Positions 1-64,000 of a stretch of DNA of 64,000 nt are shown here, piece after piece. The stretch comes from Methylomarinum sp. Ch1-1 (GTDB taxonomy: Bacteria; Pseudomonadota; Gammaproteobacteria; Methylococcales; Methylomonadaceae). A model generated the notes under the pieces. That model was not told the DNA's origin. It worked only from the letters and a program-made list of their open reading frames with translations, and did no database searches. The number at the start of each line of letters is the position of its first letter. Position 1 is the stretch's first letter. The DNA lies in assembly GCF_030717995.2 (NCBI RefSeq), contig NZ_CP157743.1:1922001-1986000 (forward strand). Reading direction: 5' to 3'. The position numbers and the translations under genes were made by a program.

Positions 1-99
1 CCCGCAGGCAGGGCCCGTGAGGTGGATCACGCGCAGCGGATAGGAGTCCATATCCTTATTCTGCCTGGCGTATTTGTTGTCAATTTTCTGTTTTGCCAC
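1..99 (-). CDS. partial ORF running off the left edge, unknown
   Basis: A minus-strand reading frame starts at a GTG at 99 (or an ATG at 51, which follows an AAGGAT just upstream) and stays open to base 1. It encodes about 33 residues that I do not recognise. The frame is too short to call by composition alone; it is listed because it is open to the edge and has plausible starts. It may equally be non-coding DNA. The 100 bases to its right contain a remnant of repeat family R. Confidence 0.3.
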   Translation of the reverse strand, partial: MAKQKIDNKYARQNKDMDSYPLRVIHLTGPACG

Positions 100-126
100 T
101 CATTCATTTAATGTGGTAACCCTGAC

Positions 127-165
127 ACTCCAAGCCTTTTTTGTTATCAAAATTTGGAATTGCTG
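127..165. repeat. family R remnant (one end)
   Basis: The stretch carries the same CAAGCCTTTTTTGTTATCAA segment and terminal AATTGCTG end that occur at 2303-2338. Only one end of the element is left. Confidence 0.6.
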
Positions 166-226
166 GTAGTCCGGATGGAGATTGAGGAATTCGGGCGACT
201 CAAAAATAGTCCGGCCTATGCCGTCA

Positions 227-712
227 TCAGGGCAAAATATCGGCTATCAGCCGCTCATAGTCCTGTGCTGACAACACGCCGCTGACGGCAGTTCTGTCGT
301 GGGCGGCATCATAGAAATAAGTGCGCGGCAGTTCGCCGTACCAGGTGGGATCTATTTGATAGCGTAATTGGGCGGAATTGCCTACGCTGAACAGCCAGTT
401 GTTCATCTCGCTCAGTTGGTTTTTCTGCAGCATTGCACGGACTTGCTCGGCTTCGGAGTAGTCGTCGACCGAGATCAAGACGATCGTCAGTTCGGGGTGT
501 CGGTCGCTGATTTTTTTCAGCATGCCCATTTCCTTCATGCAGGAAGAGCAAGTCAGGGACCAGAGCACCAGCATCAGCGGACGGTTCTGTTGCTGTTCGA
601 GTATCGTTTGATAGCTGCCTGGGCCGAAAGGCTGTAAAGGTAAAGTTCCGCCTTGGCTTAGCGGGGTAAACAATGAACTTAGCAGGCAAAATATTAACGT
701 TAAATTTTTCAT
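227..712 (-). CDS. periplasmic thioredoxin-like (TlpA/redoxin) protein
   Basis: A 161-residue protein with an N-terminal signal peptide of about 21 residues and a thioredoxin-fold core. The redox motif is Cys55-Ser-Ser-Cys58, preceded by hydrophobic strand LMLVLW; the rest (strand ending in LISVDD, then a Pro-Arg-Thr cis-proline region near residue 130) fits TlpA/AhpC-TSA members. It would act in the periplasm as a disulfide reductase. Its ATG overlaps the stop of the upstream lipoprotein gene (ATGA at 709-712), so the two are translationally coupled. The CSSC dipeptide is unusual compared with CxPC of most TlpA proteins; the missing proline suggests altered redox potential. The physiological partner is not visible. 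Confidence 0.75.
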   Translation of the reverse strand: MKNLTLIFCLLSSLFTPLSQGGTLPLQPFGPGSYQTILEQQQNRPLMLVLWSLTCSSCMKEMGMLKKISDRHPELTIVLISVDDYSEAEQVRAMLQKNQLSEMNNWLFSVGNSAQLRYQIDPTWYGELPRTYFYDAAHDRTAVSGVLSAQDYERLIADILP

Positions 713-1920
713 AGCTTGATGATTTGATGCCCCTGTTCCGAGGAAACCCAGGACAGAAAGATGTCTTGGCCGTTGCTGATTAAGCTCGGATGACCGTTTT
801 CGCCGTTCGTGGAAAACACCGTTCTGGCATCAGACCAGCTGGCGCCGCGGTCGGCGGATTCCTTTATCTGAATAGTGGTTTGTTTGCCGTCGAATTCTTT
901 CCAGGTCAGGATCACGCGGTTCTTCAGGGTCAGGACATCGGGATGGCCGGGCAGTCGCTCTCTCTCGCCCAGCTTCATCGGTGCGCTGACTTTGGCGCCG
1001 AAATCGTCGGTTTGCGCATAATAGATGCCTTGACGGATATCGCCTAAGGTAAACCAAGTCATATGGACGCGGCCCCGGTCGTCGATCGCTAATGCGGGGC
1101 CATGCTCGGGGCAGGCTTCGATGGTCCAGTGGTCGCCGGTGACACGGATCGGTTTCGACCATTTGCCGGTTTTATCCATGCGCATCAGCGCGTGTTCGCG
1201 AACGCCGTCAGGAAACACCATACGCACCATTAGCACCGGTTTATTGTTAGGGGCCAATGCGGTCGCGGTACGGCAGCAGGAACACACGGCGTTGCTGATG
1301 AAACGATTGTAGAAATCGGGATGTTGACTATCGGAGATGGCGTAATAGAGTGATAGCACGCCGGAACCCAGTTGTTGGTCGAGCAGTTCGTGACGGCGGT
1401 CGTGCCAGAACAGATAAACCTTGTCTTCGTTGTCCAGCAACATCTTATCCATATAATGCATAGCCGAATCGGCGTGGTCGCTGATCAACTTCGGTGGGCT
1501 GAAGGTATTGCCGCCGTCATCGGAATAACTGTAGAAACTGGTCGATTTTTGCGCGGCATCGGCATAGTAAAGCACGTGGATACGGCCGGAGCGGGTGATG
1601 GCGATGGCGGGAGGGTTTTCCGGCCAGACGCTGATCTTCTGCGCCGCCGGGTTGACTTGTTGCGGAGGACTGAAAGTCTGACCGTTGTCGTCGGAATAGT
1701 CGACATACACCGCATCTGGGGTTGGGGTCAGGCGCCATAAGCGTCCGTCAGGCGCGAAGGCGACGGCCACCGTCGAACGCAATACCGGCGCCGGCGGAGC
1801 GCTGGTCGTGGGCGAGTTGTTTTGCGTTTGACAGGCGTTGAGCAGCAGCAATATGAACAACGTAATGACGGTCGCGGCTGGTTTGGAATGCAATTTGTTA
1901 TAGCGAATCAAAGGACTCAT
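709..1920 (-). CDS. lipoprotein with BNR/sialidase-like repeats
   Basis: A 403-residue protein with a hydrophobic leader and a lipobox ending at Cys30 (LLNAC), so it is probably an anchored lipoprotein. The body contains Asp-box (BNR) repeats: YSDDNGQTFSPP near residue 75, YSDDGGNTFSPP near 130 and a weaker SADRGASW near 365, the signature of a six-bladed beta-propeller of the sialidase superfamily. A central Cys cluster (CSCC near residue 215) is unusual for the fold. True sialidase activity is not supported: I do not see the arginine triad clearly. A GAGG ribosome site lies five bases before the ATG. It heads a two-gene unit with the thioredoxin-like gene, which suggests an exported redox or metal-handling role, but this is inference. 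Confidence 0.7.
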   Translation of the reverse strand: MSPLIRYNKLHSKPAATVITLFILLLLNACQTQNNSPTTSAPPAPVLRSTVAVAFAPDGRLWRLTPTPDAVYVDYSDDNGQTFSPPQQVNPAAQKISVWPENPPAIAITRSGRIHVLYYADAAQKSTSFYSYSDDGGNTFSPPKLISDHADSAMHYMDKMLLDNEDKVYLFWHDRRHELLDQQLGSGVLSLYYAISDSQHPDFYNRFISNAVCSCCRTATALAPNNKPVLMVRMVFPDGVREHALMRMDKTGKWSKPIRVTGDHWTIEACPEHGPALAIDDRGRVHMTWFTLGDIRQGIYYAQTDDFGAKVSAPMKLGERERLPGHPDVLTLKNRVILTWKEFDGKQTTIQIKESADRGASWSDARTVFSTNGENGHPSLISNGQDIFLSWVSSEQGHQIIKL

Positions 1921-2046
1921 CGAACCTCAAAACGGCAATGACAGTAAAGATGTTAGTTATCAAAAGAATCGCGAAGTTCATTGCGATCGCAAGATCTTGT
2001 ATTTCGACGCATAGTGTAAAAGTTCCTGCTGTTGAATGCCAGATAG

Positions 2047-2338
2047 CAGCAATTCATCAGTTTGAGCGTTTTAGCAGCAATTCCCAATTTGGAGTTCAAA
2101 AAGGGCATGGGGTGTGTTTGGCGAGGATGTCGGCAGCAAGGATGCTGCCGTCAAGCCCCCAGGGATGGGTTTACGGCGCTCCTCGACAGACACATCCCAT
2201 GCCCTAAGTACAGCAAAAATGCTCAAACTGGGAATTGCTGGCGTTTTAGTGTTGTTTAGGGCCTGGAGTGTGTCTGTCGAGGAACGCCTCGCCAAACACA
2301 TTCCAAGCCTTTTTTGTTATCAAAATTTCGAATTGCTG
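2047..2338. repeat. older family R element, interrupted by a younger R copy
   Basis: The left part (2047-2065) and right part (2250-2338) form one R-type element split by another R element at 2075-2240. The outer flanks GCCAGATAG (2038-2046) and GTTAGATAG (2339-2347) match at 7 of 9 bases and look like a decayed 9-bp target duplication. Confidence 0.7.
2075..2240. mobile_element. family R MITE-like element, 166 bp, with perfect 9-bp target duplication
   Basis: The element has inverted ends CAGCAATTCCCA and TGGGAATTGCTG and is flanked by the perfect direct repeat GCGTTTTAG at 2066-2074 and 2241-2249. It contains an inner hairpin (GGCAGC/GCTGCC around 2132-2152) and no credible gene. This is the empty form: no B palindrome is present at the GGGTTTA|CGGCG site. 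Confidence 0.85.
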
Positions 2339-2429
2339 GTTAGATAGTTCGATGATAAGCATCGCTGTCAATGGCATAAAAGAGTAGAGCGCTATCGTTC
2401 AAATGATCCTGCACGCGGAAATTGAATTG

Positions 2430-2555
2430 TTAATTGAACAAGGCCAGAGCTTTTTGCAACGTCGACCAGATGCCCCAGACCAGGGGAACGGTGACATAAA
2501 GCCAGAACAAAATCAGCCATGGATTGAGTTTCTTACCGTTAGTTGAATCATTCAT
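2430..2555 (-). CDS. MFS transporter small subunit (41 aa)
   Basis: A 41-residue protein with a polar N-terminus (MNDSTNGKKLNPW) and one membrane helix (LILFWLYVTVPLVWGIW). It lies 48 bases downstream of the OFA-type carrier on the same strand. Very small one-helix proteins of this kind are annotated next to oxalate/formate-type MFS carriers in other proteobacteria, so I call it the carrier's small partner. No strong ribosome site is visible, which fits coupling to the upstream gene. The length, position and helix are seen; the partnership is from family knowledge. Confidence 0.7.
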   Translation of the reverse strand: MNDSTNGKKLNPWLILFWLYVTVPLVWGIWSTLQKALALFN

Positions 2556-2603
2556 GTCGTTTCGTGATGAGTAAGGTTGTCGGTTCGGCGAATAGTTATT
2601 GAT

Positions 2604-3971
2604 CTAGACGATTGGATCATCGACTTCATCTGAACGCATATGATGTTTCTCGTGCACCGGCCTGATCAGCAGATTGCAGAGAAAGCCGAGGGCGAGTATG
2701 CCGGCCATGATATACATCGTGATGTTGTAGGCATCGGCCCTGGCTACCCCTTGTTCGATCTGGAACTCGCGTAGGTAATTGACCAATACCGGGCCGAAAA
2801 TTCCGGCGCTGGCCCAGGCGGTCAGCAGCCTGCCATGAATGCCGCCGACATAACGGGTGCCGAAAATGTCGGCCAGATAGGCGGGAATGGTCGAGAAGCC
2901 GCCGCCATACATGCTCAAAATCAAGGCATACAACAGCACGAACAGTGGCATGTTTCCGGCGGCGCCGGCGGACGGTACTGCCGCATACAAGGCGATGCCG
3001 AGTGCGAAGAAGATGAAATAGGTGTTTTTTCGCCCGATATAATCAGAGGAGAAGGACCAAAAAAAGCGCCCTCCCATATTAAACAGGCTGAGCAGGCCGA
3101 CGAAGCCGGCCGCCGCGGTGGCGGTCACACTACCTTTGAACATTTCCTGAATCATCACCGATGCCTGGCCGAGCACGCCAATGCCGGCGGTGACGTTCAA
3201 ACACAACACCAGCCAAAGCAAATAAAATTGAGGTGTTTTCAGAGCCTGGTCGATATGGACATGGTTTTGCGTGATCATTTTGTTGGTCACCGGCGGCGGT
3301 GTCCAACCTTCCGGTTTCCAGTCGGCGGGCGGCGTGCGTATCGTCATGGAGCCAATCAACATGGATAGAAAATAAATGCCGCCCATGACCAGAAATGTTT
3401 CCATTACGCCAACCGAAACCGCGGATTTGAAGTGATCCATCAACATGACCGACAGTGGGGCGCCGATCATCGCACCGCCGCCGAAGCCCATGATCGCCAT
3501 GCCGGTCGCCAGCCCGCGGCGGTCCGGAAACCATTTGATCAGCGTCGAAACCGGCGAGACATAACCCAAGCCCAGACCGATACCGCCGATGACGCCGTAG
3601 CCTAAATAGACCAGCCAGATTTGATGCAGGTAGACGCCCAACCCGGCCACCCAAAAACCGCCGCCGAAACAACAGGCGGCGACAAACATGGTCAGTCGGG
3701 GACCGACTTTTTCCAGCCATTTGCCGCCGAATGCGGCCGACAGACCTAAGAAGACGATGGCCAGGCTGAAGATCCAGCCCAGCGTCGTCAGTTTCCAGTC
3801 TCCGGGAGCGGAAGCATCGATGCCGATGACGCGCGTCAATGGTTCGTTAAAAACGCTGAAGGCATAGGCTTGGCCTATGCACAAATGAATGGACAAAGCA
3901 GCGGGTGGGACCATCCAGCGGTTATAGCCGAGCTTGGCCAGCGCCCGCCGTGATGAAAAAAAACCAGACAT
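2604..3971 (-). CDS. MFS transporter, oxalate/formate antiporter (OFA) family
   Basis: A 455-residue inner-membrane carrier with about 12 helices. The N-terminus has the OFA hallmark region around GQAYAFSVFNEPL (residues 33-45), the loop 2-3 is followed by LGLGYVSPVSTLIKWFPDRRG (about 132-152) typical of OFA proteins, and the C-terminal half keeps the GGRFFWSFSSDYIGRK motif. It would move small carboxylates such as oxalate or formate in exchange for another anion. An AAGGAGGAG ribosome site precedes the ATG. The small-subunit gene follows. Proximity to a formate/nitrite channel and to the fhc operon, whose product is formate, makes formate a reasonable substrate, but this is inferred. A CynX-type cyanate carrier was considered because cyanase is near, but the sequence motifs are OFA. 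Confidence 0.85.
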   Translation of the reverse strand: MSGFFSSRRALAKLGYNRWMVPPAALSIHLCIGQAYAFSVFNEPLTRVIGIDASAPGDWKLTTLGWIFSLAIVFLGLSAAFGGKWLEKVGPRLTMFVAACCFGGGFWVAGLGVYLHQIWLVYLGYGVIGGIGLGLGYVSPVSTLIKWFPDRRGLATGMAIMGFGGGAMIGAPLSVMLMDHFKSAVSVGVMETFLVMGGIYFLSMLIGSMTIRTPPADWKPEGWTPPPVTNKMITQNHVHIDQALKTPQFYLLWLVLCLNVTAGIGVLGQASVMIQEMFKGSVTATAAAGFVGLLSLFNMGGRFFWSFSSDYIGRKNTYFIFFALGIALYAAVPSAGAAGNMPLFVLLYALILSMYGGGFSTIPAYLADIFGTRYVGGIHGRLLTAWASAGIFGPVLVNYLREFQIEQGVARADAYNITMYIMAGILALGFLCNLLIRPVHEKHHMRSDEVDDPIV

Positions 3972-4186
3972 CGGTGAACTCCTCCTTCCTTATCTATGTC
4001 GTCGGTTTGCTTATGTGAGCGTGTCGTCTTTATCGTTGCCGGGCGCTTTCAGGTTTGCCGTTATACGCAAATTTAAGACATCCCGCAATTTATATACAAC
4101 GATGGGGCTTAAGGGTACAAGATCTTCGATTAACGCGGTATTTTAACCCACTCCGGCTGAGACTGTGGAATTGTTCAAGGAACCTC

Positions 4187-4290
4187 AGCAATTCTCAATT
4201 TGGATAACAGATAGGGCCTGGGGTGTGTTTGGCGAGGATGTTGACGGCAGAGGGGGGACGTCAAGCCACCAACGGCGGGTTAGACGGCTC
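4187..4290. repeat. degenerate family R copy
   Basis: The segment begins with a CAGCAATTC-like end and keeps the GGGGTGTGTTTGGCGAGGAT block and a damaged hairpin, then breaks off shortly before the A element at 4307. Confidence 0.55.
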
Positions 4291-4306
4291 TAGCAATTGT
4301 TTCGGC

Positions 4307-4465
4307 GTAACTATTCAGGGTCTTGCAGTCTTTAGGGAGCAGGTCATTGATTTCTCGGGACGCGTGAATACATCCGTGTAAGCTCTGACTGCAACATCCT
4401 GTTGCAGACAGCCCGATAAATCAATAACCTACTCCCTCTGAAAAAAAACTATAATGAATAGTTAC
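4307..4465. mobile_element. family A MITE-like element, 159 bp
   Basis: Inverted ends GTAACTATTCAG (4307) and GAATAGTTAC (ending 4465) enclose the inner inverted pair GGAGCAGGTCATTGATTTCTCGGG and CCCGATAAATCAATAACCTACTCC. No protein is encoded. No clean target duplication is visible at this copy. Confidence 0.75.
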
Positions 4466-4832
4466 GTTTCTGCTTTTTCAGAAGCTCGCCGCATCGTACG
4501 CTGAAAATCTTGGAAACGGAGCGCCAGCGAAGTGAAGATTTTTAGTCCCCGATAGGCGTAGGGCCGATTGTTTTGTCGGAATCGAAGCGAGAGCGAAGGT
4601 GGAGACAAAATAAAAGGTCTCCCGAAACGCCGTCAAGTCATTTGTGGGAGTGCGACGGAGCCAGCATCGAGTTTACGATGATATGGCGAAGTGGCACGGA
4701 CGCAGGACGAATCGGGGCCGCCGGAGGCAATAATCGCCACGTAATTTCTGCCGCTTGCTTGGGCTGGGATGCCCAAAACAAGCTTTCGCAGAAATAGTGG
4801 CGCGCTAGACCCGCTTTGTGGTCGGCGCTTCG
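4466..4832. other. intergenic, no gene recognised
   Basis: This 367-base stretch upstream of nothing on the plus strand and downstream of cyanase on the minus strand has one short open frame (4573-4797) of no recognisable family. No terminator hairpin with a U-run is obvious. Confidence 0.4.
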
Positions 4833-5324
4833 TTACCAGGATTTGTAGGGAAGAAATTTACCGTTCATTTTGATCACGACACGGTCACCGGCTGGATTTT
4901 CTTCTTTGTCGACGTTCATGCTGAAGTCGATCGCGCTCATGATGCCGTCGCCGAATTTTTCGTGGACGATTTCTTTCAGCGTCTCGCCATAGACGCCGAC
5001 TATTTCGTAAAGCCGGTAGATCAATGGGTCCTGGGGGATATGAAAGGACCAGGTTTTGTTCGGGAACACTTCCAGCGCCGATTGCACCTCCGGCCCTAGT
5101 CCGAGCACGGCGCACAACTTGGCGGCCGGTTCCGTTTTCATGCTGTTCATGCCTAAACAGGCCGAGGCCAGCCAGACTTCATCGACGCCGAGTTGTTCGG
5201 CGATGGCTTGCCAGGTGAGTTGTTTTTTTACCTTGGCCGAAACTATCAGATCGGTCATTTGTTCTTTGCTCAGCACCGAATCGGCTTTGCTGAAGGATGG
5301 AGTTTGCGCGGGTTTTGTTTGCAT
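4833..5324 (-). CDS. cynS: cyanase (cyanate hydratase)
   Basis: Catalyses bicarbonate-dependent breakdown of cyanate to ammonia and carbon dioxide, giving a nitrogen source and detoxification in the cytoplasm. The 163-residue protein has the N-terminal helix-turn-helix-like domain (about 20-90) and the C-terminal catalytic domain. The catalytic triad known from E. coli (Arg96, Glu99, Ser122) aligns with Arg104, Glu107 and Ser130 in YRLYE and IMSAIDFS, with identical spacing. A GAGGA ribosome site sits eight bases before the ATG. The gene stands alone on the minus strand, directly downstream of the phosphatase-kinase gene; no carbonic anhydrase (cynT) is adjacent. Its location beside a formate/nitrite channel suggests a small nitrogen-acquisition neighbourhood. 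Confidence 0.95.
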   Translation of the reverse strand: MQTKPAQTPSFSKADSVLSKEQMTDLIVSAKVKKQLTWQAIAEQLGVDEVWLASACLGMNSMKTEPAAKLCAVLGLGPEVQSALEVFPNKTWSFHIPQDPLIYRLYEIVGVYGETLKEIVHEKFGDGIMSAIDFSMNVDKEENPAGDRVVIKMNGKFLPYKSW

Positions 5325-5382
5325 GTTGGTTTCCTCGTGGAATGTTAATCGATCGGGTTGTTTACTATGCTAAATCTTATCG

Positions 5383-7110
5383 TTATTCTTGCTTTATCAA
5401 TAAAGAGAAGAGGATAAGGGTCAGAATCAGGGAAACGCCTTGCCAAAACACCACAGGATTGCGTTCCATCAAAGGCGGCCGGATTTTATGCAGAAAGACT
5501 CGGTTTGGGCGGCGCAGATCATGGATGAATTCGGATAATTCCTGGTAGCGTTTGTAAGGGTTTGGATGTACCGCTTTACTGATGGCGTCATCTATCCAAG
5601 CTGGGATTTCACTGTCGGCGCCAACGATGGTGCGGTAGCGTAATTTGTTCTGGGCGGCCCGCGACCGTGCTTTGACTACTTCAACGCCGTAAGGCAGCTT
5701 AGCGGTCAATATTTGATAAGTAATGACACCCAGGGAAAACAAATCGGAACAGGGCGTCCCGCTTGCGCCGAGGAAATATTCAGGGGCGGTGTATTGCGCC
5801 GTGCCGGGGATAGGGTTCCGTATGATGGCGGTGGATATTTCCTCCAAGCCGGCCACCCGAGTCGAACCGAAATCGATGATCTTTACCGTGCCGGTTTTAT
5901 CGATCAGGATATTGTCAGGCCTTAGGTCTTGATGCAGCATTTCCAAGCGGTGAAAAGCGCGCAGTCCCTTGGCGATTTGTTCGACGATTCCGCGCACGGT
6001 TTCCAGTTCGGGTCTCGGGTTGTCTATCATCCACTGGGTTAAGGTGCGTCCTTCAATGTATTCTGTGGTGATATAAATAAAGTTATGTTTCCGGGTCTGC
6101 TCACACGGTTTCAGGACAAAGGGACTGTCGATGCGGTGGGCGATCCAGTCTTCCAGCAAAAAACCTTCCAGATAAGCCTGGTCGTCCCGAAGATCGATCG
6201 ATGGCGCCTTGATAACGACCTGTATCCCGGTGTCATTGTCCACAGCCAAATAAACATGGCTTCGGCTGCTGGCATGGATTTCCCTGACGATGGTGTAGCC
6301 ATCGAATTCCATCCGAGCTTGTAATATCGGCGGGAACGGCAGCCCGGTCAATTGCCGATAAGACTCGTCGGCATCCACCGCGGGCAAGTCTTCGGTTCTG
6401 ACCAGTTGAATAGTCAGGTTGTCGGTGCTCCCGAGTCGATAAGCTTCGTTTGCAATCGTTTTTGCGCAGGTATCCAAATCATGTCGATGTTCCTCGAGTT
6501 GGGTGATGATGAAGTTGGACGACACATATTCGTAGACACCGTCCGTCGCCAATAAAAAGATATCGCTCTTCTCCAACGGCAGCGTTTGGTAATCGATTTC
6601 AATATGAGAGGCTATGCCCAAGGCGCGGCTCAAATAGCTTTTATCTTGACCAACCCAAAGCCGGTGGTCGTCGGTCAATTGCTCCAATGAATTGCCCTGC
6701 AAGCGGTAGATGCGGGCGTCGCCCACATGAAATAGATAGGCGGAAGTCGACTTGAGAACCAGAGCGCTGAAAGTACAGACATAGCCCCGGTCTTTTTCAT
6801 AAGGATACAGCCCTTGCCGAGTCTGCGCATATAACCAGGAATTGGTCGCGATCAAAACCCGTTGCACCGATTTTTTGACCGACCAAGCTTCCGAGGTGCA
6901 AAAATAATCGGTTAAAAACCCAGTGACTGCGGCTTCGCTGGCGATCTGACTGACGTCGCTGCTGCTGATGCCGTCGGCCAGCGCGATGGCAATTCCTTTC
7001 GTATGCAACAGCGGTTCTTCGGGAATATAAACGCCGTGAAAATCCTGATTGGTTTCTTTGCGGCCTTTAGCGGAGTATTGGCCCACGGAGATTGTTAATT
7101 GATTGGACAT
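5383..7110 (-). CDS. bifunctional PP2C-type phosphatase / Ser-Thr protein kinase
   Basis: A 575-residue fusion. The N-terminal PP2C domain (about 1-240) has the metal-binding motifs ADGIS near residue 45 and LLATDGVYEYV near 190, with VGDARIYR between. The C-terminal Hanks-type kinase (about 260-540) has VVIKAP for the ATP lysine, HQDLRPDNIL as catalytic loop, IDFGS as the metal-binding motif and APEYF as the activation-segment end. A single helix closes the protein (VSLILTLILFSLLI), so the enzyme is tail-anchored with both domains in the cytoplasm. The frame can start at a GTG at 7131, but the ATG at 7110 is preferred. Such fusions are known beside nitrate/nitrite transport genes in proteobacteria; here the nearest transporter is the FNT channel upstream, a likely target. 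Confidence 0.88.
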   Translation of the reverse strand: MSNQLTISVGQYSAKGRKETNQDFHGVYIPEEPLLHTKGIAIALADGISSSDVSQIASEAAVTGFLTDYFCTSEAWSVKKSVQRVLIATNSWLYAQTRQGLYPYEKDRGYVCTFSALVLKSTSAYLFHVGDARIYRLQGNSLEQLTDDHRLWVGQDKSYLSRALGIASHIEIDYQTLPLEKSDIFLLATDGVYEYVSSNFIITQLEEHRHDLDTCAKTIANEAYRLGSTDNLTIQLVRTEDLPAVDADESYRQLTGLPFPPILQARMEFDGYTIVREIHASSRSHVYLAVDNDTGIQVVIKAPSIDLRDDQAYLEGFLLEDWIAHRIDSPFVLKPCEQTRKHNFIYITTEYIEGRTLTQWMIDNPRPELETVRGIVEQIAKGLRAFHRLEMLHQDLRPDNILIDKTGTVKIIDFGSTRVAGLEEISTAIIRNPIPGTAQYTAPEYFLGASGTPCSDLFSLGVITYQILTAKLPYGVEVVKARSRAAQNKLRYRTIVGADSEIPAWIDDAISKAVHPNPYKRYQELSEFIHDLRRPNRVFLHKIRPPLMERNPVVFWQGVSLILTLILFSLLIKQE

Positions 7111-7256
7111 AGGATGTGTACTGACGTCCACGGATGTGCTGTTCTGTAGATCATGTTGCCGCGATAGCCGTTAAGTGTTTCAGCAATTTGTCAGGGAACG
7201 CTGCCGCGCCCCCTGGTCTACGATTAAATCATGGAGCTCATTCGTTTGCGTTGTTG

Positions 7257-8069
7257 TTAGGCAAGGGCGCGTTTCGGAGCCGTTCTGGCGTGAGTCGCAT
7301 ATAAAGTCAATCCGGTAAAGGCCAGTCCACCGACCAAGTTGCCGAGCACGGTCGGAATCTCGTTCCAGATCAAATAATCCATGATCGAGAAGTTGCCGCC
7401 CATGATCAGGCCCGATGGAAACAGAAACATGTTGACGACGGAATGCTCGAAAGCCATGCCGAAGAACAGCATGATCGGCATCCACATGGCGATGACCTTG
7501 CCACTGACCGTGGTGGAAATCATGGCTCCGACCACACCGGTCGAGACCATCCAGTTACACAGCATCCCCCTGATAAACAGAGTCAACATCCCGGCCGCCC
7601 CGTATTTGGCGTAACCGACGGTGCGTCCTTCGCCGATGGTGGCGATTTTTTGGCCGACTGCATTGGGTTCGGTGGAGAAACCATAGGTAAAGACAATGGA
7701 CATCATTAACGCCACCGTCAGCGCTCCCAGGAAATTGCCGATAAAAACCAGTCCCCAGTTTCTGAATACGCCGCCAAGAGTCACGCCGGGACGTCTATCC
7801 AGCCAAGCCAGCGGCGTTAGCACAAAAACACCGGTCAACAGGTCGCAGCCGAGTAAATACAGCATGCAAAAACCAACCGGGAACAGAATGGCGCCAATGA
7901 TAGGATAGCCTGTTTGGACAGTGACCGAAATCGCAAATACCGCAGCCAATGCAAGGATCGCTCCGGCCATAAACGCTCTAATTATCGTGTCACGTGTCGA
8001 CATATAGATTTTGGATTCACCGGCATCCACCATCTTCGTAACGAATTCTGCAGGGACTAAATAAGACAT
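7257..8069 (-). CDS. formate/nitrite transporter (FNT family)
   Basis: A 270-residue inner-membrane protein with six predicted helices, the length and layout of FocA/NirC pentameric channels. Family features visible are the LFPVGFCMLYLLGCDLLTG segment (about residues 81-99), the N-G-L/F-type loop GNFLGAL (about 131), and the HSVVNMFLF segment with the conserved central histidine (about 209). It would pass formate or nitrite across the membrane. AGAGGTG precedes the ATG by four bases. It is followed on the same strand by the phosphatase-kinase and cyanase genes with a gap of about 150 bases. Formate is attractive because the fhc operon lies immediately beyond its promoter side, divergently transcribed; nitrite is attractive because of cyanase. 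The sequence does not decide. Confidence 0.88.
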   Translation of the reverse strand: MSYLVPAEFVTKMVDAGESKIYMSTRDTIIRAFMAGAILALAAVFAISVTVQTGYPIIGAILFPVGFCMLYLLGCDLLTGVFVLTPLAWLDRRPGVTLGGVFRNWGLVFIGNFLGALTVALMMSIVFTYGFSTEPNAVGQKIATIGEGRTVGYAKYGAAGMLTLFIRGMLCNWMVSTGVVGAMISTTVSGKVIAMWMPIMLFFGMAFEHSVVNMFLFPSGLIMGGNFSIMDYLIWNEIPTVLGNLVGGLAFTGLTLYATHARTAPKRALA

Positions 8070-8250
8070 AATTCACCTCTTTCTGTGAGTGTTTCAATTA
8101 CCGGATCAGTCATACAGCGCTGAAGGCCTTCGTGTTGTTCTTAGATCTATTGATCTGCTAGAAAATAATGGTGACCGTCGTTTCACATAGGGAAATCCAG
8201 ACAAAAAGGCATCGGCCGCTGAAGACCGAGTTTCGACGGCTGGCTGTAGA

Positions 8251-8302
8251 GAATTCCGGCGTTGGAATTCGAAAAATTAGGAGAATTCCGACATTGGAAT
8301 TC
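8251..8302. promoter_or_regulatory. twin 20-bp inverted repeats upstream of the fhc operon
   Basis: Two near-identical palindromic units GAATTCC-N6-GGAATTC occur at 8251-8270 and 8283-8302. Their starts are 32 bases apart, close to three helical turns. They sit in the 530-base divergent region between the FNT gene and fhcB and look like paired operator sites. The role is inferred from symmetry and position only. Confidence 0.45.
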
Positions 8303-8600
8303 AGAATAACGATAGCAGGGATCATGCCAGCCTTTGACAGGCGAATAATGGGAGCATTCGAGGGAAATTTGAACTGTTTTGCACCATTTTGAATCGATTT
8401 GGTTAATGTTTGGTGCGAAATCGTTAAATTTCTAGGTGGGTAGCGCCTAACTCAATTTGCTTTTGCCGATAAAGAGACAGGGAGTTATAGATTGCGATAG
8501 AATACAGAACATTTACATTCGACTTTCAGGCGAGCGGGATTGGGTTTTACGCCGCCTGTTTGATCTACAGCTTCAAAAATATAATCAAGAGGGAAAGCGT

Positions 8601-9860
8601 GTGGCAGAAATAACAGAAGTGCCCAGTCCTTTTTGCGGCATAGGCACAGATGATCTGACGGTACAGGTTGATGGCGTCGCGCTGAAAGTGACTGAAAATG
8701 GTTGCGCCGTCAATACGCCGGCGTTCGAACAGGCGATAACCGATAGCCGTCCCAGGATCGACGGTCAAGAAGTCAGTTTGGATCAGGCGGTCGCCAAGGC
8801 AGCGGATATCCTGCGCGGCAGCAACCAACCGGTGATCGGAGGTTGCGCCACCGATGTCAACGGCATGCGCGCGGTACTGGCTACGGCCGATCGCAGCGGC
8901 GCGGTGGTCGACAACATGAATTTCAATGCCGCTAGGCGCAACATCCTGGCGCTGCAGGATGCCGGCTGGATGACCACGACTTTGGCGGAAATCAAAAACC
9001 GCTGTGATGTGTTGATCGTGGTCGGCGCCGACCTGGAAACCTTCGCGCCGCGCTTCTACGAGCGCTATCTGTGGAACAAGGTGGCGATGCATTTGCCCGA
9101 CACCAGCGCTCGCGAAGTGGTTTATCTGGGTAAGGCGCCGTCCGGCGACGCTTCTACTTCGCCGGACGGGCGCCAGGCCAAGGTTTTGACCTGCGCCGAT
9201 CAGGACTTGCCCGAGGTCGTCGCGGTATTGTCGGCGCTGGTTAAAGGCAACAAGGTCGTGGCCGACAGTGTTGCCGGCATCGAGCTGGCCGAATTGCAGC
9301 AGATCGCTGAGCAATTGCAAAAAGCCCGTTACGGCGTCGTCACGTGGGCGGCGGGATCCTTGAATTTCAGTCAAGCTGAATTGACCGTACAAAAGATCTG
9401 CGACTTGGTCAAAGACATCAATGATCAGGGCAGTCGTTGTTCCGGCTTCCCGCTAGGCGGCAAGGAAGGCGACCAGACCGCCAATCAGGTTTGCGGCTGG
9501 ACCACCGGTTATGCAGCGCGTACCGGATTTTCCCGCGGCTATCCGGAATACGATCCTTTTTTGAATGACACCGAATTAATGCTGAGCAATGGCGAAGCCG
9601 ACGCCTTGGTCTGGGTGCAGGCTTTCAACAGCGCCGCGCTGCCGCCTAAGGCCGATGTGCCGACGGTCGTGGTCGGGCGTTCCGGCATGAGCTTCGATCA
9701 GGAGCCGGAGGTGTATATTCCGGTCGGCACGCCAGGCATCGATCATGCGGGGCATGCTTACCGGTTGGACAGTGTCGTTGCGATTCGACTGAAGAAATTA
9801 AGGGACTCCGGTTTGCCCAGCACGGCGGAGGTGTTGAATGCCATTGAACAAGCGTTGTAG
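8601..9860 (+). CDS. fhcB: formyltransferase/hydrolase complex subunit B
   Basis: Subunit of the Fhc complex, which transfers the formyl group from formyl-tetrahydromethanopterin to a methanofuran analogue and hydrolyses it to formate. It is homologous to archaeal FwdB/FmdB of formylmethanofuran dehydrogenase. The frame is open from 8457, but I place the start at the GTG at 8601 because the family N-terminus (AEITEVPSPFCGIGTDDL) begins there and an AGAGGGA ribosome site lies just upstream; this gives 419 residues. The N-terminal region has a single cysteine (FCGIG) instead of the multi-cysteine iron-sulfur cluster motif of archaeal enzymes, in line with the known loss of redox function in the bacterial complex. 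First gene of a tight operon; fhcA follows after seven bases. Confidence 0.9.
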   Translation: MAEITEVPSPFCGIGTDDLTVQVDGVALKVTENGCAVNTPAFEQAITDSRPRIDGQEVSLDQAVAKAADILRGSNQPVIGGCATDVNGMRAVLATADRSGAVVDNMNFNAARRNILALQDAGWMTTTLAEIKNRCDVLIVVGADLETFAPRFYERYLWNKVAMHLPDTSAREVVYLGKAPSGDASTSPDGRQAKVLTCADQDLPEVVAVLSALVKGNKVVADSVAGIELAELQQIAEQLQKARYGVVTWAAGSLNFSQAELTVQKICDLVKDINDQGSRCSGFPLGGKEGDQTANQVCGWTTGYAARTGFSRGYPEYDPFLNDTELMLSNGEADALVWVQAFNSAALPPKADVPTVVVGRSGMSFDQEPEVYIPVGTPGIDHAGHAYRLDSVVAIRLKKLRDSGLPSTAEVLNAIEQAL

Positions 9861-9867
9861 GTGAGAC

Positions 9868-11535
9868 ATGCTGATTAAACTAACAGGCGGAACGGTCTAC
9901 GATCCTGCAGGTGGGATCGATGGACAAAAACAGGATATTTATATAGAGGACGGCAAAATCGTCGCCAAACCCGGCGACGACGTCAAGATTGACCGAGAAT
10001 ACGATCTGAACGGCAAGGTGGTGATGTCAGGGGCGATCGATTTGCACACGCATATTGGCGGCGGCAAGGGCAATATCGCGCGCATCCTATTGCCGGAAGA
10101 TCACCGCGCCGATCCGGTCGTGCGCAGTCAATTGACTCGCTCCGGATGCGGGCATGCGATGCCGAGCACCTTCGTGACCGGCTACCGTTATGCGGAAATG
10201 GGATACACGGCCGCATTCGAACCGGCGGTGTTGCCGGTTAACGCCCGTCAGGCGCATATGGAAATGGGCGATATTCCGATCCTGGACAAGGGCGGCTATG
10301 TATTGTTGGGCAGCGACGATTATTTGCTGCGCATGATGACGGCGAAGAAAGATCAGCAGGCGGTCAACGATTATGTCGCTTGGACGTTGAAAGCCTCCAA
10401 GGCGATCGGCATCAAGGTGGTCAACGCCGGCGGCATCAGCGCCTTCAAATTCAACCAACGGAAGCTGGATCTGGACGAGAAAAACGCTTATTACAACGTA
10501 TCGCCGCGTGAGATTCTGCAAACTCTGGCGCGGGCGGTCAAGGAATTGGGGTTAAGTTTTCCGTTGCATGTGCATGGCTGTAATCTGGGCGTGCCGGGCA
10601 ATGTCAACACCACGCTGGACACGATACAAGGCATCGGCGGCTTGCCGATGCACTTGACCCATATCCAATTTCACAGCTACGGCGCCGAAGGGGATTTCAA
10701 GTTTTCGTCCGGTGCGGCGCAAATCGCCGAAGCGATCAACAAGAACAAGAATATCACCACCGATGTCGGCCAAATCCTGTTCGGACAGACCGTCACCGCA
10801 TCCGGCGACAACATGCGTCAGCACGCCAATCACCAGTTCGCCAGTCCGAACAAATGGGTGTGCATGGATATCGAATGCGACGCCGGTTGCGGCGTCGTGC
10901 CGTTCAAATATCGCGATCAGAACTTCGTCAACGCACTGCAATGGGCGATCGGTCTGGAAATCTTCCTGCTGGTCGATGACCCGTGGCGCGTGTTCCTGAC
11001 CACGGATCATCCGAACGGCGCACCGTTCACCAGTTATCCGCATTTGATCCGGCTGTTGATGGATAAGAGTTTCCGCAACGACATGCTGGCGACGATTCAT
11101 CCGGAAGCGCAGAAGATGACGACGCTGGCTTCGATCGACCGCGAATACAGTCTGCAGGAGATCGCGATCATGACCCGCGCGGGCGCGGCTAAGATTATCG
11201 GTTTGCAGAACCGCGGCGCACTGACGCCTGGAAACTGGGCCGACATTACCGTCTACACCGATCATGCCGATCGGCAGAAGATGTTCGAGAAACCGGATTA
11301 TGTGTTCAAGGACGGCGAGCTGGTCGTGCAAGACGGGCAGGTGGTGAAAGTCACCTGGGGCACAACTCATGTCGTCGAGCCCGATTACGACGCCGGCGTG
11401 GAAAAAGATCTGCAAACTTATTTCGATCGTTATCTGACCATGAAACTAGGAAACTTTAAAATCAGTGATGATGAAATCACCGAGGACGGGCGCGGTAGCC
11501 TGACCGTTCATCCAACCGTGGGAGGCGCATTATGA
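9868..11535 (+). CDS. fhcA: formyltransferase/hydrolase complex subunit A (amidohydrolase)
   Basis: The hydrolytic subunit of Fhc, releasing formate from the formylated cofactor. The 555-residue protein is a metal-dependent amidohydrolase related to FwdA/FmdA. The metal-binding HTH motif is in IDLHTHIGGGKGN (about residues 55-67), further histidines are in FPLHVHGCNLG (about 233-243) and LTHIQFHSYG (about 268), and the catalytic aspartate region is TTDHPNGAPFTSYP (about 376-389). The length fits the family. The gene starts seven bases after fhcB and its end overlaps fhcD by four bases (ATGA), so all four genes are co-translated. The product works in the cytoplasm in a complex with FhcB, FhcC and FhcD. 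Confidence 0.95.
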   Translation: MLIKLTGGTVYDPAGGIDGQKQDIYIEDGKIVAKPGDDVKIDREYDLNGKVVMSGAIDLHTHIGGGKGNIARILLPEDHRADPVVRSQLTRSGCGHAMPSTFVTGYRYAEMGYTAAFEPAVLPVNARQAHMEMGDIPILDKGGYVLLGSDDYLLRMMTAKKDQQAVNDYVAWTLKASKAIGIKVVNAGGISAFKFNQRKLDLDEKNAYYNVSPREILQTLARAVKELGLSFPLHVHGCNLGVPGNVNTTLDTIQGIGGLPMHLTHIQFHSYGAEGDFKFSSGAAQIAEAINKNKNITTDVGQILFGQTVTASGDNMRQHANHQFASPNKWVCMDIECDAGCGVVPFKYRDQNFVNALQWAIGLEIFLLVDDPWRVFLTTDHPNGAPFTSYPHLIRLLMDKSFRNDMLATIHPEAQKMTTLASIDREYSLQEIAIMTRAGAAKIIGLQNRGALTPGNWADITVYTDHADRQKMFEKPDYVFKDGELVVQDGQVVKVTWGTTHVVEPDYDAGVEKDLQTYFDRYLTMKLGNFKISDDEITEDGRGSLTVHPTVGGAL

Positions 11536-12428
11536 TCATCAACGGCGTCCAGATTGACAAGACCTTCGCCGAGGCGTTTCCGATGAAGGGGACGCGGGCG
11601 GTCATTACCGCGCAAAACGAAAAATGGGCGATGATTTCCGCTCAGGCGATGACGGGTTTCGCCACCTCGGTCATCGCCTGTGGTTGCGAAGCCGGCATTG
11701 AGCGAGTATTGGACCCGTCGGAAACCCCTGACGGCCGGCCCGGCGTATCGATACTGATTTTCGCGATGGGCGGTAAGGGCCTGGCCAAGCAATTGGAAAC
11801 CCGGGCCGGGCAGTGTGTGCTGACTTCGCCGACTTCGGCCTTGTTTGCCGGTATCGATGAAGGTAAACAGATTCCGTTAGGCAAGAATCTGCGTTATTTC
11901 GGCGACGGCTTCCAGATCTCCAAGAAAATAAACGGCAAGCGTTATTGGCGGGTGCCGGTCATGGACGGCGAGTTCCTGACCGAGGCGACCACCGCTCAGG
12001 TCGAGGCGGTCGGCGGCGGCAACTTCCTGGTGCTGGCCGAGTCGCAACCGCAGGCTTTGGCGGCTTGCGAGGCGGCGATCGAAGAAATGCGCAAGATCCC
12101 GAATGTGATCATGCCGTTCCCGGGGGGCGTCGTGCGATCCGGCTCCAAGGTCGGCTCCAAGTATCCGGCCTTGGGTGCGTCGACCAATGATGCTTTCTGT
12201 CCGACGTTGAAAGGCATTACCCAAACCGATCTGTCCCCGGAAGTCGAATCGGTGATGGAAATCGTCATCGACGGCCTCAGCAAGGAAGACATCGACAGGG
12301 CCATGCGCGTCGGCATCCAGGCCGTTTGTGACCTGGGCGCAGAAAACGGCATTCGTCGTATCAGCGCCGGCAACTACGGCGGCAAACTGGGACCGTTTCA
12401 CTTCCACTTGCAGGAGATCATGGCATGA
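11532..12428 (+). CDS. fhcD: formylmethanofuran-tetrahydromethanopterin N-formyltransferase
   Basis: The 298-residue protein matches Ftr/FhcD over its full length: N-terminal INGVQIDKTFAEAFPMKGTR (about 3-22), the GFATSVIACGCEAGIE segment, and the C-terminal RRISAGNYGGKLGPFHFHL (about 276-294). It moves the formyl group from tetrahydromethanopterin to the methanofuran analogue bound to the complex. Start and stop overlap neighbours by four bases on both sides (ATGA with fhcA, ATGA with fhcC), which argues for translational coupling and fixed stoichiometry. No unusual substitutions were noticed. Confidence 0.96.
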   Translation: MIINGVQIDKTFAEAFPMKGTRAVITAQNEKWAMISAQAMTGFATSVIACGCEAGIERVLDPSETPDGRPGVSILIFAMGGKGLAKQLETRAGQCVLTSPTSALFAGIDEGKQIPLGKNLRYFGDGFQISKKINGKRYWRVPVMDGEFLTEATTAQVEAVGGGNFLVLAESQPQALAACEAAIEEMRKIPNVIMPFPGGVVRSGSKVGSKYPALGASTNDAFCPTLKGITQTDLSPEVESVMEIVIDGLSKEDIDRAMRVGIQAVCDLGAENGIRRISAGNYGGKLGPFHFHLQEIMA

Positions 12429-13237
12429 GTGCATTAACATTGACGATGAAACAGCGACTGGATCAGCGCGTCGATATGTCGCCATTGGTCTGTCAGAAAT
12501 TGCAGGATCTGGAGCCTACTGAGATTGCCGCGATCAGGTTGCAGAATGGTAAGCGCACGATCAGGGTAGATGAGTTGTTCAAGATTAAAGGCGACGATAC
12601 GCAGAATATCGTTATCGAAGGTAGCTATGGCAAGCTGGACTTCATCGGCAAAGAACTGGAGGGCGGCAGTATCACCGTACACGGCGATGCCGGAGCCTAC
12701 TTAGGCCAGGATATGAAATCCGGACGCATACAGGTGACCGGTAATGCAGGGCTCTATGCCGGCTGTGAAATGAAAAACGGCCTGTTACAGATTGATGGCG
12801 ATGCCGGCGATTTTCTTGGCGCGGCATTGCCCGGCAATAAACAGGGCATGAAGGGCGGCACGATCCTGGTCAAGGGCAGCGTCGGCGAGAGAGCAGGCGA
12901 CCACATGCGCCGCGGGGTGATATTGGTCGAAGGGGATGCCGGCGATTATTGCGGTTCCAGAATGGTGGCCGGCACGATCGCGGTGATGGGGCAGACTGGC
13001 CGTTATTTGGGCTACGCGATGCGTCGGGGAACGCTATTATTGTGGAATCAACCGCAGTTGTCGGCGACCTTCAATGATTGCGGGCCGCATACCTTGGCCT
13101 TCTTGCCGATGCTGTTTGCTTCGTTCAGACATTTGAACAGCAAGTTCGCCGATGCGTCGGTCGCCTTCAACCGTGCGCGGCGTTACGGTGGCGATATGGC
13201 CGAAGTCGGCAAGGGCGAAGTGCTGGTTAAACAGTAA
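12425..13237 (+). CDS. fhcC: formyltransferase/hydrolase complex subunit C
   Basis: A 270-residue structural subunit related to FwdC/FmdC and to the glutamate synthase alpha-subunit C-terminal domain. The middle carries the repeated glycine-rich turns of a right-handed beta-helix (GDAGAYLGQDM, GNAGLYAGCEM, GDAGDFLGAAL, GSVGERAGDHM, GDAGDYCGSRM between about residues 85 and 185). In the known complex this subunit scaffolds A and B. It is the last gene of the operon, overlapping fhcD by four bases; a terminator follows at 13362. Confidence 0.93.
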   Translation: MSALTLTMKQRLDQRVDMSPLVCQKLQDLEPTEIAAIRLQNGKRTIRVDELFKIKGDDTQNIVIEGSYGKLDFIGKELEGGSITVHGDAGAYLGQDMKSGRIQVTGNAGLYAGCEMKNGLLQIDGDAGDFLGAALPGNKQGMKGGTILVKGSVGERAGDHMRRGVILVEGDAGDYCGSRMVAGTIAVMGQTGRYLGYAMRRGTLLLWNQPQLSATFNDCGPHTLAFLPMLFASFRHLNSKFADASVAFNRARRYGGDMAEVGKGEVLVKQ

Positions 13238-13361
13238 TTCGCTAGCCCGTCTGTCGCGTGTTGAAATAAGGAGTGCCGGGAACTTCGGCTTCCCGCATTA
13301 TGCTAGGCTTGATGCGGGTCCCATATTTATTCCTCGCGAGTATACCTGACTTAATAGATAG

Positions 13362-13397
13362 AAAGCTTTAGCTGTTTCGAACGGCTAAGGCTTTTTT
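13362..13397 (+). terminator. rho-independent terminator of the fhc operon
   Basis: The hairpin AAGCTTTAGC / GCTAAGGCTT with an 11-base loop is followed by a run of T. It lies 125 bases after the fhcC stop on the same strand. Confidence 0.75.
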
Positions 13398-13480
13398 ATT
13401 GGAGAGAATTTTTAATGACAAACGTCACTATTCAGTATAAAAATGCTTTTACTATCAGTCTCTTGCTATAGAAGACGCCG

Positions 13481-13553
13481 TTCACCCAGCACCTAAATTA
13501 TGCTGGAATGTAAAATATAGTCCAGTAGCCATGGAATTTAGGTGCTGGGTAAA
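13481..13553. mobile_element. family B palindrome, loop class 1
   Basis: The element has arms TTCACCCAGCACCTAAATT and AATTTAGGTGCTGGG around a loop TGCTGGAATGTAAAATATAG-type. It sits in the R-element site CGCCG|TAAACCC. Confidence 0.8.
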
Positions 13554-13650
13554 CCCATCCCTGGGGGCTTGACGGCAGCATCCTTGCTGCCGACATCCAC
13601 GCCAAACACACCCCATGCCCTTTTTGAACGCCAAAGTGATGATATTGCTG
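13554..13650. repeat. family R right half, left half lost
   Basis: It continues from the B palindrome through the GGCAGC/GCTGCC hairpin and the CACCCCATGCCCTTTTTGAA block to a degraded end. The left side joins sequence (GAAGACGCCG) also seen at 20203 and 34283, so this copy is a recombinant. Confidence 0.7.
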
Positions 13651-13664
13651 GAATAGTTAGTGCG

Positions 13665-13790
13665 GCCAAACAAATTTCTGGATTTATCCAATCTACGCGG
13701 TGTTTTTTTGGCGGCATGACCACCGGGGGTGATGGCTTTGCCGTCGCCGGGGCGATAGAGGCGCATGAACGGCATAAGTGTGATTGTCAT
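13665..13790 (-). pseudogene. small ORF truncated by repeat DNA, unknown
   Basis: A minus-strand frame starts at ATG 13790, eight bases after a GGAAAGAGA ribosome site, and encodes MTITLMPFMRLYRPGDGK and about 25 further residues before running into the R/B repeat DNA. The good ribosome site and the abrupt loss of sense at the repeat suggest a small gene cut at its 3' end. The family is not recognised. Confidence 0.35.
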
Positions 13791-13910
13791 CGTATTCTCT
13801 TTCCGTGATTGGGGCATGCGCTGATGCTGAGCTCATTAAGGTGAGGCCGTTACTGGCCATGCCGAAGCCGCAGAAAGCAATTAAATAATCGTAATTCTAT
13901 AGAGCGCATT

Positions 13911-15689
13911 ATGAAGAAGGCTATTTCGCAACATGAACATCGTTTGACGGTCGATGAAGTGCTCGATTGGATGCTAGGCGATCAGTTGATCGACCCGCAG
14001 GAATATGCCGAACTGCACAGCTTTTCGCTGCATTGGGAGAATCGGGATCGACAAGCGGTCGAAGTCATTTGCCAATATCAGGCAGCGGAAAAAGGCCGTT
14101 TGCGCAAACATTTTACCGAGGAAAAACTGTCACAATGGATCGCGGCGAAGGTCGGTTTGCCTTATTATTTTATCGATCCGCTGAAAATCGACGTGGTCAA
14201 GGTCACCACGGTTTGTCCGAAGCCTTATGCCGAACGTTACGGGATATTGCCCGTCGCTATGGACGAGCACAGCGTGACGGTAGCGACCAGCGAACCTTTC
14301 CTGCGCGAATGGGAAGCCGATCTAGGTCACATGCTGAAGAAGAAAATGAAACGCGTTTACGCGAATGCTCAGGATATCGCCCGCTATAGCGAAGAGCTCT
14401 ATGCCTTTTCCAAGTCGGTCAAAGGCGCCTCGAACCGCCCCGATCAACGCAGCAGTCAGCTGACCAATCTGGAACAGCTGGTCGAGCTGGGCGAGAAAAG
14501 CGATCTGGAAGTCAATAACCGGCATATCGTCAGCCTGGTCAATTGGCTGTTTCAATATGCTTTCGACCAACGCGCCAGCGACATACACTTGGAGCCGCGA
14601 CGTGGAAAAAGCAATGTGCGCTTTCGCATCGACGGCGTGATGCATCATGTCTACGAATTGCCGAGTGCGGTGATGGACGCGGTGGTCAGTCGCATCAAAA
14701 CGCTGGGGCGGATGAATATCGCCGAAAAGCGTAGGCCTCAGGACGGTCGTCTAAAAACTCTAAAAAACGACAACGAAGTCGAATTAAGGCTGTCGACGAT
14801 GCCGACCGCGTTCGGCGAGAAAATGGTCATGCGGATATTCGATCCGGAAATACTGTTGAAAAATTTTTCCGAGCTGGGTTTCAATAAAAAGGAACAGCAA
14901 TTATGGCGGGAGATGAGTCATCAGGCGCATGGCATCATACTGGTGACCGGGCCGACCGGATCGGGCAAGACCACGACGTTGTATTCGACGCTGAAACAGT
15001 TGGCGACCGCAGAGGTTAACGTCTGTACCGTCGAGGATCCGATCGAGCTGATCGAACCGGGTTTCAACCAGATGCAGGTTCAGCACAATATCGGCCTGAA
15101 CTTCGCTGCCGGCATCCGCACCTTGATGCGCCAGGACCCCGATATCATCATGGTCGGTGAAATACGCGACCTGGAGACCGCGGAAATGGCCGTTCAGGCT
15201 TCATTGACCGGACACCTGGTGTTGTCGACGCTGCATACCAACGATGCGCCTTCCGCGGTGACCCGTATGCTGGAGCTGGGCGTGAAGCCTTATTTGATCA
15301 AGCTGACCTTGCTTGGCGTGATGGCGCAACGATTGATCCGTACCCTGTGTCCGAAATGCAAGCGCAAAACGGCCGTCGACGAGGCCGAATGGCGAACCCT
15401 GGTGCAGCCGTTCAAGGTCGAGAAGCCTGAAACGATATATCGGCCGGGCGGCTGTAACGATTGCCGCCATACCGGTTATGCCGGTCGGGTCGGCATTTAT
15501 GAGGTGTTTCAAAACAGTCCGACGATACAGAGGCGGATTGTGGAAAATTGCGACGCAACGGGCTTGCAGCGTCTAGCGTTGCAGCAAGGCATGCGCACAT
15601 TGCGGTTGAGCGGAGTGGAAAAAGTGTTGACCGGCCTGACCTCGATCGAGGAAGTGCTCAGGGTCGCGCCGGAATCCTCAATAAGCTAG
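13911..15689 (+). CDS. GspE/PilB-type secretion or pilus ATPase
   Basis: A 592-residue hexameric AAA-type ATPase of the type II secretion/type IV pilus class. An N-terminal MshEN/GspE-N-like region (about 1-150) precedes the ATPase core with Walker A GPTGSGKTTT (about 345), the Asp box FRQDPD-like RQDPDIIMVGEIRD (about 404), the His box TGHLVLSTLHTN (about 436) and a C-terminal zinc motif CPKCKR...CNDCRHTGYAG. The zinc finger places it with GspE/PilB rather than retraction ATPases. The gene is solitary: repeats flank both sides and no other secretion or pilus gene is near, so its machine is elsewhere or it powers a diverged system. Confidence 0.85.
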   Translation: MKKAISQHEHRLTVDEVLDWMLGDQLIDPQEYAELHSFSLHWENRDRQAVEVICQYQAAEKGRLRKHFTEEKLSQWIAAKVGLPYYFIDPLKIDVVKVTTVCPKPYAERYGILPVAMDEHSVTVATSEPFLREWEADLGHMLKKKMKRVYANAQDIARYSEELYAFSKSVKGASNRPDQRSSQLTNLEQLVELGEKSDLEVNNRHIVSLVNWLFQYAFDQRASDIHLEPRRGKSNVRFRIDGVMHHVYELPSAVMDAVVSRIKTLGRMNIAEKRRPQDGRLKTLKNDNEVELRLSTMPTAFGEKMVMRIFDPEILLKNFSELGFNKKEQQLWREMSHQAHGIILVTGPTGSGKTTTLYSTLKQLATAEVNVCTVEDPIELIEPGFNQMQVQHNIGLNFAAGIRTLMRQDPDIIMVGEIRDLETAEMAVQASLTGHLVLSTLHTNDAPSAVTRMLELGVKPYLIKLTLLGVMAQRLIRTLCPKCKRKTAVDEAEWRTLVQPFKVEKPETIYRPGGCNDCRHTGYAGRVGIYEVFQNSPTIQRRIVENCDATGLQRLALQQGMRTLRLSGVEKVLTGLTSIEEVLRVAPESSIS

Positions 15690-15714
15690 CAAATAAGCGG
15701 CGTAGCGGCGGCAG

Positions 15715-15835
15715 CGCATGAGTTGTGTCTGTCGAGGAGCGCCGTTGGGGGCTTGACGTCGGCATCCTTGCTACCGACATTCTCGCCAGACACACCTCAC
15801 GCACTTTTAGATCTCTAAATTGGAAATTGCTATGC
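15715..15835. repeat. degenerate family R copy
   Basis: It keeps the GTGTCTGTCGAGGAGCGCCG block, the hairpin region and a GGAAATTGCT end, in altered form. The empty B site is present but modified (CGCCGTTGGGGGC). Confidence 0.6.
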
Positions 15836-15874
15836 TACAGTATTTGCTGCAATTGCATCAGTCGCGTTTGTTAG

Positions 15875-16112
15875 CAGCAATTCCCATCAGTTTGAGTATT
15901 TTTGCGGTGTTTAGGGCATGGGGTGTGTCTGTCGAGGAGCGCCGTTCACCCAGCACCTAAATTATGCTGGAATGTAAAATATAGTCCAGTAGCCATGGAA
16001 TTTAGGTGCTGGGTAAACCCATTCCTGGGGGCTTGACGGCAGCATCCTTGCTGCCGACATCCTCGCCAAACACACCCCATGCCCTTTTTGAACGCCAAAG
16101 TGGGAATTGCTG
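15875..16112. mobile_element. family R element with nested B, perfect 9-bp target duplication
   Basis: Ends CAGCAATTCCCA and TGGGAATTGCTG are flanked by GTTTGTTAG at 15866-15874 and again at 16113-16121. The element is 238 bp because a B palindrome occupies 15945-16017. The right target copy contains the stop codon of the CBS gene, so the element sits directly against that gene's 3' end without changing its product. Confidence 0.88.
15945..16017. mobile_element. family B palindrome nested in R, loop class 1
   Basis: Arms TTCACCCAGCACCTAAATTA and ATTTAGGTGCTGGG. It lies between CGCCG and TAAACCC of the R element; the uninterrupted join CGCCGTAAACCC is seen at 50026. Confidence 0.85.
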
Positions 16113-16117
16113 GTTTG

Positions 16118-16567
16118 TTAGGGATGCGCTTGCTTTTCGCTGTGTTGTTCTTTGCTGATCAGACCTGCTAAGTCTTTCAGTTGTTCGGCGAGCAGTTCCA
16201 GCAGGTCGTCCAGCGTGATCAGGCCGACTAATGCGCCTTGCTCGTCGACCACCGGCATGCGTCTGATGCCGTGATAACGCATTTGTTTAAGCGTATCGAT
16301 CACGTCGTCGTTTTCGCCGGCCAACTTCAGGTCGCCGCTGCTGACGTCTCCGACGGTCACGGCGGCGAGATCAACAGCCTTGGCGATCAGTTCAATGACG
16401 ATATCCCGATCCGTCAAGATGCCGATCGGAAAATTTCGTTCGCCTCGCTGTTCGGTGACGACCAGGCAGCCGACATGATATTGTCTCATCAAGGCGGCTG
16501 CTTCCTGAATCGAAGCCTTATTTTCGACGATGACGACTTCGCGGTTACAAATCTTAGCTAATGACAT
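16118..16567 (-). CDS. CBS-domain pair protein
   Basis: A 149-residue cytoplasmic protein made of two CBS domains (about 1-60 and 70-135), the common stand-alone Bateman module that binds adenosyl nucleotides and reports energy state. Typical motifs are IGILTDRDIVIELIA in the first domain and GIRRMPVVDEQGALVGLITLDDLLELLA at the end. No enzymatic domain is attached. It lies alone between an R element, which abuts its stop codon, and the diguanylate cyclase gene on the same strand. The target is not predictable. Confidence 0.88.
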   Translation of the reverse strand: MSLAKICNREVVIVENKASIQEAAALMRQYHVGCLVVTEQRGERNFPIGILTDRDIVIELIAKAVDLAAVTVGDVSSGDLKLAGENDDVIDTLKQMRYHGIRRMPVVDEQGALVGLITLDDLLELLAEQLKDLAGLISKEQHSEKQAHP

Positions 16568-16641
16568 GATGGCCCCTTTACACGATTAAACCCGACAGGG
16601 CTCATCTTGTTCATATCTGTCAGCGAGCTGTCAAGCTGTTT

Positions 16642-18378
16642 TTACAGAAAAGTATGCGTCGTCTTCCAGACCTGACAGTTGTTTCGTCCCACATTTTTCG
16701 CTCGGTATAGCGCCTGATCGGCTCTGATAATCAGCTCATCTAAGCTTTCGGCCGGCGTAGACAGCGAGCTGATGCCGAAACTCGCGGTGATGCGCTGATC
16801 GATCGCGGGAATTTGCAGCGCCGCGATAGTTTTGCGTAAGCGTTCGGCGAATTTCAAGGCGTTTTGCTCACTGGCTTCTTCGAGCAGGAGGGTGAATTCC
16901 TCACCGCCGAAACGGGCAGTGAAATCGGTTTCTCGACAAACTTTCCGGCAGCAAGCGGCGACCTGGACCAGCACCTCGTCGCCGACCGCATGGCCGTAAT
17001 TGTCGTTGAAGCGCTTGAAGTGATCGATGTCCAGAACGATAACCGCCAAATCTCGGTTATAGCGTTGGGCGCTGCGAAATATCGGTTCCGCTTTTTCGTG
17101 GAAGGCTCTTCGATTCAAGACGTCGGTCAGCGGGTCCTGGGATGCCAGGTATTCGAGTTCCCGGGTGCGTTCGGCGACGAGTTGTTCCAAGGTCGCATTG
17201 AGTTCTTTCAGCGCGTTTTGCGTGACTGTGAAATGGTGCAGAGAGATCGCGGTGATCGCCAGCAGGAAAGCCAGCAGTCCCCATGCCATCGGCACCCTGT
17301 GCCAAGGGAGATAACTGTGCGCGACGGCCATGTCAACCAGCAGGAAAAGACTGAATATGGCGTAGCTGACGATGATGGTTTTCTTCTCGGCGCCGACTTT
17401 CCTGAACAAGACGAATGCGACGCCGAACAAAATGACCAGGCTGATCGCGAACAAGCCGTCAAAGATGAAGTACATGTTGGAGATTTCGCCATGGCCGCTC
17501 ACGGATAGCGTAATGGCGCCCACTGCATAAGCGAGGTGAAATACCCCTACCGACTGGGTGAGGAGGATGAATTTTCCGGCGCACCATTCTCCGAATAAAA
17601 ACGCCATCGCAACCGGCAGCATGAAATAGCCGGCGGCGCCCAAGTGATCCCATAGCAACGGGGCGTTGAACAGCAATTGCTTGATTTGACTCTGGCCCAA
17701 CACGACGAATGCGGACGACAAGGCGAACAAGGCTAGATAAAAAAAGCTTTTCCGCTCGGATTGCAACAGCGCAAAAGCTATCGCCAGTATCGCGATCAGG
17801 AAAGAAAAGAAACTGACAATAATCTGTTCCACCGAGTGGTCGAAAATGTAGCGGATCAGATCCAGTCGCTCCATGATTTTGATTTCGCCCCATAGACCGA
17901 TATCGCTATAGTCGGAAAATATCCGAAAATAAATAGGCTTGCCGGCGAAATTTTCCGGCAAATCAATCATGTGCCATGGCCAACCTTCGAATCGACCTTG
18001 ACCCTGCGAGTCAAACGTTCCGTAATGATAGATCTGCTTGCCGTCCAAATACACCTGGACGATCAAGTCGACGCTATAAATGTAGATGATCGGGTCGCGC
18101 CAATTTCCTTCAGGTAAGGTGGTGCGGTACCAGACGTTGATGTTGCCGTTGCGAGCGGGCGGGTTGGAAGGGAAATCGATATCAGTCCAGTGTGCAGCTT
18201 CGTCCTCGGCTAGCGTCCATTCCGGAACTCCTTTGTCGTTGAAGGGCGAGTCACCCCAGCGGTATTGCCAGCCCGATTGCAACGATCGGGGTGCTTCGTC
18301 AGCCGCGACGGCCCCGGAGAAGCCATACAGAGCCCAGAGAAAAACCAGCATGAAGGCTGTCTTATTTAATTTTGCCAT
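16642..18378 (-). CDS. membrane diguanylate cyclase with 7TM/DISMED-type sensor
   Basis: Makes cyclic di-GMP from two GTP. I place the start at ATG 18378 (578 residues), not at the longer frame's start at 18507, because a signal peptide (MAKLNKTAFMLVFLWALYGF) and an AGAGGGA ribosome site begin there. An extracytoplasmic galactose-binding-like (7TMR-DISMED) domain covers about 25-170, a seven-helix membrane block about 190-400, a short coiled coil (LKELNATLEQLVAERTRELE) about 405-425, then the GGDEF domain with the intact active site GGEEF near 490. No RxxD inhibitory site was noticed just before it. The gene is monocistronic. A perfect palindrome overlies its ribosome site (separate entry). 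Confidence 0.88.
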   Translation of the reverse strand: MAKLNKTAFMLVFLWALYGFSGAVAADEAPRSLQSGWQYRWGDSPFNDKGVPEWTLAEDEAAHWTDIDFPSNPPARNGNINVWYRTTLPEGNWRDPIIYIYSVDLIVQVYLDGKQIYHYGTFDSQGQGRFEGWPWHMIDLPENFAGKPIYFRIFSDYSDIGLWGEIKIMERLDLIRYIFDHSVEQIIVSFFSFLIAILAIAFALLQSERKSFFYLALFALSSAFVVLGQSQIKQLLFNAPLLWDHLGAAGYFMLPVAMAFLFGEWCAGKFILLTQSVGVFHLAYAVGAITLSVSGHGEISNMYFIFDGLFAISLVILFGVAFVLFRKVGAEKKTIIVSYAIFSLFLLVDMAVAHSYLPWHRVPMAWGLLAFLLAITAISLHHFTVTQNALKELNATLEQLVAERTRELEYLASQDPLTDVLNRRAFHEKAEPIFRSAQRYNRDLAVIVLDIDHFKRFNDNYGHAVGDEVLVQVAACCRKVCRETDFTARFGGEEFTLLLEEASEQNALKFAERLRKTIAALQIPAIDQRITASFGISSLSTPAESLDELIIRADQALYRAKNVGRNNCQVWKTTHTFL

Positions 18379-18381
18379 CTT

Positions 18382-18399
18382 CCCTCTGTTAACAGAGGG
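18382..18399 (-). promoter_or_regulatory. 18-bp perfect palindrome overlapping the ribosome site
   Basis: CCCTCTGTTAACAGAGGG is a perfect dyad ending four bases before the ATG at 18378; its proximal arm is the AGAGGG ribosome site itself. In RNA it could hide the site; in DNA it could be a dimeric repressor operator. Confidence 0.5.
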
Positions 18400-18535
18400 G
18401 AGCATGAGGAGAACAGAGATCAAGTTAAAACCAATGAGTCGAATTAGCGTGTGTCCGGAAACTGGGAGAGGTTGTGTAAGGAATAGTTCGCGGTAGCCTG
18501 ATGCCATGATGTTATCGGCCAGTGTTAACGCAATT

Positions 18536-18619
18536 GTAATTATTCAGCGTAGTTTTATAAGAAGGAGTAGGTTATTGATTTATCGGGCTGTCTAAAACCC
18601 GAAAATTTTAAATAGTTAC
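18536..18619. mobile_element. family A element, internally deleted, with 8-bp target duplication
   Basis: Ends GTAATTATTCAG and AATAGTTAC flank only 84 bp. The perfect direct repeat ACGCAATT occurs at 18528-18535 and 18620-18627. The middle is missing compared with 4307-4465. Confidence 0.82.
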
Positions 18620-18761
18620 ACGCAATTTTACTCTGATTGATCGTTTAAATCGGATAAATATATCATCCGATATGATTTGTGATAGATTTGATTGCGGAGT
18701 GCGACAACGCTTTAATCATAAGTCGACTCTTTTTGTCAGTTAGACGGGCTGGAGGAAGAAA

Positions 18762-19355
18762 ATGTTAAAAATACAAGCATATAAGCCGGGTGGTAAAGCT
18801 GAATTCGGCGATGAGGATTTTTCGATATTCAACGAGGGCTTTGAAAACTTAATCAACAATCCCGACAGCAAGCTCGACAACAGAATCGCAGTCCGCATGT
18901 TTTTGGCTCTGAGGGGGATTAAAGGACAATTGTATCAGAACCTTGTTGAGCCTTACGATAATGGCTTTTATAAGAGGGCGGATGGTAAGTCTCATCCTGT
19001 TCCTTGGTTAAGAGTTCCGCGCTTTTTGAGGGTGCTGGGTTTTGACAAGGACATCGTCTCGATACGACATGACCTGGACTATTACCGGGGCCATGTCGGA
19101 GATGGACAGGCGATAGGCGGTAAAGCGCAGCGCAAAAAGGCCGATATCGCTTACCGAGAGTCACAAAATGCGGTCGGCGAGAGGAACTGGATCATCTATA
19201 CCGATTATTTGGGCTTGCGCCTGTTTGGCTGGTATTCATGGAAGAATCATCAATTTAAAAGACAAACGATAGATGGCTACGGTACAGATGACTATTTTAA
19301 GGATAAGGACGTCATACGGTCATTGGATAAAACCGATGTCGCCAAGCAGACTTAG
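18762..19355 (+). CDS. unassigned protein with phospholipase-A2-like HD motif
   Basis: A 197-residue soluble protein, no signal peptide. I do not recognise the family with certainty. The central segment IRHDLDYYRGHVGDG (about 105-119) followed by KADIAYRES (about 127-135) has the order His-Asp-x-x-Tyr ... Ala-Asp-x-x-(aromatic) seen in compact phospholipase A2 domains such as the parvovirus VP1 type. A candidate N-terminal calcium-binding glycine loop was not found. GGAGG precedes the ATG by six bases. Codon use is less GC-rich than in neighbouring metabolic genes, and the gene stands alone next to an A element, so horizontal acquisition is possible. Confidence 0.55.
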   Translation: MLKIQAYKPGGKAEFGDEDFSIFNEGFENLINNPDSKLDNRIAVRMFLALRGIKGQLYQNLVEPYDNGFYKRADGKSHPVPWLRVPRFLRVLGFDKDIVSIRHDLDYYRGHVGDGQAIGGKAQRKKADIAYRESQNAVGERNWIIYTDYLGLRLFGWYSWKNHQFKRQTIDGYGTDDYFKDKDVIRSLDKTDVAKQT

Positions 19356-19382
19356 AGACAATGACGATTAGATTATGTAAGC

Positions 19383-19973
19383 TTATTTTTCCGTGGGGTT
19401 TTCTTCATGCTGCTGCGTGAGTATCCTACGAGCCTGGTTAAAATTCAAGCCGCTGATGCCGCCTTTTTGCATCGATTGTTTCAATGAGTGCGCCAGCGCC
19501 GAAGCCAGCGCGCGGGAGTAGAAGGGCAGTGTTTCGATATAAACCGGCAGCAGGTCGTCTATCCGTTCGGCCCGTTGCATGCTGTTTTCGAAACGTTCGC
19601 GCCGACGCTTGATTTCGTCGATTAGGGCAGGGTCGTTCAGGCATTGCCCCGACAGCCGCAGCGTCCAGGTCAGATCGGCCTGTAGTTCGCAGCGACCGAT
19701 ATAACGACCGTATTGATGAGTAGACCATTGTTCGGGCGCTATTAATGATAGATTGTAGCGGCCGTTTTTCCGGTAAAGCCAATAACCTTGTCCGGAGACC
19801 GGCTTGAATCTGATTTGGCTGTTCAGGATAAAAAGGGACGTGAAGAGTTCGTTACTTATCCGGTCGATGTTCTTCGCCGGCACTGACAGCTGTGTTTTGG
19901 CCTGCCGTAAACTCTCCAGCACAGGAGACAGGCCTTTGCCTTGAGGATTAGGGAATTTCGGGCTGGAATCCAT
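19383..19973 (-). CDS. DUF2452 family protein
   Basis: A 196-residue cytoplasmic protein. The N-terminal NPQGKGLSPVLESL motif (about 8-21) and the RYNLSLIAPEQW segment are the family hallmarks. It appears to be largely alpha-helical in its second half. No function is established for this family to my knowledge. It is transcribed convergently with the upstream unassigned gene, with only 27 bases between the stops. Confidence 0.75.
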   Translation of the reverse strand: MDSSPKFPNPQGKGLSPVLESLRQAKTQLSVPAKNIDRISNELFTSLFILNSQIRFKPVSGQGYWLYRKNGRYNLSLIAPEQWSTHQYGRYIGRCELQADLTWTLRLSGQCLNDPALIDEIKRRRERFENSMQRAERIDDLLPVYIETLPFYSRALASALAHSLKQSMQKGGISGLNFNQARRILTQQHEENPTEK

Positions 19974-20128
19974 TGACTTAGAATTTCCTCAGTTCGGGAT
20001 AAAAAATCATATATTGCAAAGAGCTAAGACGGTATCAGGTCGCTCTGGAAGAGGTGTGCTCAAGCCTACGCCGCACAAGGACGTGTAAGTGCAGCGGTAA
20101 GCAGGAGCTGTTAGCAGCCATGGACGTA

Positions 20129-20201
20129 TTCACCCAGCACCTAAATTCCATAGGCTAATGGCTGCGATAAATCATCTTCGTTTATTTAGGTGCTGGGTGA
20201 A
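20129..20201. mobile_element. family B palindrome, loop class 2, at an A/R junction
   Basis: The left flank (from about 20050) matches the interior of the A element at 53295-53360, while the right flank CGGCGTCTTCTGGAAGG matches DNA next to the B copy at 34292. The copy therefore marks a recombination joint between repeats. Confidence 0.75.
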
Positions 20202-20400
20202 CGGCGTCTTCTGGAAGGTCTACTTGATCAGGCTGGTTTCTTAACCGGAGCTCAGGTTGGCTTAGCGTGTTTTTTCGTGAATTCAAGCGGCAGGCAAGGT
20301 TGAAATAATCTCGGTTCACTAGGGTTTCAGGTATCGGCGCCAGTTACGTCAACTTCTGATAGCCATAACCTGGGTTGGAATAGGCCAGAACTATACCCAT

Positions 20401-20430
20401 AAAAAAGCCCCGCGATGGCGAGGCTTTTTT
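20401..20430 (-). terminator. terminator downstream of the Fae homologue
   Basis: The AAAAAAGCC...GGCTTTTTT hairpin with loop GATG is symmetrical, with U-runs on both strands, 16 bases after the stop codon of the minus-strand gene. Confidence 0.85.
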
Positions 20431-20445
20431 GGTCAGCAAAGTCGC

Positions 20446-20994
20446 TTAGATTTTACCGTCCAGACCCATTTGGAAATATTTATGGGTGATTTTGTCTTGA
20501 TTTTCCAGCAACCAGTCGATGTCCGGTGTATTGGTCATCGCTTTGTGGATCGCCTGTGCCGTGGCTTTACGGTGAATATCAAACAGGATTTGGTGATCCA
20601 GGTTGTCGTCTTTGGCGACGCTTGGATTCAACCAGACTGAGCAGATGATGCCCAGGTCATTCGCTTTTTCTTTGGGAATGTCGCCGGCGCGGACTGCGTC
20701 CAAGACGCCGTTGGCGATGGCCGCCTGTACCGTTCCCATCAGGATATTGGTGTAACGGTTATCTTTGACGGTGACTTTACTGACCATCAGGGTAACAGGA
20801 CGTACCTGAATGTCGGTATTCAGAATGGCAAAGACTTTGGAATGACCTTTAACCTGATCGCCGGTTAAGGTCGCCAATGCGGTACCAACAGGGCCGTCCA
20901 GTTCGCCGATAACGATTTCGGGTTCTGCCGCCGTGCCTGGAGGTCCGCCGGCAACCAGAGCTTCACCGGTACGCATCACAATTCTTTCACTCAT
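20446..20994 (-). CDS. formaldehyde-activating enzyme homologue (divergent, Fae-like)
   Basis: True Fae condenses formaldehyde with tetrahydromethanopterin. This 182-residue protein has the Fae fold signature: RTGEALVAGGPP at the N-terminus, TLMVSKVTVKD in the middle and a C-terminal VDD-like region. The start is set at ATG 20994 because GGAG lies six bases upstream; the ATG at 21000 is too close. Compared with canonical Fae (GEALVGDGNEVAHIDLIIG), the segment reads GEALVAGGPPGTAAEPEIVIG: two residues are inserted and the proposed catalytic His17 is replaced by Glu (about residue 24). Methylotrophs often carry such paralogues beside a true fae. It may be a regulator or cofactor-binding protein rather than the main enzyme. 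Confidence 0.8.
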   Translation of the reverse strand: MSERIVMRTGEALVAGGPPGTAAEPEIVIGELDGPVGTALATLTGDQVKGHSKVFAILNTDIQVRPVTLMVSKVTVKDNRYTNILMGTVQAAIANGVLDAVRAGDIPKEKANDLGIICSVWLNPSVAKDDNLDHQILFDIHRKATAQAIHKAMTNTPDIDWLLENQDKITHKYFQMGLDGKI

Positions 20995-21075
20995 GTTCAT
21001 CTCCTGTTAAAAACATTAAAAAAGTATTCCTAACGGCGTAGAATAACATGTTTCAGATATAACTTTAATAGCGCA

Positions 21076-21927
21076 GTGACACAAGGATTATCGACGACCG
21101 ACCATAACCGCGATGTCGCGGGTTTGAAATATGTTTATCCGGTGATTTCAAGAAGGGCGGGGGGGCTGTCCATCGGCATCAATTTCAATACCAATAATGC
21201 CTGTAATTGGCGTTGCGTCTATTGTCAGGTGCCTGATTTAAGTAGAGGGACGGCGCCGGAAGCGGATTTTGCATTGTTGGCGGAGGAGTTGGATTATTTT
21301 ATTGATCAGGTTTTGCATGGCGATTTTTTCGACCGTTTTCAAGTGCCCGAACATCTGCGGGTGATCAAGGATATCGCCATTTCCGGGAACGGTGAGCCGA
21401 CCAGCTTGCCGGATTTTGCTAAAGCGGTGCAGTTGATCGGCGAACTTGCCCAGGGAAAAGGTTTGTTTCCAGAGATAGGCTTCGTCTTGATTACCAATGG
21501 CAGCTTAATGCATCAGGCCAAAGTTCAAGAGGGCCTGAAACAGTTAAATCGCTTTGCCGGCGAGGTCTGGTTCAAACTCGATAGCGCAACCGAGCAAGGG
21601 CGTCGAAAAATCAACAACAGCGTAGAAAGCGACCGTATGGTGTTGGAGCATTTAAAAATATCCGCTAGCCTGTGCCGGACCAAGCTGCAGACCTGTTTAT
21701 TAAATTTTAAACAGTTTCCTTGGACGGAAGAGGAGCGAAACGCCTATCTGGCGTTATTGAAACGGATTAAGGGCGAGATAGCGCTGCAGGAAATTCTGCT
21801 CTACGGCATCGCCCGGCAATCGCTGCAGCCTGAAGCGGATGAATTAGCTAAGGTGAACGAAGAACAGATGAACCAATTTGCCGAACGAATAAGGGCGCTC
21901 GGCTACAAGGTTCGCATCAGTTTTTAA
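21076..21927 (+). CDS. radical SAM protein
   Basis: A 283-residue cytoplasmic enzyme starting at a GTG. The radical SAM cluster motif is CNWRCVYC (Cys-x3-Cys-x2-Cys, about residues 38-45), followed by a GNGEPTS motif (about 108) that corresponds to the SAM-binding GGEP region. The C-terminal half has no extra cysteine-rich (SPASM) cluster. The substrate is unknown; the layout resembles small-molecule or tRNA-modifying radical SAM proteins of about 280-300 residues. It is divergent from the Fae homologue, 75 bases away, so the two may share a control region. Confidence 0.82.
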   Translation: MTQGLSTTDHNRDVAGLKYVYPVISRRAGGLSIGINFNTNNACNWRCVYCQVPDLSRGTAPEADFALLAEELDYFIDQVLHGDFFDRFQVPEHLRVIKDIAISGNGEPTSLPDFAKAVQLIGELAQGKGLFPEIGFVLITNGSLMHQAKVQEGLKQLNRFAGEVWFKLDSATEQGRRKINNSVESDRMVLEHLKISASLCRTKLQTCLLNFKQFPWTEEERNAYLALLKRIKGEIALQEILLYGIARQSLQPEADELAKVNEEQMNQFAERIRALGYKVRISF

Positions 21928-21969
21928 TGGACTGATTCATGTTGCTCACCGAGTGAAGTCTAAGCTATT

Positions 21970-24576
21970 TCACAATCCCAACTTGGCTTTTAATTTCTGG
22001 AAAGCGCCTTCTATCGAAGCATCCATTGCCGCCACCTGGTTCATCGCGACGATGATGCGGGTTAACTGGGGAAAACCGGTAGTTCGTGTAGACTGAGTAT
22101 AGATAGGTTGAATGTAAAGCAAATTGCCATCCACCGGCACGATAATCATCCGACCTTTAATGACTTTGGTGCCTCGTTGTTGCCAAAGGGTCAATTGCTG
22201 TGAAATGATCGGGTCCTGATTGATAAAACTGTTGATTTGGGCCGGACCTTCGACTTGTTGATCAAAGGAAAATCGATAAACGGCAATGTCGGCCGAATAA
22301 GATGACCGGCAATCGGCCGCTTTGATGCAACCCGCCATCGCGATTATCCCCAAATTATCCCGATTGATCTTAGTCAGTGGAGCAAGCAGTAAAAAACGGT
22401 ATAAATCAGGGTTGGCATTGCCCAAACCTCCGCTAGGCGCCAGCGTCAGAAAATACGGTAGCAGGCGTTTTTCTTCGACCTCAGGAAAACTCATCGCCTC
22501 GCTCTGCTGATAATACACATCCGGATTAGTTTGATGATAGCGGCTATACACATCCATCTGCAGCGCTAATAACCGACTCGGATAACTCAGATGATTAATA
22601 AAGGCGGGAGGTATGTCATCGGCGTCTTTGAAAAGCATCGGATAGATATTACGATAAGTCATCGCGACTGGATCTTTCGGATCGATCAAATAAAAGTCCA
22701 GCTGACCGCTATAGGCGTCGATGATGATTTTCACCGAATTGCGCAGATAATTTACGCGGTGAACAGCGCCGTTACTTGCTTGCTCGCGGATTGGAAAATT
22801 ATAGTTATCCACGAGCGGATATTGATTGGAAGCGGTGTAGGCATCGACGATCCAATAAATTTTTCCATCAACCACGACCGGATAAGGATTAGGGTCTATC
22901 GTCAAAAAAGGAGCCAGGGTCTCGAGCATTTCGAGAATGTTACGCCGGAAAAGCAAGCGACTTTCGGCGTTTAAATTAGTCGTCACCAACAGATCGATAT
23001 CCTGTAGATAACTCGACAATACGATTCTCCGGAACAACGAGGAAATCGCTACACCGCCCTCTACTTGCAAATCGTTGCGAATTTGGAGGTTTTCATCCTC
23101 AGGTTGCGGCGCACGAGCATCATTAGGCGTAATGGCGTAATAATATTTTGCCAGGCCGTAGAATATTTGCGGTCGCTTAATCTTTAATTGTTCATAATCG
23201 GTTTGCATATTCAGGTCACGAATCAGCCATTGCATGGGTTGATTCCCAGTCTGTAACGATGGGGTCATCACCACGCCATAGCCATGAGTATAAATAAAAT
23301 GCAGGTTGTTCCAGGTCTTAGCCTCCTGTGGCAGCCTGTAAATATTGAGTTCCCGAGCCGCCACGTTAACCTGGTAATTCCTGCCTTCTATCCAGTAACG
23401 ATCGACCGCGACTCGATCAAAATCGAAAAAAGTTCTGATCGCTTGCATTTGATCGTAGCCTGCCAACAACAGATCATGATCCCATAATGGGATGTTTTTC
23501 AAGACCTTGTTGATCGCCTGACTATTGATCGGATCCGAAGCGCTCTTCAACGGATAATCGATCCTCTCGACCCGGTCCAATTCGAACGCTTGTAAGGTAG
23601 CTTGAATGTTGTAGTCAATATTTTTACGTTCGGCGGTAACTGGATTGGGAACGACATAAAATCGTTCGATCAATCCCGGCACCCATTCACCCTGTTTTAT
23701 CGCCACTGTAGCAAAGTAAATACTCGCACAAACAAACATTAGTTTTAGACCGCGACGGGTGTGTATATACCAGATGCCTGCAATTGCCGCAGCGATAAAA
23801 AACAAAAAGCTCAGCCAGATCAACGGCAACTGAAAATTTAATTCGACGAACCCCGGGCCAAAATAGACCGGTTTATGGCGGTCGACATAGAGTATATCGA
23901 AACGCTCCAAAGCAATCGACCAAGCCTGGATTGCGACAATCACGAGGATTAGTAGCGACAAATGGAGCTGAGCACTAGGTGGCAACGGTCTTTTTCCGCT
24001 ATCTAGTTGGCGGTAAGCCACCCAATAGACTAATGCAATGGTCGCGAATAGCAAAGAAAATACCGCTAGCAACTCATATTGCACCAACTTGAATAACGGG
24101 AAGGTAAATAAATAAAAGCTAATGTCTCGTTCGAAGACAGGGTCCTTCATGTCCGACCCTGAATTGAAAAAGTACAACAGGAAGTCTTCCCAATGCAAAT
24201 AGATCGGTGTCAAAATCGGTATCGTAAAGATAGCGGCCGAGAGCATGAATAGCCTAGCAGAAGGCGTCAACATCAAGACACTGAGCCGGTTCTTGAACCC
24301 TGAACCGGCAAACAGTTGCTTTGGTTCGAAGCCTAGAAGTTGCGGAACCAAGATAAAATTGAGAAAGATAAAGCTCCCTTGAATCAAGGTAATCGTTAAG
24401 GCGATCAAATCCCGGTAGGCAATTCGCAACAGATAATACAGCAACATATTGAGCGAGTCATGCCACCAAATCTCGACCAGGAAATGGGTCGCAGCGAACA
24501 TAACAACTGCCACCACGAGAAAACACGCGCTTCCCCAAACTATAAAACGCCTGGAAGAATCTACTTTGGCTTGCAT
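21970..24576 (-). CDS. UPF0182 family membrane protein
   Basis: An 868-residue inner-membrane protein. Start set at ATG 24576 (MQAKVDSSRRF), after GAGGCG, rather than at the longer frame's 24678. Seven membrane helices lie in the first 300 residues, followed by a large extracytoplasmic domain of about 550 residues with family blocks NIQATLQAFELD, YTHGYGVVMTPSL and SGQLDFYLIDPKDP. The UPF0182 family is widespread in bacteria, roughly 900 residues long, with no established role. It is transcribed alone, convergent with the radical SAM gene. Confidence 0.9.
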   Translation of the reverse strand: MQAKVDSSRRFIVWGSACFLVVAVVMFAATHFLVEIWWHDSLNMLLYYLLRIAYRDLIALTITLIQGSFIFLNFILVPQLLGFEPKQLFAGSGFKNRLSVLMLTPSARLFMLSAAIFTIPILTPIYLHWEDFLLYFFNSGSDMKDPVFERDISFYLFTFPLFKLVQYELLAVFSLLFATIALVYWVAYRQLDSGKRPLPPSAQLHLSLLILVIVAIQAWSIALERFDILYVDRHKPVYFGPGFVELNFQLPLIWLSFLFFIAAAIAGIWYIHTRRGLKLMFVCASIYFATVAIKQGEWVPGLIERFYVVPNPVTAERKNIDYNIQATLQAFELDRVERIDYPLKSASDPINSQAINKVLKNIPLWDHDLLLAGYDQMQAIRTFFDFDRVAVDRYWIEGRNYQVNVAARELNIYRLPQEAKTWNNLHFIYTHGYGVVMTPSLQTGNQPMQWLIRDLNMQTDYEQLKIKRPQIFYGLAKYYYAITPNDARAPQPEDENLQIRNDLQVEGGVAISSLFRRIVLSSYLQDIDLLVTTNLNAESRLLFRRNILEMLETLAPFLTIDPNPYPVVVDGKIYWIVDAYTASNQYPLVDNYNFPIREQASNGAVHRVNYLRNSVKIIIDAYSGQLDFYLIDPKDPVAMTYRNIYPMLFKDADDIPPAFINHLSYPSRLLALQMDVYSRYHQTNPDVYYQQSEAMSFPEVEEKRLLPYFLTLAPSGGLGNANPDLYRFLLLAPLTKINRDNLGIIAMAGCIKAADCRSSYSADIAVYRFSFDQQVEGPAQINSFINQDPIISQQLTLWQQRGTKVIKGRMIIVPVDGNLLYIQPIYTQSTRTTGFPQLTRIIVAMNQVAAMDASIEGAFQKLKAKLGL

Positions 24577-24751
24577 ACGGTTTCGCCTCTGTCTATCTGT
24601 AGTAGGAACAGGAATAATAATTGAATTTTGGAATAAAACTAAAGGGTTTTGAACATGCGACAGGTTAACGTCAGCCAAACTTTCAAAATACGGTTAAAAC
24701 AGTACCATTTACTCGTCATTGGTACTACTGTCAGGTTAAGGAAAAGCGCGG

Positions 24752-24907
24752 GTAATTATTCAGCGTATTTTTATCAGAGGGAGTAGGCTATTGATTTATC
24801 GGGCTGTCTGCAACAGGACGTTGCAGCCAGAGCTTACATGGATGTATTCACGCGTCCCGAGAAATCAATGGTCTACTCCCTAAACCCTGAAAGATACTGA
24901 ATAGTTA
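24752..24907. mobile_element. family A element, empty form
   Basis: Ends GTAATTATTCAGCG and GAATAGTTA enclose the inverted pair GTAGGCTATTGATTTATCGGG / CGAGAAATCAATGGTCTAC. The join GTATTCA|CGCGTCCC at 24845 is the empty form of the B insertion site seen filled at 53360. The flanks GCGCGG and GTGCGG are similar but not identical. Confidence 0.78.
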
Positions 24908-25339
24908 GTGCGGAAGTCTAAGTGACTTGAATAAAAGGTCAAATAGCTGTTGTTCGAAACAGGTTTTACCATCCAAGCACTTAGGCTATGGGGCATATTA
25001 ACACCGTTTTTCCAGCATCAGTTTGAGTATTTTTGAATGCCAAACTAGGAATTGCTGCCGTTTTTCAGCGTATTTGACGTTTTTATTTCGAAGCAAAAGA
25101 AAGGGAGCGGAACAGGGAGGAATGTCAGAGAACATCAGCAATGGCCGAATGCTTACTTCGCAAGTCAGGGCTTTTCACACTGATTGACACCCACGGGCAA
25201 GCGAGCCGATCCCGATGAGGAAACTATCAACTGGAGAGCCGAGTGCGGGAGAACCAGATGATCGGTTCGGAGGTAGAGGAATGATGATTCCCACGCATGG
25301 CGCGGGAATCAACCTACGGAAACTATTCACACTCAAGTC
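24908..25339. other. intergenic, with an R remnant
   Basis: The stretch between two minus-strand genes holds a collapsed R element at about 25014-25064 (CATCAGTTTGAGTATTTTTG joined to a TAGGAATTGCTG end). I see no gene, RNA or terminator in the rest. Confidence 0.45.
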
Positions 25340-25708
25340 CTAATCAATATAAGCAGCGCCATAGGAGGTGGGTTGCTTGAAATCTTGCCAAACATATTCA
25401 GGTTGAATAAGACTTTCAGTAGGCAGTGGGCTGGATAAAATGTCGAAGATGCCGGATGCGGTTCTGCCCAGCGTATCCAGTGTTCCCATGATCAAGCCGC
25501 CGGTGCTTCCGACCACGGCATTGGTCTTTTCGCTGGCATTGACAATATTTTTGGGAACCTCGCCCAGGCCGGTAAATAGATTGGCGGTGCCTCTTGTGAA
25601 TTTCTCAGCAACTTGAGATGTATAGTTGTCATCGGCCTGGATGGCGGGAGTATAGGCACTAATCGTGAGTGTGCACAGCAAAAAAACATGGGGAAGTTTA
25701 CGCATCAC
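25340..25708 (-). CDS. exosortase-system-associated protein, TIGR04073-like
   Basis: A 122-residue exported protein with a signal peptide of about 25 residues (cleavage after IQA). The body has FTRGTANLFTGLGEVPKNI (about 38-56), a block I associate with the TIGR04073 family found in genomes with PEP-CTERM/exosortase sorting, then a glycine-rich GSTGGLIMGTLDTLGRTASGIFDIL amphipathic segment. The function is unknown. An exosortase is not in the window. The family call rests on this one motif block and the overall length. Confidence 0.65.
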   Translation of the reverse strand: MMRKLPHVFLLCTLTISAYTPAIQADDNYTSQVAEKFTRGTANLFTGLGEVPKNIVNASEKTNAVVGSTGGLIMGTLDTLGRTASGIFDILSSPLPTESLIQPEYVWQDFKQPTSYGAAYID

Positions 25709-25799
25709 CTTTTCTCCTTCATATTAAATAATATCGAAACGCTACTGGATAATATAACAAGGTATAGCCTGCGTCAAAGGAGTCTAGCCAGAATATTTC

Positions 25800-25920
25800 G
25801 TAGTTATTCAGTGGACTTTTATCAGAGGGAGTCGATTATTGATTCATCGGGCTGTCTGCAACAGGCAGATTTTTGCAAAATCTGCATTTCCATCGTCCCT
25901 GACGGTCTACTTCACCGGTT
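25800..25920. repeat. family A half element
   Basis: The left end GTAGTTATTCAG and inner arm GTCGATTATTGATTCATCGGGCTGTC are present, followed by the small hairpin GCAGATTTTTGCAAAATCTGC and CATCGTCCCTGACGGTC seen also at 53235. The right end is missing. Confidence 0.65.
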
Positions 25921-26087
25921 CCCGACCAAACTGAATCTGATGAAATTTAAGGATGAGATGTAGTGAATGAATATGACTAATATCACAAATTGGTTGACCG
26001 CGAAAAAAAAACAGCGTAGATATGTGAAAACCATAGAATAAGATCGCAGGATATCTAAGCATATCTTAACAACAGCAGAGGTGGACT

Positions 26088-26339
26088 ATGGATATAACAG
26101 GATTGGTGATTTTTTTAGCAATTGGCGCCGTAGCAGGCTGGTTGGCTGGGATTTTAATGAAAGGTGGTGGTTTTGGTCTGCTCGGCAATATCGTGGTCGG
26201 CATTATAGGCGCCGTGGTTGGGGGCTTTGTATTTGGGTTACTTGGTATCTCTGCGGGAGGGCTAATTGGCTCAATCGTTACAGCCACTGTGGGTGCTGCC
26301 TTATTGTTATTTATTGTCAAAATTATTAAAAAGGCATAA
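26088..26339 (+). CDS. GlsB/YeaQ/YmgE family stress membrane protein
   Basis: An 83-residue inner-membrane protein with three hydrophobic segments and the glycine-rich pattern GAVAGWLAGILMKGGGFGLLGN (first half about 12-33) that defines the transglycosylase-associated (PF04226) family. Relatives in enterobacteria respond to general stress; the biochemical role is unclear. An AGAGGTG ribosome site is six bases before the ATG. It is monocistronic. Confidence 0.9.
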   Translation: MDITGLVIFLAIGAVAGWLAGILMKGGGFGLLGNIVVGIIGAVVGGFVFGLLGISAGGLIGSIVTATVGAALLLFIVKIIKKA

Positions 26340-26871
26340 TGCAAACCTGCTGCCAGGTCTTGCAATACAGCAGTCATAATCAATTGCTTCGTTGAACTTT
26401 CGATAGATACGGCGCACTGTATCCACCTTATCTCGCGTTGCCCCGGCGTAGTTAATTCTGTCCCCCGGGGCAAGTGTGTGGGCTCCAATTGGGATTTGTT
26501 ATGAACATTTGCTGGATGGGTCGGCCAGCTTGCTGCTCATGACGCTGAATGAACTTTTTTGGAATGTCGAAATTGCTGGCTCAGATTCAGGCTCGTAGAG
26601 TAAAAAAGGTTAAGTTCCGTGGTGGGGGCGTTTTATCGTCAAATATAATTCCATCCAATTTACACCGGGAACTTAACCTTAATAATCCCTTTATGCTACT
26701 GATATGTATGCAATGCCTTTTCTTAAGGTAGCGGTTTAGACTCATCTCCTCTCTGTTTCCTACGCTACCCAGTCGTCCTTGATGGGCGCCTCCAATCATT
26801 TCGAGATCGTCGATGACGACGGATAATATCATCCGATCCGGCCACAGAATAGCCGGCCTACAGATAAACAA
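26340..26871. other. intergenic with a 13-bp perfect inverted repeat
   Basis: The region lacks a recognisable gene. AAGGTTAAGTTCC at 26606-26618 is perfectly inverted as GGAACTTAACCTT at 26668-26680, bounding a 75-bp unit that does not resemble families A, B or R. Confidence 0.5.
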
Positions 26872-27106
26872 CAGCAATTCCCACTTTGGCGTTCAAAAAG
26901 GGCATGGGGTGTGTTTGGCGAGGATGTCGGCAGCAAGGATGCGGCCGTCAAGCCCCCAGGGATGGGTTTACCCAGCACCTAAATTCCATGGCTACTGGAC
27001 TATATTTTACATTCCAGCATAATTTAGGTGCTGGGTGAACGGCGCTCCTCGACAGACACACCCCATGCCCTAAACCCTGCAAAAATACTCAAACTGAGAA
27101 TTGCTG
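26872..27106. mobile_element. family R element with nested B, perfect 9-bp target duplication
   Basis: Ends CAGCAATTCCCA and GAGAATTGCTG are flanked by GATAAACAA at 26863-26871 and 27107-27115. B occupies 26967-27039 in the opposite orientation frame, at the GGGTTTA|CGGCG site. Confidence 0.88.
26967..27039. mobile_element. family B palindrome nested in R, loop class 1
   Basis: Reads TTTACCCAGCACC to GGTGCTGGGTGAA. Removing 26971-27039 restores the empty R sequence GGGTTTACGGCG seen at 2175. Confidence 0.85.
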
Positions 27107-27267
27107 GATAAACAAGGCAATGATGCCTAGCCCGCAGCTATGAGTCATAATCGTAAGTTTGTAAATTTTTTTGACGCGATTCGAACCTGTTCGTTATAGT
27201 GATAAGTCGATTGTCGAGTCGATACCCCAAATTATTCTTCGACTCATTACTGAAGGAGAAATACTGT

Positions 27268-27348
27268 ATGCGCATAAAACCGGAAAAAGCTCACGAACCC
27301 CTAACGGATGCTAACTTAACAAGCGCTTCAACGTCGAGTTTGCTGTAA
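27268..27348 (+). CDS. 26-aa peptide upstream of the caspase-like protein
   Basis: A small frame (MRIKPEKAHEPLTDANLT and 8 more residues) begins eight bases after a clear GAAGGAG ribosome site and ends 14 bases before the next ATG, which has its own AAGGAG site. The spacing looks like a two-gene unit or a leader peptide. Nothing in it suggests a toxin or signal peptide. It is too short to confirm without comparison. Confidence 0.5.
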   Translation: MRIKPEKAHEPLTDANLTSASTSSLL

Positions 27349-27362
27349 TAAAGGAGATAACA

Positions 27363-27971
27363 ATGGATATTCTTGCCGGTGATTTCCAAGGAGGCTTGAG
27401 CCAGGGCAGTAGCTTGTTCAACGGCCTCATGGATGCTTTAGCCAGTCAAATACGGGGCACGAACTTTCGCCTGAGTGTCGATGAAACTGTACAAATAGAC
27501 GGCATCTCCAGTTTCGTTGAAGGCGTGCTCGATAAAAGCGGCGGCCAGCAAGTCGAACATCTTTACATCTTAGATCATGGTTATGAAATTGCCGGAGCCG
27601 GCTACAAAGCCACGCTAGACGGTAAAATCGGCGCAGGGCGAAACTGGAGCCGGGTCCAGGTGGAGTTCGGCTCGACCAAGCTAGGTCATTCCAACTTCAG
27701 AGTGTACCAACCGCAATTGCAAAAATTACAGAAAGTCCTCGGTCGAGGCAGTCATGTTGTCTTCCTGAATTGCTCGGTAGGAAAGGATGCTGCCCTACTA
27801 TCGCGTCTGGCGACGCTGTGGCAATGCTCGGTTTCTGGCCCTACCGCATTGCAGGCGGCGGGGGAACTGATCAACATGCTTAATCTTAAGGATGGCATGT
27901 GGACGACCGCGCATCCCGGTAAGAATATCCGGCAGACGCGAACCCATCCGGTCTGGGGCACGAGTTTTTAA
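27363..27971 (+). CDS. DUF4347/caspase-like (His/Cys dyad) protein
   Basis: A 202-residue protein without a signal peptide. The strand-histidine motif LYILDHG (about 67-73) and the strand-cysteine motif VVFLNCSVGKDAALLSRLA (about 137-155) have the order, spacing and flanking hydrophobic strands of the caspase-hemoglobinase fold, and most resemble the DUF4347 variety (SHG ... YGC/NC-V). A glycine-rich N-terminus (GGLSQGSSLFNGL) may be flexible. In known proteins DUF4347 usually sits at the N-terminus of very large surface proteins; here it is free-standing. AAGGAG lies seven bases before the ATG. Protease activity is inferred from the dyad only. Confidence 0.6.
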   Translation: MDILAGDFQGGLSQGSSLFNGLMDALASQIRGTNFRLSVDETVQIDGISSFVEGVLDKSGGQQVEHLYILDHGYEIAGAGYKATLDGKIGAGRNWSRVQVEFGSTKLGHSNFRVYQPQLQKLQKVLGRGSHVVFLNCSVGKDAALLSRLATLWQCSVSGPTALQAAGELINMLNLKDGMWTTAHPGKNIRQTRTHPVWGTSF

Positions 27972-28128
27972 TGAATGTCAGTTCATCGAGTCCAGATGCC
28001 TAGCGACGGCGAAGCGTGTCGCTCGCGATCGGATCCGACAACTTGTGTAGAGGTCAACTAAAAATGGGCGCTTGGTTAAGCGACCTTGAGTAAAGCCATG
28101 GCTTTATAGTCGTTTGGGGCGCTGGCCT

Positions 28129-28383
28129 TTAAACGAACTCATCGATCAGACTTTGCTGCATTTTCTGGTCGGTTTGCAGCAGTTTGACGGCCGCTTGACT
28201 TTCTTGTTCCGCCTCTTTCAGGCTAAGTACCGGTTTGAATAATTCATCGCTGGCGAAGTCGTCGGCGCCGCCGACTTCCTCTTTTTGCACCGGCAGCGTG
28301 GCAATCGTATGAGCGGCCTCGTTGGCTTTTTGTTGAGAATGGCTAATCAGGTTCAGGGCGCTAGTGGCTGGATTGATGTTCAT
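28129..28383 (-). CDS. small hypothetical protein (84 aa)
   Basis: An acidic, helical 84-residue protein. The start is set at ATG 28383 because GGAG lies six bases upstream; a longer frame to 28446 has no such site. The N-terminus MNINPATSALNLISHSQQKANEAA has a weak likeness to the amphipathic N-termini of flagellar axial proteins, not enough to assign. The last third (residues 60-84) is a polar helix rich in Gln and Lys. It lies downstream of the pyruvate dehydrogenase operon on the same strand, beyond that operon's terminator. Confidence 0.6.
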   Translation of the reverse strand: MNINPATSALNLISHSQQKANEAAHTIATLPVQKEEVGGADDFASDELFKPVLSLKEAEQESQAAVKLLQTDQKMQQSLIDEFV

Positions 28384-28482
28384 GATGATCTCCACTGGGT
28401 TTGTCTTTATTCTATGTCCGATTGGACCGTGCTGACAAGAAGGCATTCCGGGCCAATTGGCGGAACTGAGAGGAAGTTCAAT

Positions 28483-28510
28483 GAAAACGAGGGCTTTTGG
28501 CGAAGCCCCC
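28483..28510 (-). terminator. terminator of the aceE-aceF-lpdA operon
   Basis: On the minus strand GGGGCTT and AAGCCC form a stem around CGCCAA, followed by TCGTTTTCATT, 14 bases after the lpdA stop. Confidence 0.65.
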
Positions 28511-28523
28511 GCAGAAGATGAGC

Positions 28524-29942
28524 TTATTTTTTGACGTACAGGTCGGTAATCGTGCCGGTGACCATTTCCGCGGCGAACGCGAATGTCTCCGACAGCGTCG
28601 GATGGGCGTGTATCGTCAAGCCGATATCCTCGGCATCGGCGCCCATTTCCAGGGCCAGCACCGCTTCGGCGAGCAGTTCGCCGGCATTCGGGCCGACGAT
28701 GCCGGCGCCCAGCAGGCGACCGGTTTCTTTATCGCATAAGACCTTGGTGACGCCTTCGTTGCGGCCCAGGCTCAAGGATCGACCGCTAGCCGCCCATGGG
28801 AATGCGCCTTTTTCGTATTCGATGCCTTGTTTCTTGGCTTGATTTTCCGTCAGTCCCATCCAGGCCACTTCCGGGTCGGTATAGGCGACGGACGGTATCG
28901 TCAGAGCATCGAAGCCGGCCTTGTGGCCGCTGATGACTTCGGCGGCAATTTTGCCTTCGTGGCTAGCCTTGTGTGCCAACATCGGGTTGCCGACGATGTC
29001 GCCGATCGCGAAGATATGGTCGACATTGGTGCGCAGTTGTTTGTCGACCGGGATGAAACCGGCTTCATCGACCTCGATGCCGGCTTTGTCGGCATCGAGC
29101 AGGTTGCCGTTCGGTTTGCGGCCGACCGCAACCAGCACTTTGTCGAACACCTCGCTGTCCGGGGCCTTGTCGCCTTCGAAGCTGACTTTCAGGCCTTCGT
29201 CGGTGGCCTCGATGGATTGAACCCGGGTTTTCAGCCAGATATTGTCATATTGTTTCTTAATTCGCTTATGCAGCGGAGTGACCAGATCTTTATCGCAGCC
29301 GGGAATGATTTGGTCCATCAGTTCCACGACGCTGATTTTCGAGCCTAAGGCGTGATAAACGGTGGCCATTTCCAGGCCGATGATGCCGCCGCCGACGATC
29401 AGCAGTTTTTCCGGAATATCTTCCAGCGCCAAGGCGTCGGTGGAGTCCATCAGGCGCGGGTCGTCGTTGGGGAAGGTCGGAATTTGGGTCGGATGCGATC
29501 CGGCGGCGATGATGGCGTTGTCGAACTGGACGGTCTGCACGCCATTGTCGCCTTGAACTTCCAGGGTATTGGCCGAGGTGAATTTGCCGACTCCCTGTAA
29601 TTGGGTGATTTTGCGTTGTTTAATCAGTTGCGCCAGCCCCTTGTTAAGGGACTGGGTGACGCTTTCCTTCCAGCTGCGGATCTTGTCCAGATCCAGCTCT
29701 GGTTTGCCGAAGCTGACGCCATGGGCCTCGAATGCTTCCGCCTCATGAATGACTTGGGCGATATGCAATAGGGCCTTGGAAGGGATGCAGCCGACATTTA
29801 GACAGACGCCGCCCAGGACCGGATACTTTTCCACTAGCACCACTTTCTTGCCCAGATCGGCGGCGCGAAAGGCGGCTGTGTAGCCGCCCGGCCCTCCACC
29901 CAATACTAGAACTTCTGCGTTGATTGTTGATTCGGCAGGCAT
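28524..29942 (-). CDS. lpdA: dihydrolipoyl dehydrogenase (E3)
   Basis: Flavoprotein that reoxidises the dihydrolipoyl groups of the pyruvate dehydrogenase complex with NAD. The 472-residue protein has the FAD-binding GGGPGGYTAA (about 14-23), redox-active disulfide GGVCLNVGCIPSK (about 44-56), NAD-binding GGGIIGLEMA (about 185), the ATG-like GDIVGNPMLAH (about 319) and the active-site HAHPTLSE (about 450). No lipoyl domain is fused to its N-terminus, unlike some proteobacterial E3 proteins. A GGGAG ribosome site is present. It is the last gene of the operon; 18 bases separate it from aceF. Confidence 0.96.
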   Translation of the reverse strand: MPAESTINAEVLVLGGGPGGYTAAFRAADLGKKVVLVEKYPVLGGVCLNVGCIPSKALLHIAQVIHEAEAFEAHGVSFGKPELDLDKIRSWKESVTQSLNKGLAQLIKQRKITQLQGVGKFTSANTLEVQGDNGVQTVQFDNAIIAAGSHPTQIPTFPNDDPRLMDSTDALALEDIPEKLLIVGGGIIGLEMATVYHALGSKISVVELMDQIIPGCDKDLVTPLHKRIKKQYDNIWLKTRVQSIEATDEGLKVSFEGDKAPDSEVFDKVLVAVGRKPNGNLLDADKAGIEVDEAGFIPVDKQLRTNVDHIFAIGDIVGNPMLAHKASHEGKIAAEVISGHKAGFDALTIPSVAYTDPEVAWMGLTENQAKKQGIEYEKGAFPWAASGRSLSLGRNEGVTKVLCDKETGRLLGAGIVGPNAGELLAEAVLALEMGADAEDIGLTIHAHPTLSETFAFAAEMVTGTITDLYVKK

Positions 29943-29960
29943 ATTCTTTCTCCCTTTACC

Positions 29961-31262
29961 TTAAAGTAACAGACGGCGTATATCGCCCAGATAAGACTTG
30001 ATCGCTTCCATGAAGCGGGCGCCTTCGGCGCCGTCGATAATGCGATGATCATAGGTCAAATCGAGGGGCAACATCAATCTTGGCTCAAAGTCTTCGCCAT
30101 TCCAAACCGGTTGCATTTTTGCTCGGGTTACGCCCAATATCGCCACTTCCGGAGCGTTGACGATCGGGGTGAAGGCGGTGCCGCCTATGCCGCCGAGGCT
30201 GGAAATGGTCATGCAACCGCCTTGCATGTCGGCCGGCATCAGTTTGCCTTGTCTGGCCAGCTCGCTTTTTTCGGATAATTCCTTAGACAATTGAAAGATG
30301 CCTTTCTTGTCGACATCGCGCAGTACCGGCACTACCAGGCCGTTAGGGGTGTCGACGGCGATACCGATATTGACGTAATGCTTGAAGATCTGTTTCTGGC
30401 CATCGGCGGACAGTGAGCTGTTGAACGACGGATATTGCGCCATCGCCGAAGCCAGCGCCTTGATGATGAAAACCAGGCCGGTCAGTTTGATTTCACTGTT
30501 TTTGTCGGCATTGGTGGCTTTGCGGAACGCTTCCAATTCGCTGATGTCAGCCTCGTCATGGTAGGTCACCATCGGTAGGTTCAGCCAGACTCGGCTCATG
30601 TTCTGGCCGGTCAAGCGTTTGATTTTGTTCAGCGGTTTTTCTTCCACTTCGCCGAATTGGGAAAAATCCACCGCCGGGATCGCGGGAATGCCGGCTCCGC
30701 CTGGCGCGGCGCCTGAACTCATGGCCTGTTTGACGAAGTTTTTGATGTCGTCTTTCAGGATGCGGCCCTTACGGCCGCTGCCGCTGGGGATTTGATTAAT
30801 ATCGACGCCCAGTTCGCGGGCGAAGAGTCTGACGCTGGGCGTCGCGTGCGCTTTAGGGCCGGCGCTGACAGCTTCCTCCGCCGGCGCTGGAGCTGGAGCC
30901 GGAGCTGGAGCCGGAGCAGGTTTCGCGGGTTCGGTTTCGACTTTCTCGGGTGCGGCTTTTTCCGCCGGGACTTCGGCCTCAGCAGGCTCGACTTTAGCTT
31001 CCTCTTTCGGCTCTTCGGCAACTTCCGTCGCAGAAAGCGTCGCAATCAACGTACCCTCGTTGACCTTGTCTCCCACTTTAATGTGGACTTCTTCCACTTT
31101 ACCGGCGGCGCTGGAGGGAAGGTCCATCGTCGCCTTGTCGGTTTCCAGCACCGCGACGGTTTGCTCAACTTCAATTACATCACCGGGCTGGATCGTGACC
31201 TCGATGACGTCAATATCGGCGACGTTCCCCAGGTCTGGTACTTTTATCTCTATTGATGCCAT
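29961..31262 (-). CDS. aceF: dihydrolipoamide acetyltransferase (E2) of pyruvate dehydrogenase
   Basis: Core of the pyruvate dehydrogenase complex, transferring acetyl groups to CoA. The 433-residue protein has one lipoyl domain with the modified lysine in LETDKATMDL (about 38-47), an Ala-Pro-Glu-rich linker with a run of alternating Ala-Pro (about 105-125), the peripheral-subunit-binding domain HATPSVRLFARELG (about 138-151), and the catalytic domain with DHRIIDGAEGARF near the C-terminus. One lipoyl domain makes it shorter than E. coli AceF, which has three. The GC-rich direct repeats coding for the linker (GCTCCAGC-type units around 30885) may vary in number between strains. Confidence 0.95.
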   Translation of the reverse strand: MASIEIKVPDLGNVADIDVIEVTIQPGDVIEVEQTVAVLETDKATMDLPSSAAGKVEEVHIKVGDKVNEGTLIATLSATEVAEEPKEEAKVEPAEAEVPAEKAAPEKVETEPAKPAPAPAPAPAPAPAEEAVSAGPKAHATPSVRLFARELGVDINQIPSGSGRKGRILKDDIKNFVKQAMSSGAAPGGAGIPAIPAVDFSQFGEVEEKPLNKIKRLTGQNMSRVWLNLPMVTYHDEADISELEAFRKATNADKNSEIKLTGLVFIIKALASAMAQYPSFNSSLSADGQKQIFKHYVNIGIAVDTPNGLVVPVLRDVDKKGIFQLSKELSEKSELARQGKLMPADMQGGCMTISSLGGIGGTAFTPIVNAPEVAILGVTRAKMQPVWNGEDFEPRLMLPLDLTYDHRIIDGAEGARFMEAIKSYLGDIRRLLL

Positions 31263-31277
31263 TTAATATTCCTTCCG

Positions 31278-33959
31278 TTATCTTAACCAGGGTGAGGCGA
31301 CTTCAGGGTCGATGTTGTATTTTGCGATCGCCACATCCAGTTTAGCGGCTTCAAATTCACCTTTTTGCACCAGGCTATACAGTGCGGCAACGGTAATATG
31401 ATAACGATCGACCTCAAAGAAACTACGCAGATTCTCACGGGTATCGGAGCGACCGAAGCCGTCGGTGCCGAGCACCAGATACGATTCCTTGAGATAAGGG
31501 CGGATCTGTTCGGCAAAGGCGCGCATATAATCGGATGCTGCGATGACCGGGCCTTTGGCTTTCTCTAGGCAAGCGCTGACATGCGGAGTGCGTGGTTTCT
31601 CGCTAGGGTGTAGGCGGTTCCAGCGTTCACAGCTTTGACCGTCGCGGGCCAGTTCGGTGAAACTTGGACAGCTCCACAAATCGGCTTCGACCTTCCAGTC
31701 TTCGCGCAGCAGTTTGGCCGCTTCGATGACTTCGGTGAATATCGTGCCCGAACCCAGCAATTGCACTCGGGGCTTAGTGCGTGAATTAGCGCCTTTTGCA
31801 AACGCATACATGCCCTTGAGAATATCGTCGGCCGCGCCTTCCGGCATCGCCGGATGCTCGTAATTCTCATTCATCAGGGTGATGTAGTAGAAGATATCTT
31901 CCTGATTGACATACATGCGTTGCAGGCCATCATGAATGATCACGGCCAGTTCGTAGGAGAAGGTCGGATCATAGCTGTAACAGTTAGGCACGGTCGCGGC
32001 GATCAGATGACTGTGGCCGTCTTCGTGTTGCAAGCCTTCGCCGTTCAGCGTCGTGCGGCCCGCAGTGCCACCCAGCAGGAAGCCTCGCGTACGCTGGTCG
32101 GCCGCGGCCCAGATCAGGTCGCCGACGCGTTGGAAACCGAACATCGAGTAATAGATGAAGAACGGAATCATCGGCACGCCATGGGTGGAGTAGGCGGTGC
32201 CCGCGGCAATCCAGTCGCACAGGCCGCCGGCTTCGTTGATGCCTTCTTGCAGGACCTGACCGTTTTTGTCCTCTTTGTAGAACAATAATTGCTCGGCGTC
32301 CTGCGGGGTATACAGCTGGCCGACTTGCGACCAGATGCCCAGTTGCCTGAACATGCCTTCCATGCCGAAGGTGCGCGATTCATCGGGCACGATCGGCACG
32401 ATGCGTTTGCCGATTTGTTTGTCTTTCGTCAATTGGTTCAGAATACGGACAAACGCCATCGTCGTGGAAATTTCATGGCCTTCGCCGGTGCCGCTCAGCA
32501 TCGCATTAAAGGTGTCCAGCGCCGGAATCTCCAGCGGGTAGGACTTGGTGCGGCGCGCGGGCAGAAAACCGCCCAATTCAACGCGGCGCTCGCGCATATA
32601 TTTCAGTTCTTCCGAATCTTCCGGCAAACGGATATAGGGCAGGTCGTTCAATGCTTCATCGCTGACCGGTAACTGGTAGCGGTCGCGGATATGCTTGATC
32701 GACTCCATGCTCATTTTTTTCTGTTGATGGCTGGTATTCTGAGCCTGGCCGGACTCGCCCATGCCGTAACCTTTAATGGTTTTTGCCAGAATCACGGTCG
32801 GTTGGCCCTTATGGTTGACCGCGGCGTGATAGGCGGCGAATACCTTTAATGGGTCATGGCCGCCGCGGTTCAGTTCCCAAATGTCCCGGTCGGTGTAATC
32901 GGCGACCAAAGCCTGTAATTCCGGCGTGTTGAAGAATTTTTCCCGGACGTAGGCGCCGTCCTTGGATTTGAAAGTTTGATAATCGCCGTCCACGCATTCC
33001 ATCATGCGTTTAGCGATCAGCCCGTCTTTGTCGCGGGCCAGCAGCGCGTCCCAGCGACGTCCCCAGACCACCTTGATGACGTTCCAGTTGGCGCCGCGGA
33101 AACCGCCTTCCAATTCCTGAATGATCTTGCCGTTGCCGCGCACCGGGCCGTCCAGGCGTTGCAGGTTACAGTTAATGACGAAAACCAGGTTGTCGAGTTT
33201 TTCGCGACCGGCCATGCCTATTGCGCCTAATGTTTCCGGCTCATCGCATTCGCCGTCGCCGAGGAAGGCCCAGACCTTACGGCCTTCGGTTTTGGCCAAA
33301 CCGCGATTTTGCATATAGTGCATGAAGCGAGCCTGATAAATCGCCATGATCGGCCCCAGACCCATCGAAACCGTCGGGAACTGCCAGAAATCAGGCATCA
33401 GCCAAGGGTGAGGATAAGAGGATAGGCCGTTGCCGTTGACTTCCTGGCGGAAGTTATCCATCTGTTCTTCGCTTAAACGACCGAGTAAAAAGGCTTGTGC
33501 ATAGGTGCCGGGCGCCGAATGACCCTGGCTGAAAATCAAGTCTCCACCATGATGATCGGACGGGGCATGCCAGAAATGATGTTGTCCAACATCGTATAGG
33601 GTGACGGCGGAGGCAAAACTGGCGATGTGCCCGCCGACGTTAGTGTTTTTATTGGCTCTCAGCACCATCATCATTGCATTCCAGCGCACATAGGAACGGA
33701 TTGTGCGTTCGATATCGGTGTTGCCGGGATATTTGGGCTGTTGGGGGATGGGGATGGTATTGACGTAAGGGGTAGTGGCGCTGAAAGGGATATCGGTGCC
33801 GGCTTTGCGGGCTGCAGTCACCAGTGTTTCGATCAGAAAACTGGCGCGCTCACTGCCTTCATGTTCGATGACTGACTCCAGCGCTTCCACCCATTCATGG
33901 GTTTCTTCGGGGTCAATGTCAATTTTACCGATGATGTCGGAGTTTAAACTTTTATTCAT
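31278..33959 (-). CDS. aceE: pyruvate dehydrogenase E1 component, homodimeric type
   Basis: Thiamine-diphosphate enzyme that decarboxylates pyruvate and acetylates lipoyl-E2. The 893-residue protein matches AceE in length and has the ThDP motif GDGECDEPETLGAIG ending in NCNLQ (about 231-262), the FSQGHSAPGTYA segment and the conserved SHLIAATVPNC region. ATG 33959 is preferred to the GTG at 33962 for the start. It heads the aceE-aceF-lpdA operon, with 15 bases before aceF. In a methanotroph this complex links C3 products of the sugar-phosphate assimilation cycle to acetyl-CoA. Confidence 0.96.
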   Translation of the reverse strand: MNKSLNSDIIGKIDIDPEETHEWVEALESVIEHEGSERASFLIETLVTAARKAGTDIPFSATTPYVNTIPIPQQPKYPGNTDIERTIRSYVRWNAMMMVLRANKNTNVGGHIASFASAVTLYDVGQHHFWHAPSDHHGGDLIFSQGHSAPGTYAQAFLLGRLSEEQMDNFRQEVNGNGLSSYPHPWLMPDFWQFPTVSMGLGPIMAIYQARFMHYMQNRGLAKTEGRKVWAFLGDGECDEPETLGAIGMAGREKLDNLVFVINCNLQRLDGPVRGNGKIIQELEGGFRGANWNVIKVVWGRRWDALLARDKDGLIAKRMMECVDGDYQTFKSKDGAYVREKFFNTPELQALVADYTDRDIWELNRGGHDPLKVFAAYHAAVNHKGQPTVILAKTIKGYGMGESGQAQNTSHQQKKMSMESIKHIRDRYQLPVSDEALNDLPYIRLPEDSEELKYMRERRVELGGFLPARRTKSYPLEIPALDTFNAMLSGTGEGHEISTTMAFVRILNQLTKDKQIGKRIVPIVPDESRTFGMEGMFRQLGIWSQVGQLYTPQDAEQLLFYKEDKNGQVLQEGINEAGGLCDWIAAGTAYSTHGVPMIPFFIYYSMFGFQRVGDLIWAAADQRTRGFLLGGTAGRTTLNGEGLQHEDGHSHLIAATVPNCYSYDPTFSYELAVIIHDGLQRMYVNQEDIFYYITLMNENYEHPAMPEGAADDILKGMYAFAKGANSRTKPRVQLLGSGTIFTEVIEAAKLLREDWKVEADLWSCPSFTELARDGQSCERWNRLHPSEKPRTPHVSACLEKAKGPVIAASDYMRAFAEQIRPYLKESYLVLGTDGFGRSDTRENLRSFFEVDRYHITVAALYSLVQKGEFEAAKLDVAIAKYNIDPEVASPWLR

Positions 33960-34291
33960 CACAAATGCCTAGTGAAAATCAGTGGATATATTGATTTAAT
34001 CGCACAATTGTAACTGTTCAGCGGTTTTTTTGGAAATGCGCGACTGCAAGGCTTGCCGTTTATACGCCGGTTTTTCTTTCCAGTCCATGATTTTGACGAG
34101 CTAGTTAGCTGAATCACAACAGTTTATTGTGATTGCGCAGAATTGTGTCGGAACAATAATTAGTTTGTAGGATGGTATCGTTATCGGTTTAGTCGACGAA
34201 CTACAGTGATGTGAAAAGAACGTTACTTTCAATAATCTGAGTGCGGGTTAAGAAACCGCTCTGTATCGGATAGCCCTTCCAGAAGACGCCG

Positions 34292-34458
34292 TTCACCCAG
34301 CACCTAAATAAACGAAGATGATTTATCGCAGCCATTAGCCTATGGAATTTAGGTGCTGGGTAAACCCATCCCTGGGGCTTGACGGCAGCATCCTTGCTGC
34401 CGACATCCTCGCCAAACACACCCCATGCCCTTTTTGAATGCCAAAGTGGGAATTGCTG
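34292..34458. mobile_element. family R right half with B palindrome (34292-34364), loop class 2
   Basis: The B arms TTCACCCAGCACCTAAAT and ATTTAGGTGCTGGG lie at 34292-34360, then TAAACCC and the R right half continue to TGGGAATTGCTG (end 34458). The left R half is absent; the left flank is the GAAGACGCCG-type DNA also seen at 13471 and (inverted) 20201. Confidence 0.8.
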
Positions 34459-34666
34459 TTATTCAACCCGTCCCGAACGTTTTGGTTTTTAGCTTTGGCG
34501 TAAGATTAAAAGATTCAGAAGATGTTTCCTTCAATAAAATAGTACGATAAAGCAGTAACAGGGAGTTGGCTAATCGTTGTTGTTTACAAAGCTTCGGGTG
34601 AAACAACTATATCGAGGTCTTGATTTGCGCGTTATAATCAGGATAAAACACGAGTAATTAAGCACC

Positions 34667-35146
34667 ATGGCTAGAGTCGCATCGTTGTTGCAAATATTGT
34701 TGTGGGTTTTGATGGCGGAGCAGGCTCAGGCTTTGCCACAGAAAGACTATGTCTATCGGGACGGGGCGGAAAGCTACCATTATAGCGTGGCGCCGACCGG
34801 TGAGAATTATACCTTTAAATTCGAAGGTTTTCCGCAAGATAGCGTGGCCAAATTGGCGGCCGGCTATCAGCTGTTGCGAGAAATCTACCAGGACGATTCG
34901 ATCCATAGACGTTACAGTCAACATTATATTCGCGAACGGGCCCGCTGTTATGTTTTTGACAGCCGCTTTTACACCTATTCTTTGTGTTTTCTTCCCAACG
35001 ATTTCAATCGCAATGAAAGCGAACGTTTTTGGGGATTCGTGACCCGAATGCCCAATGCCATGTGGTTGGCGTCGCGAATTTTATTGCCTGTAGCATTGGG
35101 TTTCGCGTTATTTTTTTATTGGGCGAATAGCAAAAAGCTCAGATAG
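34667..35146 (+). CDS. hypothetical exported membrane protein
   Basis: A 159-residue protein with a signal peptide of about 22 residues (ends QAQA) and one C-terminal helix (ILLPVALGFALFFYWA) followed by a positively charged tail, so most of it should face the periplasm and be tail-anchored. Two cysteines (RCYVFD ... LCFLP, about residues 90 and 104) may form a disulfide. I do not recognise the family. It lies alone, between R and A repeat elements. Confidence 0.6.
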   Translation: MARVASLLQILLWVLMAEQAQALPQKDYVYRDGAESYHYSVAPTGENYTFKFEGFPQDSVAKLAAGYQLLREIYQDDSIHRRYSQHYIRERARCYVFDSRFYTYSLCFLPNDFNRNESERFWGFVTRMPNAMWLASRILLPVALGFALFFYWANSKKLR

Positions 35147-35178
35147 TCAGGGTGGCCGAACCTGACTGTTGTATGATC

Positions 35179-35400
35179 GTAACTATTCAGTATCTTTCAG
35201 GGGTTTAGGCAGCCGGTCATTGATTTCTCGGGTCGCGTTCACCCAGCACCTAAAAAAACGGCGATTATAAATCATAGCCAATAGTCTATGGTATTTAGGT
35301 GCTGGGTGAATAGATCCCTGGCAGCTAACAGCATCCTGTTGCAGACAGCCCGATAAATCAATAATCGACTCCCTCTGTTAAAAGTACGCTGAATAATGAC
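35179..35400. mobile_element. family A element with nested B, perfect 8-bp target duplication
   Basis: Ends GTAACTATTCAG and GAATAATGAC are flanked by GTATGATC at 35171-35178 and 35401-35408. B (loop class 2) occupies 35238-35310. The element ends 43 bases before the rpiA start, so it now forms part of that gene's upstream region. Confidence 0.87.
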
Positions 35401-35443
35401 GTATGATCAATCTTTCAACCGTTAACTCTTCAAGGTGTCGGAT

Positions 35444-36139
35444 ATGAATGCAAAACAACGGGTCGCGGAACGCGCGGCAACCTTTGTCAGCGAAGGGATG
35501 GTGGTAGGATTAGGAACCGGCTCCACGGCCGATTATTTCATTCAGGCCTTGGCCGAGCTTCACCGCGAGGGCATGCCGTTTACCACGGTTTCAAGCTCCG
35601 TCGTCAGCCAGATTAAAGCCCATGACTTGGGCTTGCCGTCCATTTCTTTGGATCAGGTGACGACCGTGGATCTCTATGTCGACGGCGCCGATGAAGTAAG
35701 CCCCGATATAACCTTGTTAAAGGGGCAGGGCGCCGATTTGGTGCGAGAAAAATTATTGGCTAAGGCCAGCCGGCATTTTCTGGTGCTGGTCGATGAAAGC
35801 AAACTGGTCCGGAGTATCGGTCAGAATTTTGCGATTCCGATCGAGGTCATGCCGTTTGCCTGGCGCATGGTCAAGACGCAGCTGGAAGTGCTAGGCGGTC
35901 AGGGCGACTTGCGGCGCATAGCGGGTAAGGACAACTTGATGATCAGTTCCCATGGCAGCCTAATACTCGATATGGTTTTCCCGGATGAGTTGGATGTCGC
36001 GACGCTCAATGAGCGCTTGAATGCGATACCGGGGGTGGTGGAACACGGTATTTTCAAAAATTTGGCCAACGCCGTGTTTCTCGGCGTCGCCGGCGGAGTC
36101 GAGGAGCGTTGGGCCGACAACGGCGATGAAGCTTCGTGA
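35444..36139 (+). CDS. rpiA: ribose-5-phosphate isomerase A
   Basis: Interconverts ribose-5-phosphate and ribulose-5-phosphate in the pentose-phosphate and ribulose-monophosphate cycles. The 231-residue protein (ATG 35444, with AAGGTG upstream; the GTG at 35435 is less likely) has the phosphate-binding GLGTGSTADYF (about 25-35), the catalytic region DGADEVSPDITLLKGQG with the Asp pair and Lys (about 83-99) and the active-site VDESK (about 117). The length fits RpiA. The immediate upstream DNA is an A element, so its present promoter may lie in or across that element. Confidence 0.95.
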   Translation: MNAKQRVAERAATFVSEGMVVGLGTGSTADYFIQALAELHREGMPFTTVSSSVVSQIKAHDLGLPSISLDQVTTVDLYVDGADEVSPDITLLKGQGADLVREKLLAKASRHFLVLVDESKLVRSIGQNFAIPIEVMPFAWRMVKTQLEVLGGQGDLRRIAGKDNLMISSHGSLILDMVFPDELDVATLNERLNAIPGVVEHGIFKNLANAVFLGVAGGVEERWADNGDEAS

Positions 36140-36242
36140 TATCGGCGACGCCGTGGTTTTTTGGCTGCTCCGTAGTCATTGCGATGTCATAAAACGTGCG
36201 TAGCATGAGTGTTTTAACAAAAAGTTCGCATCTGCTTTGTAA

Positions 36243-36295
36243 CGGCAATTCTCAGTTTGAGCGTTTTGGCGGTGTTTAGGGCCTGGGGCGTGTCT
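36243..36295. repeat. family R half element
   Basis: GGCAATTCTCAGTTTGAGCG followed by GGTGTTTAGGGCCTGGGGCGTGTC is the R left half; the rest is lost. Confidence 0.55.
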
Positions 36296-36399
36296 TGAAG
36301 GTTAATAGGATATGAGCTGCAACAGGATCGTAACCATGCAAATTTATTTTGGGGTGCTTACATTCATTTTGCCATTTTAGTAATCAGATTATTAACAGC

Positions 36400-37023
36400 A
36401 TGAATACAATTTATAAAGCCCACCCCTGGCATGGCATCGAAGTCGGCCGGGAAGCGCCTGAGGTCGTTACCGCCTTCATCGAGATTGTACCCTCCGATAC
36501 GGTAAAATATGAAATCGATAAAGAAAGCGGCTTTTTGAAAGTCGATCGGCCGCAAAAGTTTTCCAATGCGATTCCCACGCTCTATGGCTTTATTCCTCAG
36601 ACTTATTGCGGAGAAAAAGTTGCCGACTTTGCCTCGCTGAAGACCGGGAAAGCGATTGCTGGCGGCGATAAAGATCCTCTCGATATCTGTGTACTGAGCG
36701 AGCGCAGCTTGATGCATGGCAATATTATTCTGGAGGCGATTCCGATCGGCGGCTTTCGCCTGCTGGACAAGGGCGAAGCGGACGACAAAATCATCGCGGT
36801 GATGAAAGGCGATGAATTCCATGAACAATGGCATGAATTATCCGATTGTCCGGAATCCTATGTTAATCGGCTTAAACATTATTTTTTAACCTATAAAAAT
36901 CTTCCTGGGGAGAAGAGCACTTGTGAAATTGCCAGTGTGTACTGTCGCGCCGAAGCCCATGAGGTGATCGTCAGGGCGATCGAAGATTACCAAAACCTGA
37001 CGCTATCCCGAAGAAGAGTCTAA
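36400..37023 (+). CDS. ppa: inorganic pyrophosphatase (family I)
   Basis: Hydrolyses pyrophosphate, driving biosynthetic reactions. The 207-residue protein has the family I signature in GDKDPLDICVLSE (D-x-D-P-x-D, about 88-100), upstream VKYEIDKESG and downstream GEADDKIIAV and KHYFLTYKNL. The start is set at ATG 36400 (MNTIYKAHPWHG); an upstream frame extension has no ATG. The C-terminal EAHEVIVRAIEDYQ tail makes it longer than E. coli Ppa (about 175), closer to a variant bacterial group. Cytoplasmic, monocistronic. Confidence 0.9.
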   Translation: MNTIYKAHPWHGIEVGREAPEVVTAFIEIVPSDTVKYEIDKESGFLKVDRPQKFSNAIPTLYGFIPQTYCGEKVADFASLKTGKAIAGGDKDPLDICVLSERSLMHGNIILEAIPIGGFRLLDKGEADDKIIAVMKGDEFHEQWHELSDCPESYVNRLKHYFLTYKNLPGEKSTCEIASVYCRAEAHEVIVRAIEDYQNLTLSRRRV

Positions 37024-37110
37024 ATTGAAGGCTTGCCGTCGTTTTCGTCCATTGCCTTGTTCTCGTTTGCTTCGCTACAATGATGGGTCGACTTTTCAGG
37101 ATTTTATACG

Positions 37111-37785
37111 ATGTTTGAGTTATACCTCGATAGCGCCGATGTTCGACAGATAAGACGTTTTAATGATTGTTTGCCTTTGCGAGGCGTCACCACGAATCCT
37201 TCGATACTGGCGAGTTCGGGAATCGGGGTGAGTCGGTTGTTGGCCGAGTTGAGTGAGGTGTTAGGGCGCGATGCGCGATTTCACGTCCAGGTGGTCAGCG
37301 GCAGCGTCGACGACATGATCACGGAGGCCAGGCAACTCAATGATCTGCCCTATGACGTGGTGGTCAAGGTGCCGGCGACTGAAATTGGCTTGGCGGCGAT
37401 CAAGCGTATCAAGGCGGACAAGATTCCTTTGTTGGCGACGGCCATTTATTCGCTACAGCAAGGTTTTCTCGCAGCCTTATCGGGCGCCGATTATCTGGCG
37501 CCTTATGTGAACCGCATCGATACGCTGGGCGTAGATGGCGTCGGCGTCGTGGCGGATATGCAATCGCTGTTGAACAACCACGGCTTGGAAAGCAAAATTC
37601 TGGCAGCCAGTTTCAAAAGCACCCAGCAGGCGATGGCGGTGATCAAGCAGGGCGTCGCCGCGATTACCTTGCCGTTGGATGTGGCCGGTCAAATGTTGGC
37701 TCATCCGGCCGTGCCGCCGGCGGTGGAACAGTTCAATCGAGATTGGCGGGAAGCATTCGGCGACAAGCATTCCTTCGAAAGCTGA
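37111..37785 (+). CDS. fructose-6-phosphate aldolase / transaldolase-like protein
   Basis: A 224-residue member of the small transaldolase family (FSA/TalC type). The Schiff-base lysine is Lys86 in VVVKVPAT, the N-terminal LYLDSADVRQI and GVTTNPSIL motifs (about 4-32) match, and the length fits the decameric FSA/TalC group. It would cleave or transfer dihydroxyacetone-type units in sugar-phosphate metabolism. It lies near rpiA and pyrophosphatase on the same strand; in a ribulose-monophosphate methylotroph a transaldolase variant is expected, so true transaldolase activity is as likely as fructose-6-phosphate aldolase. Confidence 0.85.
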   Translation: MFELYLDSADVRQIRRFNDCLPLRGVTTNPSILASSGIGVSRLLAELSEVLGRDARFHVQVVSGSVDDMITEARQLNDLPYDVVVKVPATEIGLAAIKRIKADKIPLLATAIYSLQQGFLAALSGADYLAPYVNRIDTLGVDGVGVVADMQSLLNNHGLESKILAASFKSTQQAMAVIKQGVAAITLPLDVAGQMLAHPAVPPAVEQFNRDWREAFGDKHSFES

Positions 37786-37879
37786 TCGGGATCGCTAATT
37801 TCTTCGCAGGTGCTCGCATTCCCTAATAGCATTATTTCTGCGGACCGAAGCTTTGCTCAACTTTGTCGGAGGCGCGGGG

Positions 37880-38035
37880 CGTGCCTGTCGAGGAACGCCG
37901 TTCACCCAGCACCTAAATTATCCTGGAATGTAAAATGAGTCCAAAAGCCATGGAATTTAGGCGCTGGGTAAACCCCTCCATGGGGGCTTGACGGCAGCTC
38001 CTTGCTGCCGACATCCTCGTCAAGCACACCGCGCG
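37880..38035. repeat. diverged family R copy with B palindrome (37901-37972)
   Basis: The R blocks are recognisable but changed (GGGGCGTGCCTGTCGAGGAACGCCG; CAAGCACACCGCGC). B has loop class 1 with an arm mismatch (GCGCTGGG). This is an old copy. Confidence 0.7.
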
Positions 38036-38278
38036 TCTCCTGAATATCAGTTTTTTCGCTCCAATAGAGGTCGTGGTAGGGTGTTCGCTGGCTTGAGCCG
38101 CGGATGTGGGAGGCAGGAGCCGACCCCAAGCGCACAGGGATGTGTTTACAGCGTCCCGTGGGGCAAGTTAGCGGACGCCCGCATTCCTTAACGAGTTTTT
38201 TTATCCCGAACTGAAGTAAATTATGTGTTAATTTAATCGTTATCGACATGAAAGCTGTGGAGACGCAGGAGTGAACGG

Positions 38279-39217
38279 ATGACCAAATTAATCACCGGCG
38301 CCACTGGACAGATCGGCTCGGAGTTGCTTCCGGCGTTGGCCGATCTTTACGGCGCCGACAATATCATCGCGGTCGGGCACCGCAGAAAGCCCGATGCATC
38401 GCTGCAGGCCGCTCATTATTACAGCCTGGACATACGGGACAAGGCCGCGCTGCAGGATATTGTCGTCAAGCACCGGGTCGACGGCATTTTTCATCTGGCG
38501 GCTTTGTTGTCCGCCGTCGCCGAAGCTCATCCGCAAAACGCCTGGAACATCAACATGAACGGGTTGCTCAATGTGCTGGAAACGGCGAAGCAATATCAGT
38601 GTTCTGTCTTCTTCCCCAGCTCGATCGGCGCCTTCGGTCCACAAACTCCCAAAGACAATACGCCTCAGGATACGATACAACGCCCCAATACCATCTATGG
38701 CATTAGCAAGGTTTCCGGCGAATTATTGTGTGATTATTATCGTCAACGCTACGGAGTCGATGCGCGCGGTCTGCGTTTTCCGGGACTGATTTCCTATAAA
38801 ACCCCGCCCGGCGGCGGCACCACCGATTATGCCGTGGAAATATTCGCTGCGGCGCTGGAAGATGGACATTATCAATGTTTTTTAACGGCGGACACTCGGC
38901 TGGACATGATGTATATGCCGGACGCCATAGCCGCCATCATCAAGCTGATGCAAGCCGAGCCCGGCCGTTTGCTGCATGCTAACGCCTTCAATGTTACCGC
39001 GATGAGTTTTACGCCGGCTGAGTTGGCGGCGGAAATCAACAAGCATATTCCGGAGTTTACCATCAGTTACCAGATCGATCCGGTGCGTCAAGGCATTGCC
39101 GATTCCTGGCCGGCGCATATCGACGATAGCGCGGCCCGTCAGGAATGGGGCTGGCGGCCTCAATATGATCTACCGACCATGGTAGGCGATATGCTTGCAC
39201 ACCTGAGGGGGAAATGA
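38279..39217 (+). CDS. SDR-type L-threonine 3-dehydrogenase-like epimerase/dehydratase
   Basis: A 312-residue extended short-chain dehydrogenase. NAD-binding GATGQIGSELLPAL (about 7-20), the strand DGIFHLAALLSA and the catalytic Tyr-x3-Lys in IYGISKVSGELL (about 139-150) are intact, and the DARGLRFPGLISYK and GTTDYAVEIF segments fit the UDP-galactose-epimerase-like threonine dehydrogenases of bacteria and eukaryotes rather than the zinc-type Tdh. It oxidises threonine to 2-amino-3-ketobutyrate. The stop overlaps the start of the next gene (ATGA), a ligase for that very product, which strongly supports the assignment. Confidence 0.88.
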   Translation: MTKLITGATGQIGSELLPALADLYGADNIIAVGHRRKPDASLQAAHYYSLDIRDKAALQDIVVKHRVDGIFHLAALLSAVAEAHPQNAWNINMNGLLNVLETAKQYQCSVFFPSSIGAFGPQTPKDNTPQDTIQRPNTIYGISKVSGELLCDYYRQRYGVDARGLRFPGLISYKTPPGGGTTDYAVEIFAAALEDGHYQCFLTADTRLDMMYMPDAIAAIIKLMQAEPGRLLHANAFNVTAMSFTPAELAAEINKHIPEFTISYQIDPVRQGIADSWPAHIDDSAARQEWGWRPQYDLPTMVGDMLAHLRGK

Positions 39218-40443
39218 TGAGCGCTGAAAAATTATTACCGATACTGCATCAGCATGTGGAAAGCTTGAAGGCGCAAGGCATCGCCAAGAGCCGGGAAAGC
39301 ATTATCGCGGCCTTTATTGCCGGCGAGAACGGTTTGGGGCCCAGAGTCGAATTGCAAGACCATCCCGGCCGGAAATTTTTAAGGATGAATTCCAATTCTT
39401 ATTTAGGTCTAGGCAGACACCGGCAAGTCATCGCCGCCGAGAGCGGAGCCGTGGAGCGTTATGGCGCCGGCCCCGGCGCAGTGCGCTTCATCAGCGGCAC
39501 CTTCCGGCCCCATGTCGAGCTGGAACAAAGGCTGGCGGATTTTCATGGCCGTGAAGCCGGAATGCTGTTCAGCGCCGCCTATGCGGCGATGATCGGTGTG
39601 TTGCCGGCGCTGATCGATGAAAACACGCTGGTCGTTAGCGACGAATTGAATCATAACTGCATCATCAAGGCTTTGCGTCTGGCCAAGTTGGGGCAAAAGG
39701 CCGTTTATCCACATCTGGATATGGCGGCGTTGGAACGAATACTGATTGAAAACAAGGGACGGTTTAAGCGGGTTTGCGTTGTCAGTGACGGCGTATTCAG
39801 CATGCGCGGGGATCATGCGCCGCTGGATCAAATCGACCACTGTTGCCAAAGTCATCAGCATGGCTATGAGCAGGGTGTCATCACGGTGATCGATGATTCC
39901 CATGGCGTCGGCGCCTTTGGCCTCCAGGGGCGGGGCACAGAAGAAGTCACAGGAGCCCGCGCCGACATATTGGTCGCCACGCTGGGCAAGGCGTTCGGCA
40001 TCAACGGCGGTTATGTGGTCGCAAGCGAGGGCGTGATCGATTATCTGCGGGAAACGGCAGCCTCGTACATTTATTCCAATCCAATTACGCCGGCCGAAGC
40101 CGCGGCGGCTCTGGCTGCGGTCGACATCATCGACAGCGAAGAGGGTGGACGGTTATTGCAGTCGCTACGCAGTATGACGGCTAGGCTCAGAAGCGGCATC
40201 GTTCAGGCCGGTTTTGCAACGCTGCCGGGGGAACATCCTGTTGTGCCGATCCTGATCCGGGATACCGCCAAGACGAGTGCATTGGTGCAACATTTGTTTG
40301 CCCGCGATATTCTGGTTACCGGTTTGAATTATCCGGTGGTCGCCAAGGGAGAGCAGGAAATCAGAGTACAGGTCTGTGCCGAACATACGATTAAGGACAT
40401 CGGTTACTTTGTGGCCGCGCTACAGGATTTTTCTGGAGGCTAA
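39214..40443 (+). CDS. kbl: 2-amino-3-ketobutyrate CoA ligase-like (alpha-oxoamine synthase)
   Basis: A 409-residue PLP enzyme of the alpha-oxoamine synthase group. The lysine that binds PLP is in VATLGKAFGINGG, preceded by the DDSHGVGAFG segment (Asp and His for PLP) and NSNSYLGLGRH near the N-terminus. It would cleave 2-amino-3-ketobutyrate with CoA to glycine and acetyl-CoA. 8-amino-7-oxononanoate synthase is the main alternative, but the coupled threonine-dehydrogenase-like gene favours Kbl. Two adjacent ATG codons (39214 and 39217) are possible starts. Together the pair forms a threonine-to-glycine route. Confidence 0.85.
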   Translation: MMSAEKLLPILHQHVESLKAQGIAKSRESIIAAFIAGENGLGPRVELQDHPGRKFLRMNSNSYLGLGRHRQVIAAESGAVERYGAGPGAVRFISGTFRPHVELEQRLADFHGREAGMLFSAAYAAMIGVLPALIDENTLVVSDELNHNCIIKALRLAKLGQKAVYPHLDMAALERILIENKGRFKRVCVVSDGVFSMRGDHAPLDQIDHCCQSHQHGYEQGVITVIDDSHGVGAFGLQGRGTEEVTGARADILVATLGKAFGINGGYVVASEGVIDYLRETAASYIYSNPITPAEAAAALAAVDIIDSEEGGRLLQSLRSMTARLRSGIVQAGFATLPGEHPVVPILIRDTAKTSALVQHLFARDILVTGLNYPVVAKGEQEIRVQVCAEHTIKDIGYFVAALQDFSGG

Positions 40444-40626
40444 GTCGTAAAGCGGACAAAACGCTCATGCTAGCGCGTTAATGTGACAAGGATATGAAAA
40501 AAGTACCTTTATTGTTTCTTGATGGGAAATAAATATGTTAATAATGACACTATTGTTTGTCTTTCTGTATCAGGTTATAGTTTGCACGACTTAATTTTAA
40601 AACTGAAACTTAACCGGAGATCACTC

Positions 40627-40779
40627 ATGAGTGAATTAAAAAAAGATATTTTAGTCGGATTGTTATTTATTGTTGGTGTGTTCGTTTTTATGGCGGGTGA
40701 ATTTATTGTTTCGACACTGGTTTTTGCAACGGCGGCCATTTTCAGCAACATCCACTTTAATCTTAAACAAAACGGCTGA
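40627..40779 (+). CDS. small membrane protein (50 aa)
   Basis: The frame is open from 40519, but GGAG at 40616 lies seven bases before ATG 40627, giving 50 residues: a short charged N-terminus (MSELKKD) and a hairpin of two hydrophobic helices (ILVGLLFIVGVFVFM and FIVSTLVFATAAIF). The family is not recognised. A short inverted repeat (AACGGCT/AGCCGTT, 40771-40793) overlaps the stop codon without a U-run. Confidence 0.6.
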   Translation: MSELKKDILVGLLFIVGVFVFMAGEFIVSTLVFATAAIFSNIHFNLKQNG

Positions 40780-40906
40780 TAAGCCAAGCCGTTAGTGAGT
40801 TGGTAACGCTTTCCTGTTACGCGTTTAATAAAAATAATAGGAATTTCTGAGAGTTGCGATGGAAGGAGGGCGTTTTATGCTTTCACTCCGCTCGCGTTAA
40901 GCCATA

Positions 40907-41659
40907 TCACGCCAGAAAATTCTCTAGCGCAATCGTGCTGAGGGGATGCCTGGCCGCTTCCAATTTATCTTCATCGGTGTTGTAGCCCCAATCGGCGAAA
41001 AACAACTTTATCTGTTGCAGTCTGTCGTTTTGCAGGACTTTTAACAAAGTAGGCAAGCGGTCTTCGACGAAATAAAGCCTTTGTTGCTGATGCTGTTGCT
41101 GCAGGGCGGTTAAAACTTCCTCTTTACTCATTTTTCGGTCCAGACCGAAGATTCGACTTTTGGCTAGGCTAATATGGTTGGCAGAGAGGATTTCACTGAC
41201 AAAACGTTCCTGTTTGGTAGTGATGATATACCAGACGCCTTGTGTCGACAGGCGTTGCAATTTTTCCGCGATGCCGGAGAACAGCGGATTCATGTTAACC
41301 CATTCATCAGGCGACTCTTTAATCCATTGATCCCTGACTGCGCCAAACAGTTGTTTCAAATTAGCACTGCTCAGCCGATATTGCATCAGGAGCTGTTGTT
41401 TTTTGTTCGGAAAGTCGGCAAGTATGGCGTTGACGCTGTCGCCGTTGAACAAAAGCCGCATGACCAGAATGGCCTCATAACCGGTTTCGATGATCGGCCG
41501 AACCGAGCGAAATTGCTCGACCCGTTCAGGTGTGGGCAAAGGCGTCGTCATGTCATCCCAAATATGGGTTGCGGCTTTCCAGCCGGCGATGCCGGTTTCT
41601 ATTGCACTGTCACAGATGACGCCGTCAAAATCCAAGGCATAAATTACGGGTTGTTCCAT
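40907..41659 (-). CDS. HAD-superfamily hydrolase
   Basis: A 250-residue cytoplasmic protein with HAD motif I LDFDGVICDS (about 9-18), motif II around YIITTKQ (about 147), and motif III/IV YFVEDRLPTL (about 195-204) with the acidic residues. The nucleophile Asp and the +2 Asp are intact. A helical cap of about 100 residues lies between motifs I and II. It probably removes phosphate from a small metabolite; the substrate is not known. It lies downstream of glgX on the same strand, 56 bases away, so a sugar phosphate is possible. Confidence 0.8.
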   Translation of the reverse strand: MEQPVIYALDFDGVICDSAIETGIAGWKAATHIWDDMTTPLPTPERVEQFRSVRPIIETGYEAILVMRLLFNGDSVNAILADFPNKKQQLLMQYRLSSANLKQLFGAVRDQWIKESPDEWVNMNPLFSGIAEKLQRLSTQGVWYIITTKQERFVSEILSANHISLAKSRIFGLDRKMSKEEVLTALQQQHQQQRLYFVEDRLPTLLKVLQNDRLQQIKLFFADWGYNTDEDKLEAARHPLSTIALENFLA

Positions 41660-41715
41660 GATGAGGGACGGTTTGGCTTGTCATTAAAATTGCGATTATA
41701 GCATTGGACTGAGGT

Positions 41716-43818
41716 CTAAATGGTTTCGATCAGAAAGTTTTCAAACACGACAACAGAGTGAGCGTTGATTTGATATTGTCGTTGCGCAAGGGATCTTTGT
41801 TCCGCTCTCGGGACGATGTCCTGCGGCGATGGACGTGAAGTGTCCACCGACAGAGACCATTGCCGTCCATCGATGACAGGCAAGGTAGCGTCGTGTTGTT
41901 GATCCGACATGTTCATGACGATATGCAGGTCGGGCTCTTTAGGGTCTAGCGCGCCAACGGTAAAGGCCAGAATCTGTGATTCATGATCATGCCAATCCGG
42001 TGTCTTGTCGGCGTTTAATCCGCTCCAGCTGATGTCGGCTATCTCACGATTTTTGAGTTTTTGGCCGGTGAAAAAGTGACGTCGCATCAGCGCCGGATGT
42101 CTTTTTCTCAGCTTGATCATCAATTGCACGAAACGCACCATATTGGCATTTTTTTCCGCCATGCTCCAATCCAGCCATGCCAGCTCATTATCCTGACAAT
42201 AACCATTATTGTTGCCCTGTTGGCTATGCAGAAATTCATCGCCGGCCAGCAGCATCGGCACGCCCTGGCTCAACAACAAGATCGCGAACACATTTTTTGC
42301 TTGTTGTTTACGTAACGCCAGAACTTTCGGATCATCGGTTTCCCCTTCGATGCCGCAATTCGAGCTCAGGTTGTGGTTGCAGCCGTCACGATTATGCTCG
42401 CCGTTGGCTAAATTGTGTTTTTCCTGATAGCTGAATAAGTCGTTCAGGGTAAAGCCGTCATGACAGGTGACAAAATTAATACTGCTGATGGGCAGGCGTT
42501 CCTGGCTTTGGTAAAGATCGCTGCTGCCGCATACCCGGGTGGCGACTTCTCTGATCAGTCCTTTATCGCCGCGGACAAACTGGCGGATGATATCGCGGTA
42601 GATGCCATTCCATTCGGCCCAGCGATATCCGGGGAAACAGCCGACTTGATACAGTCCGGTTGCATCCCAGGCTTCGGCGATCAATTTGGTTTTAGCCAGC
42701 TGTTCCGATAATTCGATGCCCCAGACGATCGGCGGATCCTGTAATACCGAGCCGTCTTCGCCGCGCGACAGGGCGCTGGCCAAATCGAAGCGGAAGCCGT
42801 CGACATGCATGTCTCTGACCCAGTACTCCAAGCAACTGATGATGAAGCGGGAGACCAAGGGATGATTGGCGTTGACGGTATTGCCGCATCCGGTATAGTC
42901 GTGGAAGATGCTTTTGTCGACTTTGTCGATCAGATAAAAGCTGTTGCCGGCAATGCCTTTGAAATTGATCATCGGTCCGTTGGCGCCGCCTTCCGAGGTA
43001 TGGTTGAACACCACATCCATGATCACGCCGATGCCCGCCTTATGCAATGCCTTGATCAGGTCGCGGAATTCCCGTTGATGGGTGCCTTGTCCGGGCGTCG
43101 AGCAATAGCCCGGATGGGGACTGAAAAAACTATGGGTGCTGTAGCCCCAATAGTTTTTCAGGCCGAGTTCGGCGGTGTGCTCGGGGACATCCTGTTCGTC
43201 AAAGGCCATCACCGGCAATAGTTCGACATGGGTGATGCCTAACTCTTTCAAATAAGGGATTTTCTCGATCAGTCCGGCAAAAGTGCCGGGGTTTTTGACG
43301 TTGGCCGAGGGGTGGCGGGTAAAGCCGCCGACATGCAATTCGTAAATAATGGCTTTTTCGCTGCGTATGGCCAAGGGTTTATCGCCTTCCCAATCATAGG
43401 CTTCATTCACCACGACGTTGCGCATCGAGCAATGGCCATTATCGCCGGGCAGGCAGGCTGCCGTGCGGTCCCAGTGTTTATCGCTGACGGCCCGCGCCCA
43501 AGGGTCGAGCAAGTGCTTTTCCTTGTCAAAAACCAGGCCAGTATGCTTGGTGTCGGTAGGCCCGTTGATCCGCCAGGTATACCAAGTGCCAGCAGGCAGG
43601 TGTTTAACAAAAACATGCCAGGAAAAGAAGGTGCGGTTTTTATCCTTTTTGAGCTCGATAGTCTGAAAAGGCTTATTGCAGTCTTCGGTCCGAAATAGTA
43701 ATAATTCCACTTCCTCGGCATGACGGCTGAAAATAGAGAAATTCACTCCGCCATCATGCAGTTTGGCGCCATGTGGATAGGGGCTGCCGGGCTTAATTTT
43801 AAATTCGATATCTTGCAT
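41716..43818 (-). CDS. glgX: glycogen debranching enzyme (isoamylase type)
   Basis: Hydrolyses alpha-1,6 branches of glycogen. The 700-residue protein has an N-terminal CBM48 domain (about 10-120), a GH13 barrel with DGFRFDLAS (nucleophile Asp, about 331), KLIAEAWDA (acid/base Glu, about 368) and TCHDGFTLNDL (transition-state Asp, about 446), and a C-terminal beta-domain. The length and the insert QSQERLP fit GlgX/TreX. It is divergent from the DUF4912-GH57 group across a 500-base gap, so the two sets may share control. Confidence 0.94.
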   Translation of the reverse strand: MQDIEFKIKPGSPYPHGAKLHDGGVNFSIFSRHAEEVELLLFRTEDCNKPFQTIELKKDKNRTFFSWHVFVKHLPAGTWYTWRINGPTDTKHTGLVFDKEKHLLDPWARAVSDKHWDRTAACLPGDNGHCSMRNVVVNEAYDWEGDKPLAIRSEKAIIYELHVGGFTRHPSANVKNPGTFAGLIEKIPYLKELGITHVELLPVMAFDEQDVPEHTAELGLKNYWGYSTHSFFSPHPGYCSTPGQGTHQREFRDLIKALHKAGIGVIMDVVFNHTSEGGANGPMINFKGIAGNSFYLIDKVDKSIFHDYTGCGNTVNANHPLVSRFIISCLEYWVRDMHVDGFRFDLASALSRGEDGSVLQDPPIVWGIELSEQLAKTKLIAEAWDATGLYQVGCFPGYRWAEWNGIYRDIIRQFVRGDKGLIREVATRVCGSSDLYQSQERLPISSINFVTCHDGFTLNDLFSYQEKHNLANGEHNRDGCNHNLSSNCGIEGETDDPKVLALRKQQAKNVFAILLLSQGVPMLLAGDEFLHSQQGNNNGYCQDNELAWLDWSMAEKNANMVRFVQLMIKLRKRHPALMRRHFFTGQKLKNREIADISWSGLNADKTPDWHDHESQILAFTVGALDPKEPDLHIVMNMSDQQHDATLPVIDGRQWSLSVDTSRPSPQDIVPRAEQRSLAQRQYQINAHSVVVFENFLIETI

Positions 43819-44314
43819 GTTCTGCCAGGGAAGTTGTCGAAACAGGAAATTTTACTGCAAAAATGTAAGCAAATGCTTATTTTTTTACCATACGTTGTAT
43901 GCGCGTTGACAAATGTGTTGCAATTTTTTTGCCATCGGCTCTTGGCTGCGATAAATACCTTGCATTAATGATCTTCAGCAGGTAGAGTTTTAGCAAATTC
44001 AGATAAACCTAAGCTGAATTCCGCATGGCATTATTGCTCAGCTGGGTAACATCGGGTCACTGATTTCTACCGCTCGCGCGTTTTTGCGGCATTTCCGCAT
44101 TCTTTGGTTGGATCAGGACGCGTGAATATATTTCTGATGCGTTCGCGATGTGTATGTCCGTCCGTGTGCGACGCATCCTACAGACAAGCGGATCATTCGA
44201 TATTTAACGCTTAATGGGATATACAGGGTACAATATTAAAGTCTGGATTATAGGTTGCATTATCGTAGACAAACGACGAAAACTAAATGGCATAGGGAAG
44301 TGACGACATGATTA
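43819..44314. other. divergent intergenic region of the glycogen genes
   Basis: This 496-base region separates glgX (minus) from the DUF4912 gene (plus). Part is AT-rich (about 43850-43935, with a TTTTTTTACC run), so promoters for both sides are likely here. No A, B or R element and no clear operator was found. Confidence 0.4.
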
Positions 44315-45079
44315 TTGTCATATAAGCGATTGAAAGAGGCATCAAAAGCCTTATCTGTTCCGGAAATATGGTATGAAGGCAAGTTCCCGGATGGAAACAC
44401 GAGAGCCCGGCAAGGTCGCGCGGGGGTATGGAAAACTCTAAACAGATTATCAAAGCTGGTGATAGTATCTTATCAGTCAAGACATAGTTCCCGAATCAAG
44501 CTGTCACCCGAGGAAATGTTAGCAATTAGTGAACAGCTTAGCCGAGAATATACGCCGGGTTTTTCCAGCCGAGCGTCGGCAAGCAACTCTCATATCAGAC
44601 TTTCAGCCCAGGAAATGTTGACGATCAGCGAAGAAATCAGCCGTCAACATCCGCTGCGCCTGTCATTACCATCGCCTCGTTCTAAAATCGTGTTGTTGGC
44701 GGTCGATCCTAACCATCTCCATGCCTATTGGCATATCGACGAAAAACAAATGACTCAAGACTCGGCTCAGCCTCTGACTCTGCGGATTTATGCGGTGGCC
44801 GATAACCTTGCTGACGGCGCCGATCAGCCGGAGTGGTTCGATATGACATTGGCGCCGAGCCAGACTCAGCAACGGGTGGCGATACCGGAACAGATGACCG
44901 CGAATTATTATGGCGCATCGATCGGAAAATCACAGGGAAAAGACGGCTTTGCCGCTTTGGCGAGTTCCGATACCGCTTATGTGCCAAGAGCTCATGGCGC
45001 CGATCAATATGACGCGCCTGCGCTTGCCGGCGTCTTGTTATCCGAGCATGCTTCCGGACGGGGAAAAGAAATCCGATGA
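44315..45079 (+). CDS. DUF4912 domain protein
   Basis: A 254-residue protein. The DUF4912 core is SKIVLLAVDPNHLHAYWHIDE (first part, about 128-148), followed by LTLRIYAVAD and a PEQMTANYYGASIG segment. Two shorter repeats of the form (I/L)S(P/A)(E/Q)EML(A/T)IS(E)(Q/E) occur at about 64-76 and 93-105. The domain is a beta-sandwich of the kind found beside carbohydrate enzymes. No ATG is available at the N-terminus: a stop is at 44309 and the first start codon is TTG 44315; an ATG at 44308 is out of frame. So the true start is uncertain. The stop overlaps the GH57 start (ATGA). Confidence 0.8.
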   Translation: MSYKRLKEASKALSVPEIWYEGKFPDGNTRARQGRAGVWKTLNRLSKLVIVSYQSRHSSRIKLSPEEMLAISEQLSREYTPGFSSRASASNSHIRLSAQEMLTISEEISRQHPLRLSLPSPRSKIVLLAVDPNHLHAYWHIDEKQMTQDSAQPLTLRIYAVADNLADGADQPEWFDMTLAPSQTQQRVAIPEQMTANYYGASIGKSQGKDGFAALASSDTAYVPRAHGADQYDAPALAGVLLSEHASGRGKEIR

Positions 45080-46677
45080 ACAAGGGGTTTCTGTCGATTG
45101 TCTTGCATGCCCATCTTCCCTATGTCAGACATCCTGAGTATGACGGTTTTTTCGAGGAAAACTGGCTGTTCGAGGCGATCACCGAGTGCTACGTGCCATT
45201 GCTGGCGATGCTGGATCGCCTGCAGGCCGATGATATCGAATATCGACTGACTTTGTCGCTATCGCCGACGTTGATCACGCTGTTGGGGGACGAGCTATTA
45301 CAGAGGCGCTATCTGAAGCACCTGCATCGCTTGCTGGAACTGGCCGACAAGGAAATCGAGCGCACCCGGGAACAGCCTGAATTCCATCGCTTGGCGCTTT
45401 TTTATCGGCGTTTGTTCGGCGACACCCAGAGGATTTACCAAGAGCAATACCATGGCGACTTGTTGGCGGCGTTTAAAAAGCATCGTGATGCCGGCAACTT
45501 GGAATTGATCACGACAGCGGCGACCCATGGTTTTTTGCCGTTGCTGAACAACAGCGAAACGGCCGTTCGTTGCCAGATCGATACCGGTATCGATACTTTC
45601 GAGGAGGCTTTCGCGATTAAGCCGGACGGTTTCTGGTTGCCTGAATGCGGTTATTATCCGGGCCTGGAAGAGTCCCTGAAAGAGGCGGGCGTCGATTACT
45701 TCTTCGTCGATAGCCATGGCTTGAACGATGCCAGCGAGACGCCTAGGCGTGGTGTTTATGCGCCGCTGGATTGCGGCAACGGAGTCTGCGCCTTTGCCCG
45801 AGACCCGCAATCCTCCAGCCAGGTCTGGAGCGCCGAACAAGGATATCCAGGCGATGCCGTTTACCGGGAATATTATCGCGATATCGGCTTCGATTTGGCG
45901 CTAGATTACATTTCCCCCTATATTCTCGATGGCAAAACCCGGATCAACACCGGGATCAAATATCATCGGGTGACCGGGGCAGGCGCCGATAAACGGATCT
46001 ATCAGAGCGACGTGGCGGCGGCCAAGGCAAAGGAGCATGCGGCCGATTTTATCAGCCAACGCCTGCGTCAAGTCGATCGACTAAACGAGGAGATGGACAG
46101 GCCGCCGCTGATTGTCGCACCTTATGATGCCGAGTTATTCGGTCATTGGTGGTTCGAAGGCCCGCAGTGGCTGGAACAGGTGCTCAGGCTTGCGGCCGAG
46201 GAAGAAAACGGTATTCAGTTGCAAACTTGCAGGGACTATCTTTCCCGTTATCCCGAGCAACAGCAGGCGACGCCGTCGGCGTCGAGCTGGGGCGAGCAGG
46301 GTTATTCGTCATATTGGCTCAATGATCACAACGATTGGATTTATCCGTTGATCCATAGGGCCGCCGCCGACATGGAAAAATTGGCCGACGATCTGCAGGG
46401 TCTGGCGGTGACCGATTTACAGCGTCGAGCCCTGAATCAGGCTTTGCGGTCGGTGCTGTTGGCTCAAGCCTCCGACTGGCCTTTCATCATGAAATCCGGC
46501 ACCGACGTGGAATATGCCTGCAAGCGCATTACCGATCACTTGGCCCGATTCAATTATCTGCGCGATTGTATTCGCAAAAACCGTATCGATGAGCGTTATT
46601 TGACGGCGTTGGAAATCATGGATGATATTTTTCCGTTCATCGATTATCGTTCCTATCAACCCGCGGCCGGATTCTGA
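45076..46677 (+). CDS. GH57 glycosidase, probable glycogen branching enzyme type
   Basis: A 533-residue GH57 protein. The N-terminal VLHAHLPYVRHPEYDG (about 9-24) is the GH57 branching-enzyme motif, the nucleophile glutamate is in GFWLPECGYYPG (about 190-201), and the acid/base aspartate in APYDAELFGHWWFEG (about 351-365), with a DUF1957 helical C-terminal domain from about 430. It would form alpha-1,6 branches in glycogen. Coupling to the DUF4912 gene (4-base overlap) and the divergent debranching gene glgX support a role in glycogen structure. alpha-Amylase activity cannot be excluded. Confidence 0.88.
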   Translation: MNKGFLSIVLHAHLPYVRHPEYDGFFEENWLFEAITECYVPLLAMLDRLQADDIEYRLTLSLSPTLITLLGDELLQRRYLKHLHRLLELADKEIERTREQPEFHRLALFYRRLFGDTQRIYQEQYHGDLLAAFKKHRDAGNLELITTAATHGFLPLLNNSETAVRCQIDTGIDTFEEAFAIKPDGFWLPECGYYPGLEESLKEAGVDYFFVDSHGLNDASETPRRGVYAPLDCGNGVCAFARDPQSSSQVWSAEQGYPGDAVYREYYRDIGFDLALDYISPYILDGKTRINTGIKYHRVTGAGADKRIYQSDVAAAKAKEHAADFISQRLRQVDRLNEEMDRPPLIVAPYDAELFGHWWFEGPQWLEQVLRLAAEEENGIQLQTCRDYLSRYPEQQQATPSASSWGEQGYSSYWLNDHNDWIYPLIHRAAADMEKLADDLQGLAVTDLQRRALNQALRSVLLAQASDWPFIMKSGTDVEYACKRITDHLARFNYLRDCIRKNRIDERYLTALEIMDDIFPFIDYRSYQPAAGF

Positions 46678-46728
46678 TCCTCCAACAGGCGGAAAGGTTT
46701 TCGACTCACTAGGCAACGGAGAAAGACG

Positions 46729-48234
46729 ATGAGTCATATTCAGCTGTTATATGTTGAAAATGTCATCAACAGAAAAAAAAGAGTGCCTCGGCAGGAGCTG
46801 GCTTTTTTTATGCGGGTCAAGGATGTCTCATACGACAAGCAGGTCGATGTGGTCTGGTCCGGAGAAGATGGCGCGTGGCATAGCTTGCCGGTGCATTTTC
46901 ATCATGGTCTGCATGATGATATCGAATGTTGGCAAGCGCGGGCGACCTTTCCGCTCACCGCTCATCAGGCCTTGCCCGGTAATATTCGCTTCAGCCTGCG
47001 TTATCGGGTTCATGGCGACGAATTCTGGGACAACAACCATGGCCGTAATTACGAGAGTCAGGCCGATTCCGGGATACAATTAGGCCCCAATATTCTGATT
47101 CAGAATATCGACCCCCAACGTCATCTGCAGGAAGGTCAGAAAAGCCTGCCGGTGACGGTCGTACTGGATAAGTCGCTTCATGCCGAAAAAGTCACGATTC
47201 ATTGGACCGTCGATAATTGGCAGCATACCTTCAAGACAGCTTGTCACTGCAAGATCAATTATTGGGACAGTAAAGCTAAGAGCAACGCCCGGAATCCCAA
47301 TCAATACGCCAATCAGCTTTGGAGCGGACGGCTCAGAATCGGCGCCGGCTTCCGTTTGCAGTACAGCATCTGCTGTGAAGGCCGCGGGCAGGTGTTATGG
47401 GATAATAACGAGGGCAGAAATTACGTCGCCAGCCACAAGCCGCTGACCGTGATGATTTTGAATCTGCATTGTTATCAAGAAAGCAACCAAGATCATAAAT
47501 TCTGGCAGATCGCCAAGGCCATTGATGAACAGGAGGTCGATATCGCTTGCTTTCAAGAGGTTGCGGAAAACTGGAACGACGGCCAGGGCGACTGGCACTC
47601 AAATTCGGCCAACATCATCAATCAACGCTTGCGCACGCCCTATCATCTCTACAGCGATTGGTCGCACCTGGGATTTGACAAATACCGGGAGGGGGTGGCG
47701 ATTCTCAGTCGTTTTCCGTTGCTGAACCAGGAAGGCCGATATGTGTCGGACAGCGACGAGATATACAGCATTCATTCGCGCAAGGTGGTGATGGCCCAGG
47801 TGAAGGTGCCCTATATGGGTTGGGTCAATGTCTTTTCGGCCCATCTGAGCTGGTGGGAGGACGGTTTTCGCCAGCAGTTCCAGCGTTTGTGCGATTGGGC
47901 CAACAGTAAAGCCGGAAAACGAATCAAAAGCACGCTGCTGTGCGGCGATTTCAATATTGCCGCCGGTTCGGAAGGCTATCAATTAGTCGTCAAGGGCCAT
48001 CAATACGAAGACCAATATCTGCAAGCGAATCAACGGGGCTTGTTTGAAAAAATTTTTCGGGTCGATGATGCTCATTGGGGAGATTATCTGGCTGACGATT
48101 ATCGCATCGACTATATTTTTTTGAATCGTGACAGTCACTTACAGGTGACATCGGCCAAAGTGTTGTTTACCGAACAGGACTACGGTCCGGTATCCGATCA
48201 CTGTGGTTATGTGATGACGTTTGAGCCGAAGTAA
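46729..48234 (+). CDS. double CBM21 - endonuclease/exonuclease/phosphatase fusion
   Basis: A 501-residue protein without signal peptide. Two modules resembling CBM21 starch/glycogen-binding domains each end in the family motif: WDNNHGRNY (100-108) and WDNNEGRNY (224-232). From about 240 an EEP (DNase I-like) domain follows with all catalytic blocks: LNLHCYQ (N245), CFQEVAEN (E277), FSAHLSWW, CGDFNIAAG, RIDYIFL and SDHCGY. The EEP fold hydrolyses phosphodiesters or phosphomonoesters of nucleic acids, inositol phosphates or sphingolipids. The combination targets a phosphodiesterase to glycogen. GGAG lies eight bases before the ATG; the gene follows GH57 after 51 bases. Confidence 0.85.
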   Translation: MSHIQLLYVENVINRKKRVPRQELAFFMRVKDVSYDKQVDVVWSGEDGAWHSLPVHFHHGLHDDIECWQARATFPLTAHQALPGNIRFSLRYRVHGDEFWDNNHGRNYESQADSGIQLGPNILIQNIDPQRHLQEGQKSLPVTVVLDKSLHAEKVTIHWTVDNWQHTFKTACHCKINYWDSKAKSNARNPNQYANQLWSGRLRIGAGFRLQYSICCEGRGQVLWDNNEGRNYVASHKPLTVMILNLHCYQESNQDHKFWQIAKAIDEQEVDIACFQEVAENWNDGQGDWHSNSANIINQRLRTPYHLYSDWSHLGFDKYREGVAILSRFPLLNQEGRYVSDSDEIYSIHSRKVVMAQVKVPYMGWVNVFSAHLSWWEDGFRQQFQRLCDWANSKAGKRIKSTLLCGDFNIAAGSEGYQLVVKGHQYEDQYLQANQRGLFEKIFRVDDAHWGDYLADDYRIDYIFLNRDSHLQVTSAKVLFTEQDYGPVSDHCGYVMTFEPK

Positions 48235-48296
48235 TGGCATTGTCTTTGCTTTACTAAGGCAGGCAACGTGCCGAGGAAACGAAAATCGAGGTGAAA

Positions 48297-49892
48297 ATGC
48301 AGTTCGCAGAACAATATGCCAAGCCTTTTTTTGGACAACTAGGTGGTTTTTTTCAAAGAATCAATGATTTTAAGGATACCTTCGATATACGCTGGGGGAA
48401 GATTGAATTCGAGATGTTCCATGGTGTTGCCGCCAATCTGAAGGTGATATTGAAGGTTTATCGGGATAACCAAATCTGCGAAACCTACATAGTCGATACT
48501 GATGCCTATGATATCCATTGGGACCGACATAAACGCAACACACGGGATTTTTATGTCTATCCGTTTTCCAACCATTTGGGCAAGATCAACTGCATCAAGA
48601 TCGCTTATATTGTGCATTTACATGAGCAATCGATAGCTTCGGAAAAAGAATACATCTTCATGGATTGGCATCAGTTGCAGGACGGTTATCCGCAACAACG
48701 TCATATCAATGATCAGTGGACCACGCCGAACCATTATCGCAGCTATGAATTGAATGCGGCGGAGCTACAGAGCGATGTCGATTGGTATAACCACCATTTC
48801 GACGCCTTGAATCTGACGCCCAAGTTTACCAAGGGGCAACAACATCATCCTTATCATCCCAAGCGTTTCATTCATGATCATATCGACAAGGTCATCCACT
48901 ATAAGCGGGAAGACCCGCAACGTTTCTGTACGATCAAGGTCAGTGTCGACTGCATCGATGACAACGACTTCATCAATCATCTGATTCACGCCAGCGAGCA
49001 AGGCGTTTGGGTGCAGTGCATCGTCGACTGGCGTAAGATGACGATGACCAACAGTCACACCTATGCGCGTTTGAAACAATCCAGGGTCGAGTTGCTGGGC
49101 GTGTTTTGCACCCCCAAACATCATCTGATCGAAGTCGAACCGGATATGCACACTAAATTCATCATTTTCAATGACGAAGATTGCATCCTAGGCTCGTTCA
49201 ATATCACTTTCGATCGCTGGTGGGCGAATTGGGAATCGGGCATGACCTTTCATTCCAAAGGCGTCTGCCGACTGCTCGACAATATTTTTCAGAGTCAGCG
49301 TGGCGGCGTCATTCAGAAATACGGCATCGATCCGCTCAGTCATTTCAATCTGTTGTATACCTTCGGTAGACACAGCATGCAAAATGGCAAAACCTATTTG
49401 CCGCATCATGCCATCTTGGCCGAGATTCATCGCGCCCGCCATTCCATCAGGGCCTGTCTGTTTCTGATCGGCGACTTATTGGGCGATCATCATGACAGCG
49501 TTGTAAACGCCTTGATCCTGGCTAAGCATCGCGGCGTCGACGTGCATATCCTGTTTAACGGTCATCTGGCTCGGCAAGGGCGCATCGGCGTCGAACGCAG
49601 CATGGACGAAGAACTGAATCGGCCGTTGTTGCCGGCGATTCAGCGTTTGAAGGAGGCCGGCATTCCGGTGGGCCTGGTCTATGGTCAGGATGATCACCCT
49701 GTGCCTTATTCGCCGATACATTCCAAGTATTGTGTGATTGACGAATACATCGTCATCGAAGGCAGCTTCAATTGGTATAACACCTCGGTTTTTTCCCATG
49801 ATCTGCTGGTCGTGGCGGCCAATCATCGGGTGGCACAGCCGTATTTGTATGAGTTTGATGAAATAAGGCGCTGTTTCAGGGTGTTTTATTGA
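48297..49892 (+). CDS. phospholipase D-like (double HKD) protein with novel N-terminal domain
   Basis: A 531-residue protein (ATG 48297, GAGGTG just upstream; GTG 48291 is possible). An N-terminal domain of about 130 residues, beta-rich and not recognised, precedes two PLD repeats. Motif 1 is HTKFIIFN at about 285, where the usual Asp is Asn followed by Asp; motif 2 is the intact HSKYCVID at about 475. Both are followed by GSFN, as in active PLD enzymes. The superfamily includes phospholipases, cardiolipin synthases and nucleases. It comes 62 bases after the CBM21-EEP gene, and its N-terminal domain may be a third carbohydrate-binding type. No membrane helix is evident. Confidence 0.85.
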   Translation: MQFAEQYAKPFFGQLGGFFQRINDFKDTFDIRWGKIEFEMFHGVAANLKVILKVYRDNQICETYIVDTDAYDIHWDRHKRNTRDFYVYPFSNHLGKINCIKIAYIVHLHEQSIASEKEYIFMDWHQLQDGYPQQRHINDQWTTPNHYRSYELNAAELQSDVDWYNHHFDALNLTPKFTKGQQHHPYHPKRFIHDHIDKVIHYKREDPQRFCTIKVSVDCIDDNDFINHLIHASEQGVWVQCIVDWRKMTMTNSHTYARLKQSRVELLGVFCTPKHHLIEVEPDMHTKFIIFNDEDCILGSFNITFDRWWANWESGMTFHSKGVCRLLDNIFQSQRGGVIQKYGIDPLSHFNLLYTFGRHSMQNGKTYLPHHAILAEIHRARHSIRACLFLIGDLLGDHHDSVVNALILAKHRGVDVHILFNGHLARQGRIGVERSMDEELNRPLLPAIQRLKEAGIPVGLVYGQDDHPVPYSPIHSKYCVIDEYIVIEGSFNWYNTSVFSHDLLVVAANHRVAQPYLYEFDEIRRCFRVFY

Positions 49893-49960
49893 TCGGAGCA
49901 AGAGGCCAGTGCGATATCTTATCTTCTTTCCATGGGATCGGGCAAAACACTAGAATAGAA

Positions 49961-50128
49961 CAACAATTCTCATCAGTTTGAGCATTTTGCTGTGGTTAGG
50001 GCATGGGGTATGTCTGTCGAGGAGCGCCGTAAACCCATCCCTGGGGGCTTGACGGCAGCATCCTTGCTGCCGACATCCTCGCCAAACACACCCCATGCCC
50101 TTTTTGAACGCCTAACTGGGAATTGCTG
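49961..50128. mobile_element. family R element, empty form, perfect 9-bp target duplication
   Basis: Ends CAACAATTCTCA and TGGGAATTGCTG are flanked by AGAATAGAA at 49952-49960 and 50129-50137. The uninterrupted join CGCCGTAAACCC shows the B site without B. Confidence 0.88.
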
Positions 50129-50195
50129 AGAATAGAACGCCTGCTTGCAATGAATCGTTGCGGCTCAATTTTACAAACACCCCTGGGAGATAATC

Positions 50196-50537
50196 ATGAG
50201 CGAATCCAGTCTGAAACTTCAAAAACCGATGGCGATCACTATCATTTGTTTTATCGGCGTTATCAATGCGGCTCAGCTGTCCTTCATGGTCTGGTCGCCG
50301 GTTTCCAGGCAATTGGGCGCATTTTATCCTTATTATTTCGCGAGTTCTGCGGTGATCAGCTTGGTTAGTGTTACCGGCTTATGGTTTTTAAGAAAATGGG
50401 CGGCCTGGCTTTATATTTTCGCGCTGATCAGCAATCAACTGGTATTAGTTAGCATGGGCTTATGGGAATTCAGTGCAGTGTTGATCCCGGCGATTATCAT
50501 CGCCTTGTTGCTGAAGAATCTCGATAAGATGAGCTAA
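50196..50537 (+). CDS. small membrane protein (113 aa)
   Basis: A 113-residue protein with four hydrophobic helices (about 13-32, 44-62, 68-85, 90-106), short N- and C-terminal polar tails and no signal peptide. GGGAG is seven bases before the ATG. The family is not recognised; the layout resembles small DoxX- or DUF-type inner-membrane proteins. Monocistronic, following an R element. Confidence 0.65.
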   Translation: MSESSLKLQKPMAITIICFIGVINAAQLSFMVWSPVSRQLGAFYPYYFASSAVISLVSVTGLWFLRKWAAWLYIFALISNQLVLVSMGLWEFSAVLIPAIIIALLLKNLDKMS

Positions 50538-50805
50538 GAACCATGATAAGTTTTACTGTATAAAACGCCGCATAAAAAATAGTAATGAGCCATCACTCCC
50601 TGTTAAATCGCGCGACGTATAAAAGCTGACCGGTGTGCCTGTTGAGGATCAAGTACATAGTCCATATTATTCTGTCGGCAATTGTGAATGTAGGTGCAGA
50701 TTTAGCCGCGCAATGCGAATAAATTCGCACCTACCGCACAGTAAAAGTAGCCTGTCCCCTTTTTCCTGTCCCCTTTTTCCGTCCCCTTTTTCCTTGTTTG
50801 GGAGC
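50538..50805. other. intergenic with a short pyrimidine tandem repeat
   Basis: The unit (C)CTGTCCCCTTTTTC is repeated about three times at 50751-50793, immediately downstream of the minus-strand cytochrome gene. On the minus strand this reads as GA-rich repeats. No gene is seen. Confidence 0.6.
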
Positions 50806-51744
50806 TTATTTCGACTTGGTTGACTTCAGTTTGTCGATAAGCTGAACAACGGCTGGCCAGCCTTTGCTCAACCAGAGTCGCCAGATCGATAAAGCAACGT
50901 GCTTGCTGGTGCACCATAGCTTGTTGAACAGATTTCCGGGCGAGCCGCAACCGATGCGCGCCAACCAGCCTTCGACATAGGTGCTCCATTGCGGATAGCG
51001 ATTGCCTTGGGCATCCAGGAAAACCTTGTCGAACAGCCACATCTCCAAAATCGAAACCGTCCACATAAACGCAAAGGCAATGGCCATGCCGGCGCCGGCG
51101 AAGACGACCAGCCAGGCGAACATCGGATGCAATTTCGTCAGCCACCAGGACAGGATGTCGACCAACAAAAACAGATAGGGCATGCCGATGGCGATGCATT
51201 TGTATTTGACCGTGCTGGTTTCGGAAAAACTGAATATCAAGCCGACGAACATAAATATGAAGCTGATGCCGAACAGGTGTATATGCGACACCCGGGTCAA
51301 GGAGGCGAAGGTGGCGCCTTCGTCCTGTTCGGTTGTTGCCGCAATTCCTGCGAATTCGGTGAAATCGGGTATGCCGGTTGCGGCTTCGTTATGACACATG
51401 ACACAGCGGTTTTCGATGATCTTGGCCACGCCGCTGGATCGATAATCCGATTCCTCGGCGCCGTCCCGTATCCATTGAATGATGGTAAAACGTTCCTGTT
51501 CCGAGGCGTTTTCCTTCATCGAGCCATTCAGTTTGGTTTCCAGCAGCGTGCCGGAACGATTGCCATAGTAGCTATAAACGATATCGTCGATCGATAAACC
51601 GAACTGGCCGTCGGCCATGCCGTGGGTGAAAAGAATCTGAATTAAGGCGAATAGGTAGCCAACCGCAACGGTGGTTAGATAACCGGTGAATAAGACCTTG
51701 ACCGGGGTGTCCAGTTCTTTCAACGAAGAAAATTCGCGCGCCAT
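50806..51744 (-). CDS. membrane protein with a c-type heme site
   Basis: A 312-residue membrane protein with one helix near the N-terminus, a periplasmic loop of about 110 residues containing the heme c motif CVMCHNE (CxxCH, about 112-116), and four to five helices from about 150 to 240 with several histidines (SHIHLFG, KLHP). Start at ATG 51744 is preferred (GAGG eight bases upstream) over 51762. It resembles uncharacterised membrane cytochromes of methanotrophs and nitrifiers. The histidine pairs in the helices might bind b heme, so electron transfer between quinone and periplasm is possible. No partner is adjacent. Confidence 0.75.
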   Translation of the reverse strand: MAREFSSLKELDTPVKVLFTGYLTTVAVGYLFALIQILFTHGMADGQFGLSIDDIVYSYYGNRSGTLLETKLNGSMKENASEQERFTIIQWIRDGAEESDYRSSGVAKIIENRCVMCHNEAATGIPDFTEFAGIAATTEQDEGATFASLTRVSHIHLFGISFIFMFVGLIFSFSETSTVKYKCIAIGMPYLFLLVDILSWWLTKLHPMFAWLVVFAGAGMAIAFAFMWTVSILEMWLFDKVFLDAQGNRYPQWSTYVEGWLARIGCGSPGNLFNKLWCTSKHVALSIWRLWLSKGWPAVVQLIDKLKSTKSK

Positions 51745-51934
51745 GAGATGAGCCTCTGCCATGAAGTTGAAAATCTGCCTTCAGTGTAACGCGGGTTTTA
51801 TTTATCTATAAGCGTTATTTTATCAATACAGTATTTCTTTAGACATATTAATGATCGGGCATGCTGAGGATTCGAATCTGGCATGGATTATGCCTTATAT
51901 TTGATCCGATAAACGCATCAAGCCTTCAATTTTT

Positions 51935-53107
51935 ATGCAAGCAAACTCTGTTTTATTTCCTTGTTTTCAACCTATCGTCAGTGTCGCCAGCGGCTGGATC
52001 GTTGGGTACGAAGTCTTGGCTCGACAGTATGACGATCGGCAAAACATCGTCTCGGCCGGGCAGCTTTTTTCGTCCACCGACTTGCCGGCCGAGCAACTGA
52101 GAGAAGTTGACAGGCAAGTGCGTTGGCAGGCCTTGCAGAAATTTGCAAACCTGCATGATCATTGCTATTTGACCTTGAATATATCGGCGGCCTGGATCGA
52201 TTATGTCACCGATATCAGAAGGTTGCCGACCTTGGAAATGCTGAAACAATTGGATATCGACAAGAGCCGGATCATTATCGAAATCACCGAGGCGAAGGCG
52301 GATATCGATAAACTGAAAGAAGTCGTCAACATCTATCGCCGTGAAGGCTTACGCGTCGCGATAGACGATTTCGGTTCCGGATTTTCCCAGTTGGAGAGAG
52401 TGATCGCGCTCAATCCCGATATCATCAAGATAGACATGCGACTGTTCAAAATGGCGGTCAAAGGCGGGGTGGCCAGGGATGTGGTGCATTTGTTGACTCG
52501 CTTCGGCAAGCGCCTCGGCAGTCAGGTGGTCTGCGAGGGCGTGCAAACCGATGATGAATTCATGTTCGGGTTAAATAGCGGCGCGCAGTTTATGCAGGGA
52601 TTCTTGTTCGCCGGCGCGGAAATGGAATTTATCGAGGCCGATAAATTTCAGCGTCATATCGCTTCGCTACGCAAAAAATTCTTGAATCGAAAATTACAGG
52701 AAGAATTGTTGAAAATTGACAAGACCCGGACCGTCACCGACTTGTTATACAAATTAAAGGCCGTGTTACAGGATGATTTCAATCTGAATGCCCTGGTCAG
52801 CTGGGACTTCGAGGGTTATGGCGTACTGCGATTTTATTTATGCAATAGCGAAGGCGAACAAATTTCGCCTGATTTTAATTTCAGTGATGGGCAATGGTTT
52901 AATGATCCGAGTAAGATCGGTTTTAATTGGTCCTGGCGACCTTATTTTTATCAAATCATTGCGCTGGAAAGCCGCGGCGATTGCGACCAGGTCATCACCT
53001 CGGATCATTATAAGGATTTTGATAGCGGGCTATTATGCAAGACCCTGTCCCTAACATTGGACGCCAATAGAATTTTGATGGTCGATATCAAATCTGATCG
53101 TGATTGA
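51935..53107 (+). CDS. EAL-domain cyclic di-GMP phosphodiesterase
   Basis: A 390-residue cytoplasmic protein. The EAL domain (about 5-245) has the signature as GYEVLARQ, LNISAAW (Asn metal ligand), IIIEITEAKAD (Glu), AIDDFGSGFSQLE (DDFGSG loop), IIKIDMRL (Asp-Lys region) and CEGVQTDDE (Glu). All catalytic residues appear present although the namesake Ala is Val. A C-terminal domain of about 130 residues is not recognised (possibly a regulatory domain). No membrane helix or ribosome site is visible, and the gene is followed by an A element. Confidence 0.88.
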   Translation: MQANSVLFPCFQPIVSVASGWIVGYEVLARQYDDRQNIVSAGQLFSSTDLPAEQLREVDRQVRWQALQKFANLHDHCYLTLNISAAWIDYVTDIRRLPTLEMLKQLDIDKSRIIIEITEAKADIDKLKEVVNIYRREGLRVAIDDFGSGFSQLERVIALNPDIIKIDMRLFKMAVKGGVARDVVHLLTRFGKRLGSQVVCEGVQTDDEFMFGLNSGAQFMQGFLFAGAEMEFIEADKFQRHIASLRKKFLNRKLQEELLKIDKTRTVTDLLYKLKAVLQDDFNLNALVSWDFEGYGVLRFYLCNSEGEQISPDFNFSDGQWFNDPSKIGFNWSWRPYFYQIIALESRGDCDQVITSDHYKDFDSGLLCKTLSLTLDANRILMVDIKSDRD

Positions 53108-53161
53108 GGGCCGGCATACTTGGTATGGGGATTGCTGGGTTGCCATTATGTTTATCAATTA

Positions 53162-53490
53162 GTAATTATTCAGCGTAGTTTTACTAAGAGGGAGTAGGTT
53201 GTTGATTTATCGGGCTGTCTGCAACAGGCAGATTTTTTGCTCCTGCAAAATCTGCATTTCCATCGTCCCTGACGGTCAGACGTTGCAGTCAGAGCTTACG
53301 CCGCACAGGGAAGTGCAAGTGCAGCGTGAGGCAGGATGCCATTAGCTGCCATGGAAGTATTCACCCAGCACCTAAATTAACGAAGATTATTAATCATAGC
53401 CAATAACCTAGGGTATTTAGGTGCTGGGTGAACGCGTCCCGAGAAATCAATGACCTACTGCCTAAAACCCGAAAGATACTGAATAGTTAC
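53162..53490. mobile_element. family A element (329 bp) with nested B, perfect 8-bp target duplication
   Basis: Ends GTAATTATTCAG and GAATAGTTAC are flanked by ATCAATTA at 53154-53161 and 53491-53498. It carries the extra GCAGATTTTTTGC hairpin segment and a B palindrome (53360-53432, loop class 2). It ends 16 bases before the start of the DUF2721-glucosylglycerate operon and so makes up its upstream region. Confidence 0.88.
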
Positions 53491-53506
53491 ATCAATTATT
53501 GAATAG

Positions 53507-53899
53507 ATGGATATCACGATCACGACACCGGCCTTATTGTTTCCCGCGATTTCGGTATTGTTTCTGGCTTATTCCAATCGCTATCTAGCCATCGCTAAAA
53601 GAATCAGGGAGTTGCATAACTTGTTCAATAGAACGCAGAGCCATATCGCGAAAAAGCAGGTGGAAAGCCTGAGAATTCGGATACGGTTGATTATTATCAT
53701 GCAAGCACTGGCCGTTATGGGTATTATCTGTAGCGTATTAACGATGGCCTTGATTTTTCTCGGCCTGCAGATATCGGCGAAAACGGTGTTTCTGCTCAGT
53801 ATGTTATTAATCGTGTTGTCGTTGTTGGTGTCGCTGTGGGAGCTTTTGATTTCGACGCGAGCGCTGAATATCGAATTGGAAGATATGGAAGTGCAATAG
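53507..53899 (+). CDS. DUF2721 family membrane protein
   Basis: A 130-residue protein with two or three helices (about 8-24, 62-83, 92-112) and the family segment SNRYLAIAKRIRELH (about 24-38). The function is unknown. It is the first gene of a tight group; one base separates its stop from the next ATG. The start is only eight bases beyond the right target duplication of the A element, and no clear ribosome site remains, so the insertion may have altered expression. Confidence 0.78.
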   Translation: MDITITTPALLFPAISVLFLAYSNRYLAIAKRIRELHNLFNRTQSHIAKKQVESLRIRIRLIIIMQALAVMGIICSVLTMALIFLGLQISAKTVFLLSMLLIVLSLLVSLWELLISTRALNIELEDMEVQ

Positions 53900-53900
53900 C

Positions 53901-54725
53901 ATGAATAGTTACTTGATTTTCACCGACCTGGACGGCACCTTGCTGGATCATCAGGATTATCGTTTTACCGAGGCGCTGGCGGCATTGGAAAAAATCAGAC
54001 AAGCGCGGATACCTCTGATCATCAATTCGAGTAAGACACGGGCGGAAATCGCCGACATTAGAAAACAATTGCACAATAATGGTGCATTTGTAGTCGAAAA
54101 TGGTGCGGCGGTATGTGTCCCTGCCGGGCTATTCCCTGGTTACGACCAGACTGTTAATCAGGTGATTTTGGGCCGGGCGTTGACCGAGATCTTGCCGATC
54201 ATTCGGCGGCTGCGTGAAACGCATGGTTTTTCTTTCCAAGGCTTTAACGATTTCAGCGTCGCCGATGTGATGAGGGAAACCGGCCTGAATGAAATTCAGG
54301 CCGAACAGGCGAAACAGCGCTTGGCTTCGGAGCCGCTGAAGTGGCGAGACAGTCAGGAAAGGCTGGGGCAATTCCAAAGCTTGCTACGCCAGCAGGGACT
54401 GCAATTGATCAAAGGTGGGCGTTTCTGGCATGTCATGGGGGGGAATGACAAATCCCGAGCGATGGCATGGCTGTTGAATAAGTATCAGCAACAACAGCAG
54501 CGGAAGAAACTATTGACCATCGCCCTGGGCGATAGTCAAAACGACCTAAGAATGCTGGAGCAGGCTGATTATGCCGGCGTCATCCGTAAACCAGATGGCG
54601 GTCATCTGTCTATCAACAAGGCGCCGGATCGAGTGATATATTCACAGCATCGAGCGCCATTGGGTTGGCGGGAAGTGATCGATCAGCTGTTTAGTCAACT
54701 GAATATAGGAGAGGGTAATGAGTGA
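53901..54725 (+). CDS. mannosyl/glucosyl-3-phosphoglycerate phosphatase (HAD-IIB)
   Basis: A 274-residue HAD-IIB phosphatase of the mannosyl-3-phosphoglycerate phosphatase (YedP) family. Motif I FTDLDGTLLD (about 7-16), motif II NSSKT (about 37), cap domain with VVENGA and the K-G-G-R-F-W-H segment, and motif IV ALGDSQNDLRML (about 209-220) are intact. It should dephosphorylate glucosyl-3-phosphoglycerate to glucosylglycerate. Its 3' end overlaps the synthase gene by eight bases, as expected for consecutive steps. Confidence 0.88.
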   Translation: MNSYLIFTDLDGTLLDHQDYRFTEALAALEKIRQARIPLIINSSKTRAEIADIRKQLHNNGAFVVENGAAVCVPAGLFPGYDQTVNQVILGRALTEILPIIRRLRETHGFSFQGFNDFSVADVMRETGLNEIQAEQAKQRLASEPLKWRDSQERLGQFQSLLRQQGLQLIKGGRFWHVMGGNDKSRAMAWLLNKYQQQQQRKKLLTIALGDSQNDLRMLEQADYAGVIRKPDGGHLSINKAPDRVIYSQHRAPLGWREVIDQLFSQLNIGEGNE

Positions 54726-55926
54726 TTTTTTTCAAAACGGGTCGATTACGACGCTGCACCGACTGAACAAGGATCGTGTCACTGAGATGGAAAAGGAATT
54801 GTTGGGATTTTCCGCTGACAGACCGATGGGCTTGGTGCTGCCATCGTTATATTCCGAGCTGAAAGGGCCGGCGTTGGAAGGAATCATCCGAGAAATCAGT
54901 CAGGTGTCGTATCTGAGCGAGATCATCATCGGACTTGATAATGCCGATGCCGACGAATTCGCTCATGCCCGGGAGTTTTTCAGCGCGCTGCCTCAACACT
55001 ACAGAATCCTGTGGAATGATGGGCCGAGACTGCGAAAATTGAATGTACAGTTGATTGAAAAAGGGATCGCGCCTAAGGAATTGGGGAAAGGCCGCAACGT
55101 CTGGTATTGCTATGGTTACGCGATCGCTTCGGGACGTTCCGAAGCGATCGCCTTGCATGACTGCGACATACTGACCTATAACCGGGAGTTGTTGGCGCGG
55201 CTGTTTTATCCGGTCGCCAATCCGGCTTTTCATTATGAATTCTGCAAGGGCTATTATTACCGCGTTGCCGACCAGAAAATCAACGGACGGGTATGCAGGC
55301 TATTGGTCACACCGTTGCTCAGGGCGTTGAAGAAGGTCATCGGTCCGACGGATTATCTCGATTATCTGGACAGCTTCCGCTATTCCTTGTCCGGTGAGTT
55401 TGCGATTCGCATGGATACGATCAAGGAGATCCGCATTCCCAGCGATTGGGGCTTGGAAATCGGCGTGCTGTCCGAGATGTATCGTAATCAGTCGCGCAAG
55501 CATATCTGCCAGGTCGAAATTGCCGATGACTATGATCATAAACATCAAGTTCTATCCAGCGATGTCGACGTCGGTTTGTCGAAGATGAGCATCGATATCG
55601 CCAAAGCTATATTCCGTAAACTCGCGACCGAAGGCGTGGTGTTGAGCAAGGAGGTTTTCAGGACCTTGAAAGCCACCTATTATCGAGAGGCGCTGGATGC
55701 GGTCGAGGCTTACTATAGCGATGCCTGCATCAACGGTCTGAAGCTGGATAGACACCTTGAAGAACAGACCGTCGAGTTATTCGCCCAGCATATCATTCGG
55801 GCCGGCGATGGCTTTTTGGACCGGCCCAGTGAAACGCCGTTTATTCCCAGCTGGAATCGGGTGGTCAGCGCCATCCCCGATGTGCTGGAGCGATTGCGCG
55901 ATGCGGTCGAAGAGGACAATGCTTGA
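54718..55926 (+). CDS. gpgS: glucosyl-3-phosphoglycerate synthase
   Basis: A 402-residue GT-A glycosyltransferase (GT81 type) that joins nucleotide-activated glucose and 3-phosphoglycerate. The metal-binding motif lies in ALHDCDILTYN (about 141-151), preceded by GKGRNVWYCYGYA, and the acceptor region includes SGEFAIRMD and SDWGLEIGVL (about 216-246), all characteristic of the family. It follows the phosphatase gene with an eight-base overlap. The product is the precursor of glucosylglycerate, a compatible solute often made under salt or nitrogen stress. Confidence 0.9.
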   Translation: MSDFFQNGSITTLHRLNKDRVTEMEKELLGFSADRPMGLVLPSLYSELKGPALEGIIREISQVSYLSEIIIGLDNADADEFAHAREFFSALPQHYRILWNDGPRLRKLNVQLIEKGIAPKELGKGRNVWYCYGYAIASGRSEAIALHDCDILTYNRELLARLFYPVANPAFHYEFCKGYYYRVADQKINGRVCRLLVTPLLRALKKVIGPTDYLDYLDSFRYSLSGEFAIRMDTIKEIRIPSDWGLEIGVLSEMYRNQSRKHICQVEIADDYDHKHQVLSSDVDVGLSKMSIDIAKAIFRKLATEGVVLSKEVFRTLKATYYREALDAVEAYYSDACINGLKLDRHLEEQTVELFAQHIIRAGDGFLDRPSETPFIPSWNRVVSAIPDVLERLRDAVEEDNA

Positions 55927-56097
55927 TTGAAGGCGAAGCTTGTTCAACCCGCGTTCCGAGGGTCATCCATATCCGCTCTATCAGGGTCTCACCATGAAGG
56001 TCATGAAGAGGGGTGAATATTAATGGTAAAAATATATTTTATGCGGTATTCACGTTATGGTAGGGCGGTTCAAGCGTAGCGGATCCGCCTAAATTGC

Positions 56098-57855
56098 TTA
56101 ATCCAGCGCCTCCAGCCAGGCCGATTGATAGGGGTACAGCTTCAATTTTCTTGTGCCTTTAGCGATCGCGGTACGCTCAATCAAGTCGCGCCAGAAACCA
56201 GAACCTTCCGTCAGCGGATGTTCCGGCAAGTGCACGGTCTGCGCTTCGGCGCTGATATTGCTGATCGCCAGTATGCGTTGTTGTCGTTCGGCGTTGATGC
56301 GCCAGAAAGCAAACAGATCATTGCCCAACGGTATGGTTTCCTGCCGCGCCTCCGGATGAAAGGCCGCTTGTTTGCGCCTTATTTTCAACAGGCGTTTCAG
56401 TTCATGGAACACCGAGGCTTGCTCCGATGACGGGTTGTTTAAGCGTTCCAGCAGTTCATCGTAGCGCCATTTGCGGCGGTTGATCGAACGGGTGCGGCCG
56501 CTTTGTTCCACGCCTTGATAGTCGTTAGTGGTGGCGATCAGGCTATGTATATAAAATGCCGGAATGCCTTGCAGCGCCAGCATGATGGTATGAGCGCAGA
56601 TAAAGCGCTGGATCTGATAGTCATCAATACCTCGGTGCGTCCCTTTCAAGGCGTCGAACAGCGCGATATTGATTTCATAAGGCGATTCCTTGCCGTACGC
56701 ATCGGTGCGCATGCTGACATAACCGCCGTATTGATGCATCGCATCGACCAGTGACAGGACCTCTTGTTCCGGCAGGATGCCCTCGGCTGGACGCAAACCG
56801 ATGCCGTCGTGAGAGGCGATGAAATTCAGGTAGGTGCAATGCTTTTGTGGTCTCGGCGTGTCCATCGCCCATTGGGTCAAATAGGTGCTGATGCCGTGGT
56901 GTAGGGCGTGCAACAGTAACGGCGGCAGGGTGAACTGATAAACCATGTGCGCTTCGTCGCTGTTGCCGAAATAGCTGAGGTTTTCGCCGTTCGGCACATT
57001 GGTTTCGGTAATCAGCACGGTGCCTGGGGCGACGACATCGACGATATCTCGCAGCAGTTTCACCACTTCATGGGTTTCGCGCAGATTGATGCAGCGAGTG
57101 GCGGCTTTTTTCCACAAGAAGGCAATTGCATCGAGGCGGATAAAACGAGAGCCCTTGGCGATGTACAGCAATAAGATATCGATATACTCAAACAGCACAT
57201 CCGGATTGGCGAAATTGACATCGATTTGATCCTCGCCGAATGTCGCCCAGACATGGCGGATGCCGTCATGACTGTGCGCCGGTACGAGCACCGGCGTACT
57301 GCGCGGACGCACCACCTGCGACACGTCGGTCTCGGGCGGCATTTCGATGAAATAATCGCAGCCAGGTTGTTGGCGGCTTAAAAAATCGATGAACCAAAGG
57401 TTTTCCCGGGAGACATGATTGATCACGAGGTCGGTCATGAGATGAAATTGTTTGCCGAGGCGTTCGATATCGGCCCAGTCGCCAAGCTGTGGGTTGACCG
57501 TTTTGTAATCGATGACGGCGAAACCGTCATCCGAGCTGTAAGGAAAATAGGGTAGCACATGGACGCTGTTGATGCTGTCCTGAAGATGCAGGGTGAGAAA
57601 TTCATGCAAAGTTTGCAACGGCCTTTCATGGGGCTGTTGTACGCTATCGCCATAAGTGATCAAGATGATGTCTTGTTCACTCCAGAGCGCCAGTTGCTCC
57701 GATTTAGCCGCCGAGATGCCGCTTTGTAAGCGGTCTATCAAGCGCTCCATCAGGGCGGGAGTGCGCGATTCGCCGTATAAAAATTGCAGATGCGCTTCCG
57801 CTTTTTGGGTAAACCAATGCGGCAGCTCATTGCTTGGAAGAGTTGAGTGAGTCAT
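56098..57855 (-). CDS. GH13_18 glycoside phosphorylase, probable glucosylglycerate phosphorylase
   Basis: A 585-residue GH13 subfamily 18 enzyme. The nucleophile Asp is in FIRLDAIAFLWKK (about 238), the acid/base Glu in VLITETNVPNGE (about 280), and the third Asp in NFIASHDGIGLRP (about 344). Sucrose phosphorylases are near 490-505 residues; this longer form fits the glucosylglycerate phosphorylase group. It would split glucosylglycerate with phosphate to glucose-1-phosphate and glycerate. ATG 57855 is preferred to TTG 57861. It is convergent with gpgS and follows the Cache-like gene after two bases. Confidence 0.87.
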   Translation of the reverse strand: MTHSTLPSNELPHWFTQKAEAHLQFLYGESRTPALMERLIDRLQSGISAAKSEQLALWSEQDIILITYGDSVQQPHERPLQTLHEFLTLHLQDSINSVHVLPYFPYSSDDGFAVIDYKTVNPQLGDWADIERLGKQFHLMTDLVINHVSRENLWFIDFLSRQQPGCDYFIEMPPETDVSQVVRPRSTPVLVPAHSHDGIRHVWATFGEDQIDVNFANPDVLFEYIDILLLYIAKGSRFIRLDAIAFLWKKAATRCINLRETHEVVKLLRDIVDVVAPGTVLITETNVPNGENLSYFGNSDEAHMVYQFTLPPLLLHALHHGISTYLTQWAMDTPRPQKHCTYLNFIASHDGIGLRPAEGILPEQEVLSLVDAMHQYGGYVSMRTDAYGKESPYEINIALFDALKGTHRGIDDYQIQRFICAHTIMLALQGIPAFYIHSLIATTNDYQGVEQSGRTRSINRRKWRYDELLERLNNPSSEQASVFHELKRLLKIRRKQAAFHPEARQETIPLGNDLFAFWRINAERQQRILAISNISAEAQTVHLPEHPLTEGSGFWRDLIERTAIAKGTRKLKLYPYQSAWLEALD

Positions 57856-57857
57856 GT

Positions 57858-58823
57858 TCAAGAGTCCTTATGGTTTTTTCTTTTCAATAACAAGGCCTCG
57901 GCCTTGCTGCCGAGATAGACATAGACCGCCATGCAGAGCAGCAGGAAACCGGCCGCGAGAATGATCCAGACTGCCTGAATGATATATTCGCCGCTTTCCT
58001 TTAGCGCCGATTTGAAAATCATCAGCAGCGCTTCGATGGAGACGGCGATGATGATGGCGGCGATGAAGCGGGTAATGGTACGGCGCGTGGAACTGTGGCG
58101 CAGTATGTCTTTATAAAGCAGCACTTCCTCTTCGAGTGTGGTTTTGCCTAGATCGAAAATCGCCAGTGCCAGCGTCAGATAGATGACCACGCCGAACGGC
58201 AGCAACTTTCCTTCCTCGGAAGACAGCAAAGTTTGCAGCACTTCCCAGCATTCCTTACCGGCCAAATAGAGCAGCAATAGCGCGACGCTGAACAGACCGA
58301 CGACGATCAGCGAATAAACGGCCTTGAAATAGGGGTCGAAATGTATGCGTTTGCTGTCCCCGGTCAGAAACGAAATCGTCGCCGCCAGATCGATGTCGAG
58401 GACAATGTATCCCTTGGTCGTGCCGTCGTCGTTGTTCATTTTAATCGTGGCGGAAAGACAAAGTTCCCGGCGCACGCTGGACAGGTAGGGTTCCGTGATC
58501 ACGACCGAATCGCTGTTGGCGGCTAGCAGATAATAGGGTCTTTTACTGCGATCAAAGCCGCGACCTGTTTGCGGACTATGTTTGAAATAGCTGCCAGGCA
58601 CGTTCATGCTGATTTGTTTGCCTTTGGCGTCGAGCAGATAGAGCAGACTAATGAAGGGGTAATAATCGCAAAGAGACTTGAGTTGCTCGCTCAATTCCTG
58701 TTGGTTTTGTTCAAACATCTTGGCGTCGGCGAAACAGCTGAGTATCGAAGAAAGCAGGTGATGAATTGCGTCACGGTGTTCGTCATACTTTTCGATGACG
58801 TTGATGTGGCTCATTTTGGACAT
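57858..58823 (-). CDS. Cache/PDC-like membrane protein
   Basis: A 321-residue protein with an N-terminal Cache (PDC) type domain of about 160 residues, showing QISMNVPG, GFDRSKRPYYLLA, VITEPYLSSVRRELCLSATI and GYIVLDIDL, then four helices (about 170-190, 205-225, 250-270, 282-305). There is no N-terminal helix, so the Cache domain appears cytoplasmic, which is unusual. No output domain (kinase, GGDEF, methyl-accepting) is fused. It is co-transcribed with the phosphorylase gene and may sense a metabolite of that pathway. Confidence 0.72.
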   Translation of the reverse strand: MSKMSHINVIEKYDEHRDAIHHLLSSILSCFADAKMFEQNQQELSEQLKSLCDYYPFISLLYLLDAKGKQISMNVPGSYFKHSPQTGRGFDRSKRPYYLLAANSDSVVITEPYLSSVRRELCLSATIKMNNDDGTTKGYIVLDIDLAATISFLTGDSKRIHFDPYFKAVYSLIVVGLFSVALLLLYLAGKECWEVLQTLLSSEEGKLLPFGVVIYLTLALAIFDLGKTTLEEEVLLYKDILRHSSTRRTITRFIAAIIIAVSIEALLMIFKSALKESGEYIIQAVWIILAAGFLLLCMAVYVYLGSKAEALLLKRKNHKDS

Positions 58824-59290
58824 AAGGTTTAGTGGTAAGGTTGACGAATGTTTCTTTATTCATGCAGATAATATTTTTAAAGCAATTATTATGCCCTGAT
58901 ATGTTGACAATCTTGTTGGCGAAGACACAAAAACGTGAGGCGTCATCGGCTTTGACAATGACCGAAAGCGCTAAAGTCGACTGGAAATGAAATAATGTGA
59001 CTTAAAATAGTGCGGGCGCACTTTTTTGGAGCGATATTTGTAAATCCTTGCTGTCGTTAAATTCGGTTTTAATAAATTAGCTATATAAATCAGTTGATTA
59101 GGGTTTTAGGGTGGCTTGGCATCATAAATGCTTTAACCTGTATGTACGTTGCTCCTGGCGTGCTTACCTTTGTGTTGTTGTTATCACTGGCGCATTAACT
59201 TCTTCTCCTCGAGGTTATGCGCCTTTTTTATGTCTGGACGTAACTGCTCGCCCCACTTATCGAATGCGGCAGGGCCGATTTTTGCTCCTC
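58824..59290. other. intergenic, nothing recognised
   Basis: This AT-rich stretch upstream of the Cache-like gene contains no convincing gene or repeat-family copy. A frame from 59111 is poor in codon use. Confidence 0.4.
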
Positions 59291-59386
59291 GGCAATTGCT
59301 CCTGCATTGCTCTACTACACGCCCTCCATGGCGTTATCGGCAATTGCTCCTGCATTGCTCTACTACACGCCATCCATGGCGGTCAG
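59291..59386. repeat. tandem 48-bp repeat, two copies
   Basis: The unit starting GGCAATTGCTCCTGCATTGC occupies 59291-59338 and 59339-59386 with only a few differences, mostly near the ends. Each copy contains CCATGG-type and GCAATTGC-type short palindromes. It lies in a non-coding interval. Confidence 0.85.
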
Positions 59387-59879
59387 CATGTAGGGGGGAT
59401 AAGCCTGAAGGGCGCATCCACCAAAGATGCCGACTCGGTGGATGCGCTCCGCTTATCCACGAATGGCGGTGAGTCGTTACGTCTGGACTAGTCGTTCGCT
59501 GAACCTTTTAGCCTTGTGATTTTTATGGACATTTAGATTGAAAGGGAGTTTACTAGTTTTTCCATTGAGTGGTTTTTTGAGCTTGGGCTGTATCCGCTAG
59601 CGCAAAATCTCAGAATTGCTCATGGTCCTTTTCCATTAAAACTATCCGCAGTATTGATTGTTTTACATTTTCTTAAGTTTTTAACCAAATACGCGCTAAG
59701 GAGAACAATAATGGATATCACAAATTTAATGAATTCACTACAAGAAACGTTGGGTCAGCATCTTCCCAAGATTGCCGGCGCAGTTGCGATTCTTATTATC
59801 GGTTGGTTAATCGCCATTTTGGTCAGGTCCGGTGTCCGTAAGACCCCATAAGCGCCAACTTAAGCTCACAACCCTTTGA

Positions 59880-60908
59880 TTAAACACGGCTAACTTCCAG
59901 TATTCTGCATTGCTGGATCAGTTCCGTAATCGGTTCAGGCAGGCATTGCAACGAACGTTTTCGCGGACGTTCAGTCACCGCTCTCAAATAATCTCTGTCA
60001 AACCGCTTTTGTCTCGGAAAGCACGCGTTCAGTCCAGATTTAATGTCTTCAGCGATCGTTTTATATAATCGCCACGGCGTCAGTTCACGGGGGCCATCCA
60101 GTTTCGTGAGCGCTCGCGCAAAACAGCGCTGCGCGATCTTCTCCGTAACTGCGGCATAAAGCAGTTTGCCATGCAAATACAGTTCGGCCAATGCGCTGTC
60201 TTTACGGGCACGTAATTGATCGATCGCTAACAGACTTTTCATCCGTTTGATCACGAGTTCCACTTGCCAACGCACCCGATAGAGCGCGGCGGCGGTTTTT
60301 GTATCAAGCAATTCAACCGGTACGGACGTCAAAATCAAGACCCATTCACTGAGGACCAGCGTTTTTTCCCGAGCCATACGACCCTTATTTTGTGCTCTAA
60401 GCTTCGCTTTGCGGCGAGCTTGTGCGGCTTTTCCCGCCGGTAACGGCACCGCATGCAGCGTGCAGGCTATTCGTTTCTTATCATGGCACAAGTAGACCGG
60501 TATAGCTCCCGTTTGCTTTCCCAGACTTTGCAAACGCTTCTCCCAGTCGATTTTCATCATGCCACCTTGGCCGTCATCCTCGTATAAATTCATGCTGTGC
60601 GCGTTATAGCGCAGAACAATATCTCCGCCTCGATCGATGAAAGGCACCAACGACTTAGGCTGATTGTAGCCACGATCAATCAACACTACATCGCCCGATG
60701 CCAGCGCATAATGATCAAGGCTTTCGCCGACCTTATCCGTACTCACTTCGACCTGGCGCAGCCTCAGGTTAATCAAGTCTATCGCTATATGTAGCCGATA
60801 CGTGGTTTCTGTCGCCCCCGGTTCCTGGATGGTCGAGCCATCAATGACAACAAAGCTCAATGAACCGCTTTCGACAACCTGTTCCAACCCAAATACGCCG
60901 GACAGCAA
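59880..60908 (-). CDS. IS4-family transposase, catalytic part
   Basis: A 342-residue frame with the DDE triad: FVVIDGSTI (first Asp), VVLIDRGYNQ (second Asp) and the YREK signature in YRVRWQVELVIKRMK (Y-x2-R-x3-E-x6-K). It is continuous in sequence sense with the 91-residue frame upstream if translation slips back one base at the A7 run (60941-60947). From its own ATG it lacks the N-terminal DNA-binding domain. Total length after joining (about 430 residues) fits IS4 transposases. Confidence 0.9.
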   Translation of the reverse strand: MLSGVFGLEQVVESGSLSFVVIDGSTIQEPGATETTYRLHIAIDLINLRLRQVEVSTDKVGESLDHYALASGDVVLIDRGYNQPKSLVPFIDRGGDIVLRYNAHSMNLYEDDGQGGMMKIDWEKRLQSLGKQTGAIPVYLCHDKKRIACTLHAVPLPAGKAAQARRKAKLRAQNKGRMAREKTLVLSEWVLILTSVPVELLDTKTAAALYRVRWQVELVIKRMKSLLAIDQLRARKDSALAELYLHGKLLYAAVTEKIAQRCFARALTKLDGPRELTPWRLYKTIAEDIKSGLNACFPRQKRFDRDYLRAVTERPRKRSLQCLPEPITELIQQCRILEVSRV

Positions 60909-60913
60909 AGATT

Positions 60914-61189
60914 TTACCCAAGGAACACAAGCCGCCAGTCTTTTTTTACCGCCGTGTCACTCAGGTAGCCCTGTAACTGAGCTACCTCGCCGGCACAGCC
61001 GCGCAAGGAGAAATCCAGACCACAGTAAAGCATCACCAGCTGTAACAGTTGTAACGGTGAGCGTATTTTGCGCGCACGAGCAAAGGCTTTGAAGTCATAG
61101 GCCTGTTGTTGGTAATCGGCTGGCAGTTCTTGCACAAATTGTTCAAAACGGGTATCTATTGAATGCGGTTGCTGCATAGGGTTTTTCAC
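60914..61189 (-). CDS. IS4-family transposase, N-terminal part
   Basis: A 91-residue frame with the helical DNA-binding N-terminus (RIRSPLQLLQLVMLYCGLDFSLRG-like pattern, about 44-64). It ends at a TAA just after GTA AAA AAA GAC. A -1 slip on A AAA AAA would continue into the catalytic frame as VKKRLAACVPWVKSLLSG, which matches the expected transposase sense. The split may be programmed or a mutation. Confidence 0.85.
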   Translation of the reverse strand: MKNPMQQPHSIDTRFEQFVQELPADYQQQAYDFKAFARARKIRSPLQLLQLVMLYCGLDFSLRGCAGEVAQLQGYLSDTAVKKDWRLVFLG

Positions 61190-62660
61190 TTTCGTAGGTC
61201 AAAATACCCTATGTGGTGGCCGCACCTCCAACTTTCAACTTCTAATCAAGGACTTATCGCCTTAAGTTGGCGCTTATGCCGTAAGACCCTGTCCATGCTC
61301 GACCTTAATAAAAAAGTGGGCCAGGAGGGGGAGTTATCGATTGATCTTGAGTCTGGCATCGCCAAAGGGGTTTACTGGGCCATTATGTTGATAGTATTGA
61401 TCGCGGTGTTTAATGTTTTGGATCTTGAATTGGTCTCGAAACCTTTGGATGCCTTGGTTAGCCAGGTATTTAAATATGTGCCGAGGCTGGTAGCGGGCGG
61501 GGTGTTGTTGTTGGTCGCCTGGCTGTTAGCAAGCATAGTTCGAATGTTAGTGGTTAAGGCTTTGGACGCCACTGATCTGGATGAGAAACTGGGGGCTGGC
61601 GAAGGTGTTGTTTCGACCAGCAAGAATATCGGTAACGTAATTTACTGGTTCACTTTTTTGCTTTTTCTGCCTGCGATTCTCGGCGCTTTTCAGCTCGAAG
61701 GCTTGTTGATCCCGGTGGAAAACATGGTCAATTCGATATTAGCGATGCTGCCGAATATTGTCGCTGCTGCTGTTATAGGTCTGATTGGCTGGTTTGTCGC
61801 TAAAATACTTCGTGACATCGTGTCCAACTTGCTCGCGGCTGCCGGAGCAGACAAGTTTGGCGCGCGAATGGGACTGGAGCAAGGAATGGGGATTTCCCAT
61901 CTGGTGGGCACGTTGGTGTTTTTCTTCGTCTTCGTTCCCGCGCTGGTAGCGGCCTTGGATGCCCTGAAAATGGAAGCGATATCGGCGCCGGCAACGAATA
62001 TGCTCAATATCATACTGCAGACAATCCCAGACATTTTCGCGGCAACGGTTATTTTGGTTATCGCGTTCTTTGTCGCTCGATTTGTCGCAAATCTGGTGAC
62101 GACACTATTGCAAGGGATGAATTTCGATAAGATTCCTTCGGCGCTGGGCTTGGAAGAGGTGTTCGTCGAGGAGGTTACGCCTTCGATTATGGTGGGTAAG
62201 TTACTGATCTTCTTCGCTATGTTGTTTGCTGCGATCGAGGCGTCCAATCAATTGGGATTAGATCAAATAGGCGGATTGATCACAACTTTCGTCGAGTTTG
62301 GCAGCAAGATTCTGTTGGGTTCGGTTATTTTGGCTGTGGGTTTTTGGCTGGCCAATATCGTTTATCGGGTCATTATGAGCGGAAGCGGTCAAAGCAAAGT
62401 CGTGGCTGGCATTGCAAGATTTGCGATTCTGGGACTAGTCACGGCAATGGGCCTGCATGCCATGGGATTGGCTGATGATATCGTTAACATGGCCTTTGGC
62501 TTGATCTTAGGAGCGATCGCTGTCGCGGTAGCGCTTTCATTTGGCTTAGGCGGTAGGGAAGCGGCCGGCAAGCAAATGGAATATTGGTTCAAGCAAATGC
62601 GAGGAGAGCCTTAAAAATTGCACGCTTTGCGACGCTTCAAATATTTTTGTTTGTTTAAAT

Positions 62661-62902
62661 GTAATTACTGCGTATTTTTATCAGAGGGAGTCGATTATTG
62701 ATTTATCGGGCTGTCTGCAACAGGCAGATTTTTGCTCTGACCGCCAAGGAAGGCGGAAATGTAGAAAATGCAGGAGCAATTTTCTACCTGCAAAATCGGC
62801 ATTTCCACCCTCCCTGGCGGTCAGATTCCGCGCTCAAGTCTACGGGGGGCGTATTCTGTGGCAAGTTACTGATAGTAAAGTAAATTATATGCTGAATAGT
62901 TG
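62661..62902. repeat. family A element with an enlarged inner hairpin
   Basis: The left end GTAATTACTGCG and inner arm GTCGATTATTGATTTATCGGG are present; the right end GCTGAATAGTTGC is worn. An extended inverted repeat fills 62736-62825: TCTGACCGCC ... GGCGGTCAGA on the outside, GGAAATG/CATTTCC next, and GTAGAAAAT/ATTTTCTAC (62761-62787) at the tip. Confidence 0.75.
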
Positions 62903-62988
62903 CCTTTGAACTTAAGCTGTTGGCGGACGATGCGTTTGAACTGTGATAACCTGATTTATATTGCAGGCTTAAATGTTGAGTATGGCTT

Positions 62989-64000
62989 ATGAAATTTAAA
63001 CGGGTTCTGTCTTTGTTGCTTCTTTTTATTTTTTTTGCCGATGGCTTTTGGGCGCAAGCGGAGCAAAGCAAGCCTATAGCACAGCGTTTGGTGCAATGGA
63101 ATTCTGAAGTGGAGAAATCCACCGGGAAGCTAGAGAATTCGGAGCTAGATGACGATGAGCTTAAAACGCTGCGTGGAAAACTAAGCGAAATACGTGAAAA
63201 AGCGCGCTCGGCTGCTGGCGAAATCGATTTGGCGCTGGAACCGCTAAGAGATGAACTTGAGGCGCTTGGACCGGAGCCAGCCGAAGACGAGCCTAAGGAG
63301 TTGGCGAGCATCGCGGAAAAAAGGAAGTTATTGAACCGGCGCATAGCCATCATGGAGGGACAGCGCAAAGAAGTGGAACTGTTGCTTTCCCTGCTGGAAA
63401 AAACGCTTAAACAACTGTCCGCTATTCGTATCGACCGATTTACGCAAAAAACATTCGCTAGGGACGTTTCCGCATTAGCCCCGGAAATATGGCGAAAGGG
63501 GATGGCTGATTTGGTGGATGAATTCATCGAGACGCGGCAGCAATTTAATAAATGGCAATCGGAAAAAAAATTCAGCAAGCATTTAAAAAGGACGTTTATT
63601 TATTTAATCGGGGTTCTGTTCGCCTGCTCATTGGTGATTTGGCCGGTCAGTGTTTGGCTGTCGCGGAAATTCGCTGATGTAGCGAAGGAAAGAGCGCCGA
63701 CTTATCTGGACTTGTTGCGGGCGGCGTTAATCGTCATATTGGTAAGGTTTTTACCGCCGATGGTGTTGGCCCTGTCCGCCTACTTGGTTTTGAGTTATGG
63801 TTTTGAGCTGGGTGGGGTTAGCCGCGATAGCGCCTTTTTTGTGCTGGCGGCTGTGCTGATGATCGCCTTGGTGACCGCTGTCAGTCGTGCCTTGTTGTCC
63901 CCTGACAGCAGGCATATGCGTTTGATGCCGCTGGGCGATGATGCCGCACGTTATATCCATAGAATTATCATAGCTTTGGCCGGGGTGTTCGCAATCGACA
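62989..64000 (+). CDS. mechanosensitive ion channel, DUF3772/MscS-type, 5' part (runs off the window)
   Basis: The frame starts at ATG 62989 and is open to base 64000 (337 codons). A signal peptide of about 24 residues (ends WAQA) is followed by a periplasmic coiled-coil domain (about 30-195, with RQKE-rich helices and EPLRDELEALGPEP near 86-99, resembling DUF3772), then membrane helices from about 204 (FIYLIGVLFACSLVIW), 248 and 280. This layout fits large MscS-family channels such as YbiO or MscK types. It would gate on membrane tension. The pore and MscS core lie beyond the window. It is the second channel-like gene in a row, after the IS-disrupted one. Confidence 0.8.
   Translation, partial: MKFKRVLSLLLLFIFFADGFWAQAEQSKPIAQRLVQWNSEVEKSTGKLENSELDDDELKTLRGKLSEIREKARSAAGEIDLALEPLRDELEALGPEPAEDEPKELASIAEKRKLLNRRIAIMEGQRKEVELLLSLLEKTLKQLSAIRIDRFTQKTFARDVSALAPEIWRKGMADLVDEFIETRQQFNKWQSEKKFSKHLKRTFIYLIGVLFACSLVIWPVSVWLSRKFADVAKERAPTYLDLLRAALIVILVRFLPPMVLALSAYLVLSYGFELGGVSRDSAFFVLAAVLMIALVTAVSRALLSPDSRHMRLMPLGDDAARYIHRIIIALAGVFAID

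Follow-up and report, generated by a model that had tools for sequence, protein, structure and literature searches.

Laforin, in which a phosphatase is joined to a CBM20 module, and plant SEX4, in which it is joined to CBM48, both carry a phosphatase domain of the dual-specificity (Cys-x5-Arg) type. A third glucan-binding module, CBM21, has W-D-N-N-x-G-x-N-Y as its glycogen-binding motif and is present in the eukaryotic protein phosphatase 1 (PP1) regulatory subunits 3A–3C and in glucoamylase A, also eukaryotic. MapP is an EEP protein encoded behind malT (PMC3737437). In the relevant passages of a 2025 paper, bacteria are named among the organisms that have no laforin, and whether the glycogen of such organisms carries phosphate is called an open question (PMC13011383). 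The same passages tie glycogen phosphate to Lafora disease, describe its origin as unexplained, and state that branching enzymes, one bacterial enzyme included, bind a glucan less firmly when it carries phosphate, with no mention there of the GH57 type (PMC13011383).

The DNA analysed here (the window) is a stretch of 64,000 nucleotides from Methylomarinum sp. Ch1-1, and all coordinates refer to it. Four genes lie consecutively on its plus strand between positions 44315 and 49892, as follows: a DUF4912 protein of 254 amino acids from a TTG start (44315..45079; domain at aa 123–233, PF16258 49.4 bits, cut-off 29.4), a GH57 1,4-alpha-glucan branching enzyme with a BE_C domain (45076..46677; PF03065 138.7 bits, PF09210 114.4 bits), a 501 amino acid CBM21-CBM21-EEP fusion that is a putative glycogen-anchored alpha-glucan phosphatase (46729..48234; PF03370 and PF03372), and a PLD-superfamily protein (48291..49892). 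The glycogen debranching enzyme gene glgX is their divergent neighbour (41716..43818, minus strand; TIGR02100 685.1 bits, cut-off 640.9). The top NCBIfam matches of the GH57 protein are 1,4-alpha-glucan branching proteins, at about 1e-100 and under the strict cut-offs of those models. The DUF4912 protein is the operon's least conserved member, with 46% identity in the nearest operon-bearing relative (L036). The PLD protein is 533 amino acids long from a GTG start and 531 from the ATG at 48297, which is the start in most aligned relatives, and the intergenic gaps are −4, 51 and then 56 (GTG) or 62 (ATG). The coordinates and profile matches thus bear out an earlier note on this DNA, which had placed these four genes in this order on one strand opposite glgX, and its gaps of −4, 51 and 62 are correct if the PLD gene is counted from the ATG. 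No bacterial system with this set of genes was found described in the literature searched (most subscription papers fell outside its scope), in agreement with the same note.

The N-terminal half of the fusion matches PF03370 in two stretches (75.9 bits for the whole protein, cut-off 28.9). The first CBM21 module spans about aa 4–112 (46738..47064), with WDNNHGRNY at aa 100–108, and its profile matches are the glucoamylase CBM21 2djm (2.6e-6) and PPP1R3A 2m83 (8.6e-5); the second spans about aa 125–234 (47101..47430), with WDNNEGRNY at aa 224–232, and matches PPP1R3B 2eef (4.1e-7) and PPP1R3C 7qf7 (5.5e-7). The two are homologous to each other (hhalign 95.5%), so that the tandem CBM21 read from the twofold WDNNxGRNY motif is well supported at the level of sequence. 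Among 49 aligned fusions the signature Trp is conserved in 47 in the first module and 47 in the second, the signature Tyr in 45 and 47, and the motif Asn in 47 (N102) and 48 (N226); the second Asn of the first motif is kept in only 35. The module is thus common, by profile match, to the fusion and to the PP1 subunits and glucoamylase A, whereas none of the matched chains of the latter is fused to an EEP domain. CBM21 was present in a single one of 299 genomes sampled across the phylum, that of Methylomarinum sp. Ch1-1 itself.

The C-terminal half (aa 238–501; 47440..48231) is an EEP catalytic domain akin to MapP. The fusion scores 61.8 bits with PF03372 (cut-off 24.5), and its catalytic residues N245, E277, H372, D407, N409, D461, S489, D490 and H491 are invariant in 49/49 aligned fusions, which points to the intact catalytic domain that had been claimed for it. 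Against MapP of Enterococcus faecalis, annotated as maltose 6'-phosphate phosphatase (L180, 7001-7825), the domain has 28.8% identity over 98% of its length (tblastn, 2e-14), and the best solved relative of both the fusion (9.7e-31) and MapP (7.7e-30) is 3teb, a chain of 266 amino acids named by EEP superfamily only that matches just the EEP part of the fusion. Among the fusion's matches, the EEP chains ranked after 3teb all score 0.037 or worse; they are a bacterial sphingomyelinase-type haemolysin, Angel2, 3g6s, PDE12, SMPD2 and nocturnin. Nineteen positions are identical in 10/10 fusions and 7/7 MapP-type rows: N245, H247, E251, K257, E277, N292, H313, E321, R351, H372, W375, F380, D407, N409, R459, D461, S489, D490 and H491. 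The catalytic ones are superfamily-wide and occur in E. coli YbhP as well, and stand-alone EEP paralogues also share most of the pocket residues; these paralogues differ at both E251 and K257, which separate them from the fusions and MapP types, and YbhP differs at E251, K257, N292, H313, E321, W375 and F380. The paralogues are closer to the fusion in overall identity (33–37%) than MapP is (about 29%), and the eight loci centred on them contain no glycogen gene. In a tree of 25 EEP rows (three EEPs of the same genome, an ExoIII, L003 and four of the nine paralogues were left out) the fusions form a clade of their own (100/99) beside the MapP types (98/99) and not inside the MapP clade, with YbhP on a very long branch; the tree does not settle in which order fusions, MapP types and paralogues diverged. 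An earlier 34-row tree, in which five rows had been badly extracted, gave 94/93 for the fusions and 43/100 for the MapP types, with the bootstrap unsettled. EEP specificity can change at about 29% identity.

The fusion and MapP thus have in common the EEP family, the catalytic and pocket residues and the presence of alpha-glucan or alpha-glucoside genes nearby. MapP differs in standing alone behind a maltose PTS gene and in serving sugar uptake: in 6/6 annotated contexts opened, the MapP-type gene is directly behind a PTS IIBC gene, and its other neighbours are GH65 and pgmB in three, an alpha-glucosidase in two and pgmB alone in one. The fusion, in contrast, has two CBM21 modules, belongs to a separate clade and lies among glycogen genes in a genome in which PTS EIIC is absent. 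Without PTS EIIC, any phospho-alpha-glucan would need an intracellular origin, with glycogen as the obvious candidate. The genome yielded no glucan dikinase; its only PPDK_N domains are in open reading frames of 812 and 915 amino acids, the sizes expected for PEP synthase and for pyruvate phosphate dikinase. The fusion resembles laforin and SEX4 in joining a glucan-binding module to a phosphatase domain, and the likeness would extend to stripping glycogen or starch of phosphate monoesters; it differs from them in having an EEP fold, not a Cys phosphatase (no Pfam match to a dual-specificity phosphatase domain in the fusion up to E 1), and in the CBM family used.

The PLD protein matches PF13091 in two stretches (122.2 bits), in agreement with its superfamily label, though the first of its two motifs departs from the textbook form: H287-x-K289-x4-N294 in the first half (48813..49340) has N for D, while H477-x-K479-x4-D484 in the second (49353..49889) is complete, and this arrangement is found in 46/46 aligned rows. 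Its N-terminal region (aa 1–160; 48291..48770) has no Pfam match and no hhalign match to either CBM21, and no carbohydrate-binding domain was recognisable in the protein by Pfam or by that comparison. The protein is 70–90% identical to 20 relatives, with a mean identity of 67% in the N-terminal region and 87% and 82% in the two PLD halves. Its best solved relatives are mitochondrial cardiolipin hydrolase (2.1e-4) and the endonuclease 1byr (0.008). On viral contigs there were 23 pattern matches, none of them a relative, and plasmids gave no match. A role in anti-phage defence, as a PLD like DrmC of DISARM, was considered and rejected: the NCBIfam score is 37.4 bits against a cut-off of 133, the PADLOC DrmC match (6e-11; PADLOC gives no cut-off) covers only part of the protein, and the neighbours are glycogen genes.

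The fusion–PLD pair is conserved in methanotrophs, more than chance would give. Both genes are present in 93 of 201 genomes from the order, the PLD gene alone in two and the fusion alone in none, a co-inheritance that fits two enzymes of one pathway. We compared 80 PLD loci, leaving out of the respective counts three with <1.7 kb and 21 with <6 kb of upstream DNA. The fusion is immediately upstream of the PLD gene in 74/77, and glycogen genes are present in 54/59 of the longer loci and absent from 5/59 (glgX, GH57, DUF4912 and glgA labels are profile matches; those of glgB, glgC and malQ are our presumed assignments, read from the sequence), so the neighbourhood comparison proposed in the earlier note came out in favour of conservation beside glycogen genes. 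Three loci (L082, L086 and L151) were counted as without an upstream fusion, the fusion of L151 ending about 3.2 kb upstream, past the 2.5 kb limit; in L051 the fusion gene is present beneath a long overlapping frame. The two genes are parted in eight genomes (G063, G078, G116, G123, G142, G168, G182 and G197). The fusion is still with DUF4912 and GH57 in 7/8 of these, the exception being G197, whose contig ends 1 kb upstream, and a glycogen reference gene was found around the parted PLD gene in 0/8 of the stretches read. The idea that two phosphoesterases are brought to glycogen fits the fusion, whose tandem CBM21 would suit it to such a role, and is not supported for the PLD protein, with its lack of a recognisable carbohydrate-binding domain and its parted loci. 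glgA is present in 92/93 genomes that have both fusion and PLD; conversely, 81/173 glgA-bearing genomes are without the pair, and it is therefore dispensable for making glycogen.

With moderate confidence, based on sequence comparison, we propose that the fusion is an alpha-glucan 6-phosphate phosphatase anchored to glycogen, a laforin analogue in bacteria, with the PLD protein possibly acting before it. The two CBM21 modules would hold the fusion on the glycogen particle, and the metal-dependent EEP domain would remove phosphate monoesters, most likely at the 6-hydroxyl, from glucosyl units in glycogen or in the maltodextrins that it releases; with the phosphate gone, the chains would again be open to branching by GH57, to synthesis and to debranching by GlgX. 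The earlier guess that covalent phosphate is removed gains specific support from the kinship of the EEP domain to the sugar phosphatase MapP. The PLD partner might first open a glucan phosphodiester and leave a monoester for the EEP domain; the sole link of the PLD protein to a glucan is its fusion partner, and this step is speculation. A candidate diester is glucose-1-phosphate joined to a 6-hydroxyl, which was once suggested to occur in muscle glycogen. A complete two-step bacterial eraser of glycogen phosphate, in which PLD hydrolyses the diester and the fusion the remaining monoester, is doubtful.

The same kinship with MapP, which acts on a disaccharide phosphate (PMC3737437), would also suit an enzyme that dephosphorylates small cytosolic phospho-alpha-glucosides, such as the 6-phosphate of maltose or of maltodextrin formed in a side reaction, with CBM21 serving only for nearness to the releasing enzymes: metabolite repair and not control of the particle. 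The glgX- and malQ-type genes close to the pair in many loci agree with this, but the conservation of two CBM21 modules suggests a polymer and not a small sugar as the site of action, and we consider such a role possible, if unlikely. Somewhat less probable is a glycogen-tethered phosphodiesterase or nuclease, with EEP and PLD degrading a nucleic acid or nucleotide on the particle. Nucleases occur in both folds, the EEP domain weakly matches an exonuclease III model (TIGR00633, 21.8 bits, cut-off 99.05), and the PLD protein weakly matches NucT, an endonuclease and MitoPLD; however, MapP and 3teb resemble the EEP domain far more closely than do the solved EEP chains of known activity, W375 and H313 are among the residues that it shares with the MapP types, and nothing known to us would place nucleic acid on glycogen.

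Action on membrane phospholipid beside glycogen, by a pair related to E. coli ybhP–clsB, where an EEP gene likewise directly adjoins a PLD gene, appears very improbable: the fusion is 26% identical to YbhP over 179 residues as against 29% to MapP over the whole domain, YbhP's long branch marks a distant EEP, and the PLD protein barely matches ClsB (E 0.083 in a single comparison) and showed no homology over its length there, so the kinship was dropped. We give hardly any credence to a targeting and regulatory role comparable to that of the CBM21 subunits of PP1, in which the fusion would dephosphorylate glycogen enzymes and not the glucan, since, although the second CBM21 is closest among solved chains to PP1 glycogen-targeting subunits, the MapP kinship points to a sugar phosphate and EEP enzymes are, to our knowledge, not known as protein phosphatases.

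If the fusion is indeed an alpha-glucan phosphatase, it would be a bacterial one whose catalytic fold is new and differs from that of laforin and SEX4, and bacterial glycogen would be phosphorylated and its phosphate policed. A glycogen-bound sugar phosphatase beside a branching-enzyme gene would make bacterial glycogen phosphorylation testable in a genetically simple cell, and the substrate of the PLD protein may show by what chemistry the glucan is modified. If bacterial glycogen carries phosphate, the human Lafora-disease phosphatase could have its bacterial counterpart in the fusion.

The genes for the DUF4912 protein (window 44315–45079, + strand), the GH57 branching enzyme (45076–46677, +), the 501-residue CBM21-CBM21-EEP fusion (46729–48234, +) and the two-motif PLD-superfamily protein (48291–49892, +) run in one direction in this 4.77 Mb genome with gaps of −4, 51 and 56 bases (the last is 62 if the PLD protein is counted from the ATG used by most of its relatives), and glgX (41716–43818, −) lies opposite. 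Open reading frames and profile matches in the window bear out the gene order, strands, gaps and opposed glgX described in the earlier note. Ahead of its domain (44315–44680), the DUF4912 protein has two stretches that resemble each other, IKLSPEEMLAISEQLSRE and IRLSAQEMLTISEEISRQ. Directly behind the PLD gene is a 131-base intergenic element (49995–50125) whose bases ~2–27 and ~82–107 are mutual inverted repeats. The matches listed include at least 40 near full-length copies of it (95–100% identity), every one on contig C2 (281 candidates were seen and 40 of them scored), which suggests a repeat family of the REP or MITE type. Farther along (53901–55926), a mannosyl-3-phosphoglycerate phosphatase family gene that scores over its cut-off adjoins a match to a glucosyl-3-phosphoglycerate synthase model that scores below the cut-off of that model, and this gene pair is likely a glucosylglycerate pathway near the glycogen genes.

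The fusion matches Pfam CBM_21 in two stretches with 75.9 bits (cut-off 28.9), and in a search of solved chains a profile built from 49 fusions matches glycogen-targeting subunits of PP1 and glucoamylase. Its two CBM21 modules are homologous to one another (hhalign 95.5%); their mean identities to the window protein, 53.5% and 49%, are lower than the 70% of the EEP domain (residues 238–501), and despite this lower overall conservation the signature residues of both modules are mostly kept. CBM21 was present in one of 299 genomes sampled across the phylum, namely the source genome of the window, and in none of 14 control genomes.

Searches of 201 genomes of the order listed the fusion (threshold E 1e-10) in 95 and the PLD protein (threshold E 1e-60) also in 95. 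Genomes G173 and G190 were dropped from the fusion count, as each has only an EEP-only paralogue there (36%), which leaves 93 fusion-bearing genomes, some with partial genes at contig ends. Both genes are present in 93 genomes, PLD alone in two (G190 and G098, the latter gene truncated by a contig start) and the fusion alone in none. Across 321 genomes of the class the PLD protein was found only in the source genome (E 1e-25), and the fusion profile gave further EEP-only matches in two genomes, G366 and G450.

We read 80 named PLD loci, whose hosts are recorded as methanotrophs, Methylococcaceae/Methylococcales or proteobacteria; one of them (L093) belongs to Methylomonas sp. LW13, a laboratory methanotroph that carries both genes. 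The fusion lies directly upstream of the PLD gene in 75 of these 80; among the 77 whose upstream DNA spans 1.7 kb or more, 74 have it there. Of the 59 loci that extend 6 kb or more upstream, 54 contain one or more glycogen genes (DUF4912, GH57, glgX, glgA, glgB, glgC, malQ or a second GH57); none of those counted occurs in the other five (L086, L109, L125, L126 and L136). Two arrangements recur: the pair stands behind DUF4912-GH57, often with glgX opposite, or behind the glgB-glgA of the main glycogen cluster. The link to glycogen genes, which the earlier note had proposed to check by gene neighbourhood, is conserved, and the finding is real. In one locus (L045, genome G132) what we take to be a glgC-glgB-glgA stretch flanks DUF4912-GH57-fusion-PLD on both sides (2254–6044 and 15772–19553), either by duplication or as an assembly repeat.

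In eight genomes the two genes are apart, and both sides were read. The fusion is still with DUF4912-GH57 in seven (G142, G063, G182, G116, G123, G168 and G078); in the eighth, G197, its direct neighbour is a stand-alone EEP paralogue, and the DNA read around it, where the contig ends 1 kb upstream, shows no glycogen gene. None of the eight stretches around the parted PLD gene holds a glycogen reference gene. Because G142 and G182 have one gene downstream of the parted PLD in common, these two moves may stem from one event. Of the two, it is thus the fusion that keeps to the glycogen genes; the PLD gene accompanies it by co-inheritance, not by place. Glycogen synthase (glgA, TIGR02095) is present in 92 of the 93 genomes carrying both genes, and the pair is absent from 81 of 173 glgA-bearing genomes (Fisher p 1.8e-7, with no correction for common descent). 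This marks the pair as accessory to glycogen and outside its basic synthesis.

Beyond the methanotrophs, a tblastn search of plasmids with the EEP domain gave 61 records, with 28–31% identity over 97–99% of the domain in the 60 listed. One match, from E. faecalis, is annotated as maltose 6'-phosphate phosphatase (MapP) and is preceded by GH65, pgmB and PTS IIBC genes. Seven contexts of such MapP-type genes were opened, and in all six that are annotated (Lactococcus, E. faecium, E. faecalis, Cetobacterium, Priestia and Leclercia; Niallia has no annotation) a PTS IIBC gene directly precedes the EEP gene, accompanied by GH65 and pgmB in three, alpha-glucosidase in two and pgmB alone in one. PMC3737437 places E. 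faecalis mapP downstream of malT and states that it had earlier been classed as an EEP protein whose function was not known. Among solved structures, 3teb is the closest to the fusion and to MapP alike; in the search with the fusion profile, the EEP chains ranked after it have scores of 0.037 or worse.

In a 25-row tree the fusions (100/99), the MapP types (98/99, among which the EEP of G450 falls) and stand-alone methanotroph paralogues (100/99) form three separate groups with no resolved order among them, and E. coli YbhP is far off. BLAST identity to the fusion is 33–37% for the paralogues, 38% for the G366 protein and 28–31% for the MapP types. All catalytic residues are identical in 10/10 fusions and 7/7 MapP types, and YbhP has them too; E251, K257, N292, H313, E321, W375 and F380 (fusion numbering) are likewise identical in these 17 proteins and differ in YbhP. 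The paralogues keep the last five, and have Gln for E251 in 8/9 and Glu for K257 in 9/9. These paralogues are a second EEP protein of methanotrophs, 279–292 residues long (L065 8208–10556; L066–L073). The G366 relative (L076 1411–2397) has by eye a lipoprotein-like signal at its start, which suggests that the EEP family also has exported members.

The PLD protein is more conserved than the fusion (mean identities of its halves 87% and 82%, versus 70% for the EEP domain). Its halves are related to each other (hhalign 89.8%), N replaces D in the first motif in 46/46, and its N-terminal region (residues 1–160) is without known kin. The nearest sequence matches of the protein, all weak, are mitochondrial cardiolipin hydrolase, an endonuclease and NucT. 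Since PLD enzymes convert diesters to monoesters, a natural guess is that it may act as a diesterase ahead of a phosphatase step by the fusion.

MapP strips from maltose the phosphate added by a PTS, and no PTS EIIC was found in the source genome. Its MapP-type domain, two CBM21 modules and branching-enzyme neighbour, together with this lack of EIIC, are why the fusion is best read as a putative alpha-glucan 6-phosphate phosphatase, which would remove 6-phosphate from the alpha-glucan of glycogen. PMC8062543 reports that no Type I methanotroph has a PTS for glucose and all have glycogen synthase. PMC13011383 reports that branching enzymes, one bacterial enzyme included, have a lower affinity when the glucan carries phosphate, and describes the mechanism of glycogen phosphorylation as unknown and phosphorylation of bacterial glycogen as a matter of speculation. 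A gap in this reading is that no glucan dikinase was seen in the source genome, where PPDK_N is limited to open reading frames of 812 and 915 residues.

Membership of the fusion in the MapP or the laforin family was set aside: each family has a defining feature that was looked for in the fusion and found lacking. In plan the fusion can be likened to known glucan phosphatases, from which it differs in its new catalytic fold and its bacterial host. The earlier note had offered several roles, among them removal of covalent phosphate, processing of a glycogen-bound nucleic acid or lipid, and control of granule turnover; kinship to MapP reduces that list of guesses to one testable function.
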